64,000 bases of DNA, from NCBI GenBank assembly GCA_021731285.1, contig JAKFXR010000027.1, forward strand, positions 1 through 64,000, read 5' to 3'. This document shows, one piece after another, positions 1-64,000 of the stretch (position 1 is its first letter; each line of letters opens with the position of its first letter). The position numbers and the translations under genes were made by a program. Source of the stretch: Polaromonas sp. GTDB taxonomy: Bacteria; Pseudomonadota; Gammaproteobacteria; Burkholderiales; Burkholderiaceae_C. The notes beneath the pieces were generated by a model that worked only from the letters and a program-made list of their open reading frames with translations, was not told the DNA's origin and did no database searches.

Positions 1-360
1 GTCCAGAAAGGTGCGGGTGGCAAAAATATCAAACACGCTCGGCTGCAGAGGAATGATCACCTTGTCGGCCAGCTTGATCACATCATTGAAGCGCCACCCA
101 TGCAGACCACCGGGGGTATCCAGAACAACGTGGGTCGTTCCCTTGGGAGGTTTGACAATCATGTCGGCGTTGACGTCCCAGGTGGTGATGCGGCGAGCGC
201 CTGGGGGACGCAGCCCCAGCCAGAGGCGCGACGATTGCTGGCGATCCGCATCGCCGAGCATGACCTCATGGCCCCGGCTGGCAAAGTAACCCGCAACATT
301 GGTGGCCAACGTCGTTTTACCGACGCCGCCCTTGGGATTGGCAATCACAACCACAGGCAT
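1..360 (-). CDS. ParA-family ATPase (partial, runs off left edge)
   Basis: Minus-strand translation from 360 reads MPVVVIANPKGGVGKTTLATNVAGYFASRGHEVML..., deviant Walker A KGGVGKTT. Confidence 0.9.
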   Translation of the reverse strand, partial: MPVVVIANPKGGVGKTTLATNVAGYFASRGHEVMLGDADRQQSSRLWLGLRPPGARRITTWDVNADMIVKPPKGTTHVVLDTPGGLHGWRFNDVIKLADKVIIPLQPSVFDIFATRTFLD

Positions 361-458
361 ACGAATCTCCTGAAATTTTTACGTATGGTAACGGCAGCCG
401 GTGCACCGCTCGAGAATTTTGATGAAACAGGGGTCCCGCCCTTTGTTGACAAGGCAAC

Positions 459-482
459 ATTGCTATATATTTAATAGCAATC
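459..482. terminator. Hairpin-forming inverted repeat (possible terminator)
   Basis: ATTGCTAT-ATATTTA-ATAGCAAT, perfect 8-bp stem between parA and the kinase gene. Confidence 0.35.
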
Positions 483-531
483 AAGCCTTGCCGTTGCTTG
501 CGGCAGGTGCTGCGAGTCAAGAGCCCTGAAC

Positions 532-2418
532 TCAGTTACGCAGTTCCTGGGATTCCTTGCGCATTTTCTCCGTAGCCCGCCGCTCCTGGCAAACCGGGTG
601 ATTGGCAAAAGCCGGTTTGGCGCACTGCTCGTTCATGCATATCTGGAAGCCCAGCATCACGCGGTTCTCGCATGCCTGGTTCGGGTTGGAGCTGGCCACG
701 GGTGCCTTGGCCTGTTCTTGAACAGCTGCTGCGGGGGCCTCCGCCGCTGCAGGCTTGGCCGGTGCGGTTTTGGCGGGCAAAACCTTTTCGACCACTGCGG
801 CGATGCGCTTGGCAACCGGCTTCGACGCTGCGCTGAGAGGGGCGGATGCTACAGCACGCGCCGCGGTGGCTGGCGCAACATTTCCGGGCGCTGTCGTAGC
901 CTCGGAGGATGAAGATGGCACCGCAGGTGCGGCCACCTCACTGGTCGCGGCAGGCCCACCGGACATGAACTTGAAACCGATTCCTGCAACAGCCAGCAGA
1001 GCCACACCGGCAAAAATATACACGGGCGTTTTTGACTTGCCAACCTGGCTTGCAGGCTCTTTTGAAATTTCTTGCGCTTGAGGCGGTGCGATTTGCGCTT
1101 GCGGTGGAGAGACAGGCACAGGCGCGGGGGTCGCTACTGCCATCACAGTGGCTTCCGGGTCAGGGGATCCGCTGGGAACAGCCACCGCCTCCGGCTCTGC
1201 CGCATTGCCGGCCTGCAAGCGGGCCCATTCGGTCACCGGCTCCTGGGCAACCGTAGCAGTCACCGTGCTGGTGACCGTGCCAGTGCCCGATCCGTCGGCC
1301 ACGCTGTTACCCGTCAGTTTTTTGAGGCGCCGACGGGCCAGGTCGGCGTAAATACCCGAGGGAAATTTATCCAGAAAACCTTCCAGGTCTTCGAGATCTT
1401 CGGTGTCCTTGATGTCCTTCCAGTAGACCAGCTCCAGTTCCTGCGTCACCGTCGAACCGGTGTCGGTGCCCGAAGAACGCAGCCTGGTGGAAGTGGATCC
1501 GCCGGCAAGCGATCCGCGCATGCCCGTGTCCGTGGCAGTGCCGCCAGCGCGGCCAGGCTGGCTGGGCGGGGGAACAATGGTCGGGTCAGCCACCTGGCTG
1601 CTGGCATCCTGCAGGGCCTGCGCAAATTCCTGCGCGGTCGCAAACCGCTGGTCGCGCTTTTTGGCGAGGGCACGCGCCATCACTGCATCAATGGCCGGAG
1701 GCAGCAGCTCATTGAACGAGCTGGGGGCTGCAGGCGTGTGGCTGACGATTTGCTGGATGATGGAAAAGTCGGTGTCGCCATCAAATGGCCGCTTGCCAGT
1801 CAGCAACTGGTACAGGACGATGCCAGCCGCGAAGAGATCCGAGCGTGCGTCCACGGGCAGTCCCTGCACCTGCTCCGGGGACATGTATTTAAGGGTCCCG
1901 ACCATGGTTCCCTGTGTCCGCGTGGCTTCGCCGGAGTCCTGGATGCGCGCCACCCCGAAATCCGTGAGTTTGACCCGGCCATTGGCTTCGATCAGCAAAT
2001 TGGCCGGCTTGACGTCCCGGTGAACGATGCTCTGCCGGTGTGCATATTCCAGCGCAGACAAAAGCTCGCGGACCATGCCGAAAGACTGCTCCAGCGTGTA
2101 GCGCTTTCCGCCATCGAGGTGGTGTTTGAGGTCCTCGCCCTGGATGAACTCCATGACCAGGTAAGCCATGTCGCCATGGCGATCCGAGTCGTAGACGCTG
2201 ACAATGTTGGGGTGCTGAAGGCGGGCCGCCGAGCGGGCTTCGGTCTTGAAGCGTGCCTCGTATTCAACGGCGGCTTCCTCGGACAGGTTTTCGACCTTGA
2301 TGGTCTTGATCGCAACACGGCGGTCCAGATTCGGATCCAGCGCCTCATACACGAGCCCCATCGCGCCTTTTCCGAGAACGCGGATGATGTCATACCGACC
2401 CAGCTTTTGCAGACTCAT
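532..2418 (-). CDS. Hanks-type serine/threonine protein kinase with C-terminal TM segment
   Basis: GKGAMGLVYEA, VAIKTI, HRDVKPANLLI, DFGVAR, TMSPEQ-type kinase motifs; TM helix YIFAGVALLAVAGIGF. Confidence 0.95.
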   Translation of the reverse strand: MSLQKLGRYDIIRVLGKGAMGLVYEALDPNLDRRVAIKTIKVENLSEEAAVEYEARFKTEARSAARLQHPNIVSVYDSDRHGDMAYLVMEFIQGEDLKHHLDGGKRYTLEQSFGMVRELLSALEYAHRQSIVHRDVKPANLLIEANGRVKLTDFGVARIQDSGEATRTQGTMVGTLKYMSPEQVQGLPVDARSDLFAAGIVLYQLLTGKRPFDGDTDFSIIQQIVSHTPAAPSSFNELLPPAIDAVMARALAKKRDQRFATAQEFAQALQDASSQVADPTIVPPPSQPGRAGGTATDTGMRGSLAGGSTSTRLRSSGTDTGSTVTQELELVYWKDIKDTEDLEDLEGFLDKFPSGIYADLARRRLKKLTGNSVADGSGTGTVTSTVTATVAQEPVTEWARLQAGNAAEPEAVAVPSGSPDPEATVMAVATPAPVPVSPPQAQIAPPQAQEISKEPASQVGKSKTPVYIFAGVALLAVAGIGFKFMSGGPAATSEVAAPAVPSSSSEATTAPGNVAPATAARAVASAPLSAASKPVAKRIAAVVEKVLPAKTAPAKPAAAEAPAAAVQEQAKAPVASSNPNQACENRVMLGFQICMNEQCAKPAFANHPVCQERRATEKMRKESQELRN

Positions 2419-2472
2419 GGATTACTCGGACCCCGCGGCAAGATACGTTTGGAAACAGTCGATTCTAGGGCC

Positions 2473-3393
2473 TCAGCTGCCGATCGAAAAATTGAGGACA
2501 GGACTGCCTTCCTTGCGTTCGCAGCCGGCGGAGATCTGTCCGCTGCCCACCAGATAACACTCCGTGCGGCGCAACACCACCGCTTCACTCTGGTTGCCAA
2601 AATACACCCAGGTGCCATAGCTCGACGCATCCGAAAGAACAAACTGCCCGCCGCGCCACTCGAGGGTGGCATGCATCCTGGAAACGCGCGGGTCGTTCAG
2701 GGCCAGGGACGCGCCTGCACCCCGGCCTATGGAGGCCTTGGGGCTGCCGGCATGGAGTTTGAGAACCTGCTCCCCCGCCACAAGCTCCAGAACCACCGGC
2801 GCGGTATTGGCCACCATCGACCGCCCCATCATGGTGGCGTCTTCGTCGCGGCCGGACTGCCATTCCACACGATAGATGTGGCTGGTCTCGGCCTTGCCCC
2901 GCAGGTGAATGGGCCCCAGACTGCGCAAAGCAGCGCGTTGCAGGGGAGCCAGGGCCGTCCAGACATTCTGGGTGGTGAGAATCTGCGCCGCTCCGGCCAG
3001 ATCGGCCAGACGCGCTGCAGAATTGACCGTATCGCCAAAACAGTCGCCGTCAATCTCGACGACCTCTCCCGACTCAATGCCCATCTGCATCTGCACCGGC
3101 GCACCGCTGCCGCCGGGCTGGATGGGGTTTTCGAGCAGACGTTTCTGGATGCTGATACAGGCAGCCAGGGCATCGCCCTCGTGCGGAAACACCACAAACA
3201 GGCCGTCACCCAACAACTTGACGACACGGCCCTGGTGCTGCTGGAAGTCCTGGCTCAAAGCACTAACCAGTTGTGTGACGAAACGCGAAGCAGTTTCGTC
3301 ACCCAGACGCTCAAACATGCTGGTACTGCCGACCACGTCGGCAAAAACGACGGTTGTCATGACCCGCCGCCTGTCACGGGCAAAGCGGCGCAA
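2473..3393 (-). CDS. Adenylate/guanylate cyclase domain plus FHA domain protein
   Basis: VVFADVVGSTSMFERLGD...LLGDGLFVVF...GDTVNSAARL (class III cyclase) followed by FHA-like SIGRGAGASLALNDPRVSRMHATLEW. Confidence 0.88.
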   Translation of the reverse strand: MRRFARDRRRVMTTVVFADVVGSTSMFERLGDETASRFVTQLVSALSQDFQQHQGRVVKLLGDGLFVVFPHEGDALAACISIQKRLLENPIQPGGSGAPVQMQMGIESGEVVEIDGDCFGDTVNSAARLADLAGAAQILTTQNVWTALAPLQRAALRSLGPIHLRGKAETSHIYRVEWQSGRDEDATMMGRSMVANTAPVVLELVAGEQVLKLHAGSPKASIGRGAGASLALNDPRVSRMHATLEWRGGQFVLSDASSYGTWVYFGNQSEAVVLRRTECYLVGSGQISAGCERKEGSPVLNFSIGS

Positions 3394-3505
3394 GCAGGGT
3401 TGGGCAGTGGCGCTTCAGCTTTGATGTGCATCTGCCGGATTTTCACAGAAAAGCGCCGGGGAGACGATGTGAGGTTTTACCCTGCCCGCAAAACGGCCAT
3501 GAACA

Positions 3506-4261
3506 CTAGCGCAGGCCGTCCCACAGCAGCTTGCTGCCCGTGAGAAACATGCCCAGATAGAGCAAGCGGTAAAACAGTACGGGATTGATGCGCCTGGCCA
3601 GCCGCACGCCTACCCACACCCCCATGGGCGCCAGCGGCAGCAGAACCAGTGACGTGCCCATGTTGCGCATATCCAGCAGGCCCAGCCAGGCGTAGGGGAT
3701 CCATTTGGACAGATTGATGACAAAGAAAAAGAAGGACAGGGTGGCAGTGAAAGTAAGCGGCGACAGACGCAGCGGAATCACATAAGCGCTGACAGGGGGT
3801 CCACCGGCATGCGCAATAAAACTGGTGAAACCCGAGGTCACCGTCAGCAGCGCGCCCAGCCAGCGCGGCGGCGGCGGACTGTCGGGTTGGGGCGGAAACA
3901 GCAGGCGCTGGGCCAGAAACAGCAGCGTGAATGCGCCCACCACGGCGGCCACCGTGGACGCTGACAGCACCTTGAAGAGCAGCATGCCAACGACGGTACC
4001 CACCAGACCAAAAGGAACCAGGAACTTCACCAGCCGCATGTCGAAATTCTTGCGGAAGGCCGCCATGCCCAGCAGGTCGATGGCAAACAGCACCGGCATG
4101 AGGATGGCCGCGGCCTGCGGCACCGTCACCGCCATTGCCATCAGCGGCACGGCCAGCGAGCCCAAGCCCGCGCCGAAGCCGCTTTTGCTGACGCCCAGCA
4201 GCAATACCGCGGGTACCGCTACCAGATAAAAAAACGGGTCAGAGATGAACGGGAGAACCAA
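3506..4261 (-). CDS. Sulfite exporter TauE/SafE family membrane protein
   Basis: Multi-TM protein; in-frame TTG at 4261 gives LVLPFISDPFFYLVAVPAVLLLGVSKSGFGAGLG; longer ORF start to 4387 overlaps the next gene. Confidence 0.85.
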   Translation of the reverse strand: MVLPFISDPFFYLVAVPAVLLLGVSKSGFGAGLGSLAVPLMAMAVTVPQAAAILMPVLFAIDLLGMAAFRKNFDMRLVKFLVPFGLVGTVVGMLLFKVLSASTVAAVVGAFTLLFLAQRLLFPPQPDSPPPPRWLGALLTVTSGFTSFIAHAGGPPVSAYVIPLRLSPLTFTATLSFFFFVINLSKWIPYAWLGLLDMRNMGTSLVLLPLAPMGVWVGVRLARRINPVLFYRLLYLGMFLTGSKLLWDGLR

Positions 4262-4263
4262 AC

Positions 4264-4875
4264 CTAGGGCCCCGCAAGCTCGAGGTAGGCCTGCCGCGTT
4301 TCGGGCGCCACGGCATCGAGCAACTGCGCATGCGACGTCCGGTGCCGCACCAGCATGCGCGCCGACGCCACGGTTCTGGACCTGCAATACCAGTGACAGG
4401 TGTGTTGCAGCAAAAACAGTTCGGCCGACAGTGTGAACGCCCTTTTGCGGGGGGACCGGTCCATCCCGCTTTTTGCACTGCGGCTCACGCCTGCTGCGTG
4501 AATGGCCAGGGCCTGGCGCAGGTCAAAAGTTGATCCAGGGAAAAGCTTCCAGGCATAAGGCAGTGACCAGGGCAGCTTGCTCACCCGAAGTTGGTCAGCA
4601 TCCAGGGTCGCCAGCCCCGCAACGAATCGGCCAAGCTGCTCGCACAGCGCCTGTTCAGAAGGCGACTGCAAATTCCATATCTGGGTGCGGCGCTCGGGGT
4701 CCTGCTCAGACAGGGCACGCATATACCCCTCGGTCAGGCCCTCCATGAGTTTTTCTATCTGGTACTTGCCCAAGTGGCTTGCCAGCAGGGCAATGCGCCT
4801 GCGCTGATCCCGGGCATTGAGCATGTACAAGCCCAGGCTGGTCATCAGCACCAGCAGAACAATTAATTCCATCAC
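4264..4875 (-). CDS. Hypothetical protein with N-terminal TM helix
   Basis: 203-aa ORF, N-terminal MMELIVLLVLMTSLGLYML. Confidence 0.7.
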   Translation of the reverse strand: MMELIVLLVLMTSLGLYMLNARDQRRRIALLASHLGKYQIEKLMEGLTEGYMRALSEQDPERRTQIWNLQSPSEQALCEQLGRFVAGLATLDADQLRVSKLPWSLPYAWKLFPGSTFDLRQALAIHAAGVSRSAKSGMDRSPRKRAFTLSAELFLLQHTCHWYCRSRTVASARMLVRHRTSHAQLLDAVAPETRQAYLELAGP

Positions 4876-4941
4876 TGCGTCGCGGTCGTTGGCAAGACCT
4901 CAGTGTAGTGCTCGCCCGCGCCCGACGGCGCTCCGGCCAGA

Positions 4942-6147
4942 CTAGACCCGCTCAAGCACCAGCGCAATCCCCTGCCCCACGCCAATGCACATGGTGCACA
5001 GGGCGTAACGACCGCCGGTGCGGTGCAACTGGTTGACCGCCGTGGTGACAAGCCGCGCGCCGGATGCGCCCAGCGGGTGGCCCAGCGCAATCGCACCGCC
5101 GTTCGGGTTGACGCGCGCGTCGTCGTCCTGCAAACCCAGCAGGCGCAGCACTGCCAGGCCCTGGGCAGCGAAGGCTTCATTGAGTTCAATCACGTCCATT
5201 TGCGCCAGGCTCAGGCCTGTCAGTGCCAGCACTTTTTCGGTTGCGGGTGCGGGGCCTATGCCCATGATGCGCGGCGGCACACCGGCCGTCGCCATACCGA
5301 CGATGCGGGCGCGCGGCGTCAAACCGTTTTCCCGGGCAGCCTCTTCATTGGCGATCAACAAGGCGCAGGCGCCGTCGTTCACGCCCGAGGCATTGCCGGC
5401 AGTCACGCTGCCATCGGGCCGCACCGCGCCCTTGAGTTTGGCCAAAGCGTCCATGGAGGTTTCGCGCGGGTGCTCGTCCTTGCTGACCACCACCGGATCA
5501 CCCTTTTTCTGCGCAATCGTCACCGGCGTGATCTCGGCGTCAAAGAAGCCTGACTTCTGCGCCGCGACCGCCTTGAGCTGCGAGGCCAGCGCCATCCTGT
5601 CCTGGTCTTCGCGGCTGATCTTGTAGTCAGTGGCGACGTTTTCCGCCGTCTCCGGCATGGCATCAACGCCGTACTTTTCCTTCATCAGCTTGTTGACGAA
5701 ACGCCAGCCTATGGTGGTGTCATAGATTTGCGCGGCGCGGCTGAAAGCGCTTTCGGCCTTGGCCATCACGAAGGGCGCCCGGCTCATGCTCTCGACGCCA
5801 CCGGCGATCATCATGCGGGCCTCGCCTGCCTTGATCGCGCGGGCAGCCGAACCCACCGCATCCATGCCAGAGCCGCACAGGCGATTGATGGTGGCACCGG
5901 GCAGTTCCAGCGGCAAACCGGCCAGCAAGGTGGCCATGTGGGCCACATTGCGGTTGTCTTCGCCTGCCTGGTTGACGCAGCCGTAAATCACATCGGTCAC
6001 GGCCAGCCAGTCCACCTTCGGGTTGCGCGCCATCAGCGCCTTCAGCGGCACGGCACCCAGGTCGTCGGTGCGCACACTGCTCAAGGCGCCGCCATAACGG
6101 CCGAAGGGCGTGCGGATGGCATCACAGATAAAGGCTTGATGGGTCAT
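4942..6147 (-). CDS. pcaF: 3-oxoadipyl-CoA thiolase / acetyl-CoA acetyltransferase
   Basis: Thiolase motifs NRLCGSGMDAV, NEAFAAQ, GGAIALGHPLGASGARL, CIGVGQG; next to CoA-transferase subunits. Confidence 0.93.
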   Translation of the reverse strand: MTHQAFICDAIRTPFGRYGGALSSVRTDDLGAVPLKALMARNPKVDWLAVTDVIYGCVNQAGEDNRNVAHMATLLAGLPLELPGATINRLCGSGMDAVGSAARAIKAGEARMMIAGGVESMSRAPFVMAKAESAFSRAAQIYDTTIGWRFVNKLMKEKYGVDAMPETAENVATDYKISREDQDRMALASQLKAVAAQKSGFFDAEITPVTIAQKKGDPVVVSKDEHPRETSMDALAKLKGAVRPDGSVTAGNASGVNDGACALLIANEEAARENGLTPRARIVGMATAGVPPRIMGIGPAPATEKVLALTGLSLAQMDVIELNEAFAAQGLAVLRLLGLQDDDARVNPNGGAIALGHPLGASGARLVTTAVNQLHRTGGRYALCTMCIGVGQGIALVLERV

Positions 6148-6202
6148 GAGGGTTGCTCCGTAAATTAAAAGGGTTGTGCATGCGGCGCTCGCCGCGGTGG
6201 TA

Positions 6203-6847
6203 TCAGCTCGCGATGGGCAAGCCGATCAATGTTTCAAGGCCGGTGTGCGTGAGCCCGCCAACCATATCGACCAGCTTCAAGCCTTGCGGCGTGCAATCCA
6301 GCGTGGCCAGTTCGGTGTAAATCCGTTTGACGCAGCCAATGCCGGTCATGGGGTAAGTGCAGGTTTTGACCACCTTGCTCTGCCCCTGTTTGGTGAGCAG
6401 GTCCATCATCACCCAGGTTTGTCTGGCGCCAACGGCCAGGTCCATGGCCCCACCGACCGCGGGGATGGCGCCTGGCTCGCCGGTGCTCCAGTTGGCCAGG
6501 TCGCCCGTGGCGGAGACCTGAAAAGCGCCCAGGACACAGATGTCCAGATGGCCGCCACGCATCATGGCAAAGCTGTCGGCATGGTGAAAATAAGAGCCGC
6601 CCCTGAGCAGGGTCACAGGCTGCTTGCCCGCGTTGATCAGGTCAAAGTCTTCGTCCGCCTCCAGCGGAGCCGGGCCCATGCCCAGAATGCCGTTTTCACT
6701 TTGCAGGACAACCTCGATGCCAGATGGCAAATGGTTGGCCACCAGGGTCGGCATGCCTATGCCCAGGTTGACATAGGCGCCGTCATGGATGTCGCGTGCC
6801 ACCCGGGCCGCGAGCTGGTCTTTGCTGAGTCGCTGATAAGTTGCCAT
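6203..6847 (-). CDS. pcaJ: 3-oxoacid (3-oxoadipate) CoA-transferase subunit B
   Basis: NLGIGMPTLVANHLP...LQSENGILGMGP. Confidence 0.92.
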   Translation of the reverse strand: MATYQRLSKDQLAARVARDIHDGAYVNLGIGMPTLVANHLPSGIEVVLQSENGILGMGPAPLEADEDFDLINAGKQPVTLLRGGSYFHHADSFAMMRGGHLDICVLGAFQVSATGDLANWSTGEPGAIPAVGGAMDLAVGARQTWVMMDLLTKQGQSKVVKTCTYPMTGIGCVKRIYTELATLDCTPQGLKLVDMVGGLTHTGLETLIGLPIAS

Positions 6848-6849
6848 GC

Positions 6850-7551
6850 TCAGGCCGCCAGTTTGAAGCCGCCGGCCGAGGTGGCCTGCCGGTCTATCCT
6901 CACCACCCTGTGCACATAAATGCCCGGGGTGACGATGTGTTCGGGGTCCATGTCGCCCAGCTCGACAACCTCGTGCACGGTAGCCACCGTGAGTCTGGCT
7001 GCCGTGGCCATGACGGGACCGAAGTTGCGCGCGGCCTTTCGGTAGGTCAGGTTGCCCCAGCGGTCCCCCTGCTCAGCCTTGATCAGTGCCACGTCGCCGT
7101 GAATCGGCATTTCGAGCACGTAGTGCCTGCCATGGATCTCCCGCGTCTCCCGGCCTTTGGCCAGCTCTGTCCCAAAGGCTGTCGGCGAGAAAAACGCGCC
7201 AATCCCCGCGCCTGCGGCTCGTATGCGCTCGGCCAGGTTGCCTTGGGGCACCAGTTCGAGTTCGAGTTTGCCGGAGCGGTACAAGCCATCAAAAACATGG
7301 CTGTCCGCCTGGCGCGGAAAGCTGCAGATGATTTTGCGCACCCGCCCCGTTTTCAGCAGCGCCGCCAGGCCTGTATCGCCATTGCCGGCATTGTTGTTGA
7401 CCACGGTCAAATCCCTGGCGCCTTGCGCGATCAGGCCGTCAATCAGTTCATTGGGAATGCCCGCGGTGCCGAAGCCGCCTATCAGCACCGTCGAGCCGTC
7501 CTGCACACCGGCCAGCGCGTCAGCCACCGACCGGGCTATCTTGTTGATCAT
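6850..7551 (-). CDS. pcaI: 3-oxoacid (3-oxoadipate) CoA-transferase subunit A
   Basis: MINKIARSVADALAGVQDGSTVLIGGFGTAGIPNELIDGL; adjacent to subunit B. Confidence 0.92.
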   Translation of the reverse strand: MINKIARSVADALAGVQDGSTVLIGGFGTAGIPNELIDGLIAQGARDLTVVNNNAGNGDTGLAALLKTGRVRKIICSFPRQADSHVFDGLYRSGKLELELVPQGNLAERIRAAGAGIGAFFSPTAFGTELAKGRETREIHGRHYVLEMPIHGDVALIKAEQGDRWGNLTYRKAARNFGPVMATAARLTVATVHEVVELGDMDPEHIVTPGIYVHRVVRIDRQATSAGGFKLAA

Positions 7552-7596
7552 GAAACTGCTCCGCAGCGCAAACAAAACTGGATGGGATGATTGATA

Positions 7597-7633
7597 TTTG
7601 TTCGTATAACGAACAAATGTTCGTATAATGAAT
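7597..7633. promoter_or_regulatory. Candidate IclR/PcaR operator
   Basis: TTTGTTCGTATAACGAACAAA near-perfect palindrome followed by ATGTTCGTATAATGAA repeat, between divergent pcaI and iclR-type gene; overlaps TATAAT at 7624-7629. Confidence 0.7.
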
Positions 7634-7653
7634 TCTAGGAGATTTTATTCCCC

Positions 7654-8481
7654 ATGGCAATGACAGCGTCTTCGCACGCATCTGACGGTCTGCCCGGTCC
7701 CACGCCGGGAGACAGCTATGTGCAATCGTTCGCCCGCGGGCTGGAGGTGATCCGCTCCTTCAGCGCGCTCTCACCCCGACAGACGCTGAGCGAGGTCGCT
7801 GCGCGCAGCGGCCTGAGCCGCGCCGGTGCGCGCCGCATCCTGCTGACGCTGCAGACACTGGGGTATGTCAGCAGCGACGGCAAGTATTTTTCGCTGACGC
7901 CCCGCATCCTCGATCTCGGGTTTGCCTACCTGTCGTCCATGCCGATATGGAACACCGCCGAGCCTGTCATGGAGGGACTGGCCCGGGAAGTGAAGGAGTC
8001 ATGCTCTGCGGCGGTGCTGGACGGCACGGACATCGTGTACGTCATGCGCGTGTCCACCCACAAGATCATGAGCATTGCTTTGGGCGTGGGTTCACGGCTT
8101 CCGGCCTATTGCACCTCCATGGGTCGCGTGCTGCTGGCGGCAGCTCCCGACAAGGAGGTCATGGCCTGCCTGAAGGCCTCGCAACCGAAGCAGCTGACCC
8201 GCCACACCATCACCGACCTGGAGGCCTTGCGATCGAAAATCGCGCAGACCCGCAAACAGGGCTGGTGCCTGGTCAATCAGGAATTGGAGGAAGGCCTGGT
8301 GTCCATGGCCGCACCCATTCACGACCGGCTGGGCCGCACGGTGGCTGCGCTCAATATCAGCGGCCAGGTGAACCGTACCAGCGCCAAGGTCATGCAGGAC
8401 ACCATGCTCGCGCCATTGCTGAACGCCGCGCAATCGATTTCGCGGCTGCTCAGCGTTCAGGGCTCTTCAGCGGGGAGCTAG
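7654..8481 (+). CDS. IclR-family transcriptional regulator (PcaR-like)
   Basis: FARGLEVIRSFSALSPRQTLSEVAARSGLSRAGARRILLTLQTLGYV; divergent from pcaIJF. Confidence 0.92.
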   Translation: MAMTASSHASDGLPGPTPGDSYVQSFARGLEVIRSFSALSPRQTLSEVAARSGLSRAGARRILLTLQTLGYVSSDGKYFSLTPRILDLGFAYLSSMPIWNTAEPVMEGLAREVKESCSAAVLDGTDIVYVMRVSTHKIMSIALGVGSRLPAYCTSMGRVLLAAAPDKEVMACLKASQPKQLTRHTITDLEALRSKIAQTRKQGWCLVNQELEEGLVSMAAPIHDRLGRTVAALNISGQVNRTSAKVMQDTMLAPLLNAAQSISRLLSVQGSSAGS

Positions 8482-8555
8482 GAAGTTCCCGACGGACCCC
8501 AGGGAACAGCCCCCGTCGGGGGCAGGAAGCTACACGCAGTGAGCGACCGTGGGGG

Positions 8556-8777
8556 CTACGACTTGCGGCTGCCCATCACAAGCACAACCGCACCCAGAAC
8601 AACGGCGCCAATGCTGAGCCATTGGGGGAAGTTGACGGTTTTCTCTTCTTTCACTGTCAACTGGATGGGGCCGATTTTTGCGGCCGTCTTGTCCTGCGTG
8701 AAACTGAAGCCGCCGGTGAAAAAGCCAGCCAGGCCCAGCACGATCAGCACAATGCCGGTGATTTTGATTGCATTCAT
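8556..8777 (-). CDS. Small two-TM membrane protein (DUF3185-like)
   Basis: MNAIKITGIVLIVLGLAGFFTGGFSFTQDKTAAKIGPIQLTVKEEKTVNFPQWLSIGAVVLGAVVLVMGSRKS. Confidence 0.7.
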   Translation of the reverse strand: MNAIKITGIVLIVLGLAGFFTGGFSFTQDKTAAKIGPIQLTVKEEKTVNFPQWLSIGAVVLGAVVLVMGSRKS

Positions 8778-8928
8778 GGAAGTCTCCTCGCCGGATGATG
8801 GATAAAAAGGGTGCGCATGCCGGAACCACGCACTGTGCCTCTAATCTATGCGAAGTGTCCCGGAAAGTCCGTAGGACATTGCCGACGGGCTGCTTCAGGG
8901 AGCTCTGCAGCCATGCTACGCTTGCCGC

Positions 8929-9363
8929 ATGTTCACCCCGTCGCAGGCCGATGTTCGCCGATTCTTCTGTTCAGTTTATGCCAAAGCCCGCACCGGACAG
9001 CCGCTTGAAGCTATAGAAATAATAGCAAGCCAGTGGCTGGAAGAGCATCCCGAGTACCACGCCGACTTTGCTGATGCAGACGCCGCGTTGAAGAAGATGT
9101 ACGACGTGGATGCGGGCAAGACCAACCCGTTTTTGCACCTGTCCATGCATTTGTCGATCAGCGAGCAGTGCTCCATCGACCAGCCGCGCGGCATCCGCCA
9201 GGCGGTTGAACTGCTGACTGCGCGGCGCAACTCCCTGCACGATGCGCACCACGAGGCCATGGACTGCCTCGGACAGATGGTCTGGGAAAGCCAGCGTGCG
9301 GGCAGGCCGCCAGACGGCGACGCTTACATCGCCTGCGTGCAGCGCCACGCCACAAGAGACTAG
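8929..9363 (+). CDS. DUF1841 family protein
   Basis: MFTPSQADVRRFFCSVYAKARTGQPLEAIEIIASQWLEEHPEY...NPFLHLSMHLSISEQ. Confidence 0.8.
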   Translation: MFTPSQADVRRFFCSVYAKARTGQPLEAIEIIASQWLEEHPEYHADFADADAALKKMYDVDAGKTNPFLHLSMHLSISEQCSIDQPRGIRQAVELLTARRNSLHDAHHEAMDCLGQMVWESQRAGRPPDGDAYIACVQRHATRD

Positions 9364-9506
9364 CCCCCACGGTTGCTCACTGCTTGTAGCGCCCTGCCCC
9401 ACTAGGGAGCCGCTGCGCCTGCGGACCGGCAAAACCGGACCCGCGGCCCCTGCTTGACAAGAGAAGTGCCTGGTTGCTCACGGCTGCGCTCAGGCCTATA
9501 GGCCAC

Positions 9507-9534
9507 AAAAAAAGCCGCTGTGTCAGCGGCTTTT
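9507..9534. terminator. Bidirectional rho-independent terminator
   Basis: AAAAAAAGCCGCTG-TGT-CAGCGGCTTTT between convergent genes. Confidence 0.85.
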
Positions 9535-9552
9535 GCAGGGTTTCGAAGCGGT

Positions 9553-10218
9553 CTAGCGGAATTTCTTCTGCGGCACGACTTTGAGGTCACCTTCCACCGA
9601 GGCCATGTAATTGGCCAGTTGCTTCAACTCGGCGTTGCTGTACTGCTTGGCCATGCCCGCCATGATGGCGTTGCCACGGCCCACCTTGGGGTTGTTCTCG
9701 GTCTTGTAGGCTTTAAGCGCCACGAAGAGGTAATCGGCGTGCTGGCCACCGAGCTTGGGATAGCTCGGGTCGATGGGCTTGCTGAAGTCGGCGCCGTGGC
9801 AGGAGGCGCAATTGGCCTTGGCCAGCAAGGCCGCCACTGCGGGTGTAGGCGTCTTCGCCGTTCTCGCAACCGGCGCGGCACTCTCTGCAACGCCATGGGC
9901 GCTGTAATACGCCGACAGGTCCGCAATGTCCTGGTCGCTCAGGGTCTCGGAAATGCCGCGCATGGTGGGGTGCTTGCGCTCGCCTTTTTTATAGGCGTTG
10001 AGCGCTGCCGTGAGGTATTTGGCGCTCTGGCCGGAGATCATGGGGACCTTGTAGACCTCGGGAAAACTGGCCTGGTAGCCCTTGATGCCATGGCAACCGA
10101 TGCACATGGCGTTTTTTGTTTCGCCGGCTTTGACATCACCCTTGATGTCCTGGGAATAGGCAGACACCGTCACGAATGAGACAGCAATGGCGAATATCGT
10201 GGTGAACAGCTTGGTCAT
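9553..10218 (-). CDS. Di-heme cytochrome c (c4-like)
   Basis: Signal peptide, two CXXCH motifs (CIGCH, CASCH). Confidence 0.9.
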   Translation of the reverse strand: MTKLFTTIFAIAVSFVTVSAYSQDIKGDVKAGETKNAMCIGCHGIKGYQASFPEVYKVPMISGQSAKYLTAALNAYKKGERKHPTMRGISETLSDQDIADLSAYYSAHGVAESAAPVARTAKTPTPAVAALLAKANCASCHGADFSKPIDPSYPKLGGQHADYLFVALKAYKTENNPKVGRGNAIMAGMAKQYSNAELKQLANYMASVEGDLKVVPQKKFR

Positions 10219-10352
10219 TTTGCGCGCACAATCAGAAGGGAATTGCTATATAAAACAGTCTCCGATTATATCTGGGCCTGCGGTGGCCAAGTCAGGCCCG
10301 CTCCTGATCACCGCAGATTCGCCCGCACTCCTGGCCCTACCCGCTGCAAACC

Positions 10353-11195
10353 ATGAAATTCCAAGGCTCCAAAAACTACGTCGCCACCCAGGACCTGATG
10401 CTGGCCGTCAACGCGTCGGCCACCCTGAAAAAGCCCCTGCTCGTCAAGGGCGAACCCGGCACCGGCAAAACCATGCTGGCCGAGGAAGTGGCGCAGGCGC
10501 TCAAGCTGCCGCTGCTGCAGTGGCACATCAAGTCCACCACCAAAGCACAGCAGGGCCTGTACGAATACGACGCGGTCTCGCGCCTGCGCGACTCGCAGCT
10601 GGGCGACGCCAAGGTCAAGGACATCCACAACTACATCGTCAAGGGTGTGCTCTGGCAGGCCTTCACCGCCGACGAGCCGGTGGCGCTGCTGATCGACGAG
10701 ATCGACAAGGCCGACATCGAGTTTCCCAATGACCTGCTGCGCGAGATTGATCGCATGGAGTTTTATGTGTACGAGACACGTGAGCTGATCAAGGCCAAGC
10801 ACCGGCCTTTGGTTTTCATCACTTCGAACAATGAGAAAGAGCTGCCGGACGCCTTTCTGCGCCGCTGTTTTTTCCACTACATCAAGTTCCCCGACGCCGA
10901 TACGATGAAGCAGATCGTCGACGTGCATTTCCCGGGCCTGAAAAAAGAGCTGCTGGCCGCGGCCATGAAAACCTTTTACGACGTGCGCAACCTGCCGGGC
11001 CTGAAGAAAAAGCCCTCGACGTCCGAGCTGCTTGACTGGCTCAAGCTGCTGGTCGCCGAAGACATTCCACTCGAGGCCCTGCAGAGCAAGGAAGACAAGG
11101 TTGCCGTGCCGCCGCTGGTGGGCGCACTGCTGAAGAATGAGCAGGACGTGACACTGTTTGAAAAACTGGTGTTCATGCAACGACACAACCGTTAA
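10353..11195 (+). CDS. MoxR-family AAA+ ATPase
   Basis: VKGEPGTGKTMLAEEVA, LLIDEIDKAD, ITSNNEKELPDAFLRRC. Confidence 0.93.
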   Translation: MKFQGSKNYVATQDLMLAVNASATLKKPLLVKGEPGTGKTMLAEEVAQALKLPLLQWHIKSTTKAQQGLYEYDAVSRLRDSQLGDAKVKDIHNYIVKGVLWQAFTADEPVALLIDEIDKADIEFPNDLLREIDRMEFYVYETRELIKAKHRPLVFITSNNEKELPDAFLRRCFFHYIKFPDADTMKQIVDVHFPGLKKELLAAAMKTFYDVRNLPGLKKKPSTSELLDWLKLLVAEDIPLEALQSKEDKVAVPPLVGALLKNEQDVTLFEKLVFMQRHNR

Positions 11196-11209
11196 GAGGC
11201 CTGTTCCCC

Positions 11210-11449
11210 ATGACGCAAGACACCCGCAAACTGCTGATCGAGGGCCTGTCCGACGCCGTTGGATTTATTGGTGGCGCCCTGCTGGCTTTCTGGCTGGGCC
11301 GCTTCTTCGGTTTTGACATCTTCGCGGAAGGCTACGGCAACAGCGCAATCATTGGCATCGTCATGGTCGGCATAGGCGGCGGCCTGGGTTTGCAGCTGGC
11401 GCGGCGCTGGCGCCGCGCGCGGGAACAAAAGGAAAGCGACGAGCCATGA
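11210..11449 (+). CDS. Small membrane protein
   Basis: 79-aa ORF with two hydrophobic segments, between moxR-like and GNAT genes. Confidence 0.7.
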   Translation: MTQDTRKLLIEGLSDAVGFIGGALLAFWLGRFFGFDIFAEGYGNSAIIGIVMVGIGGGLGLQLARRWRRAREQKESDEP

Positions 11450-12036
11450 GTTTTGTGCAAGCTGTCACCCTGTCCGGCCGTGGGGTCGAGCTGGTGCCGC
11501 TGACGCTGGAGCATGAGGCTGGCCTGCGCGCGGCCGCCGCCGATGGCGAGCTGTGGAAGCTGCGCATCACGACGGTTCCCGAGCCGGAGCAAACCAGAAC
11601 TTATATTGAAGACGCGCTCAAGGCCCGCGAAGCCGGTCACCGCTTTGCCTTTGCGGTCCGCGACCAGGCCGGCACGGTATTGGGCAGCAGCAGCTACCAC
11701 GACATTTTGCCGGCGGTCAGACGCGTCGAAATTGGCTACACCTGGTACGCCGCACGCTGTCAGCGCACCCATGTCAACACCACCTGCAAGCTCCTGATGC
11801 TGACGCACGCATTCGAGACGCTGGACTGTCATGTGGTGGGCTGGCGCACCGACAATTTCAACCATGCCTCCCAGCGCGCCATCGAGCGTCTGGGTGCGCG
11901 CAAAGACGGCGTGATTCGCGGCCACGCCTTGCGGCGCGACGGCACCATCCGCGACACGGTGATGTACAGCCTGCGCTCCGGCGAATGGCCGGAAGTCAAG
12001 GCCCAACTGCTGTACATGCTGGACAAACCACGCTAG
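11446..12036 (+). CDS. GNAT-family N-acetyltransferase (RimJ/RimL type)
   Basis: LVPLTLEHEAGL...IGYTWYAARCQRTHVNTTCKLLMLTHAFE...ASQRAIERLGARKDGVIRGH. Confidence 0.88.
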   Translation: MSFVQAVTLSGRGVELVPLTLEHEAGLRAAAADGELWKLRITTVPEPEQTRTYIEDALKAREAGHRFAFAVRDQAGTVLGSSSYHDILPAVRRVEIGYTWYAARCQRTHVNTTCKLLMLTHAFETLDCHVVGWRTDNFNHASQRAIERLGARKDGVIRGHALRRDGTIRDTVMYSLRSGEWPEVKAQLLYMLDKPR

Positions 12037-12045
12037 GAGTCCGCC

Positions 12046-13260
12046 ATGCTGATCGACTTCTTCTACACCCTGCGCTCGGCCAAGCTGCCGGTCTCCGTCA
12101 AGGAATACCTGATGCTGCTCGAAGCCCTGCAGGCCGGCGTGGTCGGGCCCAACAGCGGCAAGCTGCCTGAAGAGATGGGCGAAGGCGCGTACAGGATCGA
12201 CGACTTCTATTACCTCAGCCGTACCGTGCTGGTGAAGGACGAAAAGCACTACGACAAGTTTGACCGCGCCTTCGCGGCTTACTTCAAGGGTGTGGAGATG
12301 ATTGCCGACTTCACCAAAGACATTCCGCTGGAATGGCTGCGCAAGAACCTGGAGCTCGAACTCAGCCCCGAGGACAAGGCGAAGATCGAGAAGATGGGCT
12401 GGGATGAGCTCATGGAAACGCTGAAAAAGCGTTTTGAAGAGCAGAAAGAGCGCCACGAAGGCGGCAGCAAGTGGATAGGCACAGGCGGCACCTCGCCGTT
12501 TGGCGCCAACGGTTTCAACCCCCAGGGCATACGCATAGGCCAGGAGAAAAGCCGCAACAAAAGCGCGGTGAAGGTCTGGGACCAGCGTGCCTACAAGGAC
12601 TACGACGACACCCAGGAGCTGGGCACGCGCAACATCAAGGTGGCGCTGCGCCGCCTGCGCAAGTTTGCGCGCCAGGGCAACGTGGAAGAGCTGGACCTGG
12701 ACGACACCATCAAGTCCACCGCGGCCAATGCCGGCTGGCTGGACATCAAGATGGTGCCGGAGCGCCACAACAACGTGAAGGTGCTGCTGCTGATGGACGT
12801 GGGCGGCACCATGGACGAACACATCGCGCGCGTCGAAGAATTGTTCTCCGCCACCAAGACCGAGTTCAAGCACATCGAGTTTTACTACTTCCACAACTGC
12901 GTCTATGACTTCATGTGGAAGAACAACCGCAGGCGCTTCAGCGAGAAGTTTCCGACCTGGGACATCATCCGCAAGTACAACAAGGACTACAAACTTATCT
13001 TTGTCGGCGACGCGACCATGAGCCCCTATGAAATTTTGCAGCCGGGCGGCAGTGTTGAGTACAACAACGAGGAAGCCGGCGCCGAGTGGATGCAGCGCCT
13101 GACCAATGCCTTCCCCAAATTCGTCTGGATCAACCCCGAGCCGCAAGGCGTCTGGCAATACCGCCAGAGCATCAGCGTGATCCAGCAGCTGGTGAACCAG
13201 CGCATGTTTCCGCTGACCATCAAGGGGCTGGAAGAGGCGATGCGGCTGCTGTCGAAGTGA
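12046..13260 (+). CDS. VWA-domain protein (CoxE-like), partner of MoxR
   Basis: LLLMDVGGTMDEHI MIDAS-like segment; downstream of MoxR ATPase. Confidence 0.88.
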   Translation: MLIDFFYTLRSAKLPVSVKEYLMLLEALQAGVVGPNSGKLPEEMGEGAYRIDDFYYLSRTVLVKDEKHYDKFDRAFAAYFKGVEMIADFTKDIPLEWLRKNLELELSPEDKAKIEKMGWDELMETLKKRFEEQKERHEGGSKWIGTGGTSPFGANGFNPQGIRIGQEKSRNKSAVKVWDQRAYKDYDDTQELGTRNIKVALRRLRKFARQGNVEELDLDDTIKSTAANAGWLDIKMVPERHNNVKVLLLMDVGGTMDEHIARVEELFSATKTEFKHIEFYYFHNCVYDFMWKNNRRRFSEKFPTWDIIRKYNKDYKLIFVGDATMSPYEILQPGGSVEYNNEEAGAEWMQRLTNAFPKFVWINPEPQGVWQYRQSISVIQQLVNQRMFPLTIKGLEEAMRLLSK

Positions 13261-13316
13261 CGCGGCCTGAAGCGGCAGCGCCGTTCAGCGCGTGATTGGC
13301 ACGGCAGCAAAAAAAA

Positions 13317-13392
13317 TGGTGCCCTTGGCAGGAATCGGACCTGCGACCTATCCCTTAGGAGGGGATCGCTCTATCCACTGAGCTACAAAGGC
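13317..13392 (-). tRNA. tRNA-Arg (anticodon CCT)
   Basis: Minus strand GCCTTTGTAGCTCAGTGGATAGAGCGATCCCCTCCTAAGGGATAGGTCGCAGGTTCGATTCCTGCCAAGGGCACCA folds as a cloverleaf with encoded CCA. Confidence 0.97.
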
Positions 13393-13448
13393 AGGCCTGT
13401 AGTTTAACAAGGTGGCTGTAGCGGCTTGCAACCATCAAGCAACAGCCT

Positions 13449-13512
13449 GACACGCTACTGTTTTGATAGCTGCTTGCGCCCGTGAAACAAGGGCTGGAGG
13501 TCAAAATGGCAT
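13449..13512. repeat. Intergenic repeat copy A (TAGCTGCTTGCGC...CAAGGGCTGGAGGTCAAAATG type)
   Basis: GCTACTGTTTTGATAGCTGCTTGCGCCCGTGAAACAAGGGCTGGAGGTCAAAATGGC resembles 19938-20001. Confidence 0.6.
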
Positions 13513-13634
13513 ACAGGAACAACAGTTCAAGCCCATTTCATCCCCACAGGGCAAACGCAGGCCGGCAAACCCGCTTTTTCCTGTAATCTCCCCGCACCGG
13601 GATGGCTTGCATCCCGATTCAAAAGACGCCGGGC

Positions 13635-15092
13635 ATGTTTGAACAGACCTTCAAGAATATCGACGACATCCTGCACAAGGATGCGGGCTGCACCAGCGAG
13701 CTGGACTACACCGAGCAATCCTCCTGGTTGCTGTTTCTCAAGTACCTGGCCGCACTCGAAGCCGACAAGGCCGTGGAGGCCCAGCTCGACGGCAAGAAGT
13801 ACAAAGCCATCCTCGATAGCGAGTACCGCTGGGAAAACTGGGCCGCACCCAAAACGCCCGATGGCAAACTGGACCACAACGCCGCCCTGGTCGGCCCGGA
13901 CCTGATCGAGTTTGTGAATGGCAAACTCTTCCCTTACCTGCACGGCTTCAAGCAGCGCGCCACCGGGCCGGACACCATCGAGTACAAGATTGGCGAGATT
14001 TTTGGCGAGATCAAAAACCGCATCCAGAGCGGCTACAACCTGCGCGAGGTGATTGACCGCGTCGATGAACTGCGCTTTGGCACGCAACAGGAAAAGCACG
14101 AACTCTCGCACCTGTACGAGGCCAAGATCAAAAACATGGGCAACGCCGGGCGCAACGGCGGCGAGTACTACACACCGCGCCCGCTGATTCGCGCCATGAT
14201 CCAGGTGACCGCGCCGCAGATCGGTGAACGCATTTATGACGGTGCGGTGGGGTCAGCCGGCTTCCTCTGCGAAGCGTTTGACTACCTGAGCGCCAAGCCC
14301 AACCTGAGCACCCGCGACCACAAGACGCTGCAAACCAAAACTTTCTACGGCAAAGAGAAAAAGAGCCTGGCCTACGTGATTGCGATCATGAACATGATCC
14401 TGCACGGCATCGAGGCGCCCAACATCATTCACGCCAACACGCTGGCCGACAACATTCAGGATATCCAGGACAAGGACCGTTACGACATCGTGCTGGCCAA
14501 CCCACCCTTTGGCGGCAAGGAGCGCAAGGAAGTGCAGCAGAACTTCCCCATCAAGACCGGTGAAACCGCCTTTCTGTTTCTGCAGCACTTCATCAAGATC
14601 CTGAAAGCCGGCGGCCGCGGCGCCATCGTCATCAAGAACACCTTTTTAAGCAACACCGACAACGCCAGCGTCAGCCTGCGCAAACTTTTGCTGGAAAGTT
14701 GCAACCTGCACAGCGTGCTCGATTGCCCCGGCGGCACCTTCCAGGGCGCCGGCGTGAAAACCGTGGTGCTGTTTTTTGTGAAGGGGGCGCCTACGCGCAA
14801 GGTCTGGTACTACCAGCTGGACCCGGGGCGCAACATGGGCAAGACCAATCCGCTCAATGACAAGGACATGGCGCAGTTTGTGGAATTGCAGAAACGGTTT
14901 TCGGATTCCGCGCAGTCGTGGTCTGTGGATGTCGCGACGATCAGCACTCACAACTTTGATCTGTCCGTGAAGAGCCCGAACGGTGGTGATGAGGTGGCGC
15001 ATCGCAGTCCGGAGGACATCATGGATGAGATTGCAGCTCTTGATGGTGAAAGTGCAGAAGTGCTTGCAATGATCCGGGGAATGGTGTCGTGA
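13635..15092 (+). CDS. hsdM: Type I restriction-modification DNA methyltransferase subunit M
   Basis: MFEQTFKNIDDILHKDAGCTSELDYTEQSSWLLFLKYL; GEYYTPRPLIRAM; DIVLANPPFGG (NPPF motif). Confidence 0.96.
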   Translation: MFEQTFKNIDDILHKDAGCTSELDYTEQSSWLLFLKYLAALEADKAVEAQLDGKKYKAILDSEYRWENWAAPKTPDGKLDHNAALVGPDLIEFVNGKLFPYLHGFKQRATGPDTIEYKIGEIFGEIKNRIQSGYNLREVIDRVDELRFGTQQEKHELSHLYEAKIKNMGNAGRNGGEYYTPRPLIRAMIQVTAPQIGERIYDGAVGSAGFLCEAFDYLSAKPNLSTRDHKTLQTKTFYGKEKKSLAYVIAIMNMILHGIEAPNIIHANTLADNIQDIQDKDRYDIVLANPPFGGKERKEVQQNFPIKTGETAFLFLQHFIKILKAGGRGAIVIKNTFLSNTDNASVSLRKLLLESCNLHSVLDCPGGTFQGAGVKTVVLFFVKGAPTRKVWYYQLDPGRNMGKTNPLNDKDMAQFVELQKRFSDSAQSWSVDVATISTHNFDLSVKSPNGGDEVAHRSPEDIMDEIAALDGESAEVLAMIRGMVS

Positions 15093-16222
15093 AGAGGGGA
15101 TGGGTTATTAAACCGCTCGGGGAAATTTGTACTCTTCAACGTGGCTTCGATCTGCCAACACAAGATCGGGTTCCGGGAAAATTTCCTCTAGTAAGTTCTA
15201 GCGGGATAAGTGATACGCATAGTGAAGGCCCTGTTGTTGGACCAGGCGTGGTGACTGGCCGCAGCGGAAGTATTGGCAATGTTTTCTTCATCGAAGAAGA
15301 CTTCTGGCCGCTGAACACGACGCTTTATATCAGGGACTTTCATGGCAATGACCCGCGTTTCGTATTTCATCTGCTGCACAAATTTGATCTGAAGAAATAT
15401 TCCGGTGGAACTGGAGTTCCCACGCTAAACAGAAATGATGTGCATGGAGAGATGGTGAGTGTTCCGTCGGACGTTAAGGAACAGCAGCGCATCGTCGCCA
15501 TCCTCGACGAAGCGTTTGGCGGCATCACCACCGTTAAAGCCAACGCCGAGAAAAACCTCGAAAACGCCCGCTCACTATTCGATATCCATCTCAAGTCGGT
15601 ATTCCAGCGGCGAGGCGACGGATGGGATGAAAAATCACTGGGCGATATCGCTCAAGTTAAAGGTGGCAAAAGGGTTCCGAAGGGGTACAAGCTTTTAAAT
15701 GAACCTACCGGCTTTCCATATCTGCGAGTGACTGATTTCGGTGACAACGGTTCCATCGCCGTGGATGATTTGCGATACATCGACGCGGAAGTGCATAGAC
15801 AAATCAAAAACTATGTCATCTATTCGTCAGATATGTACATCAGCATCGCTGGCACCATTGGCAAAACCGGCATTGTTCCTAAGGAGTTGGAAGGCGCTAA
15901 CCTCACAGAGAACGCATGCCGGTTGGTGTTCAAGCCAAACATTTGCAATCGATTTGTTTACTACTTCACTACGACTTCTGATTTTGTTGAGCAAGCTGGT
16001 TTCAATACTCGCACTGCAGCGCAGCCAAAACTTGCGCTGTCGCGGCTGTCCACAATACGACTTGGAATTCCCAGCCTGCGAGTTCAAGAGTCGCTTGCAG
16101 ATAGCTTTGATGCTCTGCGGGAGCAAACCCAACACCTGGAATCCATCTACAAGCAAAAGCTCGCCGCCCTGGACGAACTGAAAAAGTCACTGCTGCACCA
16201 GGCCTTCAGCGGCGCCCTGTAG
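15089..16222 (+). CDS. hsdS: Type I restriction-modification specificity subunit S
   Basis: GTG start overlapping hsdM stop; two TRD repeats with conserved blocks (KEQQRIVAILDEAF... and QESLADSFDALREQTQHLESIYKQKLAALDELKKSLLHQAFSGAL). Confidence 0.93.
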   Translation: MKRGWVIKPLGEICTLQRGFDLPTQDRVPGKFPLVSSSGISDTHSEGPVVGPGVVTGRSGSIGNVFFIEEDFWPLNTTLYIRDFHGNDPRFVFHLLHKFDLKKYSGGTGVPTLNRNDVHGEMVSVPSDVKEQQRIVAILDEAFGGITTVKANAEKNLENARSLFDIHLKSVFQRRGDGWDEKSLGDIAQVKGGKRVPKGYKLLNEPTGFPYLRVTDFGDNGSIAVDDLRYIDAEVHRQIKNYVIYSSDMYISIAGTIGKTGIVPKELEGANLTENACRLVFKPNICNRFVYYFTTTSDFVEQAGFNTRTAAQPKLALSRLSTIRLGIPSLRVQESLADSFDALREQTQHLESIYKQKLAALDELKKSLLHQAFSGAL

Positions 16223-16348
16223 TTAAATTTTTTAATTGGGCGACGGCTGGATGCATATGAATAGATATCTCTGGTCTGATCACGTCCGCTTCGACCTGAC
16301 AAGAAATCACGATTTTTTATACACGTGGGGGCCGGACTGGCTACACCA

Positions 16349-16456
16349 TCGACACATAGTCAAAATATGTCGATTTAATTGATGAATGTCGACATAAGTG
16401 CTTGACGTGTCGATGCCATCGACATAAACTGCCCAAAATCCAAAGTTATGTCGACA
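16349..16456. promoter_or_regulatory. Cluster of TGTCGACA-type operator sites with embedded promoter upstream of fic
   Basis: ATCGACACA, TATGTCGAT, ATGTCGACAT, GTGTCGAT, ATCGACAT, ATGTCGACA within ~110 bp; TTGACG(16402)-N17-TAAACT(16425). Confidence 0.65.
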
Positions 16457-16474
16457 AAATCATAAAAATTGAAC

Positions 16475-17596
16475 ATGAGCGCCGCACTCTGGCGGGCTGA
16501 CCAGCCCTACAACACCCTGCCGCCGCTGCCACCCGGCGCAGAACTGGAGACGCGGGCTGTGCTCAAGCAATGCATTGCGGCGCGGGCTGCGCTGGCGGAA
16601 CTGAAGCAAGCCGCGCAGCTGATTCCCAACCAGGCGGTACTGATCAACACCCTGCCCTTGCTGGAGTCGCGGGCCAGCTCGGAGATCGAGAACATCGTCA
16701 CCACGGCCGACAAGCTGTTCCAACACCAGCGCAATGAAGAACACGCCGACCCGGCCACCAAGGAGGCGCTGCGTTACAGCCGCGCCTTGCTAGAAGGTTT
16801 TGGCGCGCTGGGCCAGTACCCGCTGAGCACGCGCACTGCGGAAGACATTTGCACGCACATCAAGGCGGTGGAGATGTCGGTACGGCGCACGCCCGGCACG
16901 CGGCTTTCCAACGGTGCCACGGGCGAGATTGTGTACACGCCGCCCGAAGGTGAAGGCGTGCTGCGTGACCTGCTGGGCAACTGGGAGCGCTACCTGCACA
17001 ACGAGGTGGAGCATGACCCGCTGATCCGCATGGCGGTGGGTCATTACCAGTTTGAGGCGATTCACCCGTTTACTGATGGCAATGGCCGCACCGGGCGCAT
17101 CATCAACAGCCTGTACTTGATTGAAGAAAACCTGCTCACGCTGCCCATCCTGTATCTGAGCCGCTACATCATCCAGAACAAGGCCGACTACTACCGCCTG
17201 CTGCTGCAGGTGACGCGCGAGCAGGCCTGGGAGCCGTGGATTATTTACATCCTCAAGGGCATTGAAGAAACCGCCACCTGGACCACCGCCAAGATCGCCG
17301 CCATGCGTGCGCTGACCGAGCACACCACGGCTTACGTCAAAAACCGCTTGCCAAAGATCTACACCCACGAGCTGGTGAGCCTGATTTTTGAACTGCCCTA
17401 TTGCCGCATTGCCAACCTGACGGAAGCCGGCATTGCCAAGAGGCAAACCGCCTCGCAGTATTTGAAGCAGCTGGTGGACATTGGCGTGCTGGTGGAAAAC
17501 GCCGAGGCCAAGGAAAAGCTGTTTATCCATCCCAAGCTGATGCAGTTGCTCACGCGGGACAGCAATGACTTCGCACCCTATGTGATGCCTGCATGA
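16475..17596 (+). CDS. Fic-family (AMPylase-like) protein, class II by N-terminal inhibitory motif
   Basis: [12 protein letters not shown] Fic motif; SSEIEN matches (S/T)xxxE(G/N) inhibitory motif before the Fic core; C-terminal helix-turn-helix-like region. Confidence 0.93.
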
Positions 17597-19929
17597 ACGA
17601 AGCCGAAACCCGCGCCGAGCACATCGACCCCGTGCTGGCTGCCGCCGGCTGGGGCGTGGTCGAAGGCAGCGCGGTGCGGCGCGAGTTTCGCATCACCGAG
17701 GGCCGGCTGCAGGGCGGCGGCGTGCGCGCCAAGCCCGAGATTGCCGACTACGTGCTGATTTACCGCAACACCAAACTCGCAGTGATCGAAGCCAAGGCCT
17801 GGGACAGGCCGCACACCGAAGGCGTGGCGCAGGCCAAGAGTTATGCCGGCAAGCTGGCGGTGCGGCACAGCTACGCGACCAACGGGCAGGCCATCTACGG
17901 TATCGACATGGCGACGGGCAAAGAGGGTGATGTGGCGGCCTGGCCCGGCCCCGATGCGCTGTGGGCTTTGACCTTCGCAGAACAGAATGCCTGGCGGGAT
18001 CGTTTTGCGGCCGTACCGTTTTCCACCAAAAGCGGAACCTGGGACATCCGCTTCTACCAAGAGATTGCCGTCACCCGCGTGCTTGAGAAAGTCAGCTTGA
18101 ACCAGGGGCGTGGCGACAAAAGGATCTTGCTGACGCTTGCCACCGGCACCGGTAAAACATCGATTGCGTTTCAGATTGCGTGGAAGCTGTTTCAAAGTCG
18201 CTGGAATTTAGGCGGCGAGCCCACACGCCGGCCACGCATTTTGTTTCTGGCTGACAGAAACAACCTGGCAAATCAGGCCTACAACGACTTCACCTCTTTC
18301 ACGGCGTTTGATGAAGACGCACTGGTGCGTATTGACCCGGCGGACATTCGCAAGAAAGGCAAGGTGCCGAAGAACGGCAGCATTTTCTTCACCATCTTCC
18401 AGACTTTCATGAGCGGCCAGCCCAAAGATGGCCGGCCGTCGCCCTACTTTGGTGACTACCCGCCCGACTTCTTTGACCTGATCATCATTGACGAGTGTCA
18501 CCGCGGCGGCGCCAACGACGAGGGCAACTGGCGGGCCATCCTGGAATATTTTTCACCCGCTGTACAACTGGGACTGACCGCGACACCCAAGCGCAAAGAC
18601 AACGTGGACACCTATGCCTACTTCGGTGAGCCGGTGTATGTGTACTCATTGAAAGAAGGCGTGAACGACGGCTTTCTGACGCCCTTCAAGGTTGTGCAGA
18701 TTGCCACCACGCTGGACGAATATGTATACACCGCCGACGACACGCTGGTGGAAGGCCAGATCGAAACCGGCAAGCGTTACCTGGAAACCGACTTCAACCG
18801 CATCATCGAAATCAGGCAACGTGAGGAGTACCGCGTCAAAAAGCTGATGAGCATGATCGACCAGCGCGAAAAGACCATCGTCTTTTGTGCCACGCAAGAC
18901 CATGCGCTGGCAGTGCGCGACCTGATCAACCAGAACAAAACCAGTACCGACCCGCACTACTGCGAGCGCGTCACGGCAAATGACGGCGCCTTGGGCGACC
19001 AGCATCTGCGCGAGTTTCAGGACAATGACAAAACGATTCCGACCATCCTGACAAGCTCACAAAAACTCTCGACCGGCGTGGACGCGCGCAATGTGCGCAA
19101 CATCGTGCTGATGCGGCCGGTGAATTCGATGATCGAGTTCAAGCAAATCATTGGGCGTGGCACCCGGTTGTATGAGGGCAAGGACTACTTCACGATTTAC
19201 GACTTTGTGCGGGCGCACCAGCTGTTCTCTGACCCCGACTGGGACGGCGAGCCGGTTGAGCCGGCAGAACCCAAGCCAAGACTTCCCCGCGAGCCCGCTG
19301 GTGTGGGAGAGCCTGAACCGCCAGGTACCTCGCCGCCACCCCGACCGGCAAAGATCAAGGTCAAACTGGCCGACGGCAAGGAGCGCAGTATTCAAAGCAT
19401 GGTGGTTACCAGCTTCTGGGGACCGGACGGCAAGCCGCTGTCGGCCGCGCAGTTCATGGAAAGCCTGTTCGGTATGTTGCCGGATTTTTTCAGGGATGAA
19501 GACGAGCTGCGCGCCCTCTGGAGTGACCCAGGCACCCGCAAGGCGCTGCTGGAGGGCCTGGCGGAAAAAGGTTTCAGCCGCGCGCCCCTGGCCGAGATGC
19601 AGAAGATCATTGAGGCCGAGAAGAGCGACTTGTTTGATGTGCTGGCCTATGTGGCCTTTGCCACCGCTACAGAAACCCGAACGGTACGCGCCAACCGGGC
19701 GGCCGCCGCAGTGCATAAAAAGTTCAATACCAAACAGCAGGCATTTGTCAATTTTGTATTGACGCAATATGTGCAGCAAGGCGTGGATGAGCTGGACACA
19801 GAAAAACTGTCACCACTGCTGAGACTGCGCTACAACAACGCCATTGCCGATGCAGTGAAGGACCTGGGTGCGCCGGAGCAGATCAGGCAGGTGTTTGTGG
19901 GATTCCAAAGGTATTTGTATCAGGCTTGA
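17593..19929 (+). CDS. hsdR: Type I restriction endonuclease subunit R (DEAD/DEAH helicase, EcoEI-type C-terminus)
   Basis: [51 protein letters not shown]; overlaps fic stop. Confidence 0.95.
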
Positions 19930-19937
19930 TCAGGCAT

Positions 19938-20001
19938 ACGTATGCTACTAATTTTGTAGCAATTATCTCCCGCCACATAAGGGCAGAAAGCCAAAATGGC
20001 T
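19938..20001. repeat. Intergenic repeat copy B
   Basis: ATGCTACTAATTTTGTAGCAATTATCTCCCGCCACATAAGGGCAGAAAGCCAAAATGGCTTG resembles copy A at 13449-13512. Confidence 0.55.
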
Positions 20002-20020
20002 TGCAAGCAGCGGGAGCCCC

Positions 20021-20551
20021 TCAAGCCTGCCGGGGCCACTCCATGAATTCCGGCTCAAAGCCCTTGGCTCTCAAATATTTGGCCATCGCATAGCCGGTGC
20101 TGGATGGCCAGCACTTCACGTCCTGGTAGTCATACAGCTTGTAGTCCACCAGTTCGGGCGACAAGCTGACCTCACCATGCCCGACGGCGCTGTACGCGAT
20201 GATGACCTGGTTCATGCGCTGGAAATCGTAAACGCCTATGAGTTGAAGGTCGGTCACATCGAGGTTGGTTTCTTCCTTGACCTCGCGCGTGATGCCGTCC
20301 TCAGGCGTCTCACCGGCCTCCATGAAGCCCGTGATCAGCGAATACATTTTGGCTGTCCATGCCGCATTGCGTGCCAGCAGGATCTTGCCCTGGTGCTCGA
20401 TCACCGCCGCCAGCACCGGCGTGGGGTTGTTCCAGTGGGTGTAATCACAGGCCGGACAGCGCAGGCGGGCCTTTTCGCCGCCGTCTTCCATTTGGGTGAC
20501 CAGCGCCAGCGGCGTGGCGCAGTTGGGGCAAAACCTGAATTCGTGGCTCAT
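20021..20551 (-). CDS. NUDIX hydrolase with N-terminal zinc ribbon
   Basis: FCPNCATPL...RCPACDYTHWNNPTPV; Nudix box GFMEAGETPEDGITREVKEETNL. Confidence 0.93.
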   Translation of the reverse strand: MSHEFRFCPNCATPLALVTQMEDGGEKARLRCPACDYTHWNNPTPVLAAVIEHQGKILLARNAAWTAKMYSLITGFMEAGETPEDGITREVKEETNLDVTDLQLIGVYDFQRMNQVIIAYSAVGHGEVSLSPELVDYKLYDYQDVKCWPSSTGYAMAKYLRAKGFEPEFMEWPRQA

Positions 20552-20585
20552 GGGCTTACATCCTCATCTCATGGATTTTCGGGGG

Positions 20586-20700
20586 TGTCATCCCGGACTT
20601 GATCCGGGATCCATGCCACATGAACCAACTAAGCAGGTCAAAGCCGCATGGATTGCGGGTTCCCGGATCGAGTCCGGGACAGGCTCTACCCGCAATGACA
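20586..20700. repeat. Intergenic inverted repeat (GTCATCCCGGACTTGATCCGGGATCCAT type)
   Basis: GTCATCCCGGACTTGATCCGGGATCCATG ... ATGGATTGCGGGTTCCCGGATCGAGTCCGGGACAGG...ACCCGCAATGAC. Confidence 0.75.
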
Positions 20701-20708
20701 GGCATGGG

Positions 20709-21611
20709 TCAGGCCGGAAAGACACCGGTGGACAGGTAGCGGTCGCCCCGGTCGCAGACGATAAACACAATCACCGCGTCCTTCACCGTTTTGGCGATCT
20801 CCTGCGCCACCCAGCAGGCGCCGGCCGCCGAGATGCCGGCAAAAATGCCCTCTTCACGCGCCATGCGGCGGCACATGTCTTCTGCATCAAGCTGACTCAC
20901 CAGCACCAGCTCATCCACATGGCTGGCATCGTAAATTTTCGGCATATAGGCCTCCGGCCATTTGCGTATGCCCGGGATGCGTGAACCTTCACTGGGCTGC
21001 GCGCCGACGATGCGGATCGCCGGGTTTTTCTCTTTCAGAAAACGCGAGACACCGGTGATGGTGCCCGTGGTGCCCATGGCGCTGACGAAATGCGTGACCT
21101 TGCCGCCCGTGTCGGCCCAGATCTCGGGGCCTGTGGTCTCGTAATGAATGCGCGGGTTGTCGTCATTGGCAAACTGGTCCAGCACCCTGCCCTTGCCATC
21201 TTTGGCCATCTGATCGGCCAGGTCACGCGCATGCTCCATGCCGCCGCTTTTGGGTGTGAGGATCAACTCGGCACCAAAGGCCTTCATGGTCTGCGCGCGT
21301 TCGATGGACAGGTCCTCCGGCATGATCAGCACCATTCGGTAGCCCTTGATGGCTGCCGCCATCGCCAGCGCAATGCCGGTGTTGCCCGAGGTGGCCTCGA
21401 TCAGCGTGTCGCCAGGCCGGATGTCGCCGCGCTCTTCAGCGCGCTTGATCATGGACAGCGCGGGCCGGTCTTTCACCGAGCCTGCGGGGTTGTTGCCTTC
21501 GAGTTTTCCGAGGACCACGTTGTTGCGTTGGGTGTTGTCTGCGGCCTGGATGCGTTGCAGTGCCACGAGCGGCGTTTTGCCAATGGCGTCTTCGATAGTG
21601 GGGTAGGTCAT
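20709..21611 (-). CDS. cysM: Cysteine synthase B
   Basis: MTYPTIEDAIGKTPLVALQRI...NPAGSVKDRPAL...EATSGNTGIALA; the longer ORF start to 21782 runs into tRNA sequence. Confidence 0.93.
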   Translation of the reverse strand: MTYPTIEDAIGKTPLVALQRIQAADNTQRNNVVLGKLEGNNPAGSVKDRPALSMIKRAEERGDIRPGDTLIEATSGNTGIALAMAAAIKGYRMVLIMPEDLSIERAQTMKAFGAELILTPKSGGMEHARDLADQMAKDGKGRVLDQFANDDNPRIHYETTGPEIWADTGGKVTHFVSAMGTTGTITGVSRFLKEKNPAIRIVGAQPSEGSRIPGIRKWPEAYMPKIYDASHVDELVLVSQLDAEDMCRRMAREEGIFAGISAAGACWVAQEIAKTVKDAVIVFIVCDRGDRYLSTGVFPA

Positions 21612-21651
21612 ACCCTGCACTGTGCCATAATTTGCCTCTTTGCTTCTTCCT

Positions 21652-21687
21652 GCCCGGGTGGTGAAATTGGTAGACGCAGGGGACTCA
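21652..21687 (+). pseudogene. Truncated duplicate of tRNA-Leu(CAA) 5' half
   Basis: GCCCGGGTGGTGAAATTGGTAGACGCAGGGGACTCA identical over 36 nt to 21944-21979; continues AAAA then diverges. Confidence 0.9.
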
Positions 21688-21943
21688 AAAAGAGGTTTGT
21701 GTACCTTTTTTTGAAATCCGTGAACACCACGCAACAACAGGCGGGATAACGGTTTACGGCGACTGGTCGAATAGAGCCCCAAAGGGCTTATTGAGACCTA
21801 GGAGCCAAATAGGAGCCGCGGCGAAAAGCCAAGAGGCAGCAAGTAGAATTGAGACGTTGATCTGACATATTGAGCCTGCGGCGAGATGGAGGATCAACCA
21901 CGGTTAAACAGAGCATTCTGGACTAGTCCAGAGAATTCAAAAA
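21688..21943 (+). other. Unassigned, potentially structured insert between the two tRNA-Leu 5' copies
   Basis: Contains GTTGATC...GATCAAC, AGCCC-CAAA-GGGCT and palindrome TCTGGACTAGTCCAGA; bounded by direct repeats TCAAAAAG (21685, 21937). Confidence 0.5.
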
Positions 21944-22256
21944 GCCCGGGTGGTGAAATTGGTAGACGCAGGGGACTCAGACCAAATTTGAGCCCTCTTG
22001 AAGAAATTCTTGAGGTGAAGCCCGTCAAACTCGGCGAAGGCCCTGGACGCAAGTCCGAGCTAATACCGAGCCAAGCCCTCGTACCGAAAGGTTGAGGGAA
22101 GGTGTAGAGAGCAGACGGCGGGCACCTAAAGTCGAAAGACTATGGTGAAGGCGTGCTCCAGACCACGAACTCTCATGAGAGGGGCGGCGAAAGCCGAAGT
22201 GGTAAGAAAATCCCCCGCCGCAAGGCGTGCCGGTTCGATTCCGGCCCCGGGCACCA
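21944..22256 (+). tRNA. tRNA-Leu (anticodon CAA), interrupted by a group I intron
   Basis: Exon 1 21944-21978 and exon 2 22207-22256 join to GCCCGGGTGGTGAAATTGGTAGACGCAGGGGACTC^AAAATCCCCCGCCGCAAGGCGTGCCGGTTCGATTCCGGCCCCGGGCACCA, a full class II tRNA with anticodon loop CUCAAAA. Confidence 0.93.
21979..22206 (+). ncRNA. Group I intron (Azoarcus tRNA-Ile type, probable IC3)
   Basis: Core segments GTCAAACTCGGCGAAGG, ATACCGAGCCAAGCC, GGTGTAGAGAGCAGACGGC...CACCTAAAG, ACTATGGTGAAGGCGTGCTCCAGA match P3-P8 of the Azoarcus tRNA-Ile intron as remembered; terminal G before exon 2; no ORF. Confidence 0.92.
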
Positions 22257-22260
22257 CCAC

Positions 22261-22294
22261 AGGCCCTTCCAGCGATGGAAGGGCCTATTTTTTT
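22261..22294 (+). terminator. Rho-independent terminator after tRNA-Leu
   Basis: AGGCCCTTCCA-GCGA-TGGAAGGGCCT-ATTTTTTT. Confidence 0.93.
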
Positions 22295-22726
22295 ATCTCT
22301 GCGCATGCCCCTGGGGCGGAATCGAAAGATTCGCTACAGGCCGCACCAATCCGTCTTCTTGCAACCGTCCAAGTTCGAGGGGTACACGTTGGGGTACACC
22401 AAACTGACCAACGGCTGGAGGGACAAAAGTGGCTTCGAACCACTGCCCACTTAACCGGCCTGCGTACACTATGCCACCCCCCAATTACGCTGCTTCACGC
22501 TGCAATGAGAGCGCCGCACAACGCGGGGCAGCGAGCAACGGCTGCCGCGACAACCGTCGTCACAAAGTAGCCTGCGACCTGGCCTACCATTCGCTGCACT
22601 GGGGCCCTAGAGCACTGAGCCTGTATCACCATCTGAACGATTTGCACCAGCACCGCCGCAGACCCGAGCCAGCGTTTTTGGCCGATCTCTATGATGAACG
22701 GATGTTGCACCAACCAGGAGCGTTTC

Positions 22727-23341
22727 ATGGAGCCTAAATCTCATTGGGAACAGGTCTACACCACCAAGTCGGCCGAGGCCGTGAGCTGGTACCAGCCTCA
22801 TGCCACCCTGTCTCTGGAGATGATCCAGCGCGTCGCAACGGGCAAATCAGCGCACGTTGTGGATGTCGGTGGTGGCGCCTCCAGTCTGGTGGATGACCTG
22901 CTGGCAGGTGGCATGACAGACGTGAGTGTTCTGGACATCTCCGGCGCAGCGCTTGATGTGGCGCGTCGGCGGCTCGGTGAGCAGGCAAGGCGCGTGCACT
23001 GGATTGAAGGCGACATCACGACGGTCGAGCTTGAGAAGGCCAGCATTGACGTTTGGCACGACCGGGCTGTCTTTCACTTTCTCACCCATCCGTCAGATCG
23101 CGCTGCCTATGTCGCGCAAGTACGTCACGCCGTACGTCCTGGTGGGCGCGTCATCGTGGCCGCCTTCGGGCCGGATGGGCCGCTTCAATGCAGCGGTCTG
23201 CCCGTAGTGCGTTATGCACCCGATGCCTTGCATGCGGAGTTTGGCGGCGCGTTCGAGCTGCTGGAGCATGTGAAGGAAGACCACCACACCCCATCCGGGT
23301 TGGTGCAGCATTTTGTGTACTGCCATTGCGTGCTGCATTAG
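22727..23341 (+). CDS. Class I SAM-dependent methyltransferase
   Basis: MEPKSHWEQVYTTKSAEAVSWYQ...VVDVGGGASSLVDDLL. Confidence 0.9.
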   Translation: MEPKSHWEQVYTTKSAEAVSWYQPHATLSLEMIQRVATGKSAHVVDVGGGASSLVDDLLAGGMTDVSVLDISGAALDVARRRLGEQARRVHWIEGDITTVELEKASIDVWHDRAVFHFLTHPSDRAAYVAQVRHAVRPGGRVIVAAFGPDGPLQCSGLPVVRYAPDALHAEFGGAFELLEHVKEDHHTPSGLVQHFVYCHCVLH

Positions 23342-23368
23342 CCGCCGGAACGACCTGAGGACACCCTC

Positions 23369-24421
23369 TTGAAATCGCTGACGCAACCCGGTGTTCTGGC
23401 GACCCTGCTGGCCGCCACATTGTTTGGCGCCGGTACCCCGCTGGCCAAGCTGCTGTTGGAGCAAACCAGTCCGTGGCTATTGGCGGCCCTGCTATACCTT
23501 GGTTCCGGCATTGGCCTTTTCTTGCTGCGATGGTCGCGCGGATCCCCGTCCGTACGACTGCCCCTCGGTGAGTGGAAGTGGCTGGCAGGAGCCGTGGTTG
23601 CCGGTGGCATGGTCGGCCCCGTCTTGTTGATGGTGGGCCTCTCTGGCATGCCTGCTTCGGGCGCTTCGCTCTTGCTGAATGCGGAAGGCGTGCTGACCGC
23701 ACTCATCGCGTGGTTTGTATTCAAGGAAAATTTTGATAAGCGCATTGCGCTTGGAATGCTGGCCATAGTGGCGGGTGGCGTGGTTTTGTCATGGCCGGCG
23801 GATGCCAGCCTTGGCACGCTATGGCAGGCCCCGGCTGTGGTCGGCGCCTGTCTGGCCTGGGGCATAGACAACAACCTCACGCGCAAGGTTTCGCTGTCGG
23901 ATGCATCGTTTATTGCCATGGTCAAGGGCCTGGCTGCAGGCGCGACCAATCTGATGCTTGCCTTGCTGCTGGGCGCTGCCTGGCCGGATGTTCCCGTGGT
24001 GCTGGCGGCCGCCGTGCTGGGCTTTGCAAGCTATGGAGCCAGTCTGGCGCTGTTCGTTCTGGGTCTGCGCCATTTGGGAACGGCACGCACAGGCGCATAT
24101 TTCTCGATTGCACCGTTCGTAGGCGCTGCCCTGGCGATTGTGGCGCTGGGCGAACCGGTTACGCTGTCGCTGATCATCGCCGGCGCATTGATGGCGGGAG
24201 GCGTCTGGCTGCATCTGACGGAGAGCCACCAGCACTCGCATACCCACGAACCGCTTGAGCACAGCCATGAGCATGAGCACGCTGCAGGTGACGAACATCA
24301 CGATCATGCGCACGAGGCCCCCGTTGGGGCGGGTACCCGGCACACGCATTCGCACCGGCATTCCCCGATTGCTCACAGCCACGCGCATTTCCCCGACGCC
24401 CATCATCGCCATTCGCATTGA
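23369..24421 (+). CDS. EamA/DMT-family transporter with His-rich C-terminal tail
   Basis: TTG start; ten-TM DMT pattern; tail HQHSHTHEPLEHSHEHEHAAGDEHHDHAHEAP...HTHSHRHSPIAHSHAHFPDAHHRHSH. Confidence 0.9.
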   Translation: MKSLTQPGVLATLLAATLFGAGTPLAKLLLEQTSPWLLAALLYLGSGIGLFLLRWSRGSPSVRLPLGEWKWLAGAVVAGGMVGPVLLMVGLSGMPASGASLLLNAEGVLTALIAWFVFKENFDKRIALGMLAIVAGGVVLSWPADASLGTLWQAPAVVGACLAWGIDNNLTRKVSLSDASFIAMVKGLAAGATNLMLALLLGAAWPDVPVVLAAAVLGFASYGASLALFVLGLRHLGTARTGAYFSIAPFVGAALAIVALGEPVTLSLIIAGALMAGGVWLHLTESHQHSHTHEPLEHSHEHEHAAGDEHHDHAHEAPVGAGTRHTHSHRHSPIAHSHAHFPDAHHRHSH

Positions 24422-24739
24422 GCGGAACTGGTCACCTGGCAGCGCTGCTAGAGCTTCAGGAGACCTCGAAGGTTGAGATGGTGAAGGAGGATGACGCCAT
24501 GGCTTGAAGCCGCTGCAACTTGGGTCGCTGGTTCCGTAGCCATAAAGTAGGTGCAAAAAGTTCAAGTATGGACCAAGAACCTTCTTGTGGGCTGGGCACA
24601 AGTCCCACCTACAAGCCTCGTAATCGACTGCACAGCCATGAGAGGCCGCTGTGGATGTTGCCACTGCGTTTGGCCAAAATATCTCAAGTGCAGCGAGGAC
24701 CAGATTGCGCGAGCATGGGACCGGCGGACCCGAGCCCGG

Positions 24740-25090
24740 TCACTTTTGCACTCCGCTGGAAAGTGCTGGCTTATTCGGTGCGGGACAACCGCACCCGCCA
24801 GCGCCGGAAACGGTCGCACAACCAGCGGACACCACCGTGGGCTCGACCTGGCAGAACGCGTTGTTCCTGCGGCGCCGCACCAGCCATATGGCGACGCCCA
24901 CCAGAACGGCCACCATGGTGGCACTCGCGATGACAGCGGTCTTGCTACTCAAACCCAACCCATCACCGGTCGCCATCGCGATCAAGCCGGCCACCGAAGC
25001 ACCACCCACAACGGGAACCAGCAGGGGGATGGCACAGCAGGCGGCACACGCTCCGGCGACTCCAAGAACCGTCAACATAGGTTTCTTCAT
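24740..25090 (-). CDS. Cys-rich small membrane protein, candidate metal transporter
   Basis: MKKPMLTVLGVAGACAACCAIPLLVPVVGG...RRRRNNAFCQVEPTVVSAGCATVSGAGGCGCPAP; MerR-type promoter upstream. Confidence 0.7.
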   Translation of the reverse strand: MKKPMLTVLGVAGACAACCAIPLLVPVVGGASVAGLIAMATGDGLGLSSKTAVIASATMVAVLVGVAIWLVRRRRNNAFCQVEPTVVSAGCATVSGAGGCGCPAPNKPALSSGVQK

Positions 25091-25133
25091 TTTTCTCTCA
25101 CCTAGATGAACTCGGGGCAATTCCCTTAAACTG

Positions 25134-25164
25134 AATATAGAACCTCAAGTAACTTGAGATGCAA
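25134..25164 (-). promoter_or_regulatory. MerR-type promoter/operator
   Basis: Minus strand TTGCAT-N19-TATATT; spacer contains the exact dyad CTCAAGT-T-ACTTGAG. Confidence 0.88.
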
Positions 25165-25173
25165 GGGGCAGCA

Positions 25174-25638
25174 ATGAATAACCTACAGACGTCGGGGCAA
25201 TTGACGATTGGCACGATGGCGAGCCGCACCGGTATAAACGTATCGGCTATCAGGTACTACGAAGAGGTGGGCTTGATTCCCCAAGCGGCTCGACGACCCA
25301 GCGGACACCGCGTGTACGGCCAGGAAGTCGAAGAAGTGCTGATGCTGATCCGCCACTGTAGAGACTTCGGTTTCTCGATTGAAGAGACGCGGGCACTGAT
25401 TTCTCTCTCCACAAACGATGATCGCGATTGCGCGGAGGCACGCGACATCGCAAAGATTCATCTCGATGCAATCCGGACCAAATTGGCGGAGTTGCAAAAG
25501 CTTGAGCGCACGCTGTCAAATTTCGTGCAGGCCTGCACTGACCAGTGTTTGGGTGGCCCTGCACCCAAATGCACCATCCTCAAAGACTTGAGTTCAGACG
25601 GAGCGAAGAACGCTGGACCAACACGTTGCTGCGGCTAA
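25174..25638 (+). CDS. MerR-family metal-responsive regulator
   Basis: QLTIGTMASRTGINVSAIRYYEEVGLIPQAARRPSGHRVYG...ACTDQCLGGPAPKCTIL. Confidence 0.92.
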   Translation: MNNLQTSGQLTIGTMASRTGINVSAIRYYEEVGLIPQAARRPSGHRVYGQEVEEVLMLIRHCRDFGFSIEETRALISLSTNDDRDCAEARDIAKIHLDAIRTKLAELQKLERTLSNFVQACTDQCLGGPAPKCTILKDLSSDGAKNAGPTRCCG

Positions 25639-25659
25639 AGCGAGTAACCGTCAATCGAT

Positions 25660-25977
25660 ATGAAAACCTTTCTCTTGTACCTTGTCACCGCTCTTGCGGA
25701 AATCGTGGGTTGCTATTTGCCCTACCTCTGGTTGGCTAAACGCGGACCGATCTGGTTGTTGATTCCTGCCGGGGTGAGCCTGGCACTTTTTGCCTGGCTG
25801 CTGACTCTTCATGACGCCGCGGCCGGCCGTGTTTACGCCGCCTATGGTGGCGTTTACATTGCGGTCGCCCTGGCTTGGTTGTGGGCTATCGACGGCGTCC
25901 GCCCTTCTGCCTGGGACGTGGCCGGCGTCACGGTCAGCCTTATGGGCATGGGCTTGATCGCCTTCCAGCCAAAGTAG
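25660..25977 (+). CDS. ynfA: YnfA/UPF0060 family membrane protein
   Basis: [15 protein letters not shown]...[36 protein letters not shown]. Confidence 0.93.
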
Positions 25978-26068
25978 TCTCCCGGACGCAAACCCGGGAA
26001 AACAGCCTGGGTTAAACTGCACCGGCCTGCTGGAGACGCCCGATAACTTCTCCTGGCAAGCGTCCGCA

Positions 26069-26452
26069 ATGCACCGCCTCATCTTCCTGCTTCTTCTCGC
26101 CATGACCGTTTTTCAGCCTGCCCTTTCGGACATGCCGAAGCTGGCTGCCCCATCGGCGCCAACACTGTCTGCGCAAGTGAGCGGGAATCCGAACTCCTTC
26201 CAGGAGAACGCGGATCACGCGGCAATCTGTTTCTCCCATGTTGAAGCATCCAGCCCGGGCGCGCCAGCCGGCTGCGGTTCGGGCCAACTCTGCGGTTTGT
26301 GCAATATCTGCCAGGCATGCCACCACGCGGTCATGAATGAAGGCCGCATGGCGGCACCCGGTCACATCTCAGTTCGCCCTTCTTTCCCCTCCGTAGCTTC
26401 CGGCTACTTCAGCGCAGAACGCGCGAAAAACTTCAAGCCTCCAATTCTGTAA
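26069..26452 (+). CDS. Secreted Cys/His-containing small protein (CzcI-like)
   Basis: Signal peptide MHRLIFLLLLAMTVFQPALS; CGSGQLCGLCNICQACHH. Confidence 0.65.
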   Translation: MHRLIFLLLLAMTVFQPALSDMPKLAAPSAPTLSAQVSGNPNSFQENADHAAICFSHVEASSPGAPAGCGSGQLCGLCNICQACHHAVMNEGRMAAPGHISVRPSFPSVASGYFSAERAKNFKPPIL

Positions 26453-26544
26453 TTCTGTGCCCGGTGCGTCTGGTTTCAGGCGCACCTCACATCAGCCCTG
26501 CATCCTGCTGAGGGCTGGAATTCTTGAATTTTTGAGCTTGAACA

Positions 26545-27069
26545 ATGCCCTACATCAACCCGCCGCTCACTGGCGGCTCCCCCCGCAGTACGGTCGGTCC
26601 ACGCCTCGCGGGCTATTGGATCGCCCTGATACTGCTTTTAGTGGACCAGGCCGCCAAGTACTGGGTGCATGAATACACGCCATACGCGTGGAGTTTGCCC
26701 ATCACGGGCAACTTCAATCTGGTGCATGTCTGGAACTATGGCGCCGCCTTCAGCTTCTTGGCTGACGCGGGCGGCTGGCAGCGCTTCTTCTTTGGCGGGA
26801 TCGCATTGGTCGTTTCAGCCTGGTTGATGTTCATGCTGAGAAAGCCGCTCCCCAAGCTTGAGCTTTTGGGATACGCGTTGGTTCTCGGAGGTGCGCTGAG
26901 CAACGGCCTGGATAGGGCATTGCGCGGCTATGTTGTGGACTTTCTCGATTTCCATGCGCTGGGGTGGCACTGGCCGGCTTTCAATTTCGCCGACATGGGC
27001 ATTGTTTGCGGCGCGGTGCTTCTGGTTTTCGCGTCGTGGCGACACAGGCCAATGGAGAACCCGGCATGA
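26545..27069 (+). CDS. lspA: Lipoprotein signal peptidase (SPase II)
   Basis: LVDQAAKYWV, VHVWNYGAAFSFL, GGALSNGLDRALRGYVVDFLDFH, FNFADMGI. Confidence 0.95.
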   Translation: MPYINPPLTGGSPRSTVGPRLAGYWIALILLLVDQAAKYWVHEYTPYAWSLPITGNFNLVHVWNYGAAFSFLADAGGWQRFFFGGIALVVSAWLMFMLRKPLPKLELLGYALVLGGALSNGLDRALRGYVVDFLDFHALGWHWPAFNFADMGIVCGAVLLVFASWRHRPMENPA

Positions 27070-27503
27070 CGCCTTCATCCCTTACCTCTGAGCGGCAATG
27101 GAGGTTGTTGACGGTGAGCTGGCTGGTTGCGCTCGTCTCCACACTCGGTGCGCTGTTCTTCAGTGAAGTCATGGAGCTTGAGCCTTGCGTGCTCTGCTGG
27201 TATCAGCGGATCGCCATGTTCCCGCTGGTTCTGATTCTTGGCGCAGGCGCCTACACGCAGGATGCCAGCAGCGTGAAGTACGCCTTGCCCCTGGCGTTCT
27301 CCGGCTGGCTGGTCGCTTTCTACCACTGCCTTCTCTATGGCGGTTTTATTCCGGCGGCCATGCAGCCCTGCGGCAAAGGTGTTTCCTGCTCGGCGCAAAA
27401 GCTGGAGCTGATCGGCTTCATCACCATCCCGCTTTTGTCGCTTCTTGCTTTTTCCATCATCGTGCTGCTGCTACTGGCAGCAAAGAAAGACTCACGAAAA
27501 TGA
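27066..27503 (+). CDS. dsbB: Disulfide bond formation protein B
   Basis: EVMELEPCVLCWYQRIAMFPL (CVLC); second pair C(G)KGVSC. Confidence 0.93.
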   Translation: MTPSSLTSERQWRLLTVSWLVALVSTLGALFFSEVMELEPCVLCWYQRIAMFPLVLILGAGAYTQDASSVKYALPLAFSGWLVAFYHCLLYGGFIPAAMQPCGKGVSCSAQKLELIGFITIPLLSLLAFSIIVLLLLAAKKDSRK

Positions 27504-28156
27504 CCAACAAACAACTCACTATCATTTTGTGCGGGATCGTCGTCCTGCTCGGTTTCTCATTCGGTATATACGGCCACTTCAACAAAAAATCCGAGGCAAT
27601 TTCCCGCCTTGCGCAAGAGAACAGTTCTGTTTTCAATCGCGCACACGCGCCTACCTATGGACCCCGGGAGGCCAAGGTCCGCATCGTTGAGTTCTTTGAT
27701 CCAGCCTGCGAGACCTGCAGAGCCTTCTACCCCGTGGTCAAGCGCATCGTTGATGGCCACCAGGGGAAAGTGCAACTGGTGGTGCGCCTTGTGCCGTTCC
27801 ACAAAGGCTCAGATGTCGCCGCCAAAATCCTCATTGCGGCGCATCAGCAGAACCTGTTTTTTCCGGTGACGGAGGCTGTGCTCAATTCACAAGACGTATG
27901 GGCCGCGCATGACCAGCCTAACCCTGAGCGAATCTGGACCTTTTTGAAGGGAAGCAGCCTGGATGCTGTGAAAGCAAAACAATACGCCGGCTCTCCGGAA
28001 GCTGAAGCCACGCTAAAGCAGGATATGGATGACGCCAATACTCTGCAGGTCACAAGGACGCCCGGTTTCTTTGTCAATGGGCGGCCATTGAAGGAGTTCG
28101 GTCGTGAGCAACTCAAGGCCTTGGTGGATGAGGAAGTCAAACGTGCGTATCCCTAA
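27500..28156 (+). CDS. DsbA-family thiol:disulfide interchange protein
   Basis: N-terminal TM; VEFFDPACETCRAFYPVVK thioredoxin-fold active site CETC. Confidence 0.9.
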   Translation: MTNKQLTIILCGIVVLLGFSFGIYGHFNKKSEAISRLAQENSSVFNRAHAPTYGPREAKVRIVEFFDPACETCRAFYPVVKRIVDGHQGKVQLVVRLVPFHKGSDVAAKILIAAHQQNLFFPVTEAVLNSQDVWAAHDQPNPERIWTFLKGSSLDAVKAKQYAGSPEAEATLKQDMDDANTLQVTRTPGFFVNGRPLKEFGREQLKALVDEEVKRAYP

Positions 28157-28169
28157 CAGAGGCAAGACG

Positions 28170-28799
28170 ATGGGCGACAAACAGCATCGTTTCAGCCGGC
28201 GTGACATTCTGTATGCCGGAGGCATGCTTCTTGCCGGGGGAATGTTGACCTCATGTACGGACAAAAAAGCGCCCGTTGAAAGAAAATTCAACAGCATCGA
28301 CCTGACCGGTGCGGACTACGCCAAGGACTTTTCCCTCACCGACCATCATGGCCAGGCCAGGACCTTGAAGGATTTCCGCGGGAAGATTGTGACTGTCTTC
28401 TTCGGCTTTACCCAATGCCCTGACGTTTGTCCCACGACGATGGCCGAACTATCCGAGGTCAAACGGCTTCTGGGTCCGGACGCCGGCAAGTTGCAGGCGA
28501 TCTTCATCAGCGTGGATCCAGAGCGCGACACGCCGCTGCTCCTGGAAGCCTATATGAGGAATTTCGATCCGACCTTCCTGGCCATGCGACCGAGTCCAGA
28601 GCAATTGGCTGCGGTGGCCAGCCACTTCAAGATTTACTACAAAAAGGTGGAAGGCAGCAAGCCTGGTACTTATTCGATGGATCACACCGCCGGCACCTTC
28701 GTTTTTGACCCGCAAGGCCGTATCAGGCTCTACGGAAGGTATGGCAGCGGCGCCCAGCCTCTCGCCCAGGATATCCAGCTTCTCCTCAAAGGGGCGTAA
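28170..28799 (+). CDS. SCO1/SenC family copper chaperone
   Basis: FFGFTQCPDVCPTTMAEL (CPxxCP) and distal His DHTAGTFV. Confidence 0.95.
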   Translation: MGDKQHRFSRRDILYAGGMLLAGGMLTSCTDKKAPVERKFNSIDLTGADYAKDFSLTDHHGQARTLKDFRGKIVTVFFGFTQCPDVCPTTMAELSEVKRLLGPDAGKLQAIFISVDPERDTPLLLEAYMRNFDPTFLAMRPSPEQLAAVASHFKIYYKKVEGSKPGTYSMDHTAGTFVFDPQGRIRLYGRYGSGAQPLAQDIQLLLKGA

Positions 28800-28803
28800 T
28801 GGC

Positions 28804-30063
28804 ATGCCTGCAATGATGCATCTACCAAGAGGATGGGCCTTAACCCCAATATGCGCCGCAGCTGTCCTATTGGCCGTAACTGACTCTGCATGGAGCGCCG
28901 GTGCCAAGCAGCGAAATCAAGCGCCCACCACTCCGACGAAATCTGCGAATCAGGATGGCAAAGCGGAGGCCAAGCTCGTGGAGGTATACCGCCTGATAGG
29001 GACTGGTAACAGCCACGCAGCCTTGACAAGCGCGGAAGCGCTGGTTAAAGATTACCCGAACTTCCAGTTGGCGCAGCTCATTTATGGTGATTTGCTCACC
29101 GCTCACAATCGCCCCGTGCGCGCGCTGGGTGACTTTGCGGGCGACCTCCCTTCCGATGCCGCGTCCAGGCTGCAGGATCTGCGCGAGGAATCCCGGCTGC
29201 GCCTTCTTGCGCTCAGGGAGCGTCCACCCAAGGATGCCATCCCAACCCAGCTCCTGTCGCTATCGCCACGCAACAAGCACGCGATTGCCGTCGATGTTTC
29301 AAGGTCACGGCTGTATTTGTTTGAGAACGGAGGCAACGGGCCGCGACTACTGGCGGACTATTACATCTCTGTCGGCAAGGCGGGGGTAGACAAGAAAATT
29401 GAAGGCGATCAACGCACGCCGTTGGGCATTTACTTCATTACCAGCAACCTCGACCCCAAGAGCCTTAAGGACCTCTACGGTTCCGGCGCGTTGCCTATCA
29501 ACTATCCCAATGCGCTTGATGTCCGCCGAGGAAGAAGTGGCAGCGGCATCTGGCTACACGGTACGCCTTCCAACCAATTCAGCCGGGCGCCGCATGCCAC
29601 CGATGGCTGTGTCGCTGTTGCGAACCCTGATCTGGACCGGATTATCCGGACCGTGGAGATACGTACAACACCGGTTGTGATCTCGCGAAATCTGAAGTGG
29701 GTTGCACCCCAGAGCATGAATCTGGAGAAAGCCCGGTTCGAGGAGGTACTGCAGTCATGGGTCAAAGCGAAATCGGCGGGAGAGTTCGTGCAGTTCAGCA
29801 GTTTCTACGCGGAAGATTTCACCGCGGATGAAAAGACCCTGGTAGCCCACGGCTCCCTAAAAAAGACGAGTTCCGCAGCGGCCCGGGCGAGAAGCATCAA
29901 ACTAAGCGACATCTCATTGCTGCAATGGGCCGAAGAGTCAGGATTGGTAGTCGCCACGTTTGGAGAAGTCATTGCTGGCGAAAAGTCTGGACGAACCATT
30001 CGTCAGTATTGGGAGCGCCGAAAGGCTCAATGGAAGATTGTTTATGAAGGTGTCGTAGGGTAA
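28804..30063 (+). CDS. L,D-transpeptidase (YkuD) with C-terminal SnoaL-like region
   Basis: GIWLHGTPSNQFSRAPHATDGCVAVAN catalytic motif; signal peptide. Confidence 0.92.
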   Translation: MPAMMHLPRGWALTPICAAAVLLAVTDSAWSAGAKQRNQAPTTPTKSANQDGKAEAKLVEVYRLIGTGNSHAALTSAEALVKDYPNFQLAQLIYGDLLTAHNRPVRALGDFAGDLPSDAASRLQDLREESRLRLLALRERPPKDAIPTQLLSLSPRNKHAIAVDVSRSRLYLFENGGNGPRLLADYYISVGKAGVDKKIEGDQRTPLGIYFITSNLDPKSLKDLYGSGALPINYPNALDVRRGRSGSGIWLHGTPSNQFSRAPHATDGCVAVANPDLDRIIRTVEIRTTPVVISRNLKWVAPQSMNLEKARFEEVLQSWVKAKSAGEFVQFSSFYAEDFTADEKTLVAHGSLKKTSSAAARARSIKLSDISLLQWAEESGLVVATFGEVIAGEKSGRTIRQYWERRKAQWKIVYEGVVG

Positions 30064-30464
30064 TTCGGGCGCTGCATCTTGTCGGCAATCACTTTGGCCC
30101 GCGCACTGTCAATCAAGCTTTCACTTTTCGGGTCTATTGCCATCGGTTTGAACGCGCTAACGTTCGCTCGGCCAGTATTGCCATAGGGCAGTTTTCCGAG
30201 CAAGTGACCGACAGGCACAAGGCTGAGCCGAAAAAGTTGTCCCGACGCCTCAGTGAAATCCGATGTTTGGAGCGCAAAGCGAAACATCAACGTGTGGGTC
30301 TTGAGGTGCAGGGAAAGGACTTCCTGACCCAAAATATGCGCGGCAATCAACCAAGGCCATCGCTCCTCCGGCGGCTGACCAGCACTCACTTCAAATTCAT
30401 GAATCAATTGCTGGAAAGCGCGTAGCTTGATATTGTCCATAACGCCGTTTTCGTCAGTGCGCAT
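30042..30464 (-). CDS. DUF3703-like protein
   Basis: AAHILGQEVLSLHLKTHTLMFRFALQ...GKLPYGNTGRANVSAFKPMAI; start overlaps CDF stop. Confidence 0.78.
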   Translation of the reverse strand: MRTDENGVMDNIKLRAFQQLIHEFEVSAGQPPEERWPWLIAAHILGQEVLSLHLKTHTLMFRFALQTSDFTEASGQLFRLSLVPVGHLLGKLPYGNTGRANVSAFKPMAIDPKSESLIDSARAKVIADKMQRPNYPTTPS

Positions 30465-31395
30465 GTTGGCCAGCGTTGGGGACGACTTCCTCTTTGACGA
30501 AATTGCAACCGTCTTCCGTGTGCTCGCAGGCCCTTGCCTCCATCTGCAATGTGGTGTGAAAAACCTGGAATCGTTCGGCAAGCACTTCCTGCAGCGGCCG
30601 GAGTAACGACTCTGGTGGGACACCAGGTGCGTAGACCACGTGCGCGGTCAGGCTGGACTTTCCGCTAGTCAGTGCCCAAATATGCAGGTCATGCACACTT
30701 TGCACGCCCGGGACGGAGACCATGACCTGCATCACTTCCGGAACTTTGACACCTTGGGGAACGCCCTCAAGCAGTATGTTCAAGGTTTCCTTGAGAAGAA
30801 TCCAGGTTCGCGGCAGTACCCAAAGACCGATTGCTACAGCAATGAGCGGATCCACCCACGCCCAGCCGGTGTAGCGAATCAACACGGCACCACCAATGAC
30901 ACCAATCGAGCCGAGCATGTCGCTCCAGACTTCGAGATAGGCGCCCTTGATGTTCAGGCTGGCATCCTTTCCGCTACTCAGCAAACGCATGCTGATCAAG
31001 TTGATGACCAAGCCGATGGCGGCAATGACGATCATGGCGCCGGTTTGAATCTCTGGTGGGTTACTAAATCGCCCATAAGCTTCGACGAGGATGTAGATGG
31101 CTACACCGAATAACAACAGCGCATTGAATGCCGCAGCCAAGATTTCAAACCGGTGATAGCCGTAGGTCCTCAGTGCATCCGCTGGCCGCCTGGCTATGCG
31201 GATGGCCGCCACAGCTATAGCCAGGGCAGCCGTATCGGTGAACATATGCGCTGCATCGGAAATCAGGGCAAGGCTGCCTGTCATCAGCCCTCCGATCACC
31301 TCGGCGACCATAAACGTCGTGGTCAAGCCCAGCGCGATCCATAAAGAGCGCTCTTTTCCGCCTGTAGGCAGGGCGTGGTTGTGTCCGGCGCTCAT
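30454..31395 (-). CDS. czcD: CDF-family cation exporter (CzcD-like)
   Basis: ALISDAAHMFTDTAALAIA, YGYHRFEILAAAFNALLL, HDLHIWALTSG. Confidence 0.93.
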   Translation of the reverse strand: MSAGHNHALPTGGKERSLWIALGLTTTFMVAEVIGGLMTGSLALISDAAHMFTDTAALAIAVAAIRIARRPADALRTYGYHRFEILAAAFNALLLFGVAIYILVEAYGRFSNPPEIQTGAMIVIAAIGLVINLISMRLLSSGKDASLNIKGAYLEVWSDMLGSIGVIGGAVLIRYTGWAWVDPLIAVAIGLWVLPRTWILLKETLNILLEGVPQGVKVPEVMQVMVSVPGVQSVHDLHIWALTSGKSSLTAHVVYAPGVPPESLLRPLQEVLAERFQVFHTTLQMEARACEHTEDGCNFVKEEVVPNAGQHAH

Positions 31396-31494
31396 GGTCT
31401 TGCGTTCCTTGTAAGTATTAAATCTGGCTGCCGCCTATCGATTTTTGGACCGCCACTGTCTGCGCGACAGGCGCATAACAGTGCGTGTCATTCC

Positions 31495-33879
31495 TCAGTG
31501 AGCATGATCACGTGCATGACCATGCTTGTGATCTGCCTCGGGCTTGGCCGTCGCTTCGGACCCCTTGGCACCTCTCAAGAGTCGGAGGCCATTACCGACG
31601 ACCAGCAAGCTTGCGCCCATGTCTGCGAACACCGCCATCCACATCGTGGCAGTTCCAAACACGGCCATTACCAAGAAGATGCTTTTAATTCCCAAAGCAA
31701 GGCTGATGTTTTGCCACAAGATGGCGTGGGTCCGCTTTGATAGACTAACCGTCTCTGCCACGCGCAGCAGGTTGTCATTCATGATTACTACGTCGGCTGC
31801 TTCCATAGCCGTGTCAGTTCCTGCGGCACCCATGGCAAACCCGATGTCTGCCTGCGCCAGCGCTGGAGCGTCGTTAATGCCATCACCCGTCATGCCAGTG
31901 GCACCGTAGCGTTGCTGCATCTCCTTGATAGCTTCGAGTTTCGCCTCTGGCAGGAGGTCGCCGCGGGCATCGTCAATACCTGCAAGCCCGGCAATTGCCT
32001 TGGCTGTCGCCGCGTTATCGCCCGTCAGCATCACTGCAGTCACGCCCAGCGCTTTGAGGTCAATGATCGCCTGCTTGGATGTTTCCTTGATCGTGTCTGC
32101 GACAGCAAGTAAAGCCAGTACGCGTTTGTCGTCAGCCAGCAGGGTTATCGAGCGTCCCTGCTGCTCATGTATCGCCAGCTCGGCCTCCAGCTCAGGGCCA
32201 CAAAACCCCAACTCGTGAATGAACCGATGATTACCCAGGATCAGGCGCTGACCATTGATCAGCCCTTCAACGCCACGCCCCGGGAGAGCTTTGAAGCTAT
32301 CGACCTCTATTGCCTCCACAGCGAGCCCGAGCGCAATGGCTTTTGACACAGGATGGTCTGATCGGGCAGCCAGGGCGGCAGCACGCTGCATGGTGGAGGC
32401 CTCGTCGGCATCGCCCCAAACGCGCCGAACCACGAGTTTGGGCTTGCCTTCAGTGATGGTGCCGGTTTTATCCAGTGCCACTGCCTTCAAAAGCCTGGCA
32501 TCTTCCAGGTATGTCCCACCCTTGATGAGGATGCCTCTACGCGCAGCTGCCGACAAACCGCTCACCACCGTAACGGGAGTGGATATCACCAAAGCGCAAG
32601 GGCAGGCAATCACCAGCAGAACCAGGGCCTTGTAGAGCGCCTCCATCCAAGTGAAGCTGGTCAGCACCGGCAACAAAGCCGCCACAGCAATGGCAATGGC
32701 GAAAACTGCAGGCGTATAGATGGCCGCAAACCGATCCACGAATCGTTGGGTAGGCGCGCGGGTTCCCTGGGCCTCCTCGACCGCATGGATGATGCGCGCA
32801 AGCGTGGTGTCGTTTGCACCGGCCGTGACCCGCATATCCAGTTCACCGGTCTCGTTGATGGTGCCCGCGAACAACTGGTCCCCCGTGCCTTTGTCGATCG
32901 GGATGCTTTCACCGGTAATGGGCGCCTGGTTGACGGCGCTATTGCCTTTGATCACCACACCATCAAGAGGAACTCGCTCGCCCGGTTTGATACGGACAGT
33001 CGTCTCCAGTGCGACAGATGCCACAGGCGTTTCTACCCAGGAGCCGTCGGACGTGAGCGTCAGGGCCTGTGCGGGCGCCATGTCGAGCAGGCCTTTGATG
33101 GCGTTGCGAGCCCGATCAACCGCCTTGGCTTCAATCAGCTCCGCAATGGCATACAGCGCCATCACCATGGCCGCCTCGGGCCACTGCCCGATCAGGAACG
33201 CACCCGTAACGGCGACTGCCATCAAGGCATTGATGTTCAGCTTGCCGCGCAACAGTGCAGACATGCCCTTCTTATAGGTATCCAGTCCAGCGAGACCGAT
33301 TGCCAGGCCAGCCACGGCCATCCCGCCAATCTTCCACGCCATTGTCTCGGGCGCGAGATATGAAAGTACTTCTGCTCCGATAGCAAAAACCAAGGCCAGC
33401 ACCATGCGCCACACGCCCCCCGAAAAGCCATGTTCATCGTCGTGCGCCTCTTCGGCGCCTTCTGCACCTTGCTGGGAGCCCGCTTCGGGCAAAGGTTTGG
33501 GATCAAAACCAGCCTTGCGAATTGCCGCCAGCGCCAGTGGATACGCTTTCGGGGCGGCATCAATACGCAATGTGCGCGCGCCCAGCTGGAACCCTAACGA
33601 GCGAATCCCCGCAATAGGTTCGAGCGCCTGACGAATTTCCGACTCTTCCACCGCGCAATCCATCGTGGCGATGCGGAAAAACTGCCCGGCACCCCTTGTT
33701 TTTGGCGCCGGCGCCGCCGAAGCGGGTGGAGAGGCGCCTTCTGGAGCGCAACAGTCGTGGGAATGAGCCGCCGGCAGCGGTTTCGCCGCGGCGATGGGAG
33801 TCGCATTGGCGGGAGCACAGGATTGACCCGCACTGCAGCAGGAATCGGACGGGGTGTTTGGCAAGTTTTCGGATTTCAT
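31495..33879 (-). CDS. P1B-type heavy-metal ATPase (Zn/Cd/Pb type)
   Basis: TGES, CPCALVISTPV, DKTGTITEGKP, GDGINDAPALAQAD; Cys/His-rich N-terminus and His-rich C-terminus. Confidence 0.95.
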   Translation of the reverse strand: MKSENLPNTPSDSCCSAGQSCAPANATPIAAAKPLPAAHSHDCCAPEGASPPASAAPAPKTRGAGQFFRIATMDCAVEESEIRQALEPIAGIRSLGFQLGARTLRIDAAPKAYPLALAAIRKAGFDPKPLPEAGSQQGAEGAEEAHDDEHGFSGGVWRMVLALVFAIGAEVLSYLAPETMAWKIGGMAVAGLAIGLAGLDTYKKGMSALLRGKLNINALMAVAVTGAFLIGQWPEAAMVMALYAIAELIEAKAVDRARNAIKGLLDMAPAQALTLTSDGSWVETPVASVALETTVRIKPGERVPLDGVVIKGNSAVNQAPITGESIPIDKGTGDQLFAGTINETGELDMRVTAGANDTTLARIIHAVEEAQGTRAPTQRFVDRFAAIYTPAVFAIAIAVAALLPVLTSFTWMEALYKALVLLVIACPCALVISTPVTVVSGLSAAARRGILIKGGTYLEDARLLKAVALDKTGTITEGKPKLVVRRVWGDADEASTMQRAAALAARSDHPVSKAIALGLAVEAIEVDSFKALPGRGVEGLINGQRLILGNHRFIHELGFCGPELEAELAIHEQQGRSITLLADDKRVLALLAVADTIKETSKQAIIDLKALGVTAVMLTGDNAATAKAIAGLAGIDDARGDLLPEAKLEAIKEMQQRYGATGMTGDGINDAPALAQADIGFAMGAAGTDTAMEAADVVIMNDNLLRVAETVSLSKRTHAILWQNISLALGIKSIFLVMAVFGTATMWMAVFADMGASLLVVGNGLRLLRGAKGSEATAKPEADHKHGHARDHAH

Positions 33880-33885
33880 GCCTTA

Positions 33886-33916
33886 ATTGGAAACCCTGTA
33901 GCGGCCTTAAGGTCAA
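33886..33916 (-). promoter_or_regulatory. CadR/PbrR-type promoter
   Basis: Minus strand TTGACC-TTAAGGCCGCTACAGGGTT(19)-TCCAAT, imperfect ACC...CTACAGGGT dyad. Confidence 0.75.
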
Positions 33917-33975
33917 GTACCGATTAATCTAACCTTGTCAGCCGTATTGCCTTTGGCTTGAAGGAGAATTTCCTC

Positions 33976-34482
33976 ATGAAGATCGGAGAATTGGCGAAGC
34001 TTGCCCAAACACAATCGGAAACCATTCGTTTCTACGAGCGAGAGGGTCTTTTACCCGAGGCCAGCAGGAGTCAGGCGAACTATCGCGTCTATGACGAGAG
34101 TCACATCCAACGGCTTGCCTTTATCCGCCACTGTCGATCTTTGGATATGACGTTAGGCGAAATTCGAACTCTGCTTCACTTTAAGGATGCACCGGAAGAA
34201 GACTGCCGTGAGGTCAATGCGCTACTTGACGAGCATATTGACCATGTTGCCACGCGGATTCGCGGGCTCCGTAGTCTTGAAAAAGAGTTGAAGTCACTGC
34301 GCCTGCAGTGCCAGTCGGGCAATGCCTCAGCAGATTGCGGAATTCTCTCGGGTCTGGAAAAAGCCGCCCGGGGTAGAAAGCAGCACCCCACCCGAGACCT
34401 AGGGCACGCAGCGCATATTCAAGGAACCCACCCGCAAATCGCACTGTCCCCGCACGGCCATCCCGCAACGCTTCGCAAATAA
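33976..34482 (+). CDS. cadR: MerR-family Cd(II)/Pb(II)-responsive regulator
   Basis: MKIGELAKLAQTQSETIRFYEREGLLPEASRSQANYRVYDE...DCREVNALLDEHIDHV; divergent from P1B ATPase. Confidence 0.92.
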   Translation: MKIGELAKLAQTQSETIRFYEREGLLPEASRSQANYRVYDESHIQRLAFIRHCRSLDMTLGEIRTLLHFKDAPEEDCREVNALLDEHIDHVATRIRGLRSLEKELKSLRLQCQSGNASADCGILSGLEKAARGRKQHPTRDLGHAAHIQGTHPQIALSPHGHPATLRK

Positions 34483-34525
34483 AAACCAAAGATGGGTCAT
34501 CTAGGTCTTTGACCGCTGCTGGCAC

Positions 34526-34617
34526 CATCAATGGGAATGGCGATGATGGGCATCCGGGAAATGTGTGTGGCTGTGGGCAATCGGGTCGTGCCTGTGGGTG
34601 TGAACGTGACGGGTTCC
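34526..34617 (-). pseudogene. Remnant of a His-rich transporter C-terminus
   Basis: GTRHVHTHRHDPIAHSHTHFPDAHHRHSH closely matches the tail of the DMT protein at 23369-24421. Confidence 0.8.
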
Positions 34618-34683
34618 CCCTATGACGCACCGTACCGCAATGATCTGATCCCGACTGCTCGTCAGCGTACCGAGGCCGCACTG

Positions 34684-34737
34684 GTTAGTTTTACCAACCA
34701 CTCTCAAAGAAGTTTTCATGAAGAAGATTGTTATTGT
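34684..34737 (+). repeat. Leader plus start of a truncated small gene (copy 1)
   Basis: GTTAGTTTTACCAACCACTCTCAAAGAAGTTTTCATGAAGAAGATTGTTATTG, near-identical to 43614-43667. Confidence 0.85.
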
Positions 34738-34779
34738 CTCCCTCGCTAGCCTACGAAAGTTTCAGCTAAAATAGTTTTA

Positions 34780-35154
34780 ATGCGACGCTGGTTTCTCATC
34801 TTCTTGCTGCTCATGGTGCAGCTCCAGTTCGTCTGGGGTGCCGCCGCCGCATATTGCGGGCACGAGACGTCGACGGCCCCAGTTACGCATTTCGGTCATC
34901 ACGAGCATCGTCATCAAGGCGATGACCCGAGAGCGCCAACCCCGGAAGAAAACAGCAATGGTCAGGGGATTGTTGTCCATGCCGATTGCGGCACCTGTCA
35001 TTTGGGAACTTCCGGGACGCTGCCCGCTCCTGGTTTTGTGATGGCCGGAGTGGAGCCGTCTGAATACCTTGCAGGCCGAGGACCGCGCTTCAGTTCCCAC
35101 GTCCCTGCCGCACCTGAACGTCCTGATCGAATCGCACACCTAGCTGCTGCCTGA
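34780..35154 (+). CDS. czcI: CzcI-like periplasmic protein
   Basis: MRRWFLIFLLLMVQLQFVWGAAAAYCGHET...HFGHHEHRH; first gene before czcCBA. Confidence 0.85.
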   Translation: MRRWFLIFLLLMVQLQFVWGAAAAYCGHETSTAPVTHFGHHEHRHQGDDPRAPTPEENSNGQGIVVHADCGTCHLGTSGTLPAPGFVMAGVEPSEYLAGRGPRFSSHVPAAPERPDRIAHLAAA

Positions 35155-35246
35155 TTCGGTGGCGGCATCGCGTCCGCCCGTCTTTGACCGACGTTACCCG
35201 ATGTCGCCTTCGGTTTACTTTTTCATAAGCCAAGAAGGATGATTCG

Positions 35247-36524
35247 ATGCAATTTCCCATTCTCGCGCTGGCCCTCGTGCTGGTTGCTGTCACTGTGCCC
35301 GCAAGCGCACAGAGTTCGCCTGCCGGGAACCCCTTATCCCTCGCCGAAGCGATGCGCCTGGCCGAGACAGCCAACACAGTGGTGCGCTCCCGCGAGGCTC
35401 AACTCGCCGCCGCCGAGGGCGCGCGCAGTGAAGCCGCTTCCCCGTTCTTCAATAACCCCGAGCTGAGCGTCGAAAAATCGCGCCGACGGCCCCCCCCTCC
35501 CGACGCGAGTACGACGGAATGGACTGCAGGCATTTCCCAGCCGATCGAGATTGCGGGTCAGCAGTCCCGCCGGCGCGAGGCCGCCGCAGCCTCTCTAGAG
35601 GCTCTGCGTGCGGAAATTGAGGATGCACGACGGCAGGCCCGTTCGGACGCCGCAACCCGCTTCTTTGCCTTGTTGGCCGCACAGCGACGACTGGCTATCG
35701 AACAACGCTCATTTGAGCTCTTCGACCGCACCTCGCAGGCGGTCGCCAAGCGCCGAAGCGCGGGGGAGGACACTCGCCTGGACGCCAACGTGGCATTGAT
35801 TGAGGCGGAGCGTGCACGCAACGCGGTTGCGCGGGCACGCGAGCAAATCCTTGAAGCGCGCGGCGAACTGGCCACCGTGCTGCAGTTGCCGGCTGCGGCG
35901 CTGCCTGAGATTGCGGGAGAGATTGGCACACCCACTGGGGACCGCCTTCCCTACAGGCTGGATCAACTGGAGTCTTCCACTCAAGCGCACTCAAGGCTGC
36001 GGGCTTTTGCCGCCCGTCAGGAAGCGGCGCAAGCTCGCCTCGCCTTGGCGCAGGCAGGCCGGTACCCGGACGTGACAGTGGGAGTTAAAGTGGGCCGGGA
36101 AGGCCCCGGCATTGCCCGCGAGCGAGTCACCACGCTGGCGCTTTCTGTGCCGCTTCCGCTCTTTAAGCGCAACGACGCTGCCATCGGTGAAGCAGTGACA
36201 GCCGCCACCCAAGCCGAAATCGACCGTACAAGCGCCATGCGCGATGCGCAGGCTCAGGTCAGGCGGCTTTGGAGCAAGCTTGAAAGCCAGCAGGAGCGCG
36301 TGCAGCGCCTGCAGCGCACCATGCTTGCAGCCTCTACTGATAACCAGCAGCTTGCCGCGAAATCCAGGCAGGCTGGCCAAATCGGCCTTCTGGAGCAACT
36401 TATCGTCAACCGTCAGGCACTGGACGCCGAGCGCGATCTGATCGAAGCGCTGGCTGACTATCACACGACCCGAATCGAACTTGAAAACGCGGCCGGCTGG
36501 TCGCAGGAAGGAACTGCGCGATGA
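35247..36524 (+). CDS. czcC: Outer-membrane factor of heavy-metal RND efflux
   Basis: TolC-family; SLAEAMRLAETANTVVRSREAQL; position before czcB. Confidence 0.92.
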   Translation: MQFPILALALVLVAVTVPASAQSSPAGNPLSLAEAMRLAETANTVVRSREAQLAAAEGARSEAASPFFNNPELSVEKSRRRPPPPDASTTEWTAGISQPIEIAGQQSRRREAAAASLEALRAEIEDARRQARSDAATRFFALLAAQRRLAIEQRSFELFDRTSQAVAKRRSAGEDTRLDANVALIEAERARNAVARAREQILEARGELATVLQLPAAALPEIAGEIGTPTGDRLPYRLDQLESSTQAHSRLRAFAARQEAAQARLALAQAGRYPDVTVGVKVGREGPGIARERVTTLALSVPLPLFKRNDAAIGEAVTAATQAEIDRTSAMRDAQAQVRRLWSKLESQQERVQRLQRTMLAASTDNQQLAAKSRQAGQIGLLEQLIVNRQALDAERDLIEALADYHTTRIELENAAGWSQEGTAR

Positions 36525-37756
36525 ATATGTATAACGATGCCGTTGGGAGCCCTGTGCGCTTAACTGCGATGGCCGTGGCCTTGTCTATGGTGTTTGCACT
36601 GGCTGCTTGCGGCAAGAGCGGTGAGAAGGACGAACATGCCGGTGAAGGCGCCAAGCATGCAGAGCACGCTGGCGAGAAGAAAGAGAAGGAAGGGGAAGGC
36701 GAACACAAGGAAGGCGAAAAGGAACTGACCCTGACCACCGAAGAGGCGGAGAAAGCCGGCGTCAAGGTTCAGGAGATCAAGACCGAAGCCTTGGGCGAAA
36801 CCATCGTGGTGACCGCTACGATCGAGCCCAACCAGGAGCGCGTTGTGCGCGTGGCGCCACGCGTCGAGGGAAGAGTCATCTCTATGCCAGCGAAGCTCGG
36901 TGACCGGGTAGCCGTGGGGCAGACCCTGGCGACTCTGGACAGTGTTGCTGTGGGCGAGGCCCACGCGGCGTGGGTACAGGCCCAGGCTGAGCTGCAGATC
37001 GCAGAAAGCGATTTCAAGCGGGCTGAGTCGCTTATCGCGGACGAAATAATCCCACGCAAGGACTTCCTGCGTGCCCAAGCCGAAAGAGACAAGGCCGCAG
37101 CTAACGCCCGCAACTCTTCAGACCGGTTACGACTGCTCGGAGGGGCGCCACGGGCGCAAGGTGGCGGTGTGTCCACCTTCGCCTTGACGTCGCCTTTCGC
37201 AGGCACCGTGATCGAGAAAAAAGCAACTTTAGGTGGCTTGGCCAGCCCGAGCGAACCGATCTTCACCATTGCCGACCTGGGCCGGGTCTGGATTCAGGCG
37301 GCCCTGCCGGAATCCGCTCTGGCGAAAGTGCAGGTAGGCGCCGGCGCTAAAGTGACGGTGCCGGCCTACCCCGCCGAGGCATTCAGCGGACGCGTGGCGC
37401 ATATCGGCGCTGGTGTCAACAAGGATACGCGCACAGTGGCTGCGCGCATTGAAGTCGCAAACGCGGACGGGCGCCTGAAGCCCGAAATGTTCGCCACAGC
37501 AACCATCGAGGTGGCTGGCGAAAAGCGCGGCGTCATGGCGCTGCCTGACGAAGCAATCGTGCTGATGCAAGGGCAACCCACAGTCTTCGTCTTTGAACAG
37601 GGCGCCTACGAGGCGCGTTTGGTCGAGCCCGGCGAACGGATCGGCGGGCGGACGGTGCTCAAGTCCGGCATCAAACCGGGCGAGCAGGTCGTGACTTCGG
37701 GCGCCTACGCGCTAAAGGCTCGTCAGCAGAAGTCACAGCTCGGCCACGGGCATTGA
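36521..37756 (+). CDS. czcB: Periplasmic adaptor of heavy-metal RND efflux
   Basis: His/Glu/Lys-rich N-terminus; RVVRVAPRVEGRV...FAGTVIEKKATLGGLASPSEPIFTIADLGRVWIQA. Confidence 0.93.
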   Translation: MNMYNDAVGSPVRLTAMAVALSMVFALAACGKSGEKDEHAGEGAKHAEHAGEKKEKEGEGEHKEGEKELTLTTEEAEKAGVKVQEIKTEALGETIVVTATIEPNQERVVRVAPRVEGRVISMPAKLGDRVAVGQTLATLDSVAVGEAHAAWVQAQAELQIAESDFKRAESLIADEIIPRKDFLRAQAERDKAAANARNSSDRLRLLGGAPRAQGGGVSTFALTSPFAGTVIEKKATLGGLASPSEPIFTIADLGRVWIQAALPESALAKVQVGAGAKVTVPAYPAEAFSGRVAHIGAGVNKDTRTVAARIEVANADGRLKPEMFATATIEVAGEKRGVMALPDEAIVLMQGQPTVFVFEQGAYEARLVEPGERIGGRTVLKSGIKPGEQVVTSGAYALKARQQKSQLGHGH

Positions 37757-37771
37757 GAAGGATTACAAAAA

Positions 37772-40700
37772 ATGCTCAATGCAATAGTTGAAGCCTCCCT
37801 GCGCTACAAGGTGCTGGTGGTGGTTGGGTTCTTGGTGATGGTGGGCCTGGGGGTGATGGCGTTTCGGCAGGTGCCGGTGGATGCCTTCCCCGATGTCACG
37901 CCGACCCAGGTGAACATCTATACCGAATCCCCGGGCGTCGCCGCTGAAGATATCGAACGTCTCCTCACAGTGCCGATCGAAGCCGCAATGGCAGGTCTTG
38001 CCAAGGTCGAGGTCGTGCGGTCGGTGTCATTGTTCGGCCTGTCATACGTGGGAGTCTATTTCTCGGACGACGTTGACATCTACTTTGCCCGCCGTCTGGT
38101 TGGTGAGAAGCTGCAAGAGGTCAAGGGTCGCTTGCCCCAGGGCTACGGGGAGCCGGAACTCGGGCCCAACAGCTCAGGCCTGGGCCAGGTCTTCTGGTAC
38201 ACCATTGAGGATGCCGACAAAAAACTGAGTGCAATGGATTTGCGGACCCTGCACGACTGGACGGTGCGGCTGATCTTGCGCACAGCGCCTGGAGTGGACG
38301 ACGTGACGACCTGGGGCGGGCACGAGAAGCAATTCCAGGTTCAGATTGATCCTCGTTTGCTGGTGAAATACGGGCTGTCGTTCAAGGACGTGATGGAGCG
38401 CCTGGCAGCGAACAACAAGCAGGTCGGCGGCCAGTACCTGAACATCGGGGTCGAACAGTACCTGGTTCGCGGTCTCGGACTGGTCAGCAATGCCGCCGAT
38501 ATCGGCGGGATCGTCGTCACTGAACGAGGAGGCTCGCCGATCTACATCCGGGACGTTGCCACGGTGAAGGAGGCACCGGCGGTGCGCTTTGGCGCCGTAA
38601 CACGAAACGGCCAGGAAACCGTGCTGGGCATCGCTCTGGCGCGGATCAACGAGAACGCAGCGACTGTGGTCTCGGCCGTCAAGGCCAAGATGGCGATTGC
38701 GCAGGCGGCGCTACCTAAGGGCATTGAGCTTAAATCGGTTTACGACAGGACCGAGATCGTCGACAAGGCGCTGTCCACAGCCAAGAGCGCTCTGGTGGAA
38801 GGCTCGATCCTTGTCGCCGTCATCCTGTTCTTGTTCCTGGGCGAATTCCGCTCAGCGATTGTCGTGATCGTGACGCTGCCATTGGCCATGCTGTTCGCCT
38901 TCATCATGATGAGCCGCTTTGGCATGTCGGCCAATTTAATGTCACTGGCCGGCCTGGCCATCGGCATCGGAATGATGGTGGACGGGGCGGTGGTGATGGT
39001 GGAGAACGCATTCCGGCTGTTGTCTCATGCGCGCGAGAGCGGCAGGCCCATCAATCGCACCCATGTGGTGCTTGAGGCGGCGCGCGAAGTGGCTAACCCG
39101 ATCGCCTTCGCGATCATGATCATCATCGTCGTGTTCCTGCCTCTGTTCTCGCTGACGGGACTGGAAGGCAAGTTGTTCAAGCCCATGGCGCTGACCATCA
39201 CCTTCGCCATGGCCGGATCGCTGCTGCTGTCGCTGACCCTGGTGCCGGTGCTCGCGGCGTTGATCCTCAAGCCGAAGGAAGAAAAGGACACCTGGCTGGT
39301 CCGCAAGGCAAAAAACATCTATTTACCGTCGCTTGATTGGGCGCTGGACCACAAGAAGAAGGTCATGACCGCGGCGTTGGCGCTGCTGGCCGTCTCTCTG
39401 GCCTTGTTCCCGTTCCTCGGCAAGGAGTTCATGCCAACGCTCCAGGAAGACTCGATCATGTTCCGCGTTGTCGGCATCCCCTCAACATCGTTGGACGAGT
39501 CGATCCGGGTCGCCAACGTGATGGATGCCAAGCTGCGCGCAAAGTACCCGCAGGTGCTTTCCGTGCTGGCCACCATTGGCCGTGCGGAGAAAGGCGAAAC
39601 CGCCGACGTGAACTACATGGAGGTCCTACTCGACCTGAAACCCCAGGACGATTGGCCGACCAAACAGTCCTATGCAGCGCTGGGCAAGGAGATGCAGGAG
39701 TATCTTGAAGGCGAGGTACAGACAGCGGTCTTCGGCGCAACCCAGCCCATCCAGATGCGGGTGGAGGAATTGATTTCCGGGGTGCGGGCCACCTTGGCGA
39801 TCAAGATCTATGGCGAGGACTTGGACAAGCTGGAGGACCTTTCCGCGCAGATCAAGGGAGTTGTGGGTACCGTGCCAGGCGTGGCCGACCTGTCCGCGGA
39901 GGCGAACAAGGGCAAGCCACAGATGGTGATCAAGGTGGACCGCGCGGCCGCGGCCCGGTATGGCTTGAACGCCGACGACATCCTCCAGGTGGTGCAAGCC
40001 GGGATTGGCGGCGAGACAGTTTCAACGCTCATCGAAGGCACGAAGCGCTTTGACATCGCGGTCCGGCTGGCCGAAGAGTTTCGCAGCAGTCCGGCCGCTA
40101 TCGCCAATATCCCCATTCGCACTTCCGAAGGTGCGCTGGTGCCGTTCTCCCAGGTCGCCAAGATTGAGTTGGACGAGGGCTACACGTTCGTGCGCCGGGA
40201 GGCTCTGCAGCGATATGCGGTGTTGCAGATGGACGTGCAGGGGCGCGACGTGGATAGCTTTGTGAAGGAAGCTGACGCCGCCATCAAGGCAAAAGTGAAG
40301 ATGCCCACAGGCTATTGGGTTGAATGGGGCGGAGCCTTTGAAAACCAGCAGCGCGCCATGGCCCGTCTGGCGGTCATCGTGCCGCTGACCATTGGCCTCA
40401 TCTTCATCCTGCTGTACACGGCTTTCAACTCCTTGCGGCATGCCACGCTGATCATTGCCAACGTGCCTTTTGCCATCATCGGCGGGATCATCGGCTTGTT
40501 CATGACCAGGCAGTACCTGTCCGTGCCGTCGGCCATTGGTTTCATCGCGGTCTTCGGGGTGGCCATGTTGAACGGCATCGTGCTCGTGACCTTCCTGAAC
40601 GATCAGCGAAAGCATGGCCTGTCTATTCGCGATGCGGTACGCCAGGGCGCGGCAATGCGCTTGCGCCCTGTTCTCATGACGGCGTCCGTCGCCATCCTTG

Positions 40701-40909
40701 GGTTGGTGCCGATGCTTATTTCATCGGGCGTCGGCGCCGAAACTCAACGCCCCCTGGCGACCGTGGTTGTTGGCGGTCTGATCACCTCTACGCTGCTGAC
40801 GTTGCTGCTGCTGCCGCTTATCTACGAATGGTCTGAAACACGTGCCGAGGCCAAGCTTAGAGCGCTGGAAGCGCGGGACGAAGAGACACCAACCGCCAAG
40901 CCTTTATAG
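37772..40909 (+). CDS. czcA: CzcA/CusA-family RND transporter
   Basis: 1045 aa; MLNAIVEASLRYKVLVVVGF..., QVPVDAFPDVTPTQVNIYTESPG, GLAIGIGMMVDGAVVMVEN. Confidence 0.96.
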   Translation: MLNAIVEASLRYKVLVVVGFLVMVGLGVMAFRQVPVDAFPDVTPTQVNIYTESPGVAAEDIERLLTVPIEAAMAGLAKVEVVRSVSLFGLSYVGVYFSDDVDIYFARRLVGEKLQEVKGRLPQGYGEPELGPNSSGLGQVFWYTIEDADKKLSAMDLRTLHDWTVRLILRTAPGVDDVTTWGGHEKQFQVQIDPRLLVKYGLSFKDVMERLAANNKQVGGQYLNIGVEQYLVRGLGLVSNAADIGGIVVTERGGSPIYIRDVATVKEAPAVRFGAVTRNGQETVLGIALARINENAATVVSAVKAKMAIAQAALPKGIELKSVYDRTEIVDKALSTAKSALVEGSILVAVILFLFLGEFRSAIVVIVTLPLAMLFAFIMMSRFGMSANLMSLAGLAIGIGMMVDGAVVMVENAFRLLSHARESGRPINRTHVVLEAAREVANPIAFAIMIIIVVFLPLFSLTGLEGKLFKPMALTITFAMAGSLLLSLTLVPVLAALILKPKEEKDTWLVRKAKNIYLPSLDWALDHKKKVMTAALALLAVSLALFPFLGKEFMPTLQEDSIMFRVVGIPSTSLDESIRVANVMDAKLRAKYPQVLSVLATIGRAEKGETADVNYMEVLLDLKPQDDWPTKQSYAALGKEMQEYLEGEVQTAVFGATQPIQMRVEELISGVRATLAIKIYGEDLDKLEDLSAQIKGVVGTVPGVADLSAEANKGKPQMVIKVDRAAAARYGLNADDILQVVQAGIGGETVSTLIEGTKRFDIAVRLAEEFRSSPAAIANIPIRTSEGALVPFSQVAKIELDEGYTFVRREALQRYAVLQMDVQGRDVDSFVKEADAAIKAKVKMPTGYWVEWGGAFENQQRAMARLAVIVPLTIGLIFILLYTAFNSLRHATLIIANVPFAIIGGIIGLFMTRQYLSVPSAIGFIAVFGVAMLNGIVLVTFLNDQRKHGLSIRDAVRQGAAMRLRPVLMTASVAILGLVPMLISSGVGAETQRPLATVVVGGLITSTLLTLLLLPLIYEWSETRAEAKLRALEARDEETPTAKPL

Positions 40910-40919
40910 AGGAGACAAC

Positions 40920-41258
40920 ATGAACGAAATCAAAGCTTATGTGCATCGCAGCCGGGTTGCCGACGTGGTCGCCGCCCTGAAAAACAGCCCTACCTGGGGC
41001 GGGACGCGGGGTGACCGCCGGCACAATCTCGCCCTGTACATCGTCAAAGGCTTTCTGCATGCCGACGAGGTTGCGGAGCAGCATTTCTCAATGGAATTGG
41101 GTGACGAAGTCGTCAACGAGTACAAACTGGAGTTGTTGTGTGAGGATAGCGAGACTGATGAGTTCGTTCTCGCTATCTCCACTGCCGCGCACACGGGTCA
41201 GCCTGTTGCAGGGTGGATCACCGTTTCCGTGCTCGCCCAAGCCATCCCCATTCGCTAG
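40920..41258 (+). CDS. PII-like protein linked to RND efflux operon
   Basis: MNEIKAYVHRSRVADVVAALKNSP...FVLAISTAAHTGQPVAGWITVSVLAQAIPIR. Confidence 0.82.
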   Translation: MNEIKAYVHRSRVADVVAALKNSPTWGGTRGDRRHNLALYIVKGFLHADEVAEQHFSMELGDEVVNEYKLELLCEDSETDEFVLAISTAAHTGQPVAGWITVSVLAQAIPIR

Positions 41259-41301
41259 TTCGCTAGTTCCCTATTTCTATTACCAACCGAAAGGAAAACC
41301 C

Positions 41302-41670
41302 ATGAACCGATTTCTGATTTCTCTTCTCGCGGCCTCCGCATTTTCTCTGCCCGCGTTTGCGAAGGAAGATCACACTCCCAAGCACGGCGGTGTCGTCGTG
41401 GAAACCAAGGCCGGCGATCTCGAGCTTGTCGCGAAAGCCGACTCGATGGTCATTCACGTCAGCGATCATGGCAAGCCTATGAAGCTCACCAGCGCCACAG
41501 GCAAGGTCACTGTTTTCAATGGCAATGACAAGGCGGAGGCGCCGCTTGCCCTGGTTGGCGACAAGCTTGAAGCCAAAGGCACGTTCAAGGTGGCACCTGG
41601 CGCCAAAGTATTGGCCGAGGTGTCTCTCAATGGGAAACCGCCGGTTGCCGCGCGGTTCACGCTCAAGTAA
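41302..41670 (+). CDS. Secreted protein of the czc operon
   Basis: Signal peptide MNRFLISLLAASAFSLPAFA; KEDHTPKHGGVVVETK. Confidence 0.8.
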   Translation: MNRFLISLLAASAFSLPAFAKEDHTPKHGGVVVETKAGDLELVAKADSMVIHVSDHGKPMKLTSATGKVTVFNGNDKAEAPLALVGDKLEAKGTFKVAPGAKVLAEVSLNGKPPVAARFTLK

Positions 41671-41752
41671 ACACAGCTCATCGAGAGCGTCGTAAGGCGC
41701 TTCCAGTGGTGCCCACCAGGAGGACCAGACCATACTTCGCCGTGTAACGGAT

Positions 41753-41977
41753 GTGCCGCTGGCCATGACTCTGCTCTGGATGTGGATGGTCATAGTGATG
41801 GTGATCGTCCTAGGGTATCTGTTGTTTCGGAGATGGCGAAAGCGGTACCCTCGACGCAGCCCAGAACCCCAGGGTCGATACGCACAGCGATTGCAGCGCC
41901 GCATGAACAAGCGTCGCAGTGAGACAGACGCTTCAAAAAGATCGAAAAACAATCCCAGCAAGAAGGAATGCCCGTGA
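41753..41977 (+). CDS. Small basic single-TM protein
   Basis: MTLLWMWMVIVMVIVLGYLLFRRWRKRYPRR. Confidence 0.55.
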   Translation: MPLAMTLLWMWMVIVMVIVLGYLLFRRWRKRYPRRSPEPQGRYAQRLQRRMNKRRSETDASKRSKNNPSKKECP

Positions 41978-42333
41978 TATTCAAGAACTCCATAGGTGTA
42001 AGCTTGATCGCCGCACTGTCCACTGCAGGCTGCGCTATGGTGTATGAAGGAAAGTATGACTGGAATGATGGCTGGCGCGAGGCGACGGTTCTACAGATCG
42101 GCAGCGCTGCGGAGATCGAAAAGCCTCAGTTCTCGGATTGCCGTGAGATTGCACTGCCACAGCAGCTTTCGTCAGGCAAGTTCATTGTGGTTTCCTACAT
42201 GCACACAGGCCATCGGCGTAAGCGCGTAGTCCCGTTCAACTCAAATGAGGGGGTGCTGGTGGGAGATCTGGTTTACATGAACGTGCTGGGCTGTGATAAG
42301 CCGCTCATGCCTCGAATTAGGCCAAATCGCTAG
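41968..42333 (+). CDS. Hypothetical exported protein
   Basis: SLIAALSTAGCAMVYEGKYDWNDGWREATV, lipobox-like AGC; overlaps previous ORF. Confidence 0.6.
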   Translation: MPVIFKNSIGVSLIAALSTAGCAMVYEGKYDWNDGWREATVLQIGSAAEIEKPQFSDCREIALPQQLSSGKFIVVSYMHTGHRRKRVVPFNSNEGVLVGDLVYMNVLGCDKPLMPRIRPNR

Positions 42334-42547
42334 TACGCCACAGCGGATTATTGTTGAAATGCACTGAAGCCTGCCCCGATCTTTTTTCATCAAATCTTGA
42401 TCCGCACTTGACCTCCAGATTCGCGAAGGGCAGGTAGCGCGGTTTATCCAGGATCACTAGGTCCATGTGCATCAACCGATTTGAACTGATTTAGCCGTCC
42501 CAAGACAGCCTTGTGGTCATTATGGGACCACGAACTTCCGCAGACCA

Positions 42548-43378
42548 TCATTGGGTCCGCCAATTCGCGCGATGTACAGCTGCGGTCGCGTCGTGGCGGG
42601 CATCATCCTCCGAGTGCAGGTAAATACTGGTAGTGCTGATGTTGGCGTGGCCAAGATTGTCCCTGACCACCTTCAGATCCGCTTTTCCACTCAAGTGGCT
42701 GCCGGCCGTGTGCCGCATCCAGTGGGTTGATGCCTACTCCAGGTGATCGGCCGCTGCCTCAAACTCGGCGCCTTGCAAGCGTAAGCGGACCGCGCTTTCC
42801 CGGAAAACGTCCTTGACGATTTCGTGGATGGCACTGCGCGCCACGGGCTTGGTTGGCCCGATGAGGGGTCTGACCAGAGGCGTCTCATCTCCTTCGGGTG
42901 GCAATGGACTGAGCCCACAAGCCATTCGATAGCGAATAATTTCAGACATCAACTCGCCCGTGGCGGGCACCAGCCTAGTTTGTCCACCTTTACCGGTGAC
43001 CTGCAGCCACCAGCGTTCGCGCCCATCGGCGCTGCGCCGGCTGAAGAATCCGCCCATGGCTGTCCCGCAGATCTCCGAAACACGCAGGCCGCCGATGTAG
43101 AGCAGTGAAAACAGCCACCTGCAGCGGGAAGCATGCAGCTTCTCCCGATCGCTCGTCACAGACATCGCCTCAATGGTGACCTTGACCACTGCCCAATGCT
43201 CCATCGGCAGGAAGCGGCTCACACGCGGCGCCGTCATCCTGCGCTTGCGCCGGCTCAACGCCAGGGGATTGCCGGCCAGGTACCCAGCCTCAACCAGCCA
43301 GGAAAACATCGCGTTCAGGATCGACAGCGCCTGACGTTGGCTCGATGGCCCCAGGGGACCGGCGAACGGGCGCCACAA
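42548..43378 (-). pseudogene. Tyrosine recombinase/integrase, truncated and with in-frame stop
   Basis: LYIGGLRVSEICG...VTGKGGQTRLVPATGEL...ADHLE(TAG)ASTHWMRHTAGSHLSGKADLKVVRDNLGHANISTTSIYLHSEDDARHDAT then TGA. Confidence 0.9.
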
Positions 43379-43423
43379 CGGGGACTCCCGCCCTGGCTGT
43401 TGAATTCCGCTGAAGTCTGACCC

Positions 43424-43603
43424 GGAACAGGCACGGGCTCCGAGGTCATGCAGCGCATTGCCGCGCCCGTGGTCGGCGGCATGATCACTGCCCCCTTGTT
43501 GTCCATGTTTGTAATTCCAGCCGTGTATCTGCTCATGCGAAGGCCTCGTGAGGGCCTGACCGCAAGCAGGCCGTTCTGGGCAAGACGCAATCCCGCCTCT
43601 TGA
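43424..43603 (+). pseudogene. C-terminal remnant of a CusA-type RND transporter
   Basis: [45 protein letters not shown]. Confidence 0.88.
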
Positions 43604-43613
43604 ACTTATTTTT

Positions 43614-43667
43614 CGTTAGTTTTATCAACCACTCTTAAAGGAGTTTTTTATGAAGAAGATCGTTATT
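43614..43667 (+). repeat. Leader plus start of a truncated small gene (copy 2)
   Basis: GTTAGTTTTATCAACCACTCTTAAAGGAGTTTTTTATGAAGAAGATCGTTATTG; see 34684-34737. Confidence 0.85.
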
Positions 43668-43713
43668 GCGGCGGAGGCGACGGGAGCGGACGTAGGGGCT
43701 TCAGTGGTCATTG

Positions 43714-44421
43714 TCATATCGTATGTTCCTTGGCCGCAGTGGCCTGATCAAGAAGTGATTTTAAGGGTTGGCCCCAGGCGTCTTCAAACAGCAGTTCATC
43801 CAGCGGGCAGCGCTTGGCCCAGCGCTCTTGTTGCAGCATGGGTTCTTCATAAAACCCGTGCACCGGGCCTATGCACAACAGGGCGATCGGGTCGGCCCCG
43901 GCGGGCAGTTGCAACAAGGCGGCCACTGCCACAGGGTCGAACAGCGAGACCCACCCCATGCCCAGCCCTTCGGCCCGTGCGGCCAGCCACAGGTTTTGAA
44001 TCGCACAGGAGGCCGAGGCCAAGTCCATCTGCGGCAGGGTGCGCCGCCCAAAAATGTGCTTTTCGCGCCCGTCGGCCAGCGCCACTGCCCAGACTTCGGC
44101 GGCATCTTGCAGGCCTTCGACCTTGAGCCGCATGAATTCGTCTTCGCGCTGGCCCAGTGCACGGGCGGTTTGCACCCGCTCCTGCTCCACCAGCGCCTGC
44201 AATTGAGTACGCAAAGCGCTGGATGCCACCCGCACAAAGCGCCAGGGCTGCATAAAACCCACACTGGGCGCGTGGTGCGCGGCGGTTAGCAGGCGGCGCA
44301 TCACTTCGGGTGCCACGCTGCCCCCGGCAAAGTGCCGCATGTCGCGCCGCTCGAAAATGGCGCGGTACACCGCATCGCGCTCGGCTTGCGTGAAGGCCAG
44401 GGCCGGCGCGTCAATCGGCAT
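43714..44421 (-). CDS. bluB: 5,6-dimethylbenzimidazole synthase
   Basis: YRAIFERRDMRHFAGGSVAPEVMRRLLTAAHHAPSVGFMQPWRFV. Confidence 0.95.
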   Translation of the reverse strand: MPIDAPALAFTQAERDAVYRAIFERRDMRHFAGGSVAPEVMRRLLTAAHHAPSVGFMQPWRFVRVASSALRTQLQALVEQERVQTARALGQREDEFMRLKVEGLQDAAEVWAVALADGREKHIFGRRTLPQMDLASASCAIQNLWLAARAEGLGMGWVSLFDPVAVAALLQLPAGADPIALLCIGPVHGFYEEPMLQQERWAKRCPLDELLFEDAWGQPLKSLLDQATAAKEHTI

Positions 44422-45163
44422 GGTAATGGGGGCTCATACGCACCGTCTCTCCAATAATCAACAAACCGGGTTGGGGGCCATAGGCTGGGGCCATTTCTAT
44501 CAAGCGCCGCAGACTGCATGCGATCACCGTTTGCGTAGGGCGTGTACCGTCGCGCACGATAGCGGCTGGCGTGTCCGTTGCCAACCCATGGCTGAACAGC
44601 CGCTCAGCAATCTGCGCAAGGCGCTGCACGCCCATGTAGAAAACACGAGTCTGTCCGGGCCGGGCTAGTGCCAGCCAGTCGTGGGTGGCATCGTCTTGCG
44701 CCAAATGGCCTGGCAAAAACACACAGCTACTCGCAAGGTTGCGGTGCGTCAATGGAATGCCCGCAGCAGCCGAACAACCGCTGGCCGCCGTCACACCCGG
44801 CACCACCTCAAAAGCAATGCCTTCGGACTGCAAGGCCTGCACCTCTTCCCCGCCGCGGCCAAACACATAGGGGTCACCCCCCTTGAGACGCACCACGCGA
44901 CGGCCGTTGCGGGCATGTGCGACCAGCAGTGCGTGGATACCCTCTTGCGGCACCGCTTGGTCGCCCAAGGCCTTGCCCACATAGACGCGCTGGGCTTGGG
45001 GCGGTATCTGATCCAGGACTTCTGTACTGACCAGGCGGTCGTGCACCACCACATCGGCGCGGCGCAGCCGGTCCAGCGCACGCAGGGTCATCAGGTCCAG
45101 TGGACCCGGACCGGCCCCTACGATGCAAACAAAACCAAGGGAAGAAGAAAAACGTTCAGTCAT
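44411..45163 (-). CDS. cobA: Uroporphyrinogen-III C-methyltransferase
   Basis: VGAGPGPLDLMTLRALDRLRRADVVVHDRLV; VRLKGGDPYVFGRGGEE. Confidence 0.95.
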   Translation of the reverse strand: MTERFSSSLGFVCIVGAGPGPLDLMTLRALDRLRRADVVVHDRLVSTEVLDQIPPQAQRVYVGKALGDQAVPQEGIHALLVAHARNGRRVVRLKGGDPYVFGRGGEEVQALQSEGIAFEVVPGVTAASGCSAAAGIPLTHRNLASSCVFLPGHLAQDDATHDWLALARPGQTRVFYMGVQRLAQIAERLFSHGLATDTPAAIVRDGTRPTQTVIACSLRRLIEMAPAYGPQPGLLIIGETVRMSPHYHAD

Positions 45164-45338
45164 GGAAAATTGGGGCGATCACGAGGCGGCCCATCATACG
45201 TGCGTCACGCTGCGCGCAGCTTGCGGGCGCACAGTGCGTGCTTTTTCATCGGGCGAGGGATGCGATACTTGGGGGGTTGCATACCCTGGGTTTCCTCCTT
45301 GTAAATCCTTGGACCAGGAATGCGATCCCTTGCTACAC

Positions 45339-46520
45339 ATGTCCGTCCACCCCCACGCTCCACACGCTGCACGTATCCAAGGCTGGTGCCCCGGTGCGCT
45401 GCGTCCCATGCCCTCGGGGGATGGGCTGGTGCTGCGCATCCGCCCGCCGCTGGGGCGTTTGACCCAGGCGCAAGGTCACGGCATTGCTGAGTTGGCCGCA
45501 CGCTACTCCCACCCCCTGCTGGACCTGACCAGCCGTGCCAACCTGCAGTTGCGCGGAATTGCCGAGGCAGACTACCCCGCACTGCTGGCCGGACTACAAG
45601 CCCTGGGCTTGATTGACACCGATATAAACGCCGAATCGCGCCGCAACCTCCTCGTGTCGCCCTTTTGGGAGGCAGGCGACGGTACACCTGCTCTTGCGCG
45701 CTTACTCGTAGAGGCATTGGGCCAGCCTATCGCCCCTACACTCCCGGCCAAATTCGGCTTTGCGCTGGACTGTGGCCCTACCCCTGTGCTGCGCGGCTGC
45801 TCGGCCGACATCCGATTGGAGCGCCATGCGCAGGGTTTTTTGGTATATGCCAACGGCAGCACCCGCGGGATGGCCGCTTCTGCAGAGTGCGCTATCGAGC
45901 GGGCCATGGAGCTGGCGCACTGGTTTATTACGGCAGGCGGCGCATCATTCGGGCGTGGCCGCATGGCAGCCTTGGTCGCCCAAACTCCCGTGCCCGCCCA
46001 CATGGCAAGCACCCCGGTACCCGCCACTCATGCGGCCTGCCCACCCTGGGGCCTGGTGCCGCAGGGCTGCGTGGTGGGCTTTGAATTCGGCCAGATGCCT
46101 GTGGACACGTTGCGCGCACTGTCAGCCCTAAGCCCTTTGCGTCTCACTCCGTGGCGCAGTGTGCTGGTGGAAGGCGCCCAGAGCGTGCCCGCACTGCCCA
46201 CACTCATCACCCACGTCGACGATGTGCGTCTGCGTGTCAGCGCCTGCACCGGCGCGCCTGGCTGCACCCAGGCCGCCGCACCCACGCGGGATCTAGCCCA
46301 CGCGCTGGCGCCGTTGGTGCCGCCAAGCCACAGGCTGCACGTATCGGGCTGCCGCAAAGGCTGCGCGCACCCGGACGCGGCCCTCACGCTGGTGGCCACG
46401 CCAACAGGGTTTGATCTGGTACAACACGGCACCGCCGCCTCCCCCCCGGATGCGCGCGATCTGAATCAAGCGGCCATCGCCGCCCATTTAAAACAGCTAG
46501 CGCATGCGCCACACCTATGA
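45339..46520 (+). CDS. cobG: Precorrin-3B synthase
   Basis: RIQGWCPGALRPMPSGDGLVLRIRPPLGRLT; CTGAPGCTQA, GCRKGCAHP Fe-S/siroheme-type Cys motifs. Confidence 0.92.
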   Translation: MSVHPHAPHAARIQGWCPGALRPMPSGDGLVLRIRPPLGRLTQAQGHGIAELAARYSHPLLDLTSRANLQLRGIAEADYPALLAGLQALGLIDTDINAESRRNLLVSPFWEAGDGTPALARLLVEALGQPIAPTLPAKFGFALDCGPTPVLRGCSADIRLERHAQGFLVYANGSTRGMAASAECAIERAMELAHWFITAGGASFGRGRMAALVAQTPVPAHMASTPVPATHAACPPWGLVPQGCVVGFEFGQMPVDTLRALSALSPLRLTPWRSVLVEGAQSVPALPTLITHVDDVRLRVSACTGAPGCTQAAAPTRDLAHALAPLVPPSHRLHVSGCRKGCAHPDAALTLVATPTGFDLVQHGTAASPPDARDLNQAAIAAHLKQLAHAPHL

Positions 46521-47136
46521 GACCGATGGCGATGCCATCTACCGACAGTCTTTTGCCATCATCCGGGCTGAAGCCGACCTAAGCCGCTTCAACGCCATTG
46601 AAGAACTGGCCGTCGTCCGCATGATCCACGCCACCGGCATGGTCGGGCTAGAGACCCATGTGCGCTTTACCGATGGCATGGCTGACGCCGCCCGCGCTGC
46701 GCTGGAAGCCGGCGCCCCCATTCTGTGCGACGTGCGTATGGTGAGCGAAGGCATCACCCGCACCCGCATGCCTGCCGACAACGCCGTCATCTGCACCCTG
46801 CAAGACCCCAGCGTGCGCGAGCTGGCCCAGCGCATGGGCACCACCCGCAGCGCCGCTGCGCTGGAACTCTGGCGCCCCCATTTGGCAGGAGCTGTGGTCG
46901 CTATCGGCAACGCACCCACCGCACTGTTTCACCTGTTGAACATGCTGCAAGACCCCGCCTGCCCGCGCCCTGCGGCCATCATCGGCTGCCCGGTGGGCTT
47001 TGTAGGCGCTGCCGAATCCAAAGCCGCCCTTATGGGCGCGCCGCCCGCCCCTGCCATGGTGGTACAGGGCCGACTGGGCGGCAGCGCCATTACCGCGGCT
47101 GCAGTGAACGCACTCGCCAGCCGGAGGGAAATCTGA
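46504..47136 (+). CDS. cobH: Precorrin-8X methylmutase
   Basis: MIHATGMVGLETHVRF, CDVRMVSEGITR, IIGCPVGFVGAAESK. Confidence 0.95.
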   Translation: MRHTYETDGDAIYRQSFAIIRAEADLSRFNAIEELAVVRMIHATGMVGLETHVRFTDGMADAARAALEAGAPILCDVRMVSEGITRTRMPADNAVICTLQDPSVRELAQRMGTTRSAAALELWRPHLAGAVVAIGNAPTALFHLLNMLQDPACPRPAAIIGCPVGFVGAAESKAALMGAPPAPAMVVQGRLGGSAITAAAVNALASRREI

Positions 47137-47867
47137 TGGGCCGCATCCTCTGCGCCGGTTTAGGCCCCGGCGACCCCGACTTGATGAGCGTGCGCTCCGA
47201 CCGCGCCATCCGTGCCGCCAGCCACGTGGCCTACTTCCGCAAAAAAGGCCGCCCCGGCCAAGCCCGCCGCATTGTGGAAGGCATGCTCGCCCCCCTTGTT
47301 ACCGAGTACCCCATGGAATACCCGGTCACCACTGAACTGCCCTTTGACAGCCCCGAGTACATCCACTGCCTGGCCACGTTTTATGACGACTGGGCTAACC
47401 GCCTGGCCGAGCTGGCCCAAACGCAGGACGTGCTGGTGCTGTGCGAGGGAGACCCGTTTTTCTACGGCTCCTTCATGCACCTGCACACCCGCTTGCAGAG
47501 TCGCGCCACGGTAGAAGTGATTCCCGGCATCCCCGGCATGGTGGGCTGCTGGTCGGCCACCGGCACACCCATCACTTGGGGCGACGACGTGATGACCGTG
47601 CTCATGGGCACCCTGCCCGAGGACGAGCTGGTGCGCCATATGGGAACGGCTGATGCCCTGGTCATCATGAAAATCGGCCGCAACCTGCCCCGCGTGCGCA
47701 ACGCGCTGGCCAAAGCCGGCCGCCTGGATCAGGCCTGGCTGGTAGAGCGCGGCACCATGCCCGGTGAGCGCGTGCTCAAACTGGCCGAGGCCGATGGCAA
47801 CAACTGTCCTTACTTCGCCATCGTGCTGGTACACGGCAGCGGCCGCCGCCCCGAGGTGCAGGAATGA
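47136..47867 (+). CDS. cobI: Precorrin-2 C20-methyltransferase
   Basis: CAGLGPGDPDLMSVRSDRAIRAASHVAYFRKKGRPGQAR; VLCEGDPFFYGSFMHL. Confidence 0.94.
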   Translation: MGRILCAGLGPGDPDLMSVRSDRAIRAASHVAYFRKKGRPGQARRIVEGMLAPLVTEYPMEYPVTTELPFDSPEYIHCLATFYDDWANRLAELAQTQDVLVLCEGDPFFYGSFMHLHTRLQSRATVEVIPGIPGMVGCWSATGTPITWGDDVMTVLMGTLPEDELVRHMGTADALVIMKIGRNLPRVRNALAKAGRLDQAWLVERGTMPGERVLKLAEADGNNCPYFAIVLVHGSGRRPEVQE

Positions 47868-48598
47868 GCGGCTGGCTCTGCATTGCAGGACTGGGGCCGG
47901 GCGACCCGCAGCTGGTAACCCCCGAAGTGACGGCCGCCATTGACACCGCCACCGACATCGTGGGCTACATCCCCTACGTCGCCCGCATTGCGCCGCGCCC
48001 GGGCCTCACGCTGCATGCGTCCGACAACCGGGTCGAGATGGACCGCGCCCGCGCCGCGCTGCAAATGGCATCTGAGGGCCGCCAGGTCGTCATCGTCTCG
48101 TCCGGTGACCCTGGCGTGTTTGCCATGGCAGCCGCCGTGTTTGAAGCGCTGGAAGGCCGCCCGGACTGGCAGGTTCTGGACATCCGCGTGTTGCCCGGCA
48201 TCACGGCCATGTTGGCGGCGGCAGCCAAAGCCGGTGCGCCGCTGGGCCACGACTTCTGCGCCATCAACCTGAGCGACAACCTCAAGCCCGCAGAGCTGAT
48301 CGAAGCCCGCGTGCGCGCCGCCGCCGGAGCCGACTTTGCGATGGCGCTCTACAACCCCCGCTCCGCCAGCCGCCCGCACACTTTCGGGCGCGTGCTGGAG
48401 GTATTGCGCGCAAGCTGCGGACCAGACCGGCTCATCACCTTTGCCCGCGCCGTGAGCACGCCGGACGAAAAGTTATTGACTGTCCGCCTGGGGGAAGCCA
48501 CCTCTGAGATGGCCGATATGCGCACCGTGGTCATCGTGGGCAACTCCGCCACCCGCCGCGTGGGGCGCTTCGTCTACACCCCGCGCTCGGCGCTATGA
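47864..48598 (+). CDS. cobJ: Precorrin-3B C17-methyltransferase
   Basis: IAGLGPGDPQLVTPEVTAAIDTATDIVGYIPYV; VVIVSSGDPGVFAMAAAVFE. Confidence 0.94.
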   Translation: MSGWLCIAGLGPGDPQLVTPEVTAAIDTATDIVGYIPYVARIAPRPGLTLHASDNRVEMDRARAALQMASEGRQVVIVSSGDPGVFAMAAAVFEALEGRPDWQVLDIRVLPGITAMLAAAAKAGAPLGHDFCAINLSDNLKPAELIEARVRAAAGADFAMALYNPRSASRPHTFGRVLEVLRASCGPDRLITFARAVSTPDEKLLTVRLGEATSEMADMRTVVIVGNSATRRVGRFVYTPRSAL

Positions 48599-48615
48599 AC
48601 GCACCAACAATCACG

Positions 48616-49389
48616 TTAACGGCGCGCCGTAGCCATCCAGCGCAGCACTTCATCCACGGTGCAAACAGTTTGACGGGGGGGAATGAAGGGCCGGTCGATC
48701 AGAATAACCGGCAGCCCCCGTTCGCGCGCCACCGTCAGCTTGGCCTGTGCGCCCGCGCCGCCGGAGTTTTTGGACACCACATGGGTGATGCCGTGTGCTT
48801 GCAGCAAGGCGCGGTCGCCTTCCAAAGTGAACGGCCCCCGGTCCAGTACCACATGGCCGCGCTCGGCAGGCAGATCCAGCACCGGATCGACCAAACGCAA
48901 CAGATACCAATGCTGCGAGTGGGCCAAAAACGGTGCCAAGTTCTGGCGGCCAATGGCCAGAAACACCCGCGTCGGATCGGAGGGCAAAGCCTGCACTGCA
49001 GCGGTAATGTCGGGCACATGCTGCCAAGCATCCCCGCTTTGAGCCTGCCACGCGGGTCGCTCCAGTGCCAGCAGGGGCACACCCGCTGCGGCACAGGCCT
49101 GCACTGCGTTACGGCTCATCTGCGCGGCAAAGGGATGGGTGGCGTCCACCACATGGGTGATACGCTCGGCCTGAAAAAAGGCCTGCAAGCCAGCCACGCC
49201 GCCAAAGCCACCCACACGGGTGGGCAGCGGCTGGGCAATGGGCGCATCGGTACGGCCTGCATAAGAAAATATGCCGTCCACCCCCGCCTGCGCCAATGCC
49301 TGAGCCAGGCGGCTGGCCTCAGTGGTGCCCCCCAGCACAAGAACACGCGGAAGGATGCGCGCAATGTCTGAACCCTGGCTGTCAGTCAT
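48616..49389 (-). CDS. cobK: Precorrin-6A reductase
   Basis: RVLVLGGTTEASRLAQALAQ; VVDATHPFAAQMS; SKNSGGAGAQAKLTVARERGLPVILIDRP. Start uncertain. Confidence 0.92.
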   Translation of the reverse strand: MTDSQGSDIARILPRVLVLGGTTEASRLAQALAQAGVDGIFSYAGRTDAPIAQPLPTRVGGFGGVAGLQAFFQAERITHVVDATHPFAAQMSRNAVQACAAAGVPLLALERPAWQAQSGDAWQHVPDITAAVQALPSDPTRVFLAIGRQNLAPFLAHSQHWYLLRLVDPVLDLPAERGHVVLDRGPFTLEGDRALLQAHGITHVVSKNSGGAGAQAKLTVARERGLPVILIDRPFIPPRQTVCTVDEVLRWMATARR

Positions 49390-50545
49390 TGGTATTGGTG
49401 AAAATGGTCTGCATGGCCTGAGCGATGGTAGCCGCTCGGCCTTGGCCCACGCGCAGCACGTCTTCGGCGGTGTAAGGCACCTGGCGCTGGCCGATGTAGG
49501 CAGCCGTGGCCTGGAGTGGCTGCGGCCCTTTGACATAGCCCCGGTACTGGCCCTGCGCGGCCAGCCGGTGGCGGTACTGGCCTCGGGCGATCCGTTCTGG
49601 TTCGGAGCAGGTGGCAGCCTGGCGGAGCACCTTACGCCCGGCGAATGGCAGGCTTTTCCCGCACCCTCTGCCTTCTCGCTGGCCGCATCCCGCTTGGCAT
49701 GGCGCTTGGAGCATGTGCATTGCTTCGGCCTGCACGCCGCGCCCTTTGCCCGCACCCGCCCTGTCCTGCACGGCGGCGCGCAACTGCTGTGCCTGTTGCG
49801 CGATGGCCTGGCGGTACGAGACTTTGCGCAATGGCTCACACAGCAAGGCTGCGGTGCATCTGCGGTGTGGGTGCTGGAAGCCCTGGGCGGCCCACGCGAA
49901 CGCATACGCCAGAGCGCGGCCAGCATGCTGGACTTTGCGGACATCCAAAGCCCTGTTGCCGTAGCCGTTCAGGTAGCCGGCCCCTTGGGTTTGCCGCAAA
50001 CACCCGGTCTGCCAGACGGCAGCTTTGCCCACGATGGACAAATTACCAAGTCACCCATCCGCGCATTCACCTTAAGCGCCCTGGCACCGCGCCCCGGCGA
50101 ACATCTGTGGGACTTGGGCGCGGGCTCGGGTTCGGTGTCGGTGGAATGGTGTTTGGCGGGCGGCACATCCAGCGCGGTGGAGCTGCACGCCGAGCGGGTG
50201 CTGAACATCCGTGCCAACGCCGCATCCTTCGGCATAGCTCACCGCCTCACGGTGCACCACGGTGCCACGCAAGACCTGCTGACGGGCCTGCCCACGCCCC
50301 ATGCCATTTTTGTCGGCGGCGGTTTTGACATGGCGTTGTTCGACACATTGCAGTCCACAGCGCCCGCAGGTTGCCGCCTGGTGGTGAATGCCGTGACGCT
50401 GGAAACCGAATCCGCCCTGCTGCAACTGCACGCCAAACACGGCGGCGAGCTGCTGCGCATCGAGCTGGCGCAGGCCACGCCCCTGGGCCGCATGCGCGGC
50501 TGGCAGCCCAGCCGAGCGGTGGTGCAGTGGAGCGTATCGCTGTGA
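49364..50545 (+). CDS. cobL: Precorrin-6Y C5,15-methyltransferase (decarboxylating)
   Basis: MSEPWLSVIGIGENGLHGLS; C-terminal CbiT-like HLWDLGAGSGSVSVEWCLAG. Confidence 0.95.
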   Translation: MSEPWLSVIGIGENGLHGLSDGSRSALAHAQHVFGGVRHLALADVGSRGLEWLRPFDIAPVLALRGQPVAVLASGDPFWFGAGGSLAEHLTPGEWQAFPAPSAFSLAASRLAWRLEHVHCFGLHAAPFARTRPVLHGGAQLLCLLRDGLAVRDFAQWLTQQGCGASAVWVLEALGGPRERIRQSAASMLDFADIQSPVAVAVQVAGPLGLPQTPGLPDGSFAHDGQITKSPIRAFTLSALAPRPGEHLWDLGAGSGSVSVEWCLAGGTSSAVELHAERVLNIRANAASFGIAHRLTVHHGATQDLLTGLPTPHAIFVGGGFDMALFDTLQSTAPAGCRLVVNAVTLETESALLQLHAKHGGELLRIELAQATPLGRMRGWQPSRAVVQWSVSL

Positions 50546-50552
50546 AAGCGCC

Positions 50553-50972
50553 ATGCTGATGGTGGCAGGCTTGGGTTTTCGGGCCCAGTGCGATGTGGCG
50601 TCTTTGCGCGCCGCGCTCAACGCCGCCTTGGATGCTGCACAACAATCTCACGGCAGGCCCATCACCCTTACGGCCCTGGCCACCGCAACAGACAAGGCCA
50701 CCCACCCTGCTCTGCTGCAACTGGCCGCAGAGCTGCAATTGCCCGTCACCCCCATCCACCTGCCGCAGTTAGCTAGCCAAACCGCCACGCCCAGCGTCCA
50801 TGTACCCGCCCGCTACGGTGCCCACAGCGTGGCCGAAGCCGCAGCGCTGGCCGCTGCAGCAATGACCGTTCAGGCTGAGCCTGTCGAAGCCCAACTGCTT
50901 GCCCAGCGCCACACCAGCCCCGACCGCATGGCCACCGCAGCCCTTGCTTTCACAGAAAATACCCACCCATGA
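50553..50972 (+). CDS. cobE: Cobalamin biosynthesis protein CobE
   Basis: [23 protein letters not shown]...[21 protein letters not shown]. Confidence 0.85.
50867..50890. repeat. REP-like half-site inside cobE
   Basis: CCGTTCAGGCTGAGCCTGTCGAAGC; first 22 nt match the reverse complement of 59799-59820. Confidence 0.8.
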
Positions 50973-51766
50973 CTGTTCACTTTATTGGCGCAGGCCCCGG
51001 CGCCCCGGATTTGCTAACCCTGCGTGGCCGCGACTTCATTGCCGCCAGCCCGGTGTGCCTTTACGCGGGCTCGCTGGTGCCCGAAGGCGTGCTGACCCAC
51101 TGCCCGCCCGGTGCGCGCATCGTCAACACCGCGCCAATGTCGCTGGAGCAGATATTGGCCGAGATCAGCACCGCGCATGCCGCCGGGCACGACGTGGCTC
51201 GCCTGCATTCAGGCGACTTGTCGGTGTGGTCAGCGATGGGCGAGCAACTGCGCGGCCTGCGCACACTGGGCATTCCGTACACCGTCACACCCGGCGTACC
51301 GTCGTTTGCGGCAGCGGCTGCCACGCTAGAGGCGGAACTGACTTTGCCGGGCCTGAGCCAATCGGTGGTGCTTACCCGCACCTCGGGCCGCGCATCGGCC
51401 ATGCCCAGCACCGAGTCACTGGCCAACTTTGCCGCCACCCAGGCGGTGCTGGCCATTCACCTCTCCATTCATGTGCTGCCGCGCGTGGTGGCCGAGCTTG
51501 CGCCCCACTACGGCGCAGACTGCCCGGTAGCCGTGGTCTGGCGCGCCAGCTGGCCGGACGAGCGCGTGGTGCGCGCCACCCTGTCCACCATCGAAGCAGC
51601 CGTGGGCGAAGGCATGGAGCGCACTGCATTGATTCTGGTGGGCCACACCCTGGGCAAAAACTTGGGCGATCGAGACTTTGACCACAGCCGCCTCTACGCG
51701 GGCGACTACGACCGGCGCTACCGCCCGCTGGGCACAGCGCCCCGCTTTCCGATGGGCACGGAATGA
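50969..51766 (+). CDS. cobM: Precorrin-4 C11-methyltransferase
   Basis: [42 protein letters not shown]. Confidence 0.95.
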
Positions 51767-52563
51767 AGATCGACCTTTGCCTCGTCGGCATAGGCACCGG
51801 GAACCCCGACCATGTGACCCGCCAGGGCGTACTGGCCCTGAATGCAGCGAACCTGATTCTGGTGCCACGCAAAGGCACAGGCAAAGCCGATCTGGCTGAG
51901 CTGCGCCTGCAACTGTGCGAGACGCTGGTGACAAACCCCGCCACGCAGGTGGTGGGCTTTGACATGCCGGTGCGCGATGCGGATGACCCCGACTACCCCG
52001 CCGCCGTGAACCGCTGGCACGACGCCATTGCCGAGGTGTGGCTGGCAACCATCCGTACCCATTTGCCCACTGGCGGACGCATGGCCCTGCTGGTGTGGGG
52101 CGACCCATCGCTGTATGACAGCACATTGCGCATTGCCGAGCGCCTAGCGGTGCAACTGCCGCTCAAGGTGTCTGTGGTGCCCGGCATCACTGCGCTGCAA
52201 GCACTGACCGCAGCGCACGCCATCGCGCTGAACGACATCAACGCCCCCGTCACCATCACCACCGGTCGCCAACTGCGCGACCACGGCTGGCCCGCCAACG
52301 CCAGCACCGTGGCAGTGATGCTGGACGGCCACTGCGCATTCCAGCACCTACCGCCCGAGGACATCACCATCTGGTGGGGTGCCTATCTGGGCATGCCGCA
52401 ACAAATCTGCATCGTGGGGCCGCTGGCCAAAGTGAGCGAGCGAATTCAAGCGGAGAGGCAAGCGGCGCGGGCAGCGCATGGGTGGATCATGGATACATAT
52501 TTGATGCGCAGGACCACGACACCTTCCACACCAAGTCGCAATCCGGCAATAGCCATCACATAA
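51763..52563 (+). CDS. cobF: Precorrin-6A synthase (deacetylating)
   Basis: [44 protein letters not shown]. Confidence 0.94.
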
Positions 52564-52564
52564 A

Positions 52565-53392
52565 TTACTGAGTCGTGTTCACTGGGCTCTCAGCGCCTGC
52601 GCCAGCACACTCCAGTACCACCAGCAGGGCCGGACACACCCAGCGCTGGAAAGCCAGCCCGCCGACCAGGCCCAGGCTCACCCAGAACGACAAGGCCATC
52701 CAGGTCGTGGCCCAGATGAACTGCGTGCCGAGTTGTTCCAGGGCAGCATGGGCCGCGGGGCCAAAACCGGCCAGGGGATCGCCCTGCAGCTTGGGCGCAC
52801 CCACCACAAAGGGCAACGCCAGCAAGGCTGCGGCTACCAGCCAACGCCAGGACGCGCGTGCAAAGCTGGCTACGGCGCAGGCACCAGCCGCACCGCTCAC
52901 TGCCAGCACCCACCAGACCTGGCGGGCCTGCAGCGGCGAGGCTTCCATGCCGGGTACTTCTGCGTGCAGGCCCAACGAAGGCCAGAGGTGAAAGCTCAGC
53001 CAACCAGCCGCTGCCACCAAGCCCGCCAGGCGCAAAGAAGCTACCGCACCACCGCGTTTGTAGAGCCACACACCCATCACAGCAAACAGCAACAGCGCCA
53101 TGCTGAAGGCGTGCAAGATGTTGGCCACCCAGGTCCAGCCAATGCGTTCGGCACCGTTTGCAGGCTCCCACTCCTTCGCGGCGCCATGCTGATGATCGTG
53201 AGGGGCAGAACCTTCGGCATGCGCGTGAGCAGCGGGAGCTTCGGCGGGCTTGGGGGCCTCTGCCTTTTGTTCCTCATACACCTCGGCCGCCAGAATCAGC
53301 GGAGCAGCTTGCCAGCGTTGCACGCCCGTTTGCACGCTGCCCACCACCACCGCCGTGGCCAAGGCCGCCCAAATCAATCGTTGAAAAATCAT
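52565..53392 (-). CDS. cbtA: CbtA-family cobalt transporter subunit
   Basis: MIFQRLIWAALATAVVVGSVQTGVQRWQ multi-TM with His-rich loop HAHAEGSAPHDHQHG; next to CbtB. Confidence 0.88.
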   Translation of the reverse strand: MIFQRLIWAALATAVVVGSVQTGVQRWQAAPLILAAEVYEEQKAEAPKPAEAPAAHAHAEGSAPHDHQHGAAKEWEPANGAERIGWTWVANILHAFSMALLLFAVMGVWLYKRGGAVASLRLAGLVAAAGWLSFHLWPSLGLHAEVPGMEASPLQARQVWWVLAVSGAAGACAVASFARASWRWLVAAALLALPFVVGAPKLQGDPLAGFGPAAHAALEQLGTQFIWATTWMALSFWVSLGLVGGLAFQRWVCPALLVVLECAGAGAESPVNTTQ

Positions 53393-53417
53393 GGGGGTCT
53401 CCCGGTGAAAAGGCTGC

Positions 53418-53609
53418 TCAATGGCACGGTTTGACGGTGATGTGGCGCACATCGTGCGCAGCGTTGTGCGCCAGCGGGCTTTCGGCAAAAGCCACGCCGT
53501 ACAGAACTATCAGGCCCAGTGCTGCGGCGCCCAGCAACGGTCGCAGGACGGCCAGGCCGGGGTTCTGGGTGTTAGAAGGGCTGTGGGTCAGCGTCGTCGG
53601 TTCAGTCAT
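53418..53609 (-). CDS. cbtB: CbtB-family cobalt transporter subunit
   Basis: Single TM; FAESPLAHNAAHDVRHITVKPCH. Confidence 0.85.
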   Translation of the reverse strand: MTEPTTLTHSPSNTQNPGLAVLRPLLGAAALGLIVLYGVAFAESPLAHNAAHDVRHITVKPCH

Positions 53610-53663
53610 TGTGATCTCCTTGGGGTTGGTGGGTAAAAAAACAAACTTAGTGGATTTGGCCAC

Positions 53664-54077
53664 TCATGTCGAGCCCAGGCCGACGGGAGGCAATCGTGCA
53701 AGGATACCGCTACGCAGGCGCTGGGGCCGCGTATTGCGCGCCAGGTTGCCGTCGGCACTTTGCCAATGCTGTTGGGCGCAGGCAATAACCTGGCCCGCAG
53801 TCTCGGCGTCGGAAATGAGGTCACCAAAGTAATAGGTGAACTTGCCTCGGGCCTGCAAGGTCACGGTGCAAGCGCGAGAGCAGCCGCTCATGCAGGCCAG
53901 GCCGCGCACCTGCAGGCCCTTGTGAAGGCCGGTGTCCAGCTCACACTCCAGCAACGCGTCCTGCACCGCTTCGAACAGGGCCAGCCCATCAGCGGGCAGC
54001 TCGCGCGATGCGCCCGGCGGGCGGCAGGTGGTGCAGACAATGATTTCGGTATCAGACATCGCGTGAGAATCGTTCAA
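53664..54077 (-). CDS. DUF1636 metal-binding protein
   Basis: EIIVCTTCRPPG...GLACMSGCSRACTVTLQARGKFTYYFGDL. Confidence 0.85.
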   Translation of the reverse strand: MNDSHAMSDTEIIVCTTCRPPGASRELPADGLALFEAVQDALLECELDTGLHKGLQVRGLACMSGCSRACTVTLQARGKFTYYFGDLISDAETAGQVIACAQQHWQSADGNLARNTRPQRLRSGILARLPPVGLGST

Positions 54078-54092
54078 TGATTAGGGGGTGAT

Positions 54093-54797
54093 TCATGCAG
54101 CTGGGAGCGCCAGGCGGTGCTCCGCACCCCAGCGGGTAGCCCAGGCGGCACAGCGTCCCAGGTTTTTGTGCGGATCGTCAAAGTCCACGATCACCACATG
54201 CTGCGCTGCCAACGGGGCCGGCGGCGGCTCCAGCGTGCGGCCATCGGTCAGCAGCCACAGCCAGCAATCGGTGGGGCCACTCTTGCGCAACGTTCGCAGC
54301 AACAGGCGGTCGGCGTGCGCCAGTGCCTCAGCCAGCGGCGTGCCACCACCACCGCCTAGGTGACGCAGGCGCTGGCTACCAGCGGCGCGCGCACGGCCCG
54401 GTGGCAGCAGCAACTCCACGCCCTGCCCGCCAAAAGACAGCAGCGCCACATCGTCGCCCAAGCGCGCGGCCTCCCCGATCATGAACACCGCATGGCCTTT
54501 GGCCAGAGCCAAACGGCCACGCTGGCGCATGGAGCCCGAGGTGTCGAGCACGATGCAATGCAGCCGGCTGGTGCGCAGCGCCACCGGCTGGCGGCGCAGG
54601 TGTTCGCGCTGCAGTGGTGCCGGCCCTTTGGCCAGCAGCGTGGGCAACCAGGCAATGGCCGCGCTATGCTGCGGCGCAGTGTGAGCGCGTGTTGCGGCGC
54701 CCGAGGAAGGAATGCGTGGGGGTGGAGGCCACCGCCAGCTGCCAGGCCCGTTACGCGGGCGGCCGCTGGGGTGGCTTAGGCTTTTTTTGGAGGCCAC
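54093..54797 (-). CDS. VWA-domain protein, magnesium-chelatase ChlD/BchD-like
   Basis: CIVLDTSGSMRQRGRLALAKG; follows ChlI-like gene. Confidence 0.88.
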   Translation of the reverse strand: MASKKSLSHPSGRPRNGPGSWRWPPPPRIPSSGAATRAHTAPQHSAAIAWLPTLLAKGPAPLQREHLRRQPVALRTSRLHCIVLDTSGSMRQRGRLALAKGHAVFMIGEAARLGDDVALLSFGGQGVELLLPPGRARAAGSQRLRHLGGGGGTPLAEALAHADRLLLRTLRKSGPTDCWLWLLTDGRTLEPPPAPLAAQHVVIVDFDDPHKNLGRCAAWATRWGAEHRLALPAA

Positions 54798-55882
54798 CCT
54801 GCCCTGGCGTGAATGCGTGTGGTGCCTTCGGGCTGGGCCGCCAGCGCGCCCCAGTCGCCTTGCGTTGGGGATGCCGGGGATGGCTGGTCTTGCAGGCGTT
54901 CGGACTTTAGCCCGGCCGCGGACGATGGCGAGGGATTCGAAGAACCGTTGAGCTTGGAATGCGACGCCCCGGTGTTGCCCGGTGCTTGCGCCACACGGCC
55001 CTCGGGTCGGCGGTGTGCCAGCGCCAGCTCGGCCACCGCATCCACATCATCCACCGTCACTTCGCTGCGTCCTTCCAGTGCCGCCAGCGCACGCGCAGCG
55101 CGCAGCATCACCAGGTCTGCGCGCATACCGTCCACACCAGCGGCGATCGCGCAGGCAGCGGCATGGTGCAGCACCGCGTCAGACCAGCTCAGGTGTGGCA
55201 ACGCGGCACGGGCCGCCACCAGCGCCGCGCTGAGTGCTCGTTGTTCTTCGGCATGTTGCTCACCCAGGGCGGCGGGGTTCTCGTCAAAGCCCAGGCGCGC
55301 GCGCAGGATGGCGGTGCGCTGCTGGGCATCCACCGGGTTGGCCAGCACCAGCGAGAGACCAAAGCGGTCCAGCAGTTGCGGACGCAGCTCGCCCTCCTCC
55401 GGGTTCATGGTACCCACCAACACAAAGTGCGCAGCATGCTGCTGTGAAATGCCATCACGCTCGACCGTGTTCACGCCGCTGGCCGCCACGTCCAGCAAGG
55501 CATCCACCAGCGCGTCGGGAAGCAGGTTGACCTCGTCCACATAAAGTACGCCGTTGTGGGCGCGCGCCACCAGCCCGGGCGACAGACGCACCCGGCCGTC
55601 GCGCAACACGTCTTCCACATTCAGCGTTCCCACCAGCTGCTCCAGGCTGGCCGCCAGTGGCAAGGTGACAAAGGGCGCATCGGGCAGCAGCGCGGCTAGC
55701 GCACGGGCTGCGGTGGATTTGGCTGTACCGCGCGGACCACTGATCAGCACGCCGCCAATGCCGGGGTCGATGGCTGCCAACTGCAACGCGCGCTGCAACT
55801 GCGGCTGGCCGACCAGCGCGGTGAACGGAAAGACCGCGCGGGAGACGGGTTCGATGGGAATGTTCAGTTCAGGTTTGCTCAT
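54776..55882 (-). CDS. AAA+ magnesium-chelatase ChlI/BchI-like ATPase
   Basis: FPFTALVGQPQLQRALQLAAIDPGIGGVLISGPRGTAKSTAARAL. Confidence 0.93.
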   Translation of the reverse strand: MSKPELNIPIEPVSRAVFPFTALVGQPQLQRALQLAAIDPGIGGVLISGPRGTAKSTAARALAALLPDAPFVTLPLAASLEQLVGTLNVEDVLRDGRVRLSPGLVARAHNGVLYVDEVNLLPDALVDALLDVAASGVNTVERDGISQQHAAHFVLVGTMNPEEGELRPQLLDRFGLSLVLANPVDAQQRTAILRARLGFDENPAALGEQHAEEQRALSAALVAARAALPHLSWSDAVLHHAAACAIAAGVDGMRADLVMLRAARALAALEGRSEVTVDDVDAVAELALAHRRPEGRVAQAPGNTGASHSKLNGSSNPSPSSAAGLKSERLQDQPSPASPTQGDWGALAAQPEGTTRIHARAGWPPKKA

Positions 55883-58800
55883 GCCAGGGGTCCTTCTCCG
55901 TGTTCTTCCAGCCGGCGCTCCAGCGCCAGCAAATGGTCTTCAATACGCTCGCGGTGCTCGCCCGGGGCCTCCCACAGGCCACGCCGCATGGCTTCGAGCA
56001 GGCGCTCGCCGATGCTGCGCAGAGCCCCAGGGTTGTGCTGCTGCAAAAACGCGCGGTTGATGTCGTCGTGCAAGTAGGCCTCGGCCACCAGCGCGTACTG
56101 GTGGTCGGCCACCACGCCGGTGGTGGCGTCAAACGCAAACAGGTAGTCCACCGTGGCGGCCATCTCGAACGCGCCCTTGTAGCCGTGGCGGCGCACGCCC
56201 TCCAGCCACTTGGGGTTGACGGCGCGCGAACGCACCACACGCGCCACTTCCTCACCCAGCGTGCGAATACGCGGTGCGCCGGGCACGCTGAAATCACCGT
56301 GGTACAGCGATGCAGGCGCGCCCGCCAGATGTTCTACCGCCACCGCCATGCCGCCCTGAAACTGGTAATAGTCGTCCGAGTCCAGCACATCGTGCTCGCG
56401 GTTGTCCTGGTTGTGCAGCACTGCATCCAGACCGGCCAGACGCTGCTCAAGACTGCCGCGTGCGGCGACACCGTGCTCGCCCTGGCCGTAGGCAAAGGCA
56501 CCTGCGCGCAAATAAGCCTGGGCCAGGTCAGACCCGTCCTTCCACCGGCCGCTGGCCATGACCTCCTGCAGCCCGGCACCGTAGCCGCCGGGGCGCGGGC
56601 CAAACACGCGCCAGGTGGCCTCGCGCTGGGCCTCTTCCGCACTTAATCCCTTGGCCTGCGCCTCGGCCGCTTCGCGCTGCACCCGGGTGCGGATGGGGTT
56701 CACGTCATCGGGTTCGTCTTCCTCGGGGATCGCGGCCACGGCGCGCACTGCGGTGTCGAACAGGTCAATCACGTTGGGAAAGGCATCGCGGAAGAAGCCC
56801 GAGACACGCAGGGTCACGTCCACCCGGGGCCGGTCTTTGATAGCCATGGGCAACACTTCAATGTCTACCACCCGGCTGCTGCCATCCGCCCACTTGGGCC
56901 GCACGCCCAAGAGCGCAAAGGCCTGGGCAATGTCCTCACCCCCGGTGCGCATGGTGCTGGTGCCCCAGACCGACAGGCCCAGGCAGCGCAGCATTTCGCC
57001 GTGGTCCTGCAGATGGCGTTCGATCACGCGCTCAGCCGCGGCCGCGCCCATGGTGTAGGCGGTCTGCGTGGGCACGGCGCGCGTGTCCACCGAATAAAAG
57101 TTGCGGCCAGTGGGCAGCACATCAGGACGGCCACGCGAGGGCGCGCCGCTGGGGCCGGCGGGTACAAAGCGCCCTGCCAGCCCGCGCAGGCACTGTGCAA
57201 TTTCCTGAGGGCCACAGGCGTCCAGGCGCGGGCGCAGCACCTGGCGCATTCGCTGCAACACCGGAGCGGTGTGCGGCCAGGTTGCAGCATCCCACGGTTC
57301 GTCGGCCACCACGTGGTCGGCCACCAATTGCCGAGCCAGCAGCTCCAACCGTTCCCGCGTGTGGCCGGCATGGCGCCATGCTTCAGCACTGAGCTGCTGC
57401 AACACCGCAGGGCGTGGGCCGTTCCAGGACGCAGCCCATTCGGGGCTCAGCGCGCTGAAGCCGTCCACACCGTCCAGCTTCAAATCTTGGGCCAATGCGA
57501 TCAACAGGCTACCCTGGCCCTCGGCCTTACCACCTGGAAAGCGCGCCAGCGCCACCAGCGTGTCGATCTGCTGACGGCCCTGCGGAGATGTGCCCAGGAT
57601 GTGCAGCCCATCGCGGATTTGTGATTCCTTGATCTCACACAGGTAGGCGTCCAGCCGCTGCAGCAGCGCGTTGCGGGCGGCCTCGTCGGCGGGTTTGGCA
57701 AAGCCCAGCTCGGCGTGCAGGCCCTCGCTGAGCACGCGCTCCAGAATATCTACGCGCAGGCGCTGCGCGCGCCGGGGGTCCAGCGACAGAGCCTCGTAGT
57801 ACTCGTCCATCTGCCGCTCCAGCTTTTGCAGCGGGCCGTAGGTCTCGGCGCGGGTCAGGGCCGGCATCAGGTGGTCGATGATGACCGCCTGCGTGCGGCG
57901 CTTGGCCTGGCTCCCCTCGCCGGGGTCGTTGACGATGAAGGGGTACAGGTGCGGCAAGGGGCCCAGGATGGCATCAGGCCAGCAGGCCGCGCCCAGCGCC
58001 ACACTTTTGCCGGGCAGCCATTCGAGGTTGCCATGTTTACCCACATGCACCACCGCATCCACCGCAAACTGGCGACGCAGCCAGAAGTAAAACGCCAGGT
58101 AGTTGTGCGTGGGCACCAGGTCGGCATCGTGGTAGGTGGCGACCAGGTCCAGGTCGCGCCCGCGCGCGGGCTGGATGCCCACAAACACATTGCCCAGGCG
58201 CAGGCCCGACACCATGAAGCGGGCGCTGCGCACCATGGGGTCCTGCTCAGGCGGGCCCCACAGGGCGTTGACGGCGTCGCGGCTGGCAGCGTCCAGGCGC
58301 TTGAAATCTTCCAGGTAGTCGGCCATGGCCAGGCTTTGGCCTGTGGGCCGCGCGTCGTTGGCATCCAGGTTGTTGGTCACGCCCGCCACCAGCGCGGCGA
58401 TCAGTGCGTCACCCCCCTCGGGCAAATCACTCGTGGCGTAACCCGCGTCCTGCATGGCGCACAGCAGGGCCACGGAAGAGGCCGGCGTATCCAAGCCCAC
58501 GCCATTGGCCAGGCGGGCATCGTCATTTGGATAGTTGGCCAGGATCAGCGCCACACGCTTCTCGGCGTTGGGTTTGACGCGCAGCACACACCAGCGGCGC
58601 GCCAGCTCGGCCACAAAAACCATACGTTCGGGCTCGGGCTGGTAGCGCACCACGTCCACCTCGGTGCGCTCGCAGCGCCAGGCCAGGCCTTTGAAACTGA
58701 TGGCCCGCGTGCCGATGCGGCCATCCACCTCGGGCAGCACCACCTGCATCGCCAGGTCGCGCGGCGTCAGGCCATGCGGATCGGCCTGCCACTGTTCTTG

Positions 58801-59706
58801 CGAGCAACCCGCAGTGATGAGCTGCAGCACCGGGGCGTCTCCTGCCAGCGGCTCCATCTGCGCGCCTTCCACGCTGTCGCCGTCGTCGCCGTCCAGCGCG
58901 GTCATCGCAAAGCTGGTGGCGTTAAGCACCACGCCCACCTGATGCTCAGCCGCCAGCGACTGCAGCAGCGCCAGGCTGGCCGAGTTCTTCAGCGAATCCA
59001 CGGCCACAGCCACGGTGTTGAGGCCCGCACCGTGGAGTGCGGCCAGCATGGCGTCAAACACCGCCGTGTTGCCGGCCTGCACATGGGCGCGGTAAAACAC
59101 CAGCAGCGCCACGGGCGCGCCGTTTTTCCAGGGCGCGAATAGATTGGCCCCTTGCGGCTGGTAGACCATGGCGGGTGGCAGGCTCACGGGTGGTGCGGGG
59201 CGCTTACCCAGGCCAAACGCGGCGTGGCCAATCAGTTCAAAAAATGTGCGTGCGTTGCCCTGACCGCCTTCGCGCAGACAACGCCAGAGCTGGCGGCAAT
59301 CCTCATGCGGGGCGGTGCTGCGCAGCAGCAGTTGCAGGTCTTCACTGGCATCGCCCGAGAACAGGGCCAGCCACTGGCCGCGCGCACGGGCCAGGTTGCA
59401 TACCTGCTCCACCACATAGGCCCAATCGCTGGCTGCCCCAAGATGGTCGATGACCACCACACGTGCATGCTGCAACACATCGTCTGCGTACATGTCAGCC
59501 GATGCGGGCTGGCGCAGCCACATCAGGTTGGCCAGGCGCACCGTGGGGAATCCTTCTGGCAACTGCTGAGCCGCATCGGCCAGCAAAGACAGCGTGGTGT
59601 CGGCCGCGCTGAGCACCACAATGTCGCCCCGCGTCTGCTCCACGCGCACCACGCCCTGGCCTCCGTCTTCAACGTGGCCGCCGGGGCGGGTGGAGAGTAA
59701 GTGCAT
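55879..59706 (-). CDS. cobN: Cobaltochelatase subunit CobN
   Basis: 1275 aa; [51 protein letters not shown]. Confidence 0.96.
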   Translation of the reverse strand: [1275 protein letters not shown]

Positions 59707-59739
59707 GCAGGCTTTCTTGAGTGGTCGATTTTCTTAAGT

Positions 59740-59822
59740 CCGTTCGCGTTGAGTTTGTCGAAACGCAGCCCTTGCCAATCAAGGATGCGTAGAAGGCATC
59801 GACAGGCTCAGCCTGAACGGAG
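59740..59822. repeat. REP-like inverted repeat
   Basis: CCGTTCGCGTTGAGTTTGTCGAAACGC ... CATCGACAGGCTCAGCCTGAACGG. Confidence 0.8.
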
Positions 59823-59840
59823 TTTTGGTACTTTCTTGTT

Positions 59841-60902
59841 TTAAGCCAGGACGGGAGTTGCCAGGGCCGCGCACAGCTCGGCTTGCAAAACTCCGGCGTT
59901 CAGCTCAGACCCAATCAGCACCAGGCGCGATTGACGTGTTTCATCCGCACGCCAGGGGCGATCAAAGTAGCTGTCAAAGCGCGTGCCCACGCCCTGCACC
60001 ACCAGGCGCATGGCCACGCCGGGCAAGGCCACAAATCCCTTGGCGCGGTAAATCTCATGGCGTTCTACGAGGCTGCGCAGTGCGGCCAGCAGCGCGTCGC
60101 GGTTTTGCACGTCGAGTGCCACCTGCACCGAGTCAAAAGCATCATGGTCGTGGTCTTCTTCCTCGTCGTGGTGGGTCTTGCGTTGGTCGATCTGGTCTTC
60201 CACCGCACGCTCCAGGCCCAACAGCACGCCTATGTCGATGCGGCCATGCTGCGCCTGCACCAGCTTCACGCCGGGCGCGGTCTCTAGGCGGATGGTAGCT
60301 TCCACACTGGCCAGCGCAGCGGCGTCCATCCCGTCGGTCTTGTGCACCACCACCAAGTCGGCCGTGGCCAGTTGGTCTTCAAACAACTCGTGCAGAGGTG
60401 AGTCGTGGTCCAGGTTGTCGTCGGAGCGGCGCTGGGCATCCACGGCCACGGGGTCGTCGGCAAAGTCCCCTGCAGCGACCGCAGGCGCGTCCACCACCGT
60501 CACCACCGCATCCACCGTAAAAGTGTTGCGCAGCGCGGGCCACTGGAAGGCCTGCACCAGCGGCTTGGGCAGGGCCAGACCCGAGGTTTCGATGATCAGG
60601 TGGTCAATCTGGTCGCGGCGTGTGGCCAGTTTCTCCATCACCGGCGCAAATTCTTCCTGCACCGTGCAGCACAGGCAGCCGTTGGCCAGCTCATAGAGCT
60701 GCCCGTTTTCTTCGCCGTTCTCGTCGCAGCCAATGCCGCAACCGCGCAGCAGTTCACCATCGATGCCGAGTTCACCAAACTCGTTGACGATGACCGCGAT
60801 GCGGCGGCCCTGCGCGTTGGCCAGCAGATGGCGCAGGAGCGTGGTCTTGCCGCTGCCCAGGAAGCCGGTAACGATGGTGGTGGGGATTTTTCGGGTTTGC
60901 AT
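59841..60902 (-). CDS. cobW: CobW-family GTPase/metallochaperone
   Basis: TIVTGFLGSGKTTLLRHLL, NGCLCCTVQEEF, His-rich HHDEEEDHDHD. Confidence 0.95.
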   Translation of the reverse strand: MQTRKIPTTIVTGFLGSGKTTLLRHLLANAQGRRIAVIVNEFGELGIDGELLRGCGIGCDENGEENGQLYELANGCLCCTVQEEFAPVMEKLATRRDQIDHLIIETSGLALPKPLVQAFQWPALRNTFTVDAVVTVVDAPAVAAGDFADDPVAVDAQRRSDDNLDHDSPLHELFEDQLATADLVVVHKTDGMDAAALASVEATIRLETAPGVKLVQAQHGRIDIGVLLGLERAVEDQIDQRKTHHDEEEDHDHDAFDSVQVALDVQNRDALLAALRSLVERHEIYRAKGFVALPGVAMRLVVQGVGTRFDSYFDRPWRADETRQSRLVLIGSELNAGVLQAELCAALATPVLA

Positions 60903-60925
60903 ATGGATTGTGTTTCTAAAAATAG

Positions 60926-61495
60926 TCAGTCTTCGATACCACGCTGTGCGGGCACACCAGCCTTGAAGTGGTGTTTGATGAGGGTCATCTCGGTCACCGT
61001 GTCGGCCAGCTCGATCAGTTCGGCCGGGGCATTGCGGCCCGTGAGCACCACGTGCACATGCGGTGGGCGGTTGCGCAGGCATTCCAAAATGCTCTCCAGC
61101 GCAACCCAGCCGTAGCGCAAGGGATACATGATTTCATCGAGCACCACCATGAAGTGCTCGCCAGCCATCACGGTGGCGCTGGCCTTGGCCCAGCCCTCTT
61201 GCGCCAGTGCGGCGGAGTGGTCAAGGTCGCGGCTCTTCCAGCTAAAGCCATCGCCCAGGCCTTCAATGGGCACACCCAGTTGTTCAAACAAACGGTGCTC
61301 ACCAAAGCGCGCGCTGGGCACCTTCATGAACTGGTACACCTTGATTTTCTTGCCCCGGCCATGGGCGCGCAGGGCTAGGCCAAAGGCGGCTGTGCTTTTG
61401 CCCTTGCCGTGGCCGGTGTTGATGAGGATGAGGCCGCGGCGCTCGGCCGTGGGGACAACCCGTTCGTAATCGACGGGTGGGGTTTCAATCTGCAT
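60926..61495 (-). CDS. cobO: Cob(I)yrinic acid a,c-diamide adenosyltransferase
   Basis: LILINTGHGKGKSTAAFGLALRAHGRGKKIKVYQFMK; VVLDEIMYPLRYG. Confidence 0.95.
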   Translation of the reverse strand: MQIETPPVDYERVVPTAERRGLILINTGHGKGKSTAAFGLALRAHGRGKKIKVYQFMKVPSARFGEHRLFEQLGVPIEGLGDGFSWKSRDLDHSAALAQEGWAKASATVMAGEHFMVVLDEIMYPLRYGWVALESILECLRNRPPHVHVVLTGRNAPAELIELADTVTEMTLIKHHFKAGVPAQRGIED

Positions 61496-61675
61496 GGGAG
61501 CCCTCTTGGGAGTTTGGGGTGACCTTGGGCAGCGCAATCCACTGCCCCTGCACGGTGTGGACAGCAATGCGTCGGTCGAATACGTATCCAGCGCCAGTGC
61601 GCCCAGAGCAGCGAAAGAACGCATGCCTGCATCATGGCTTGGCTCCTGGAGCTTCGGAGGGCAGCGCAGCCCGCC

Positions 61676-62588
61676 GCTAGGGTCTGCGCATGCAGTTCGG
61701 GGTAGCCGCCGGGAATCCACAGCGCATCGCATGCGGGCAGCGCCGCATCGGCCAGCGGCGAAAAAAACACCAACTCGGCACGCAGCGCACGCAGGGTGTC
61801 GAGGTTGGCGGCGTAAATAAAGCAGAAGGCCGCATCGCATGCAATCGCAATCGTTTTGCCATGCAAAGTAAGGAGTCCGTGCGAAATAGATGCAGCGACT
61901 TCAGGTGCCACAAAGTCCACCGCCCAACGCTGCAAACCCTCCAGCGTCATCTGGCCCATCGGAGTGGTGGTCAATGCGTCGGCAGCCGCACCCAAGCGCT
62001 GCATCGCATCCACCACTTCGGTGGCGACCATCAACCCCAGGTGCCGCTCAGGCAGGGTCATGGCGGCATTGCGCATTACGGCCCCCCATCCATTGATCGG
62101 CGGCCACGCTGCCCTGCGGCATGACCGTATGGCGTTCGCTGGCCACACGGTTGGCCAGCACACCGGCCCAGGGCATGTTGGGCCGGTAATGCTGTAGGCC
62201 AAAGGCCACCGCTCCGAAGGTGCCCGCCATGGCAGACGCATCCACCACCGCCAACACGGGCAGACCAAAGCGCTGCGCCAGGTCTGCCGCGCTGGGATCA
62301 CCGTCAAACAGGCCCATCACGCTTTCCACAAGGATCAGGTCCGCCTCTAGCGCCGCCGCATGCAGGCGCGCATGGCAATCGGCCTCGCCGGTCATCCACA
62401 AATCGAGCTGGTGCACGGTTGTACCTGAGGCCAGCGTGTGCCAGCAGGGATCCAAAAAAATCGGGTCCGCACTTGAACACCCGCACCCGCCGGCCTTGGC
62501 GCGTGTGCAAACGCGCCAGGGCCGCGGTGATGGTGGTCTTACCCTGGCCAGAGGCCGGGGCGGCGACAAGGATGGCGGGTGTTTTCAC
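61676..62588 (-). pseudogene. cobB: Cobyrinate a,c-diamide synthase, two frameshifts and missing GATase domain
   Basis: MKTPAILVAAPASGQGKTTITAALARL...FKCGPDF | LDPCWHTLASGTTVHQLDLWMTGE...DQWMG | AVMRNAAMTLPERHLGLM...LWIPGGYPELHAQTLA then unrelated sequence. Confidence 0.85.
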
Positions 62589-62797
62589 AAACTAACCAGA
62601 CTCTCGTCTTTCTTCACGGCACAGCAGGAGTACACGGCCACCCCAGCGCAGGAAAAGCAGCCGACAAGGCACACCCAAGCACCGCCAAGCGTGTTTGATC
62701 AATACCGGTTTGCATGAAATAAAACCCCATAAGAACCCTCCCTGGCTTCCCCGCCTGGGCATGGGCGTCAAGACTGCGCGCGCACGTGCAGCCACCT

Positions 62798-63008
62798 TGT
62801 TGGCCGGTATCCGGGCTGGTGGAGCGACTTGCCAAGCCTTCCCAGACGCGTGTTCAAACGCCCAGTGGCTGTGTGTTGGCAGTTGAATCGGGGGATTCGT
62901 CCACTTACCGTTGCGGGGGCAGCGCAGGTTAGGTTCGGCGTTGACCGCTTCCCCCTCCTGCTTCCCGTTGAACTGCGGCGTGGGAACCACACCGCGAGCA
63001 CCAACAAG
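62798..63008 (-). promoter_or_regulatory. Cobalamin riboswitch
   Basis: Minus strand: GGTTCCCACGCCGCAGTTCAACGGGAA, CTGCCCCCGCAACGGTAA, CAGCCACTG, GGGAAGGC, B12 box AGCCCGGATACCGGCC. Confidence 0.93.
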
Positions 63009-63322
63009 GCTATTCTAGGCTAAATGTTCGACCTACCACAGCCTCAAAGACCGCTTGGCTATCCACTTGTTTGCAAGACAGACCGACCCAAACGCAACTG
63101 CCAAAATCATGTCCATGGGTCACGTCCGGACACCTGAACAATGACCCATGTCCACGACTCTAAACCTTACCCCTGTAGGAAGGTCAAGCGCTTAAATGCT
63201 TTTTATTGTTACGTGATCTCCGTCCGCCTACTCCACCATGGTTTTGGGATCACAAGCGCAGGCAAGCCACTGCATTGCAGCGGTCCTTCTGGTCCAAAAG
63301 CCACCGGGAAGAGCGGCGCCGG

Positions 63323-63733
63323 TCAGTAAGCGTCATGGAGTGCAGAAATTAAAGGGCAAGAAATGCTTCCCTTGGCCGAGCGGCAGTCCTCCACTAGAGT
63401 GCTCAGGACTGACTCTATGCGGCGTAGATCATCCAACTTTTCACGAACGCCCACCAGTTTGTGCTCGGCCAGGCCTCTGGCCTCTTGGCAATGGGTGCCA
63501 TCCTCCAGCCTCAGCAGTTCCGAAATTTCGTCCAAGCTAAAACCCAGGCGCTGGGCAGATTTCACAAACCTCACACGGCTTACCTCCGCGGCCCCATAAC
63601 GTCGAATACTGCCATATGGGCGTTCTGGTTCCGCCAGCAAACCTTTACGCTGGTAGAACCGGATGGTTTCAACATTGACATCAGCTGCGGCAGCAAACTC
63701 GCCAATTGTCAGCTGGCTCACAATTTTTTCCAT
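63323..63733 (-). CDS. merR: Mercuric resistance regulator
   Basis: [50 protein letters not shown]-terminus; divergent mer promoter. Confidence 0.94.
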
Positions 63734-63737
63734 GTGC

Positions 63738-63768
63738 TTGACTCCGTACTTAAGTACGGAAGTAATCT
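63738..63768 (+). promoter_or_regulatory. mer operator/promoter
   Basis: TTGACT-CCGTACTTAAGTACGGAAG(19)-TAATCT. Confidence 0.95.
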
Positions 63769-63774
63769 TACGCC

Positions 63775-64000
63775 ATGAAATCAAGCATTACTACGGACCA
63801 ACTCGCCGCCACGCAACAGCGGAAACAGGGTGGCCCCATCGCTCTAATTACCGGCGGCGTTGCAGCCTTTCTAGCATCCGCCTGCTGCCTCGGCCCACTG
63901 GTGCTGATTCTGTTGGGATTTAGTGGCGCCTGGATTGGCAATCTGGCCCTCCTGGAGCCTTATCGACCCTTCTTTATTGGAATTGCCCTGTTGGCTTTGT
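63775..64000 (+). CDS. merT: Mercuric transport protein MerT (partial, runs off right edge)
   Basis: [57 protein letters not shown]. Confidence 0.94.

Follow-up and report, generated by a model that had tools for sequence, protein, structure and literature searches.

A group I intron-bearing tRNA-Leu(CAA) gene inside the end of an integrative element that splits the native tRNA-Leu(CAA) gene of its host

A tRNA-Leu(CAA) gene with a group I intron

The DNA analyzed here (the window) is a stretch of 64,000 nucleotides from Polaromonas sp. At positions 21944-22256 it holds a tRNA-Leu(CAA) gene that a group I intron of 228 nt interrupts directly after C34 (Table 1). As an earlier note on this DNA had claimed, removal of the segment leaves a class II tRNA-Leu: the exons join into 85 nt with the anticodon CAA and an encoded CCA end, the joined sequence is identical to the uninterrupted tRNA-Leu(CAA) of near relatives (L014, L015 and L017), and its fold presents the acceptor, anticodon, variable and T stems. 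The Rfam Intron_gpI covariance model (RF00028), which the earlier note had named as a check, matches the intron with 30.6 bits (E=1.2e-5; E=9.6e-6 across the whole genome). A default Rfam scan does not report it, because this value is below the gathering score of 50 bits, which is a database threshold and not a biological feature. ARAGORN likewise did not call the intron-bearing gene in the window, in keeping with the earlier expectation that standard tRNA finders may miss it. A scan for promoters found none, which is weak evidence.

Table 1. Features of the intron-bearing gene and of the element end in the window
Feature	Position	Strand	Basis or remark
Chromosomal flank, ORF that we take from its sequence to be a cysteine synthase (cysM-like)	20709..21611	-	Outer start codon uncertain (ORF listed 20709-21782); flanks the intact tRNA-Leu(CAA) of relatives
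Orphan 5' half of the native intronless tRNA-Leu(CAA)	21652..21686	+	35/35 identity to the 5' exon; cysM flank as beside the intact gene of relatives
att core CTCAAAA (anticodon loop 32-38), left junction attL	21684..21690	+	Common to attL and the right ends
Element left end, attL to replacement tRNA	21691..21943	+	Missing from the empty sites of relatives; junction type recurs at other loci
Inferred element interior to the window end	21691..64000	.	Inferred; metal efflux and cobalamin genes; extent unproved, contigs C5 and C43 unjoined
5' exon, replacement tRNA-Leu(CAA), last base C34	21944..21978	+	Sequence
Group I intron, 228 nt, terminal G; divides the att core as CTC^AAAA	21979..22206	+	Rfam RF00028 E=1.2e-5; covariation
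Internal guide GAGCCC; P1 partner is exon GGACTC 21973-21978, C-G at the splice site	21990..21995	+	Alignment/structure
P7 5' strand GAGCA	22109..22113	+	Alignment/structure
P7 3' strand TGCTC	22154..22158	+	Alignment/structure
3' exon, replacement tRNA-Leu(CAA), CCA encoded	22207..22256	+	Sequence
Terminator-like hairpin, then T run, 3' of the tRNA	22261..22286	+	Sequence scan

To examine the fold, we used a structural alignment of 61 related introns covering P1-P10 (58 base pairs). Pairing is kept in 95.6% of its cells, and both sides have changed in 32 of the 58 pairs, as against 14.7 on average in shuffles and at most 13 with slid partners; the covariation is located in P2, P3, P5a, P6a, P7, P8 and P9. 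The conserved P3-P8 core with the guanosine site in P7, by which group I introns are recognized, is present, and the terminal G (22206) is invariant across the aligned introns. Together, the Rfam match and the covariation bear out the original reading of a tRNA-Leu(CAA) split by a group I intron. P7 of the window intron reads GAGCA/TGCTC, and ACTA/TAGT is found at this place in two relatives, namely the tRNA-Leu(UAA) intron of a Burkholderiales MAG (L072) and the tRNA-Arg(CCU) intron of genome G011; therefore, the compensatory change proposed for P7 (AGCA/TGCT versus ACTA/TAGT) is real.

The usual pair at the 5' splice site of group I introns is U.G. It is absent from the window intron, which has C-G instead in its P1 (GGaCUC/GAGcCC), with the 5' exon ending at C34 as previously placed. 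The C-G pair, too, had been proposed before, and it is present in 54 of the 61 aligned introns; the other seven, all in Leu(UAA) hosts, have U.G, and the splice pair therefore tracks the first base of the anticodon. C-G is here a conserved variant rather than a sign of decay, and the intron is probably self-splicing, judging from its conserved structure.

By scanning genome contigs for the pattern of Leu(CAA) with an intron core, we obtained 103 stretches, nearly all from beta- and gammaproteobacteria, so that the Leu(CAA) host is not rare, and the earlier note was wrong to suppose it unusual. When their exons were joined by a script, nearly all gave a clean tRNA-Leu(CAA), and a few were without a partner under the 3' splice rule. 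The intron tree took in 98 distinct CAA introns, and a branch supported at 100/98 separates them from the Leu(UAA) introns, a pattern that fits a single host switch from UAA to CAA. One stretch, from a MAG labelled Mycobacterium (L057), has an intron-bearing Leu(CAA) of proteobacterial type that is probably a contamination. The Burkholderiales MAG mentioned above (L072:854-1693) has intron-bearing genes for both Leu(UAA) and Leu(CAA), about 0.6 kb apart. The intron in the tRNA-Arg(CCU) of G011 (G011:C93:7560-7738; L040), which belongs to the same genus as the window, is a 222-nt group I intron with ACTA/TAGT in P7, and the tRNA-Arg(CCU) of the window itself (13317-13392) is intronless.

Element ends and their recurrence

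An orphan 5' half of the native gene is found 292 bp upstream of the intron-bearing gene, and foreign sequence follows directly after its CTCAAAA. The 3' counterpart of this half, likewise an orphan, lies on another contig of this genome, C43 (G000, 21108-21156), with CTCAAAA just before it, and a tyrosine integrase (PF00589 and Arm-DNA-bind_3) starts about 120 bp away; the att ends of this genome thus lie on two separate draft contigs, C5 and C43. In relatives with the empty site, G004, G026 and G033 among them, the cysM-side left flank runs through an intact tRNA-Leu(CAA) into the C43 right flank. The native tRNA is rebuilt at neither junction, the crossover at the 7-bp core having left orphan halves at both ends, and no other intact Leu(CAA) was found in the window's genome, its other leucine tRNAs being GAG, CAG, UAG and UAA. 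The earlier reading of this locus was right about the intron-bearing gene but overlooked the native half 292 bp upstream and the element to which the gene belongs. An assembly artefact was considered as the source of these ends and rejected, because isolate and complete genomes have the identical end structure. Just beyond attR (L032:5110-5310, G000:C43), the 3' end of the tRNA-Leu and the sequence that follows it occur as partial copies in a tandem array.

The inferred element carries metal efflux genes at 30454-40909 of the window (cation efflux, a P-type ATPase and an OEP/HlyD/RND set), a MerR regulator at 25159-25638, a cobalamin cluster at 44411-62307 (CobN, CobW, CbiJ/CobK, TP methylases and CbtA) and a cobalamin riboswitch at 62785-63020 on the minus strand. 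Its presumed right part includes a complete Wadjet type II operon, JetA2-JetB2-JetC2-JetD2 (L042:5556-13923, G000:C43). No trb/tra conjugation genes were found among the scanned proteins of this element, the middle of which may be unassembled.

Of the 103 stretches, 31 have the left junction (GGACTC joined to AAAAA and mostly then TAGG), with the intron-bearing gene 218-292 bp downstream. Right ends were retrieved from 20 other genomes: 16 of these have the CTCAAAA core and an integrase 60-93% identical to that of the window, and the remaining four gave no integrase, two of them being situated where a contig ends or close to it. Two Variovorax, one Pseudorhodoferax and one Diaphorobacter have elements of about 66.9 kb that share 98.8-100% identity over about 18-19 kb at each end; as these are four bacteria of three genera with different chromosomal settings, the intron-bearing tRNA travels with the element. 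The other 72 of the 103 loci are without an orphan half of the window type, so the intron-bearing Leu(CAA) also exists without the element. In Ca. Vallotia (L082, L108, L121 and L123), which are reduced insect endosymbionts, the intron-bearing tRNA-Leu(CAA) is kept, again without an orphan half.

An order-wide scan for the left junction matched the window and only one other of 399 genomes. Since such matches were too rare, we took an integrase-first route through 401 genomes of the window's family, in which the intron was not required; 44 of them have the integrase, and these were grouped by the core adjoining it into CTCAAAA, CTTAAAA and Tn4371-type. Ten genomes besides the window have the CTCAAAA core, and in 10/10 a Leu(CAA)-intron gene lies just inside the other end. 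The CTTAAAA core, which is that of the Leu(UAA) loop, was found in eight genomes and in second copies in G680 and G416; in nine of these elements, an intron-bearing Leu(UAA) gene is located about 170 bp inside, and in G587 (genome 87% complete) no intron-bearing tRNA was found. At the Tn4371-type core, ATGAAAAA (the complement of TTTTTCAT), which is a non-tRNA site, there is no replacement tRNA; in one genome of this group (G776), a different contig holds a single intron-bearing Leu(UAA), which no orphan half adjoins.

In all 20 elements, the window's included, the anticodon of the replacement is that of the target, a match that rests on very few independent switches by the integrase tree, in which the two target specificities form separate clades. 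Among the 20 integrase-first elements, which cover two specificities and integrases with as little as about 60% identity, no intronless replacement tRNA was seen. An intact target Leu(CAA) was found in none of the 11 CAA-element genomes (0/11), and in the UAA-element genomes Leu(UAA) was either not seen or reduced to broken ends, against Tn4371-type controls, most of which have both Leu(UAA) and Leu(CAA) intact. G680 and G416 have both native genes broken and only intron-bearing copies present. Elsewhere, lon and a conjugal-transfer gene of the CagX/TrbG type flank an intron-bearing Leu(UAA) gene (L034:920-3646, G029:C34), which suggests a further element end.

A possible role for the intron and the alternatives

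We propose that an integrative element crossed over in the CTCAAAA loop and carries the intron-bearing Leu(CAA) as both a replacement and a shield, an account that we consider likely as a whole. As read from the sequence, the crossover is in the anticodon loop, the native gene is lost, a whole tRNA with the matching anticodon is on the element and the intron is in the att core. The tyrosine integrase recombines at this 7-bp loop and turns the host's tRNA-Leu(CAA) into two useless halves, and the whole tRNA-Leu with the anticodon of the broken gene, some 170-292 bp inside the left end, is after insertion the only intact source found; with no other intact target tRNA found, the host would need this replacement. 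Its transcript would then self-splice by means of the group I intron at C34/A35, as the conserved structure suggests. Because an intron inside the core (CTC^AAAA) leaves no contiguous attB in the replacement, the integrase should be unable to attack it or to excise wrongly, and a second element should be unable to break the sole working copy. An intronless replacement, by comparison, would place another uninterrupted core within the element, about 200 bp from its end, and make the host's only Leu(CAA) a target again. The intron would take the core out of the DNA, and splicing would restore the loop in the RNA. As to the shield in particular, that is, an element family which breaks a tRNA, supplies a copy with the 7-bp core split by a self-splicing intron and so blocks re-targeting by itself or its rivals, we lean slightly towards it.

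It is also quite possible, if short of probable, that the tRNA-Leu on the element is a spare copy of the kind known from tRNA-dependent lysogeny and that the intron is no shield but a neutral passenger from an ancestral intron-bearing tRNA-Leu(UAA). Phages do likewise with their tRNAs and no intron is reported there in the accessible part of PMC10865867; group I introns at this tRNA-Leu site are, according to works cited in PMC3984707, old and common; the CAA introns look like a single switch from UAA; and intron-bearing copies exist outside the element. Against a mere passenger are the count of 0/20 for intronless replacements among integrase-first elements, across both specificities and integrases to about 60% identity, and the placement of the intron exactly in the core.

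The gene might instead be a decayed pseudogene, with another tRNA such as Leu(UAA) reading UUG; its splicing is predicted only, the splice pair is C-G and not the usual U.G, and tRNA-Leu(UAA) is intact in the window's genome. We regard this as very unlikely, since P1-P10 and the exons are conserved over 61 introns with compensatory changes, and since G680 and G416, with Leu(UAA) and Leu(CAA) both broken, have intron-bearing copies only. Least credible of all, and contradicted by the data, is an ordinary chromosomal gain of an intron by tRNA-Leu(CAA), the orphan half being an unrelated duplication or an assembly error. The draft state of the window's genome and the many loci without an orphan half would allow for it, but the junction recurs in isolates and complete genomes, the paired right ends bear the integrase, near-identical elements bring the gene into different chromosomal settings and the empty site is retained in relatives.

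Relation to known elements and significance

Group I introns of bacterial tRNA genes are known from cyanobacterial Leu(UAA), Azoarcus Ile(CAU) and Agrobacterium Arg(CCU). The window intron has the same fold as these and shares the insertion point 34/35 with the Leu(UAA) introns found in this analysis; it differs from the known ones in its Leu(CAA) host, its C-G splice pair and its carriage by an integrative element. Acidovorax and Burkholderia, too, have group I introns, in their tRNA-Ile2, as found by the tRNAscan-SE authors (PMC8450103).

The window's integrase is 64-65% identical to the integrases with the Tn4371-type core, which marks it as a homolog of the Tn4371 family; the att of that family, TTTTTCAT, is absent from the window's element, the core of which is CTCAAAA. 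In G716, repeats of GATTTTAAG bound 61,807 bp that include a UAA-type integrase, a Rieske ring-hydroxylating dioxygenase and T4SS coupling, TrbE, TrbL and TrbI proteins. GATTTTAAG is the reverse complement of CTTAAAATC, which consists of the Leu(UAA) anticodon loop and two stem bases. The size, the 9-bp repeat GATTTTAAG and the cargo are as described for ICE_KKS102Tn4677 (PMC11448139, PMC9960961, PMC6563109), and by these three marks we identify the UAA-type sister element in G716 as what must be that ICE. ICE_KKS102Tn4677 and the Tn4371-family ICEs thus have integrases homologous to those of the intron-tRNA elements, and the window's element differs from ICE_KKS102Tn4677 in its CTCAAAA core. 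The same papers place the site of ICE_KKS102Tn4677 upstream of a Gly tRNA or at the 3' end of a tRNA-Leu, and their accessible parts make no mention of an intron or a replacement tRNA for it or for the Tn4371-family ICEs.

Among phages, the closest parallel that we consider is the tRNA-dependent lysogeny of actinobacterial phages (Guerrero-Bustamante and Hatfull 2024, PMC10865867). In the accessible part of that study, these phages share with the elements described here a tyrosine integrase, a short core in a host tRNA that is left unrebuilt, and a whole tRNA of matching isotype brought by the phage; in the case of phage Gaia, the target is tRNA-Leu-CAA. Here too the element-borne tRNA has the isotype and the anticodon of the target, as expected of tRNA-dependent integration. 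The elements described here differ in being of ICE type, in belonging to proteobacteria and in having a group I intron within the core; no intron in the replacement tRNA is mentioned for the phages in that part of the study. The arrangement thus resembles tRNA-dependent lysogeny in its anatomy, with an intron added.

The available portion of PMC4390854 credits Randau and Soll with the idea that the disruption of tRNA genes is a guard against integration, and in Caldiarchaeum a distance of 1.8 kb, with a recombinase gene in it, separates a 5' tRNA fragment from an intron-bearing copy downstream (Sugahara 2012, PMC3293823). The escape of disrupted tRNA genes from integration is the idea common to both cases; the archaeal one concerns archaeal introns and a guard on the side of the host, whereas here the intron is of group I and the guard would be on the element itself. 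In the open literature searched, no arrangement of an intron and an integrase together at tRNA genes is reported.

These observations point to a possible job for the group I introns of bacterial tRNAs, beyond their being merely tolerated. The older suggestion of tRNA introns as a guard against integration can now be tested in a system for which laboratory work on the conjugative element ICE_KKS102Tn4677 exists, and tRNA-dependent integration would be extended from phages to ICE-type elements. The arrangement may also account for the apparent lack of Leu(CAA) or Leu(UAA) in proteobacterial annotations, and the exact ends given here can now be used for mapping a group of islands.
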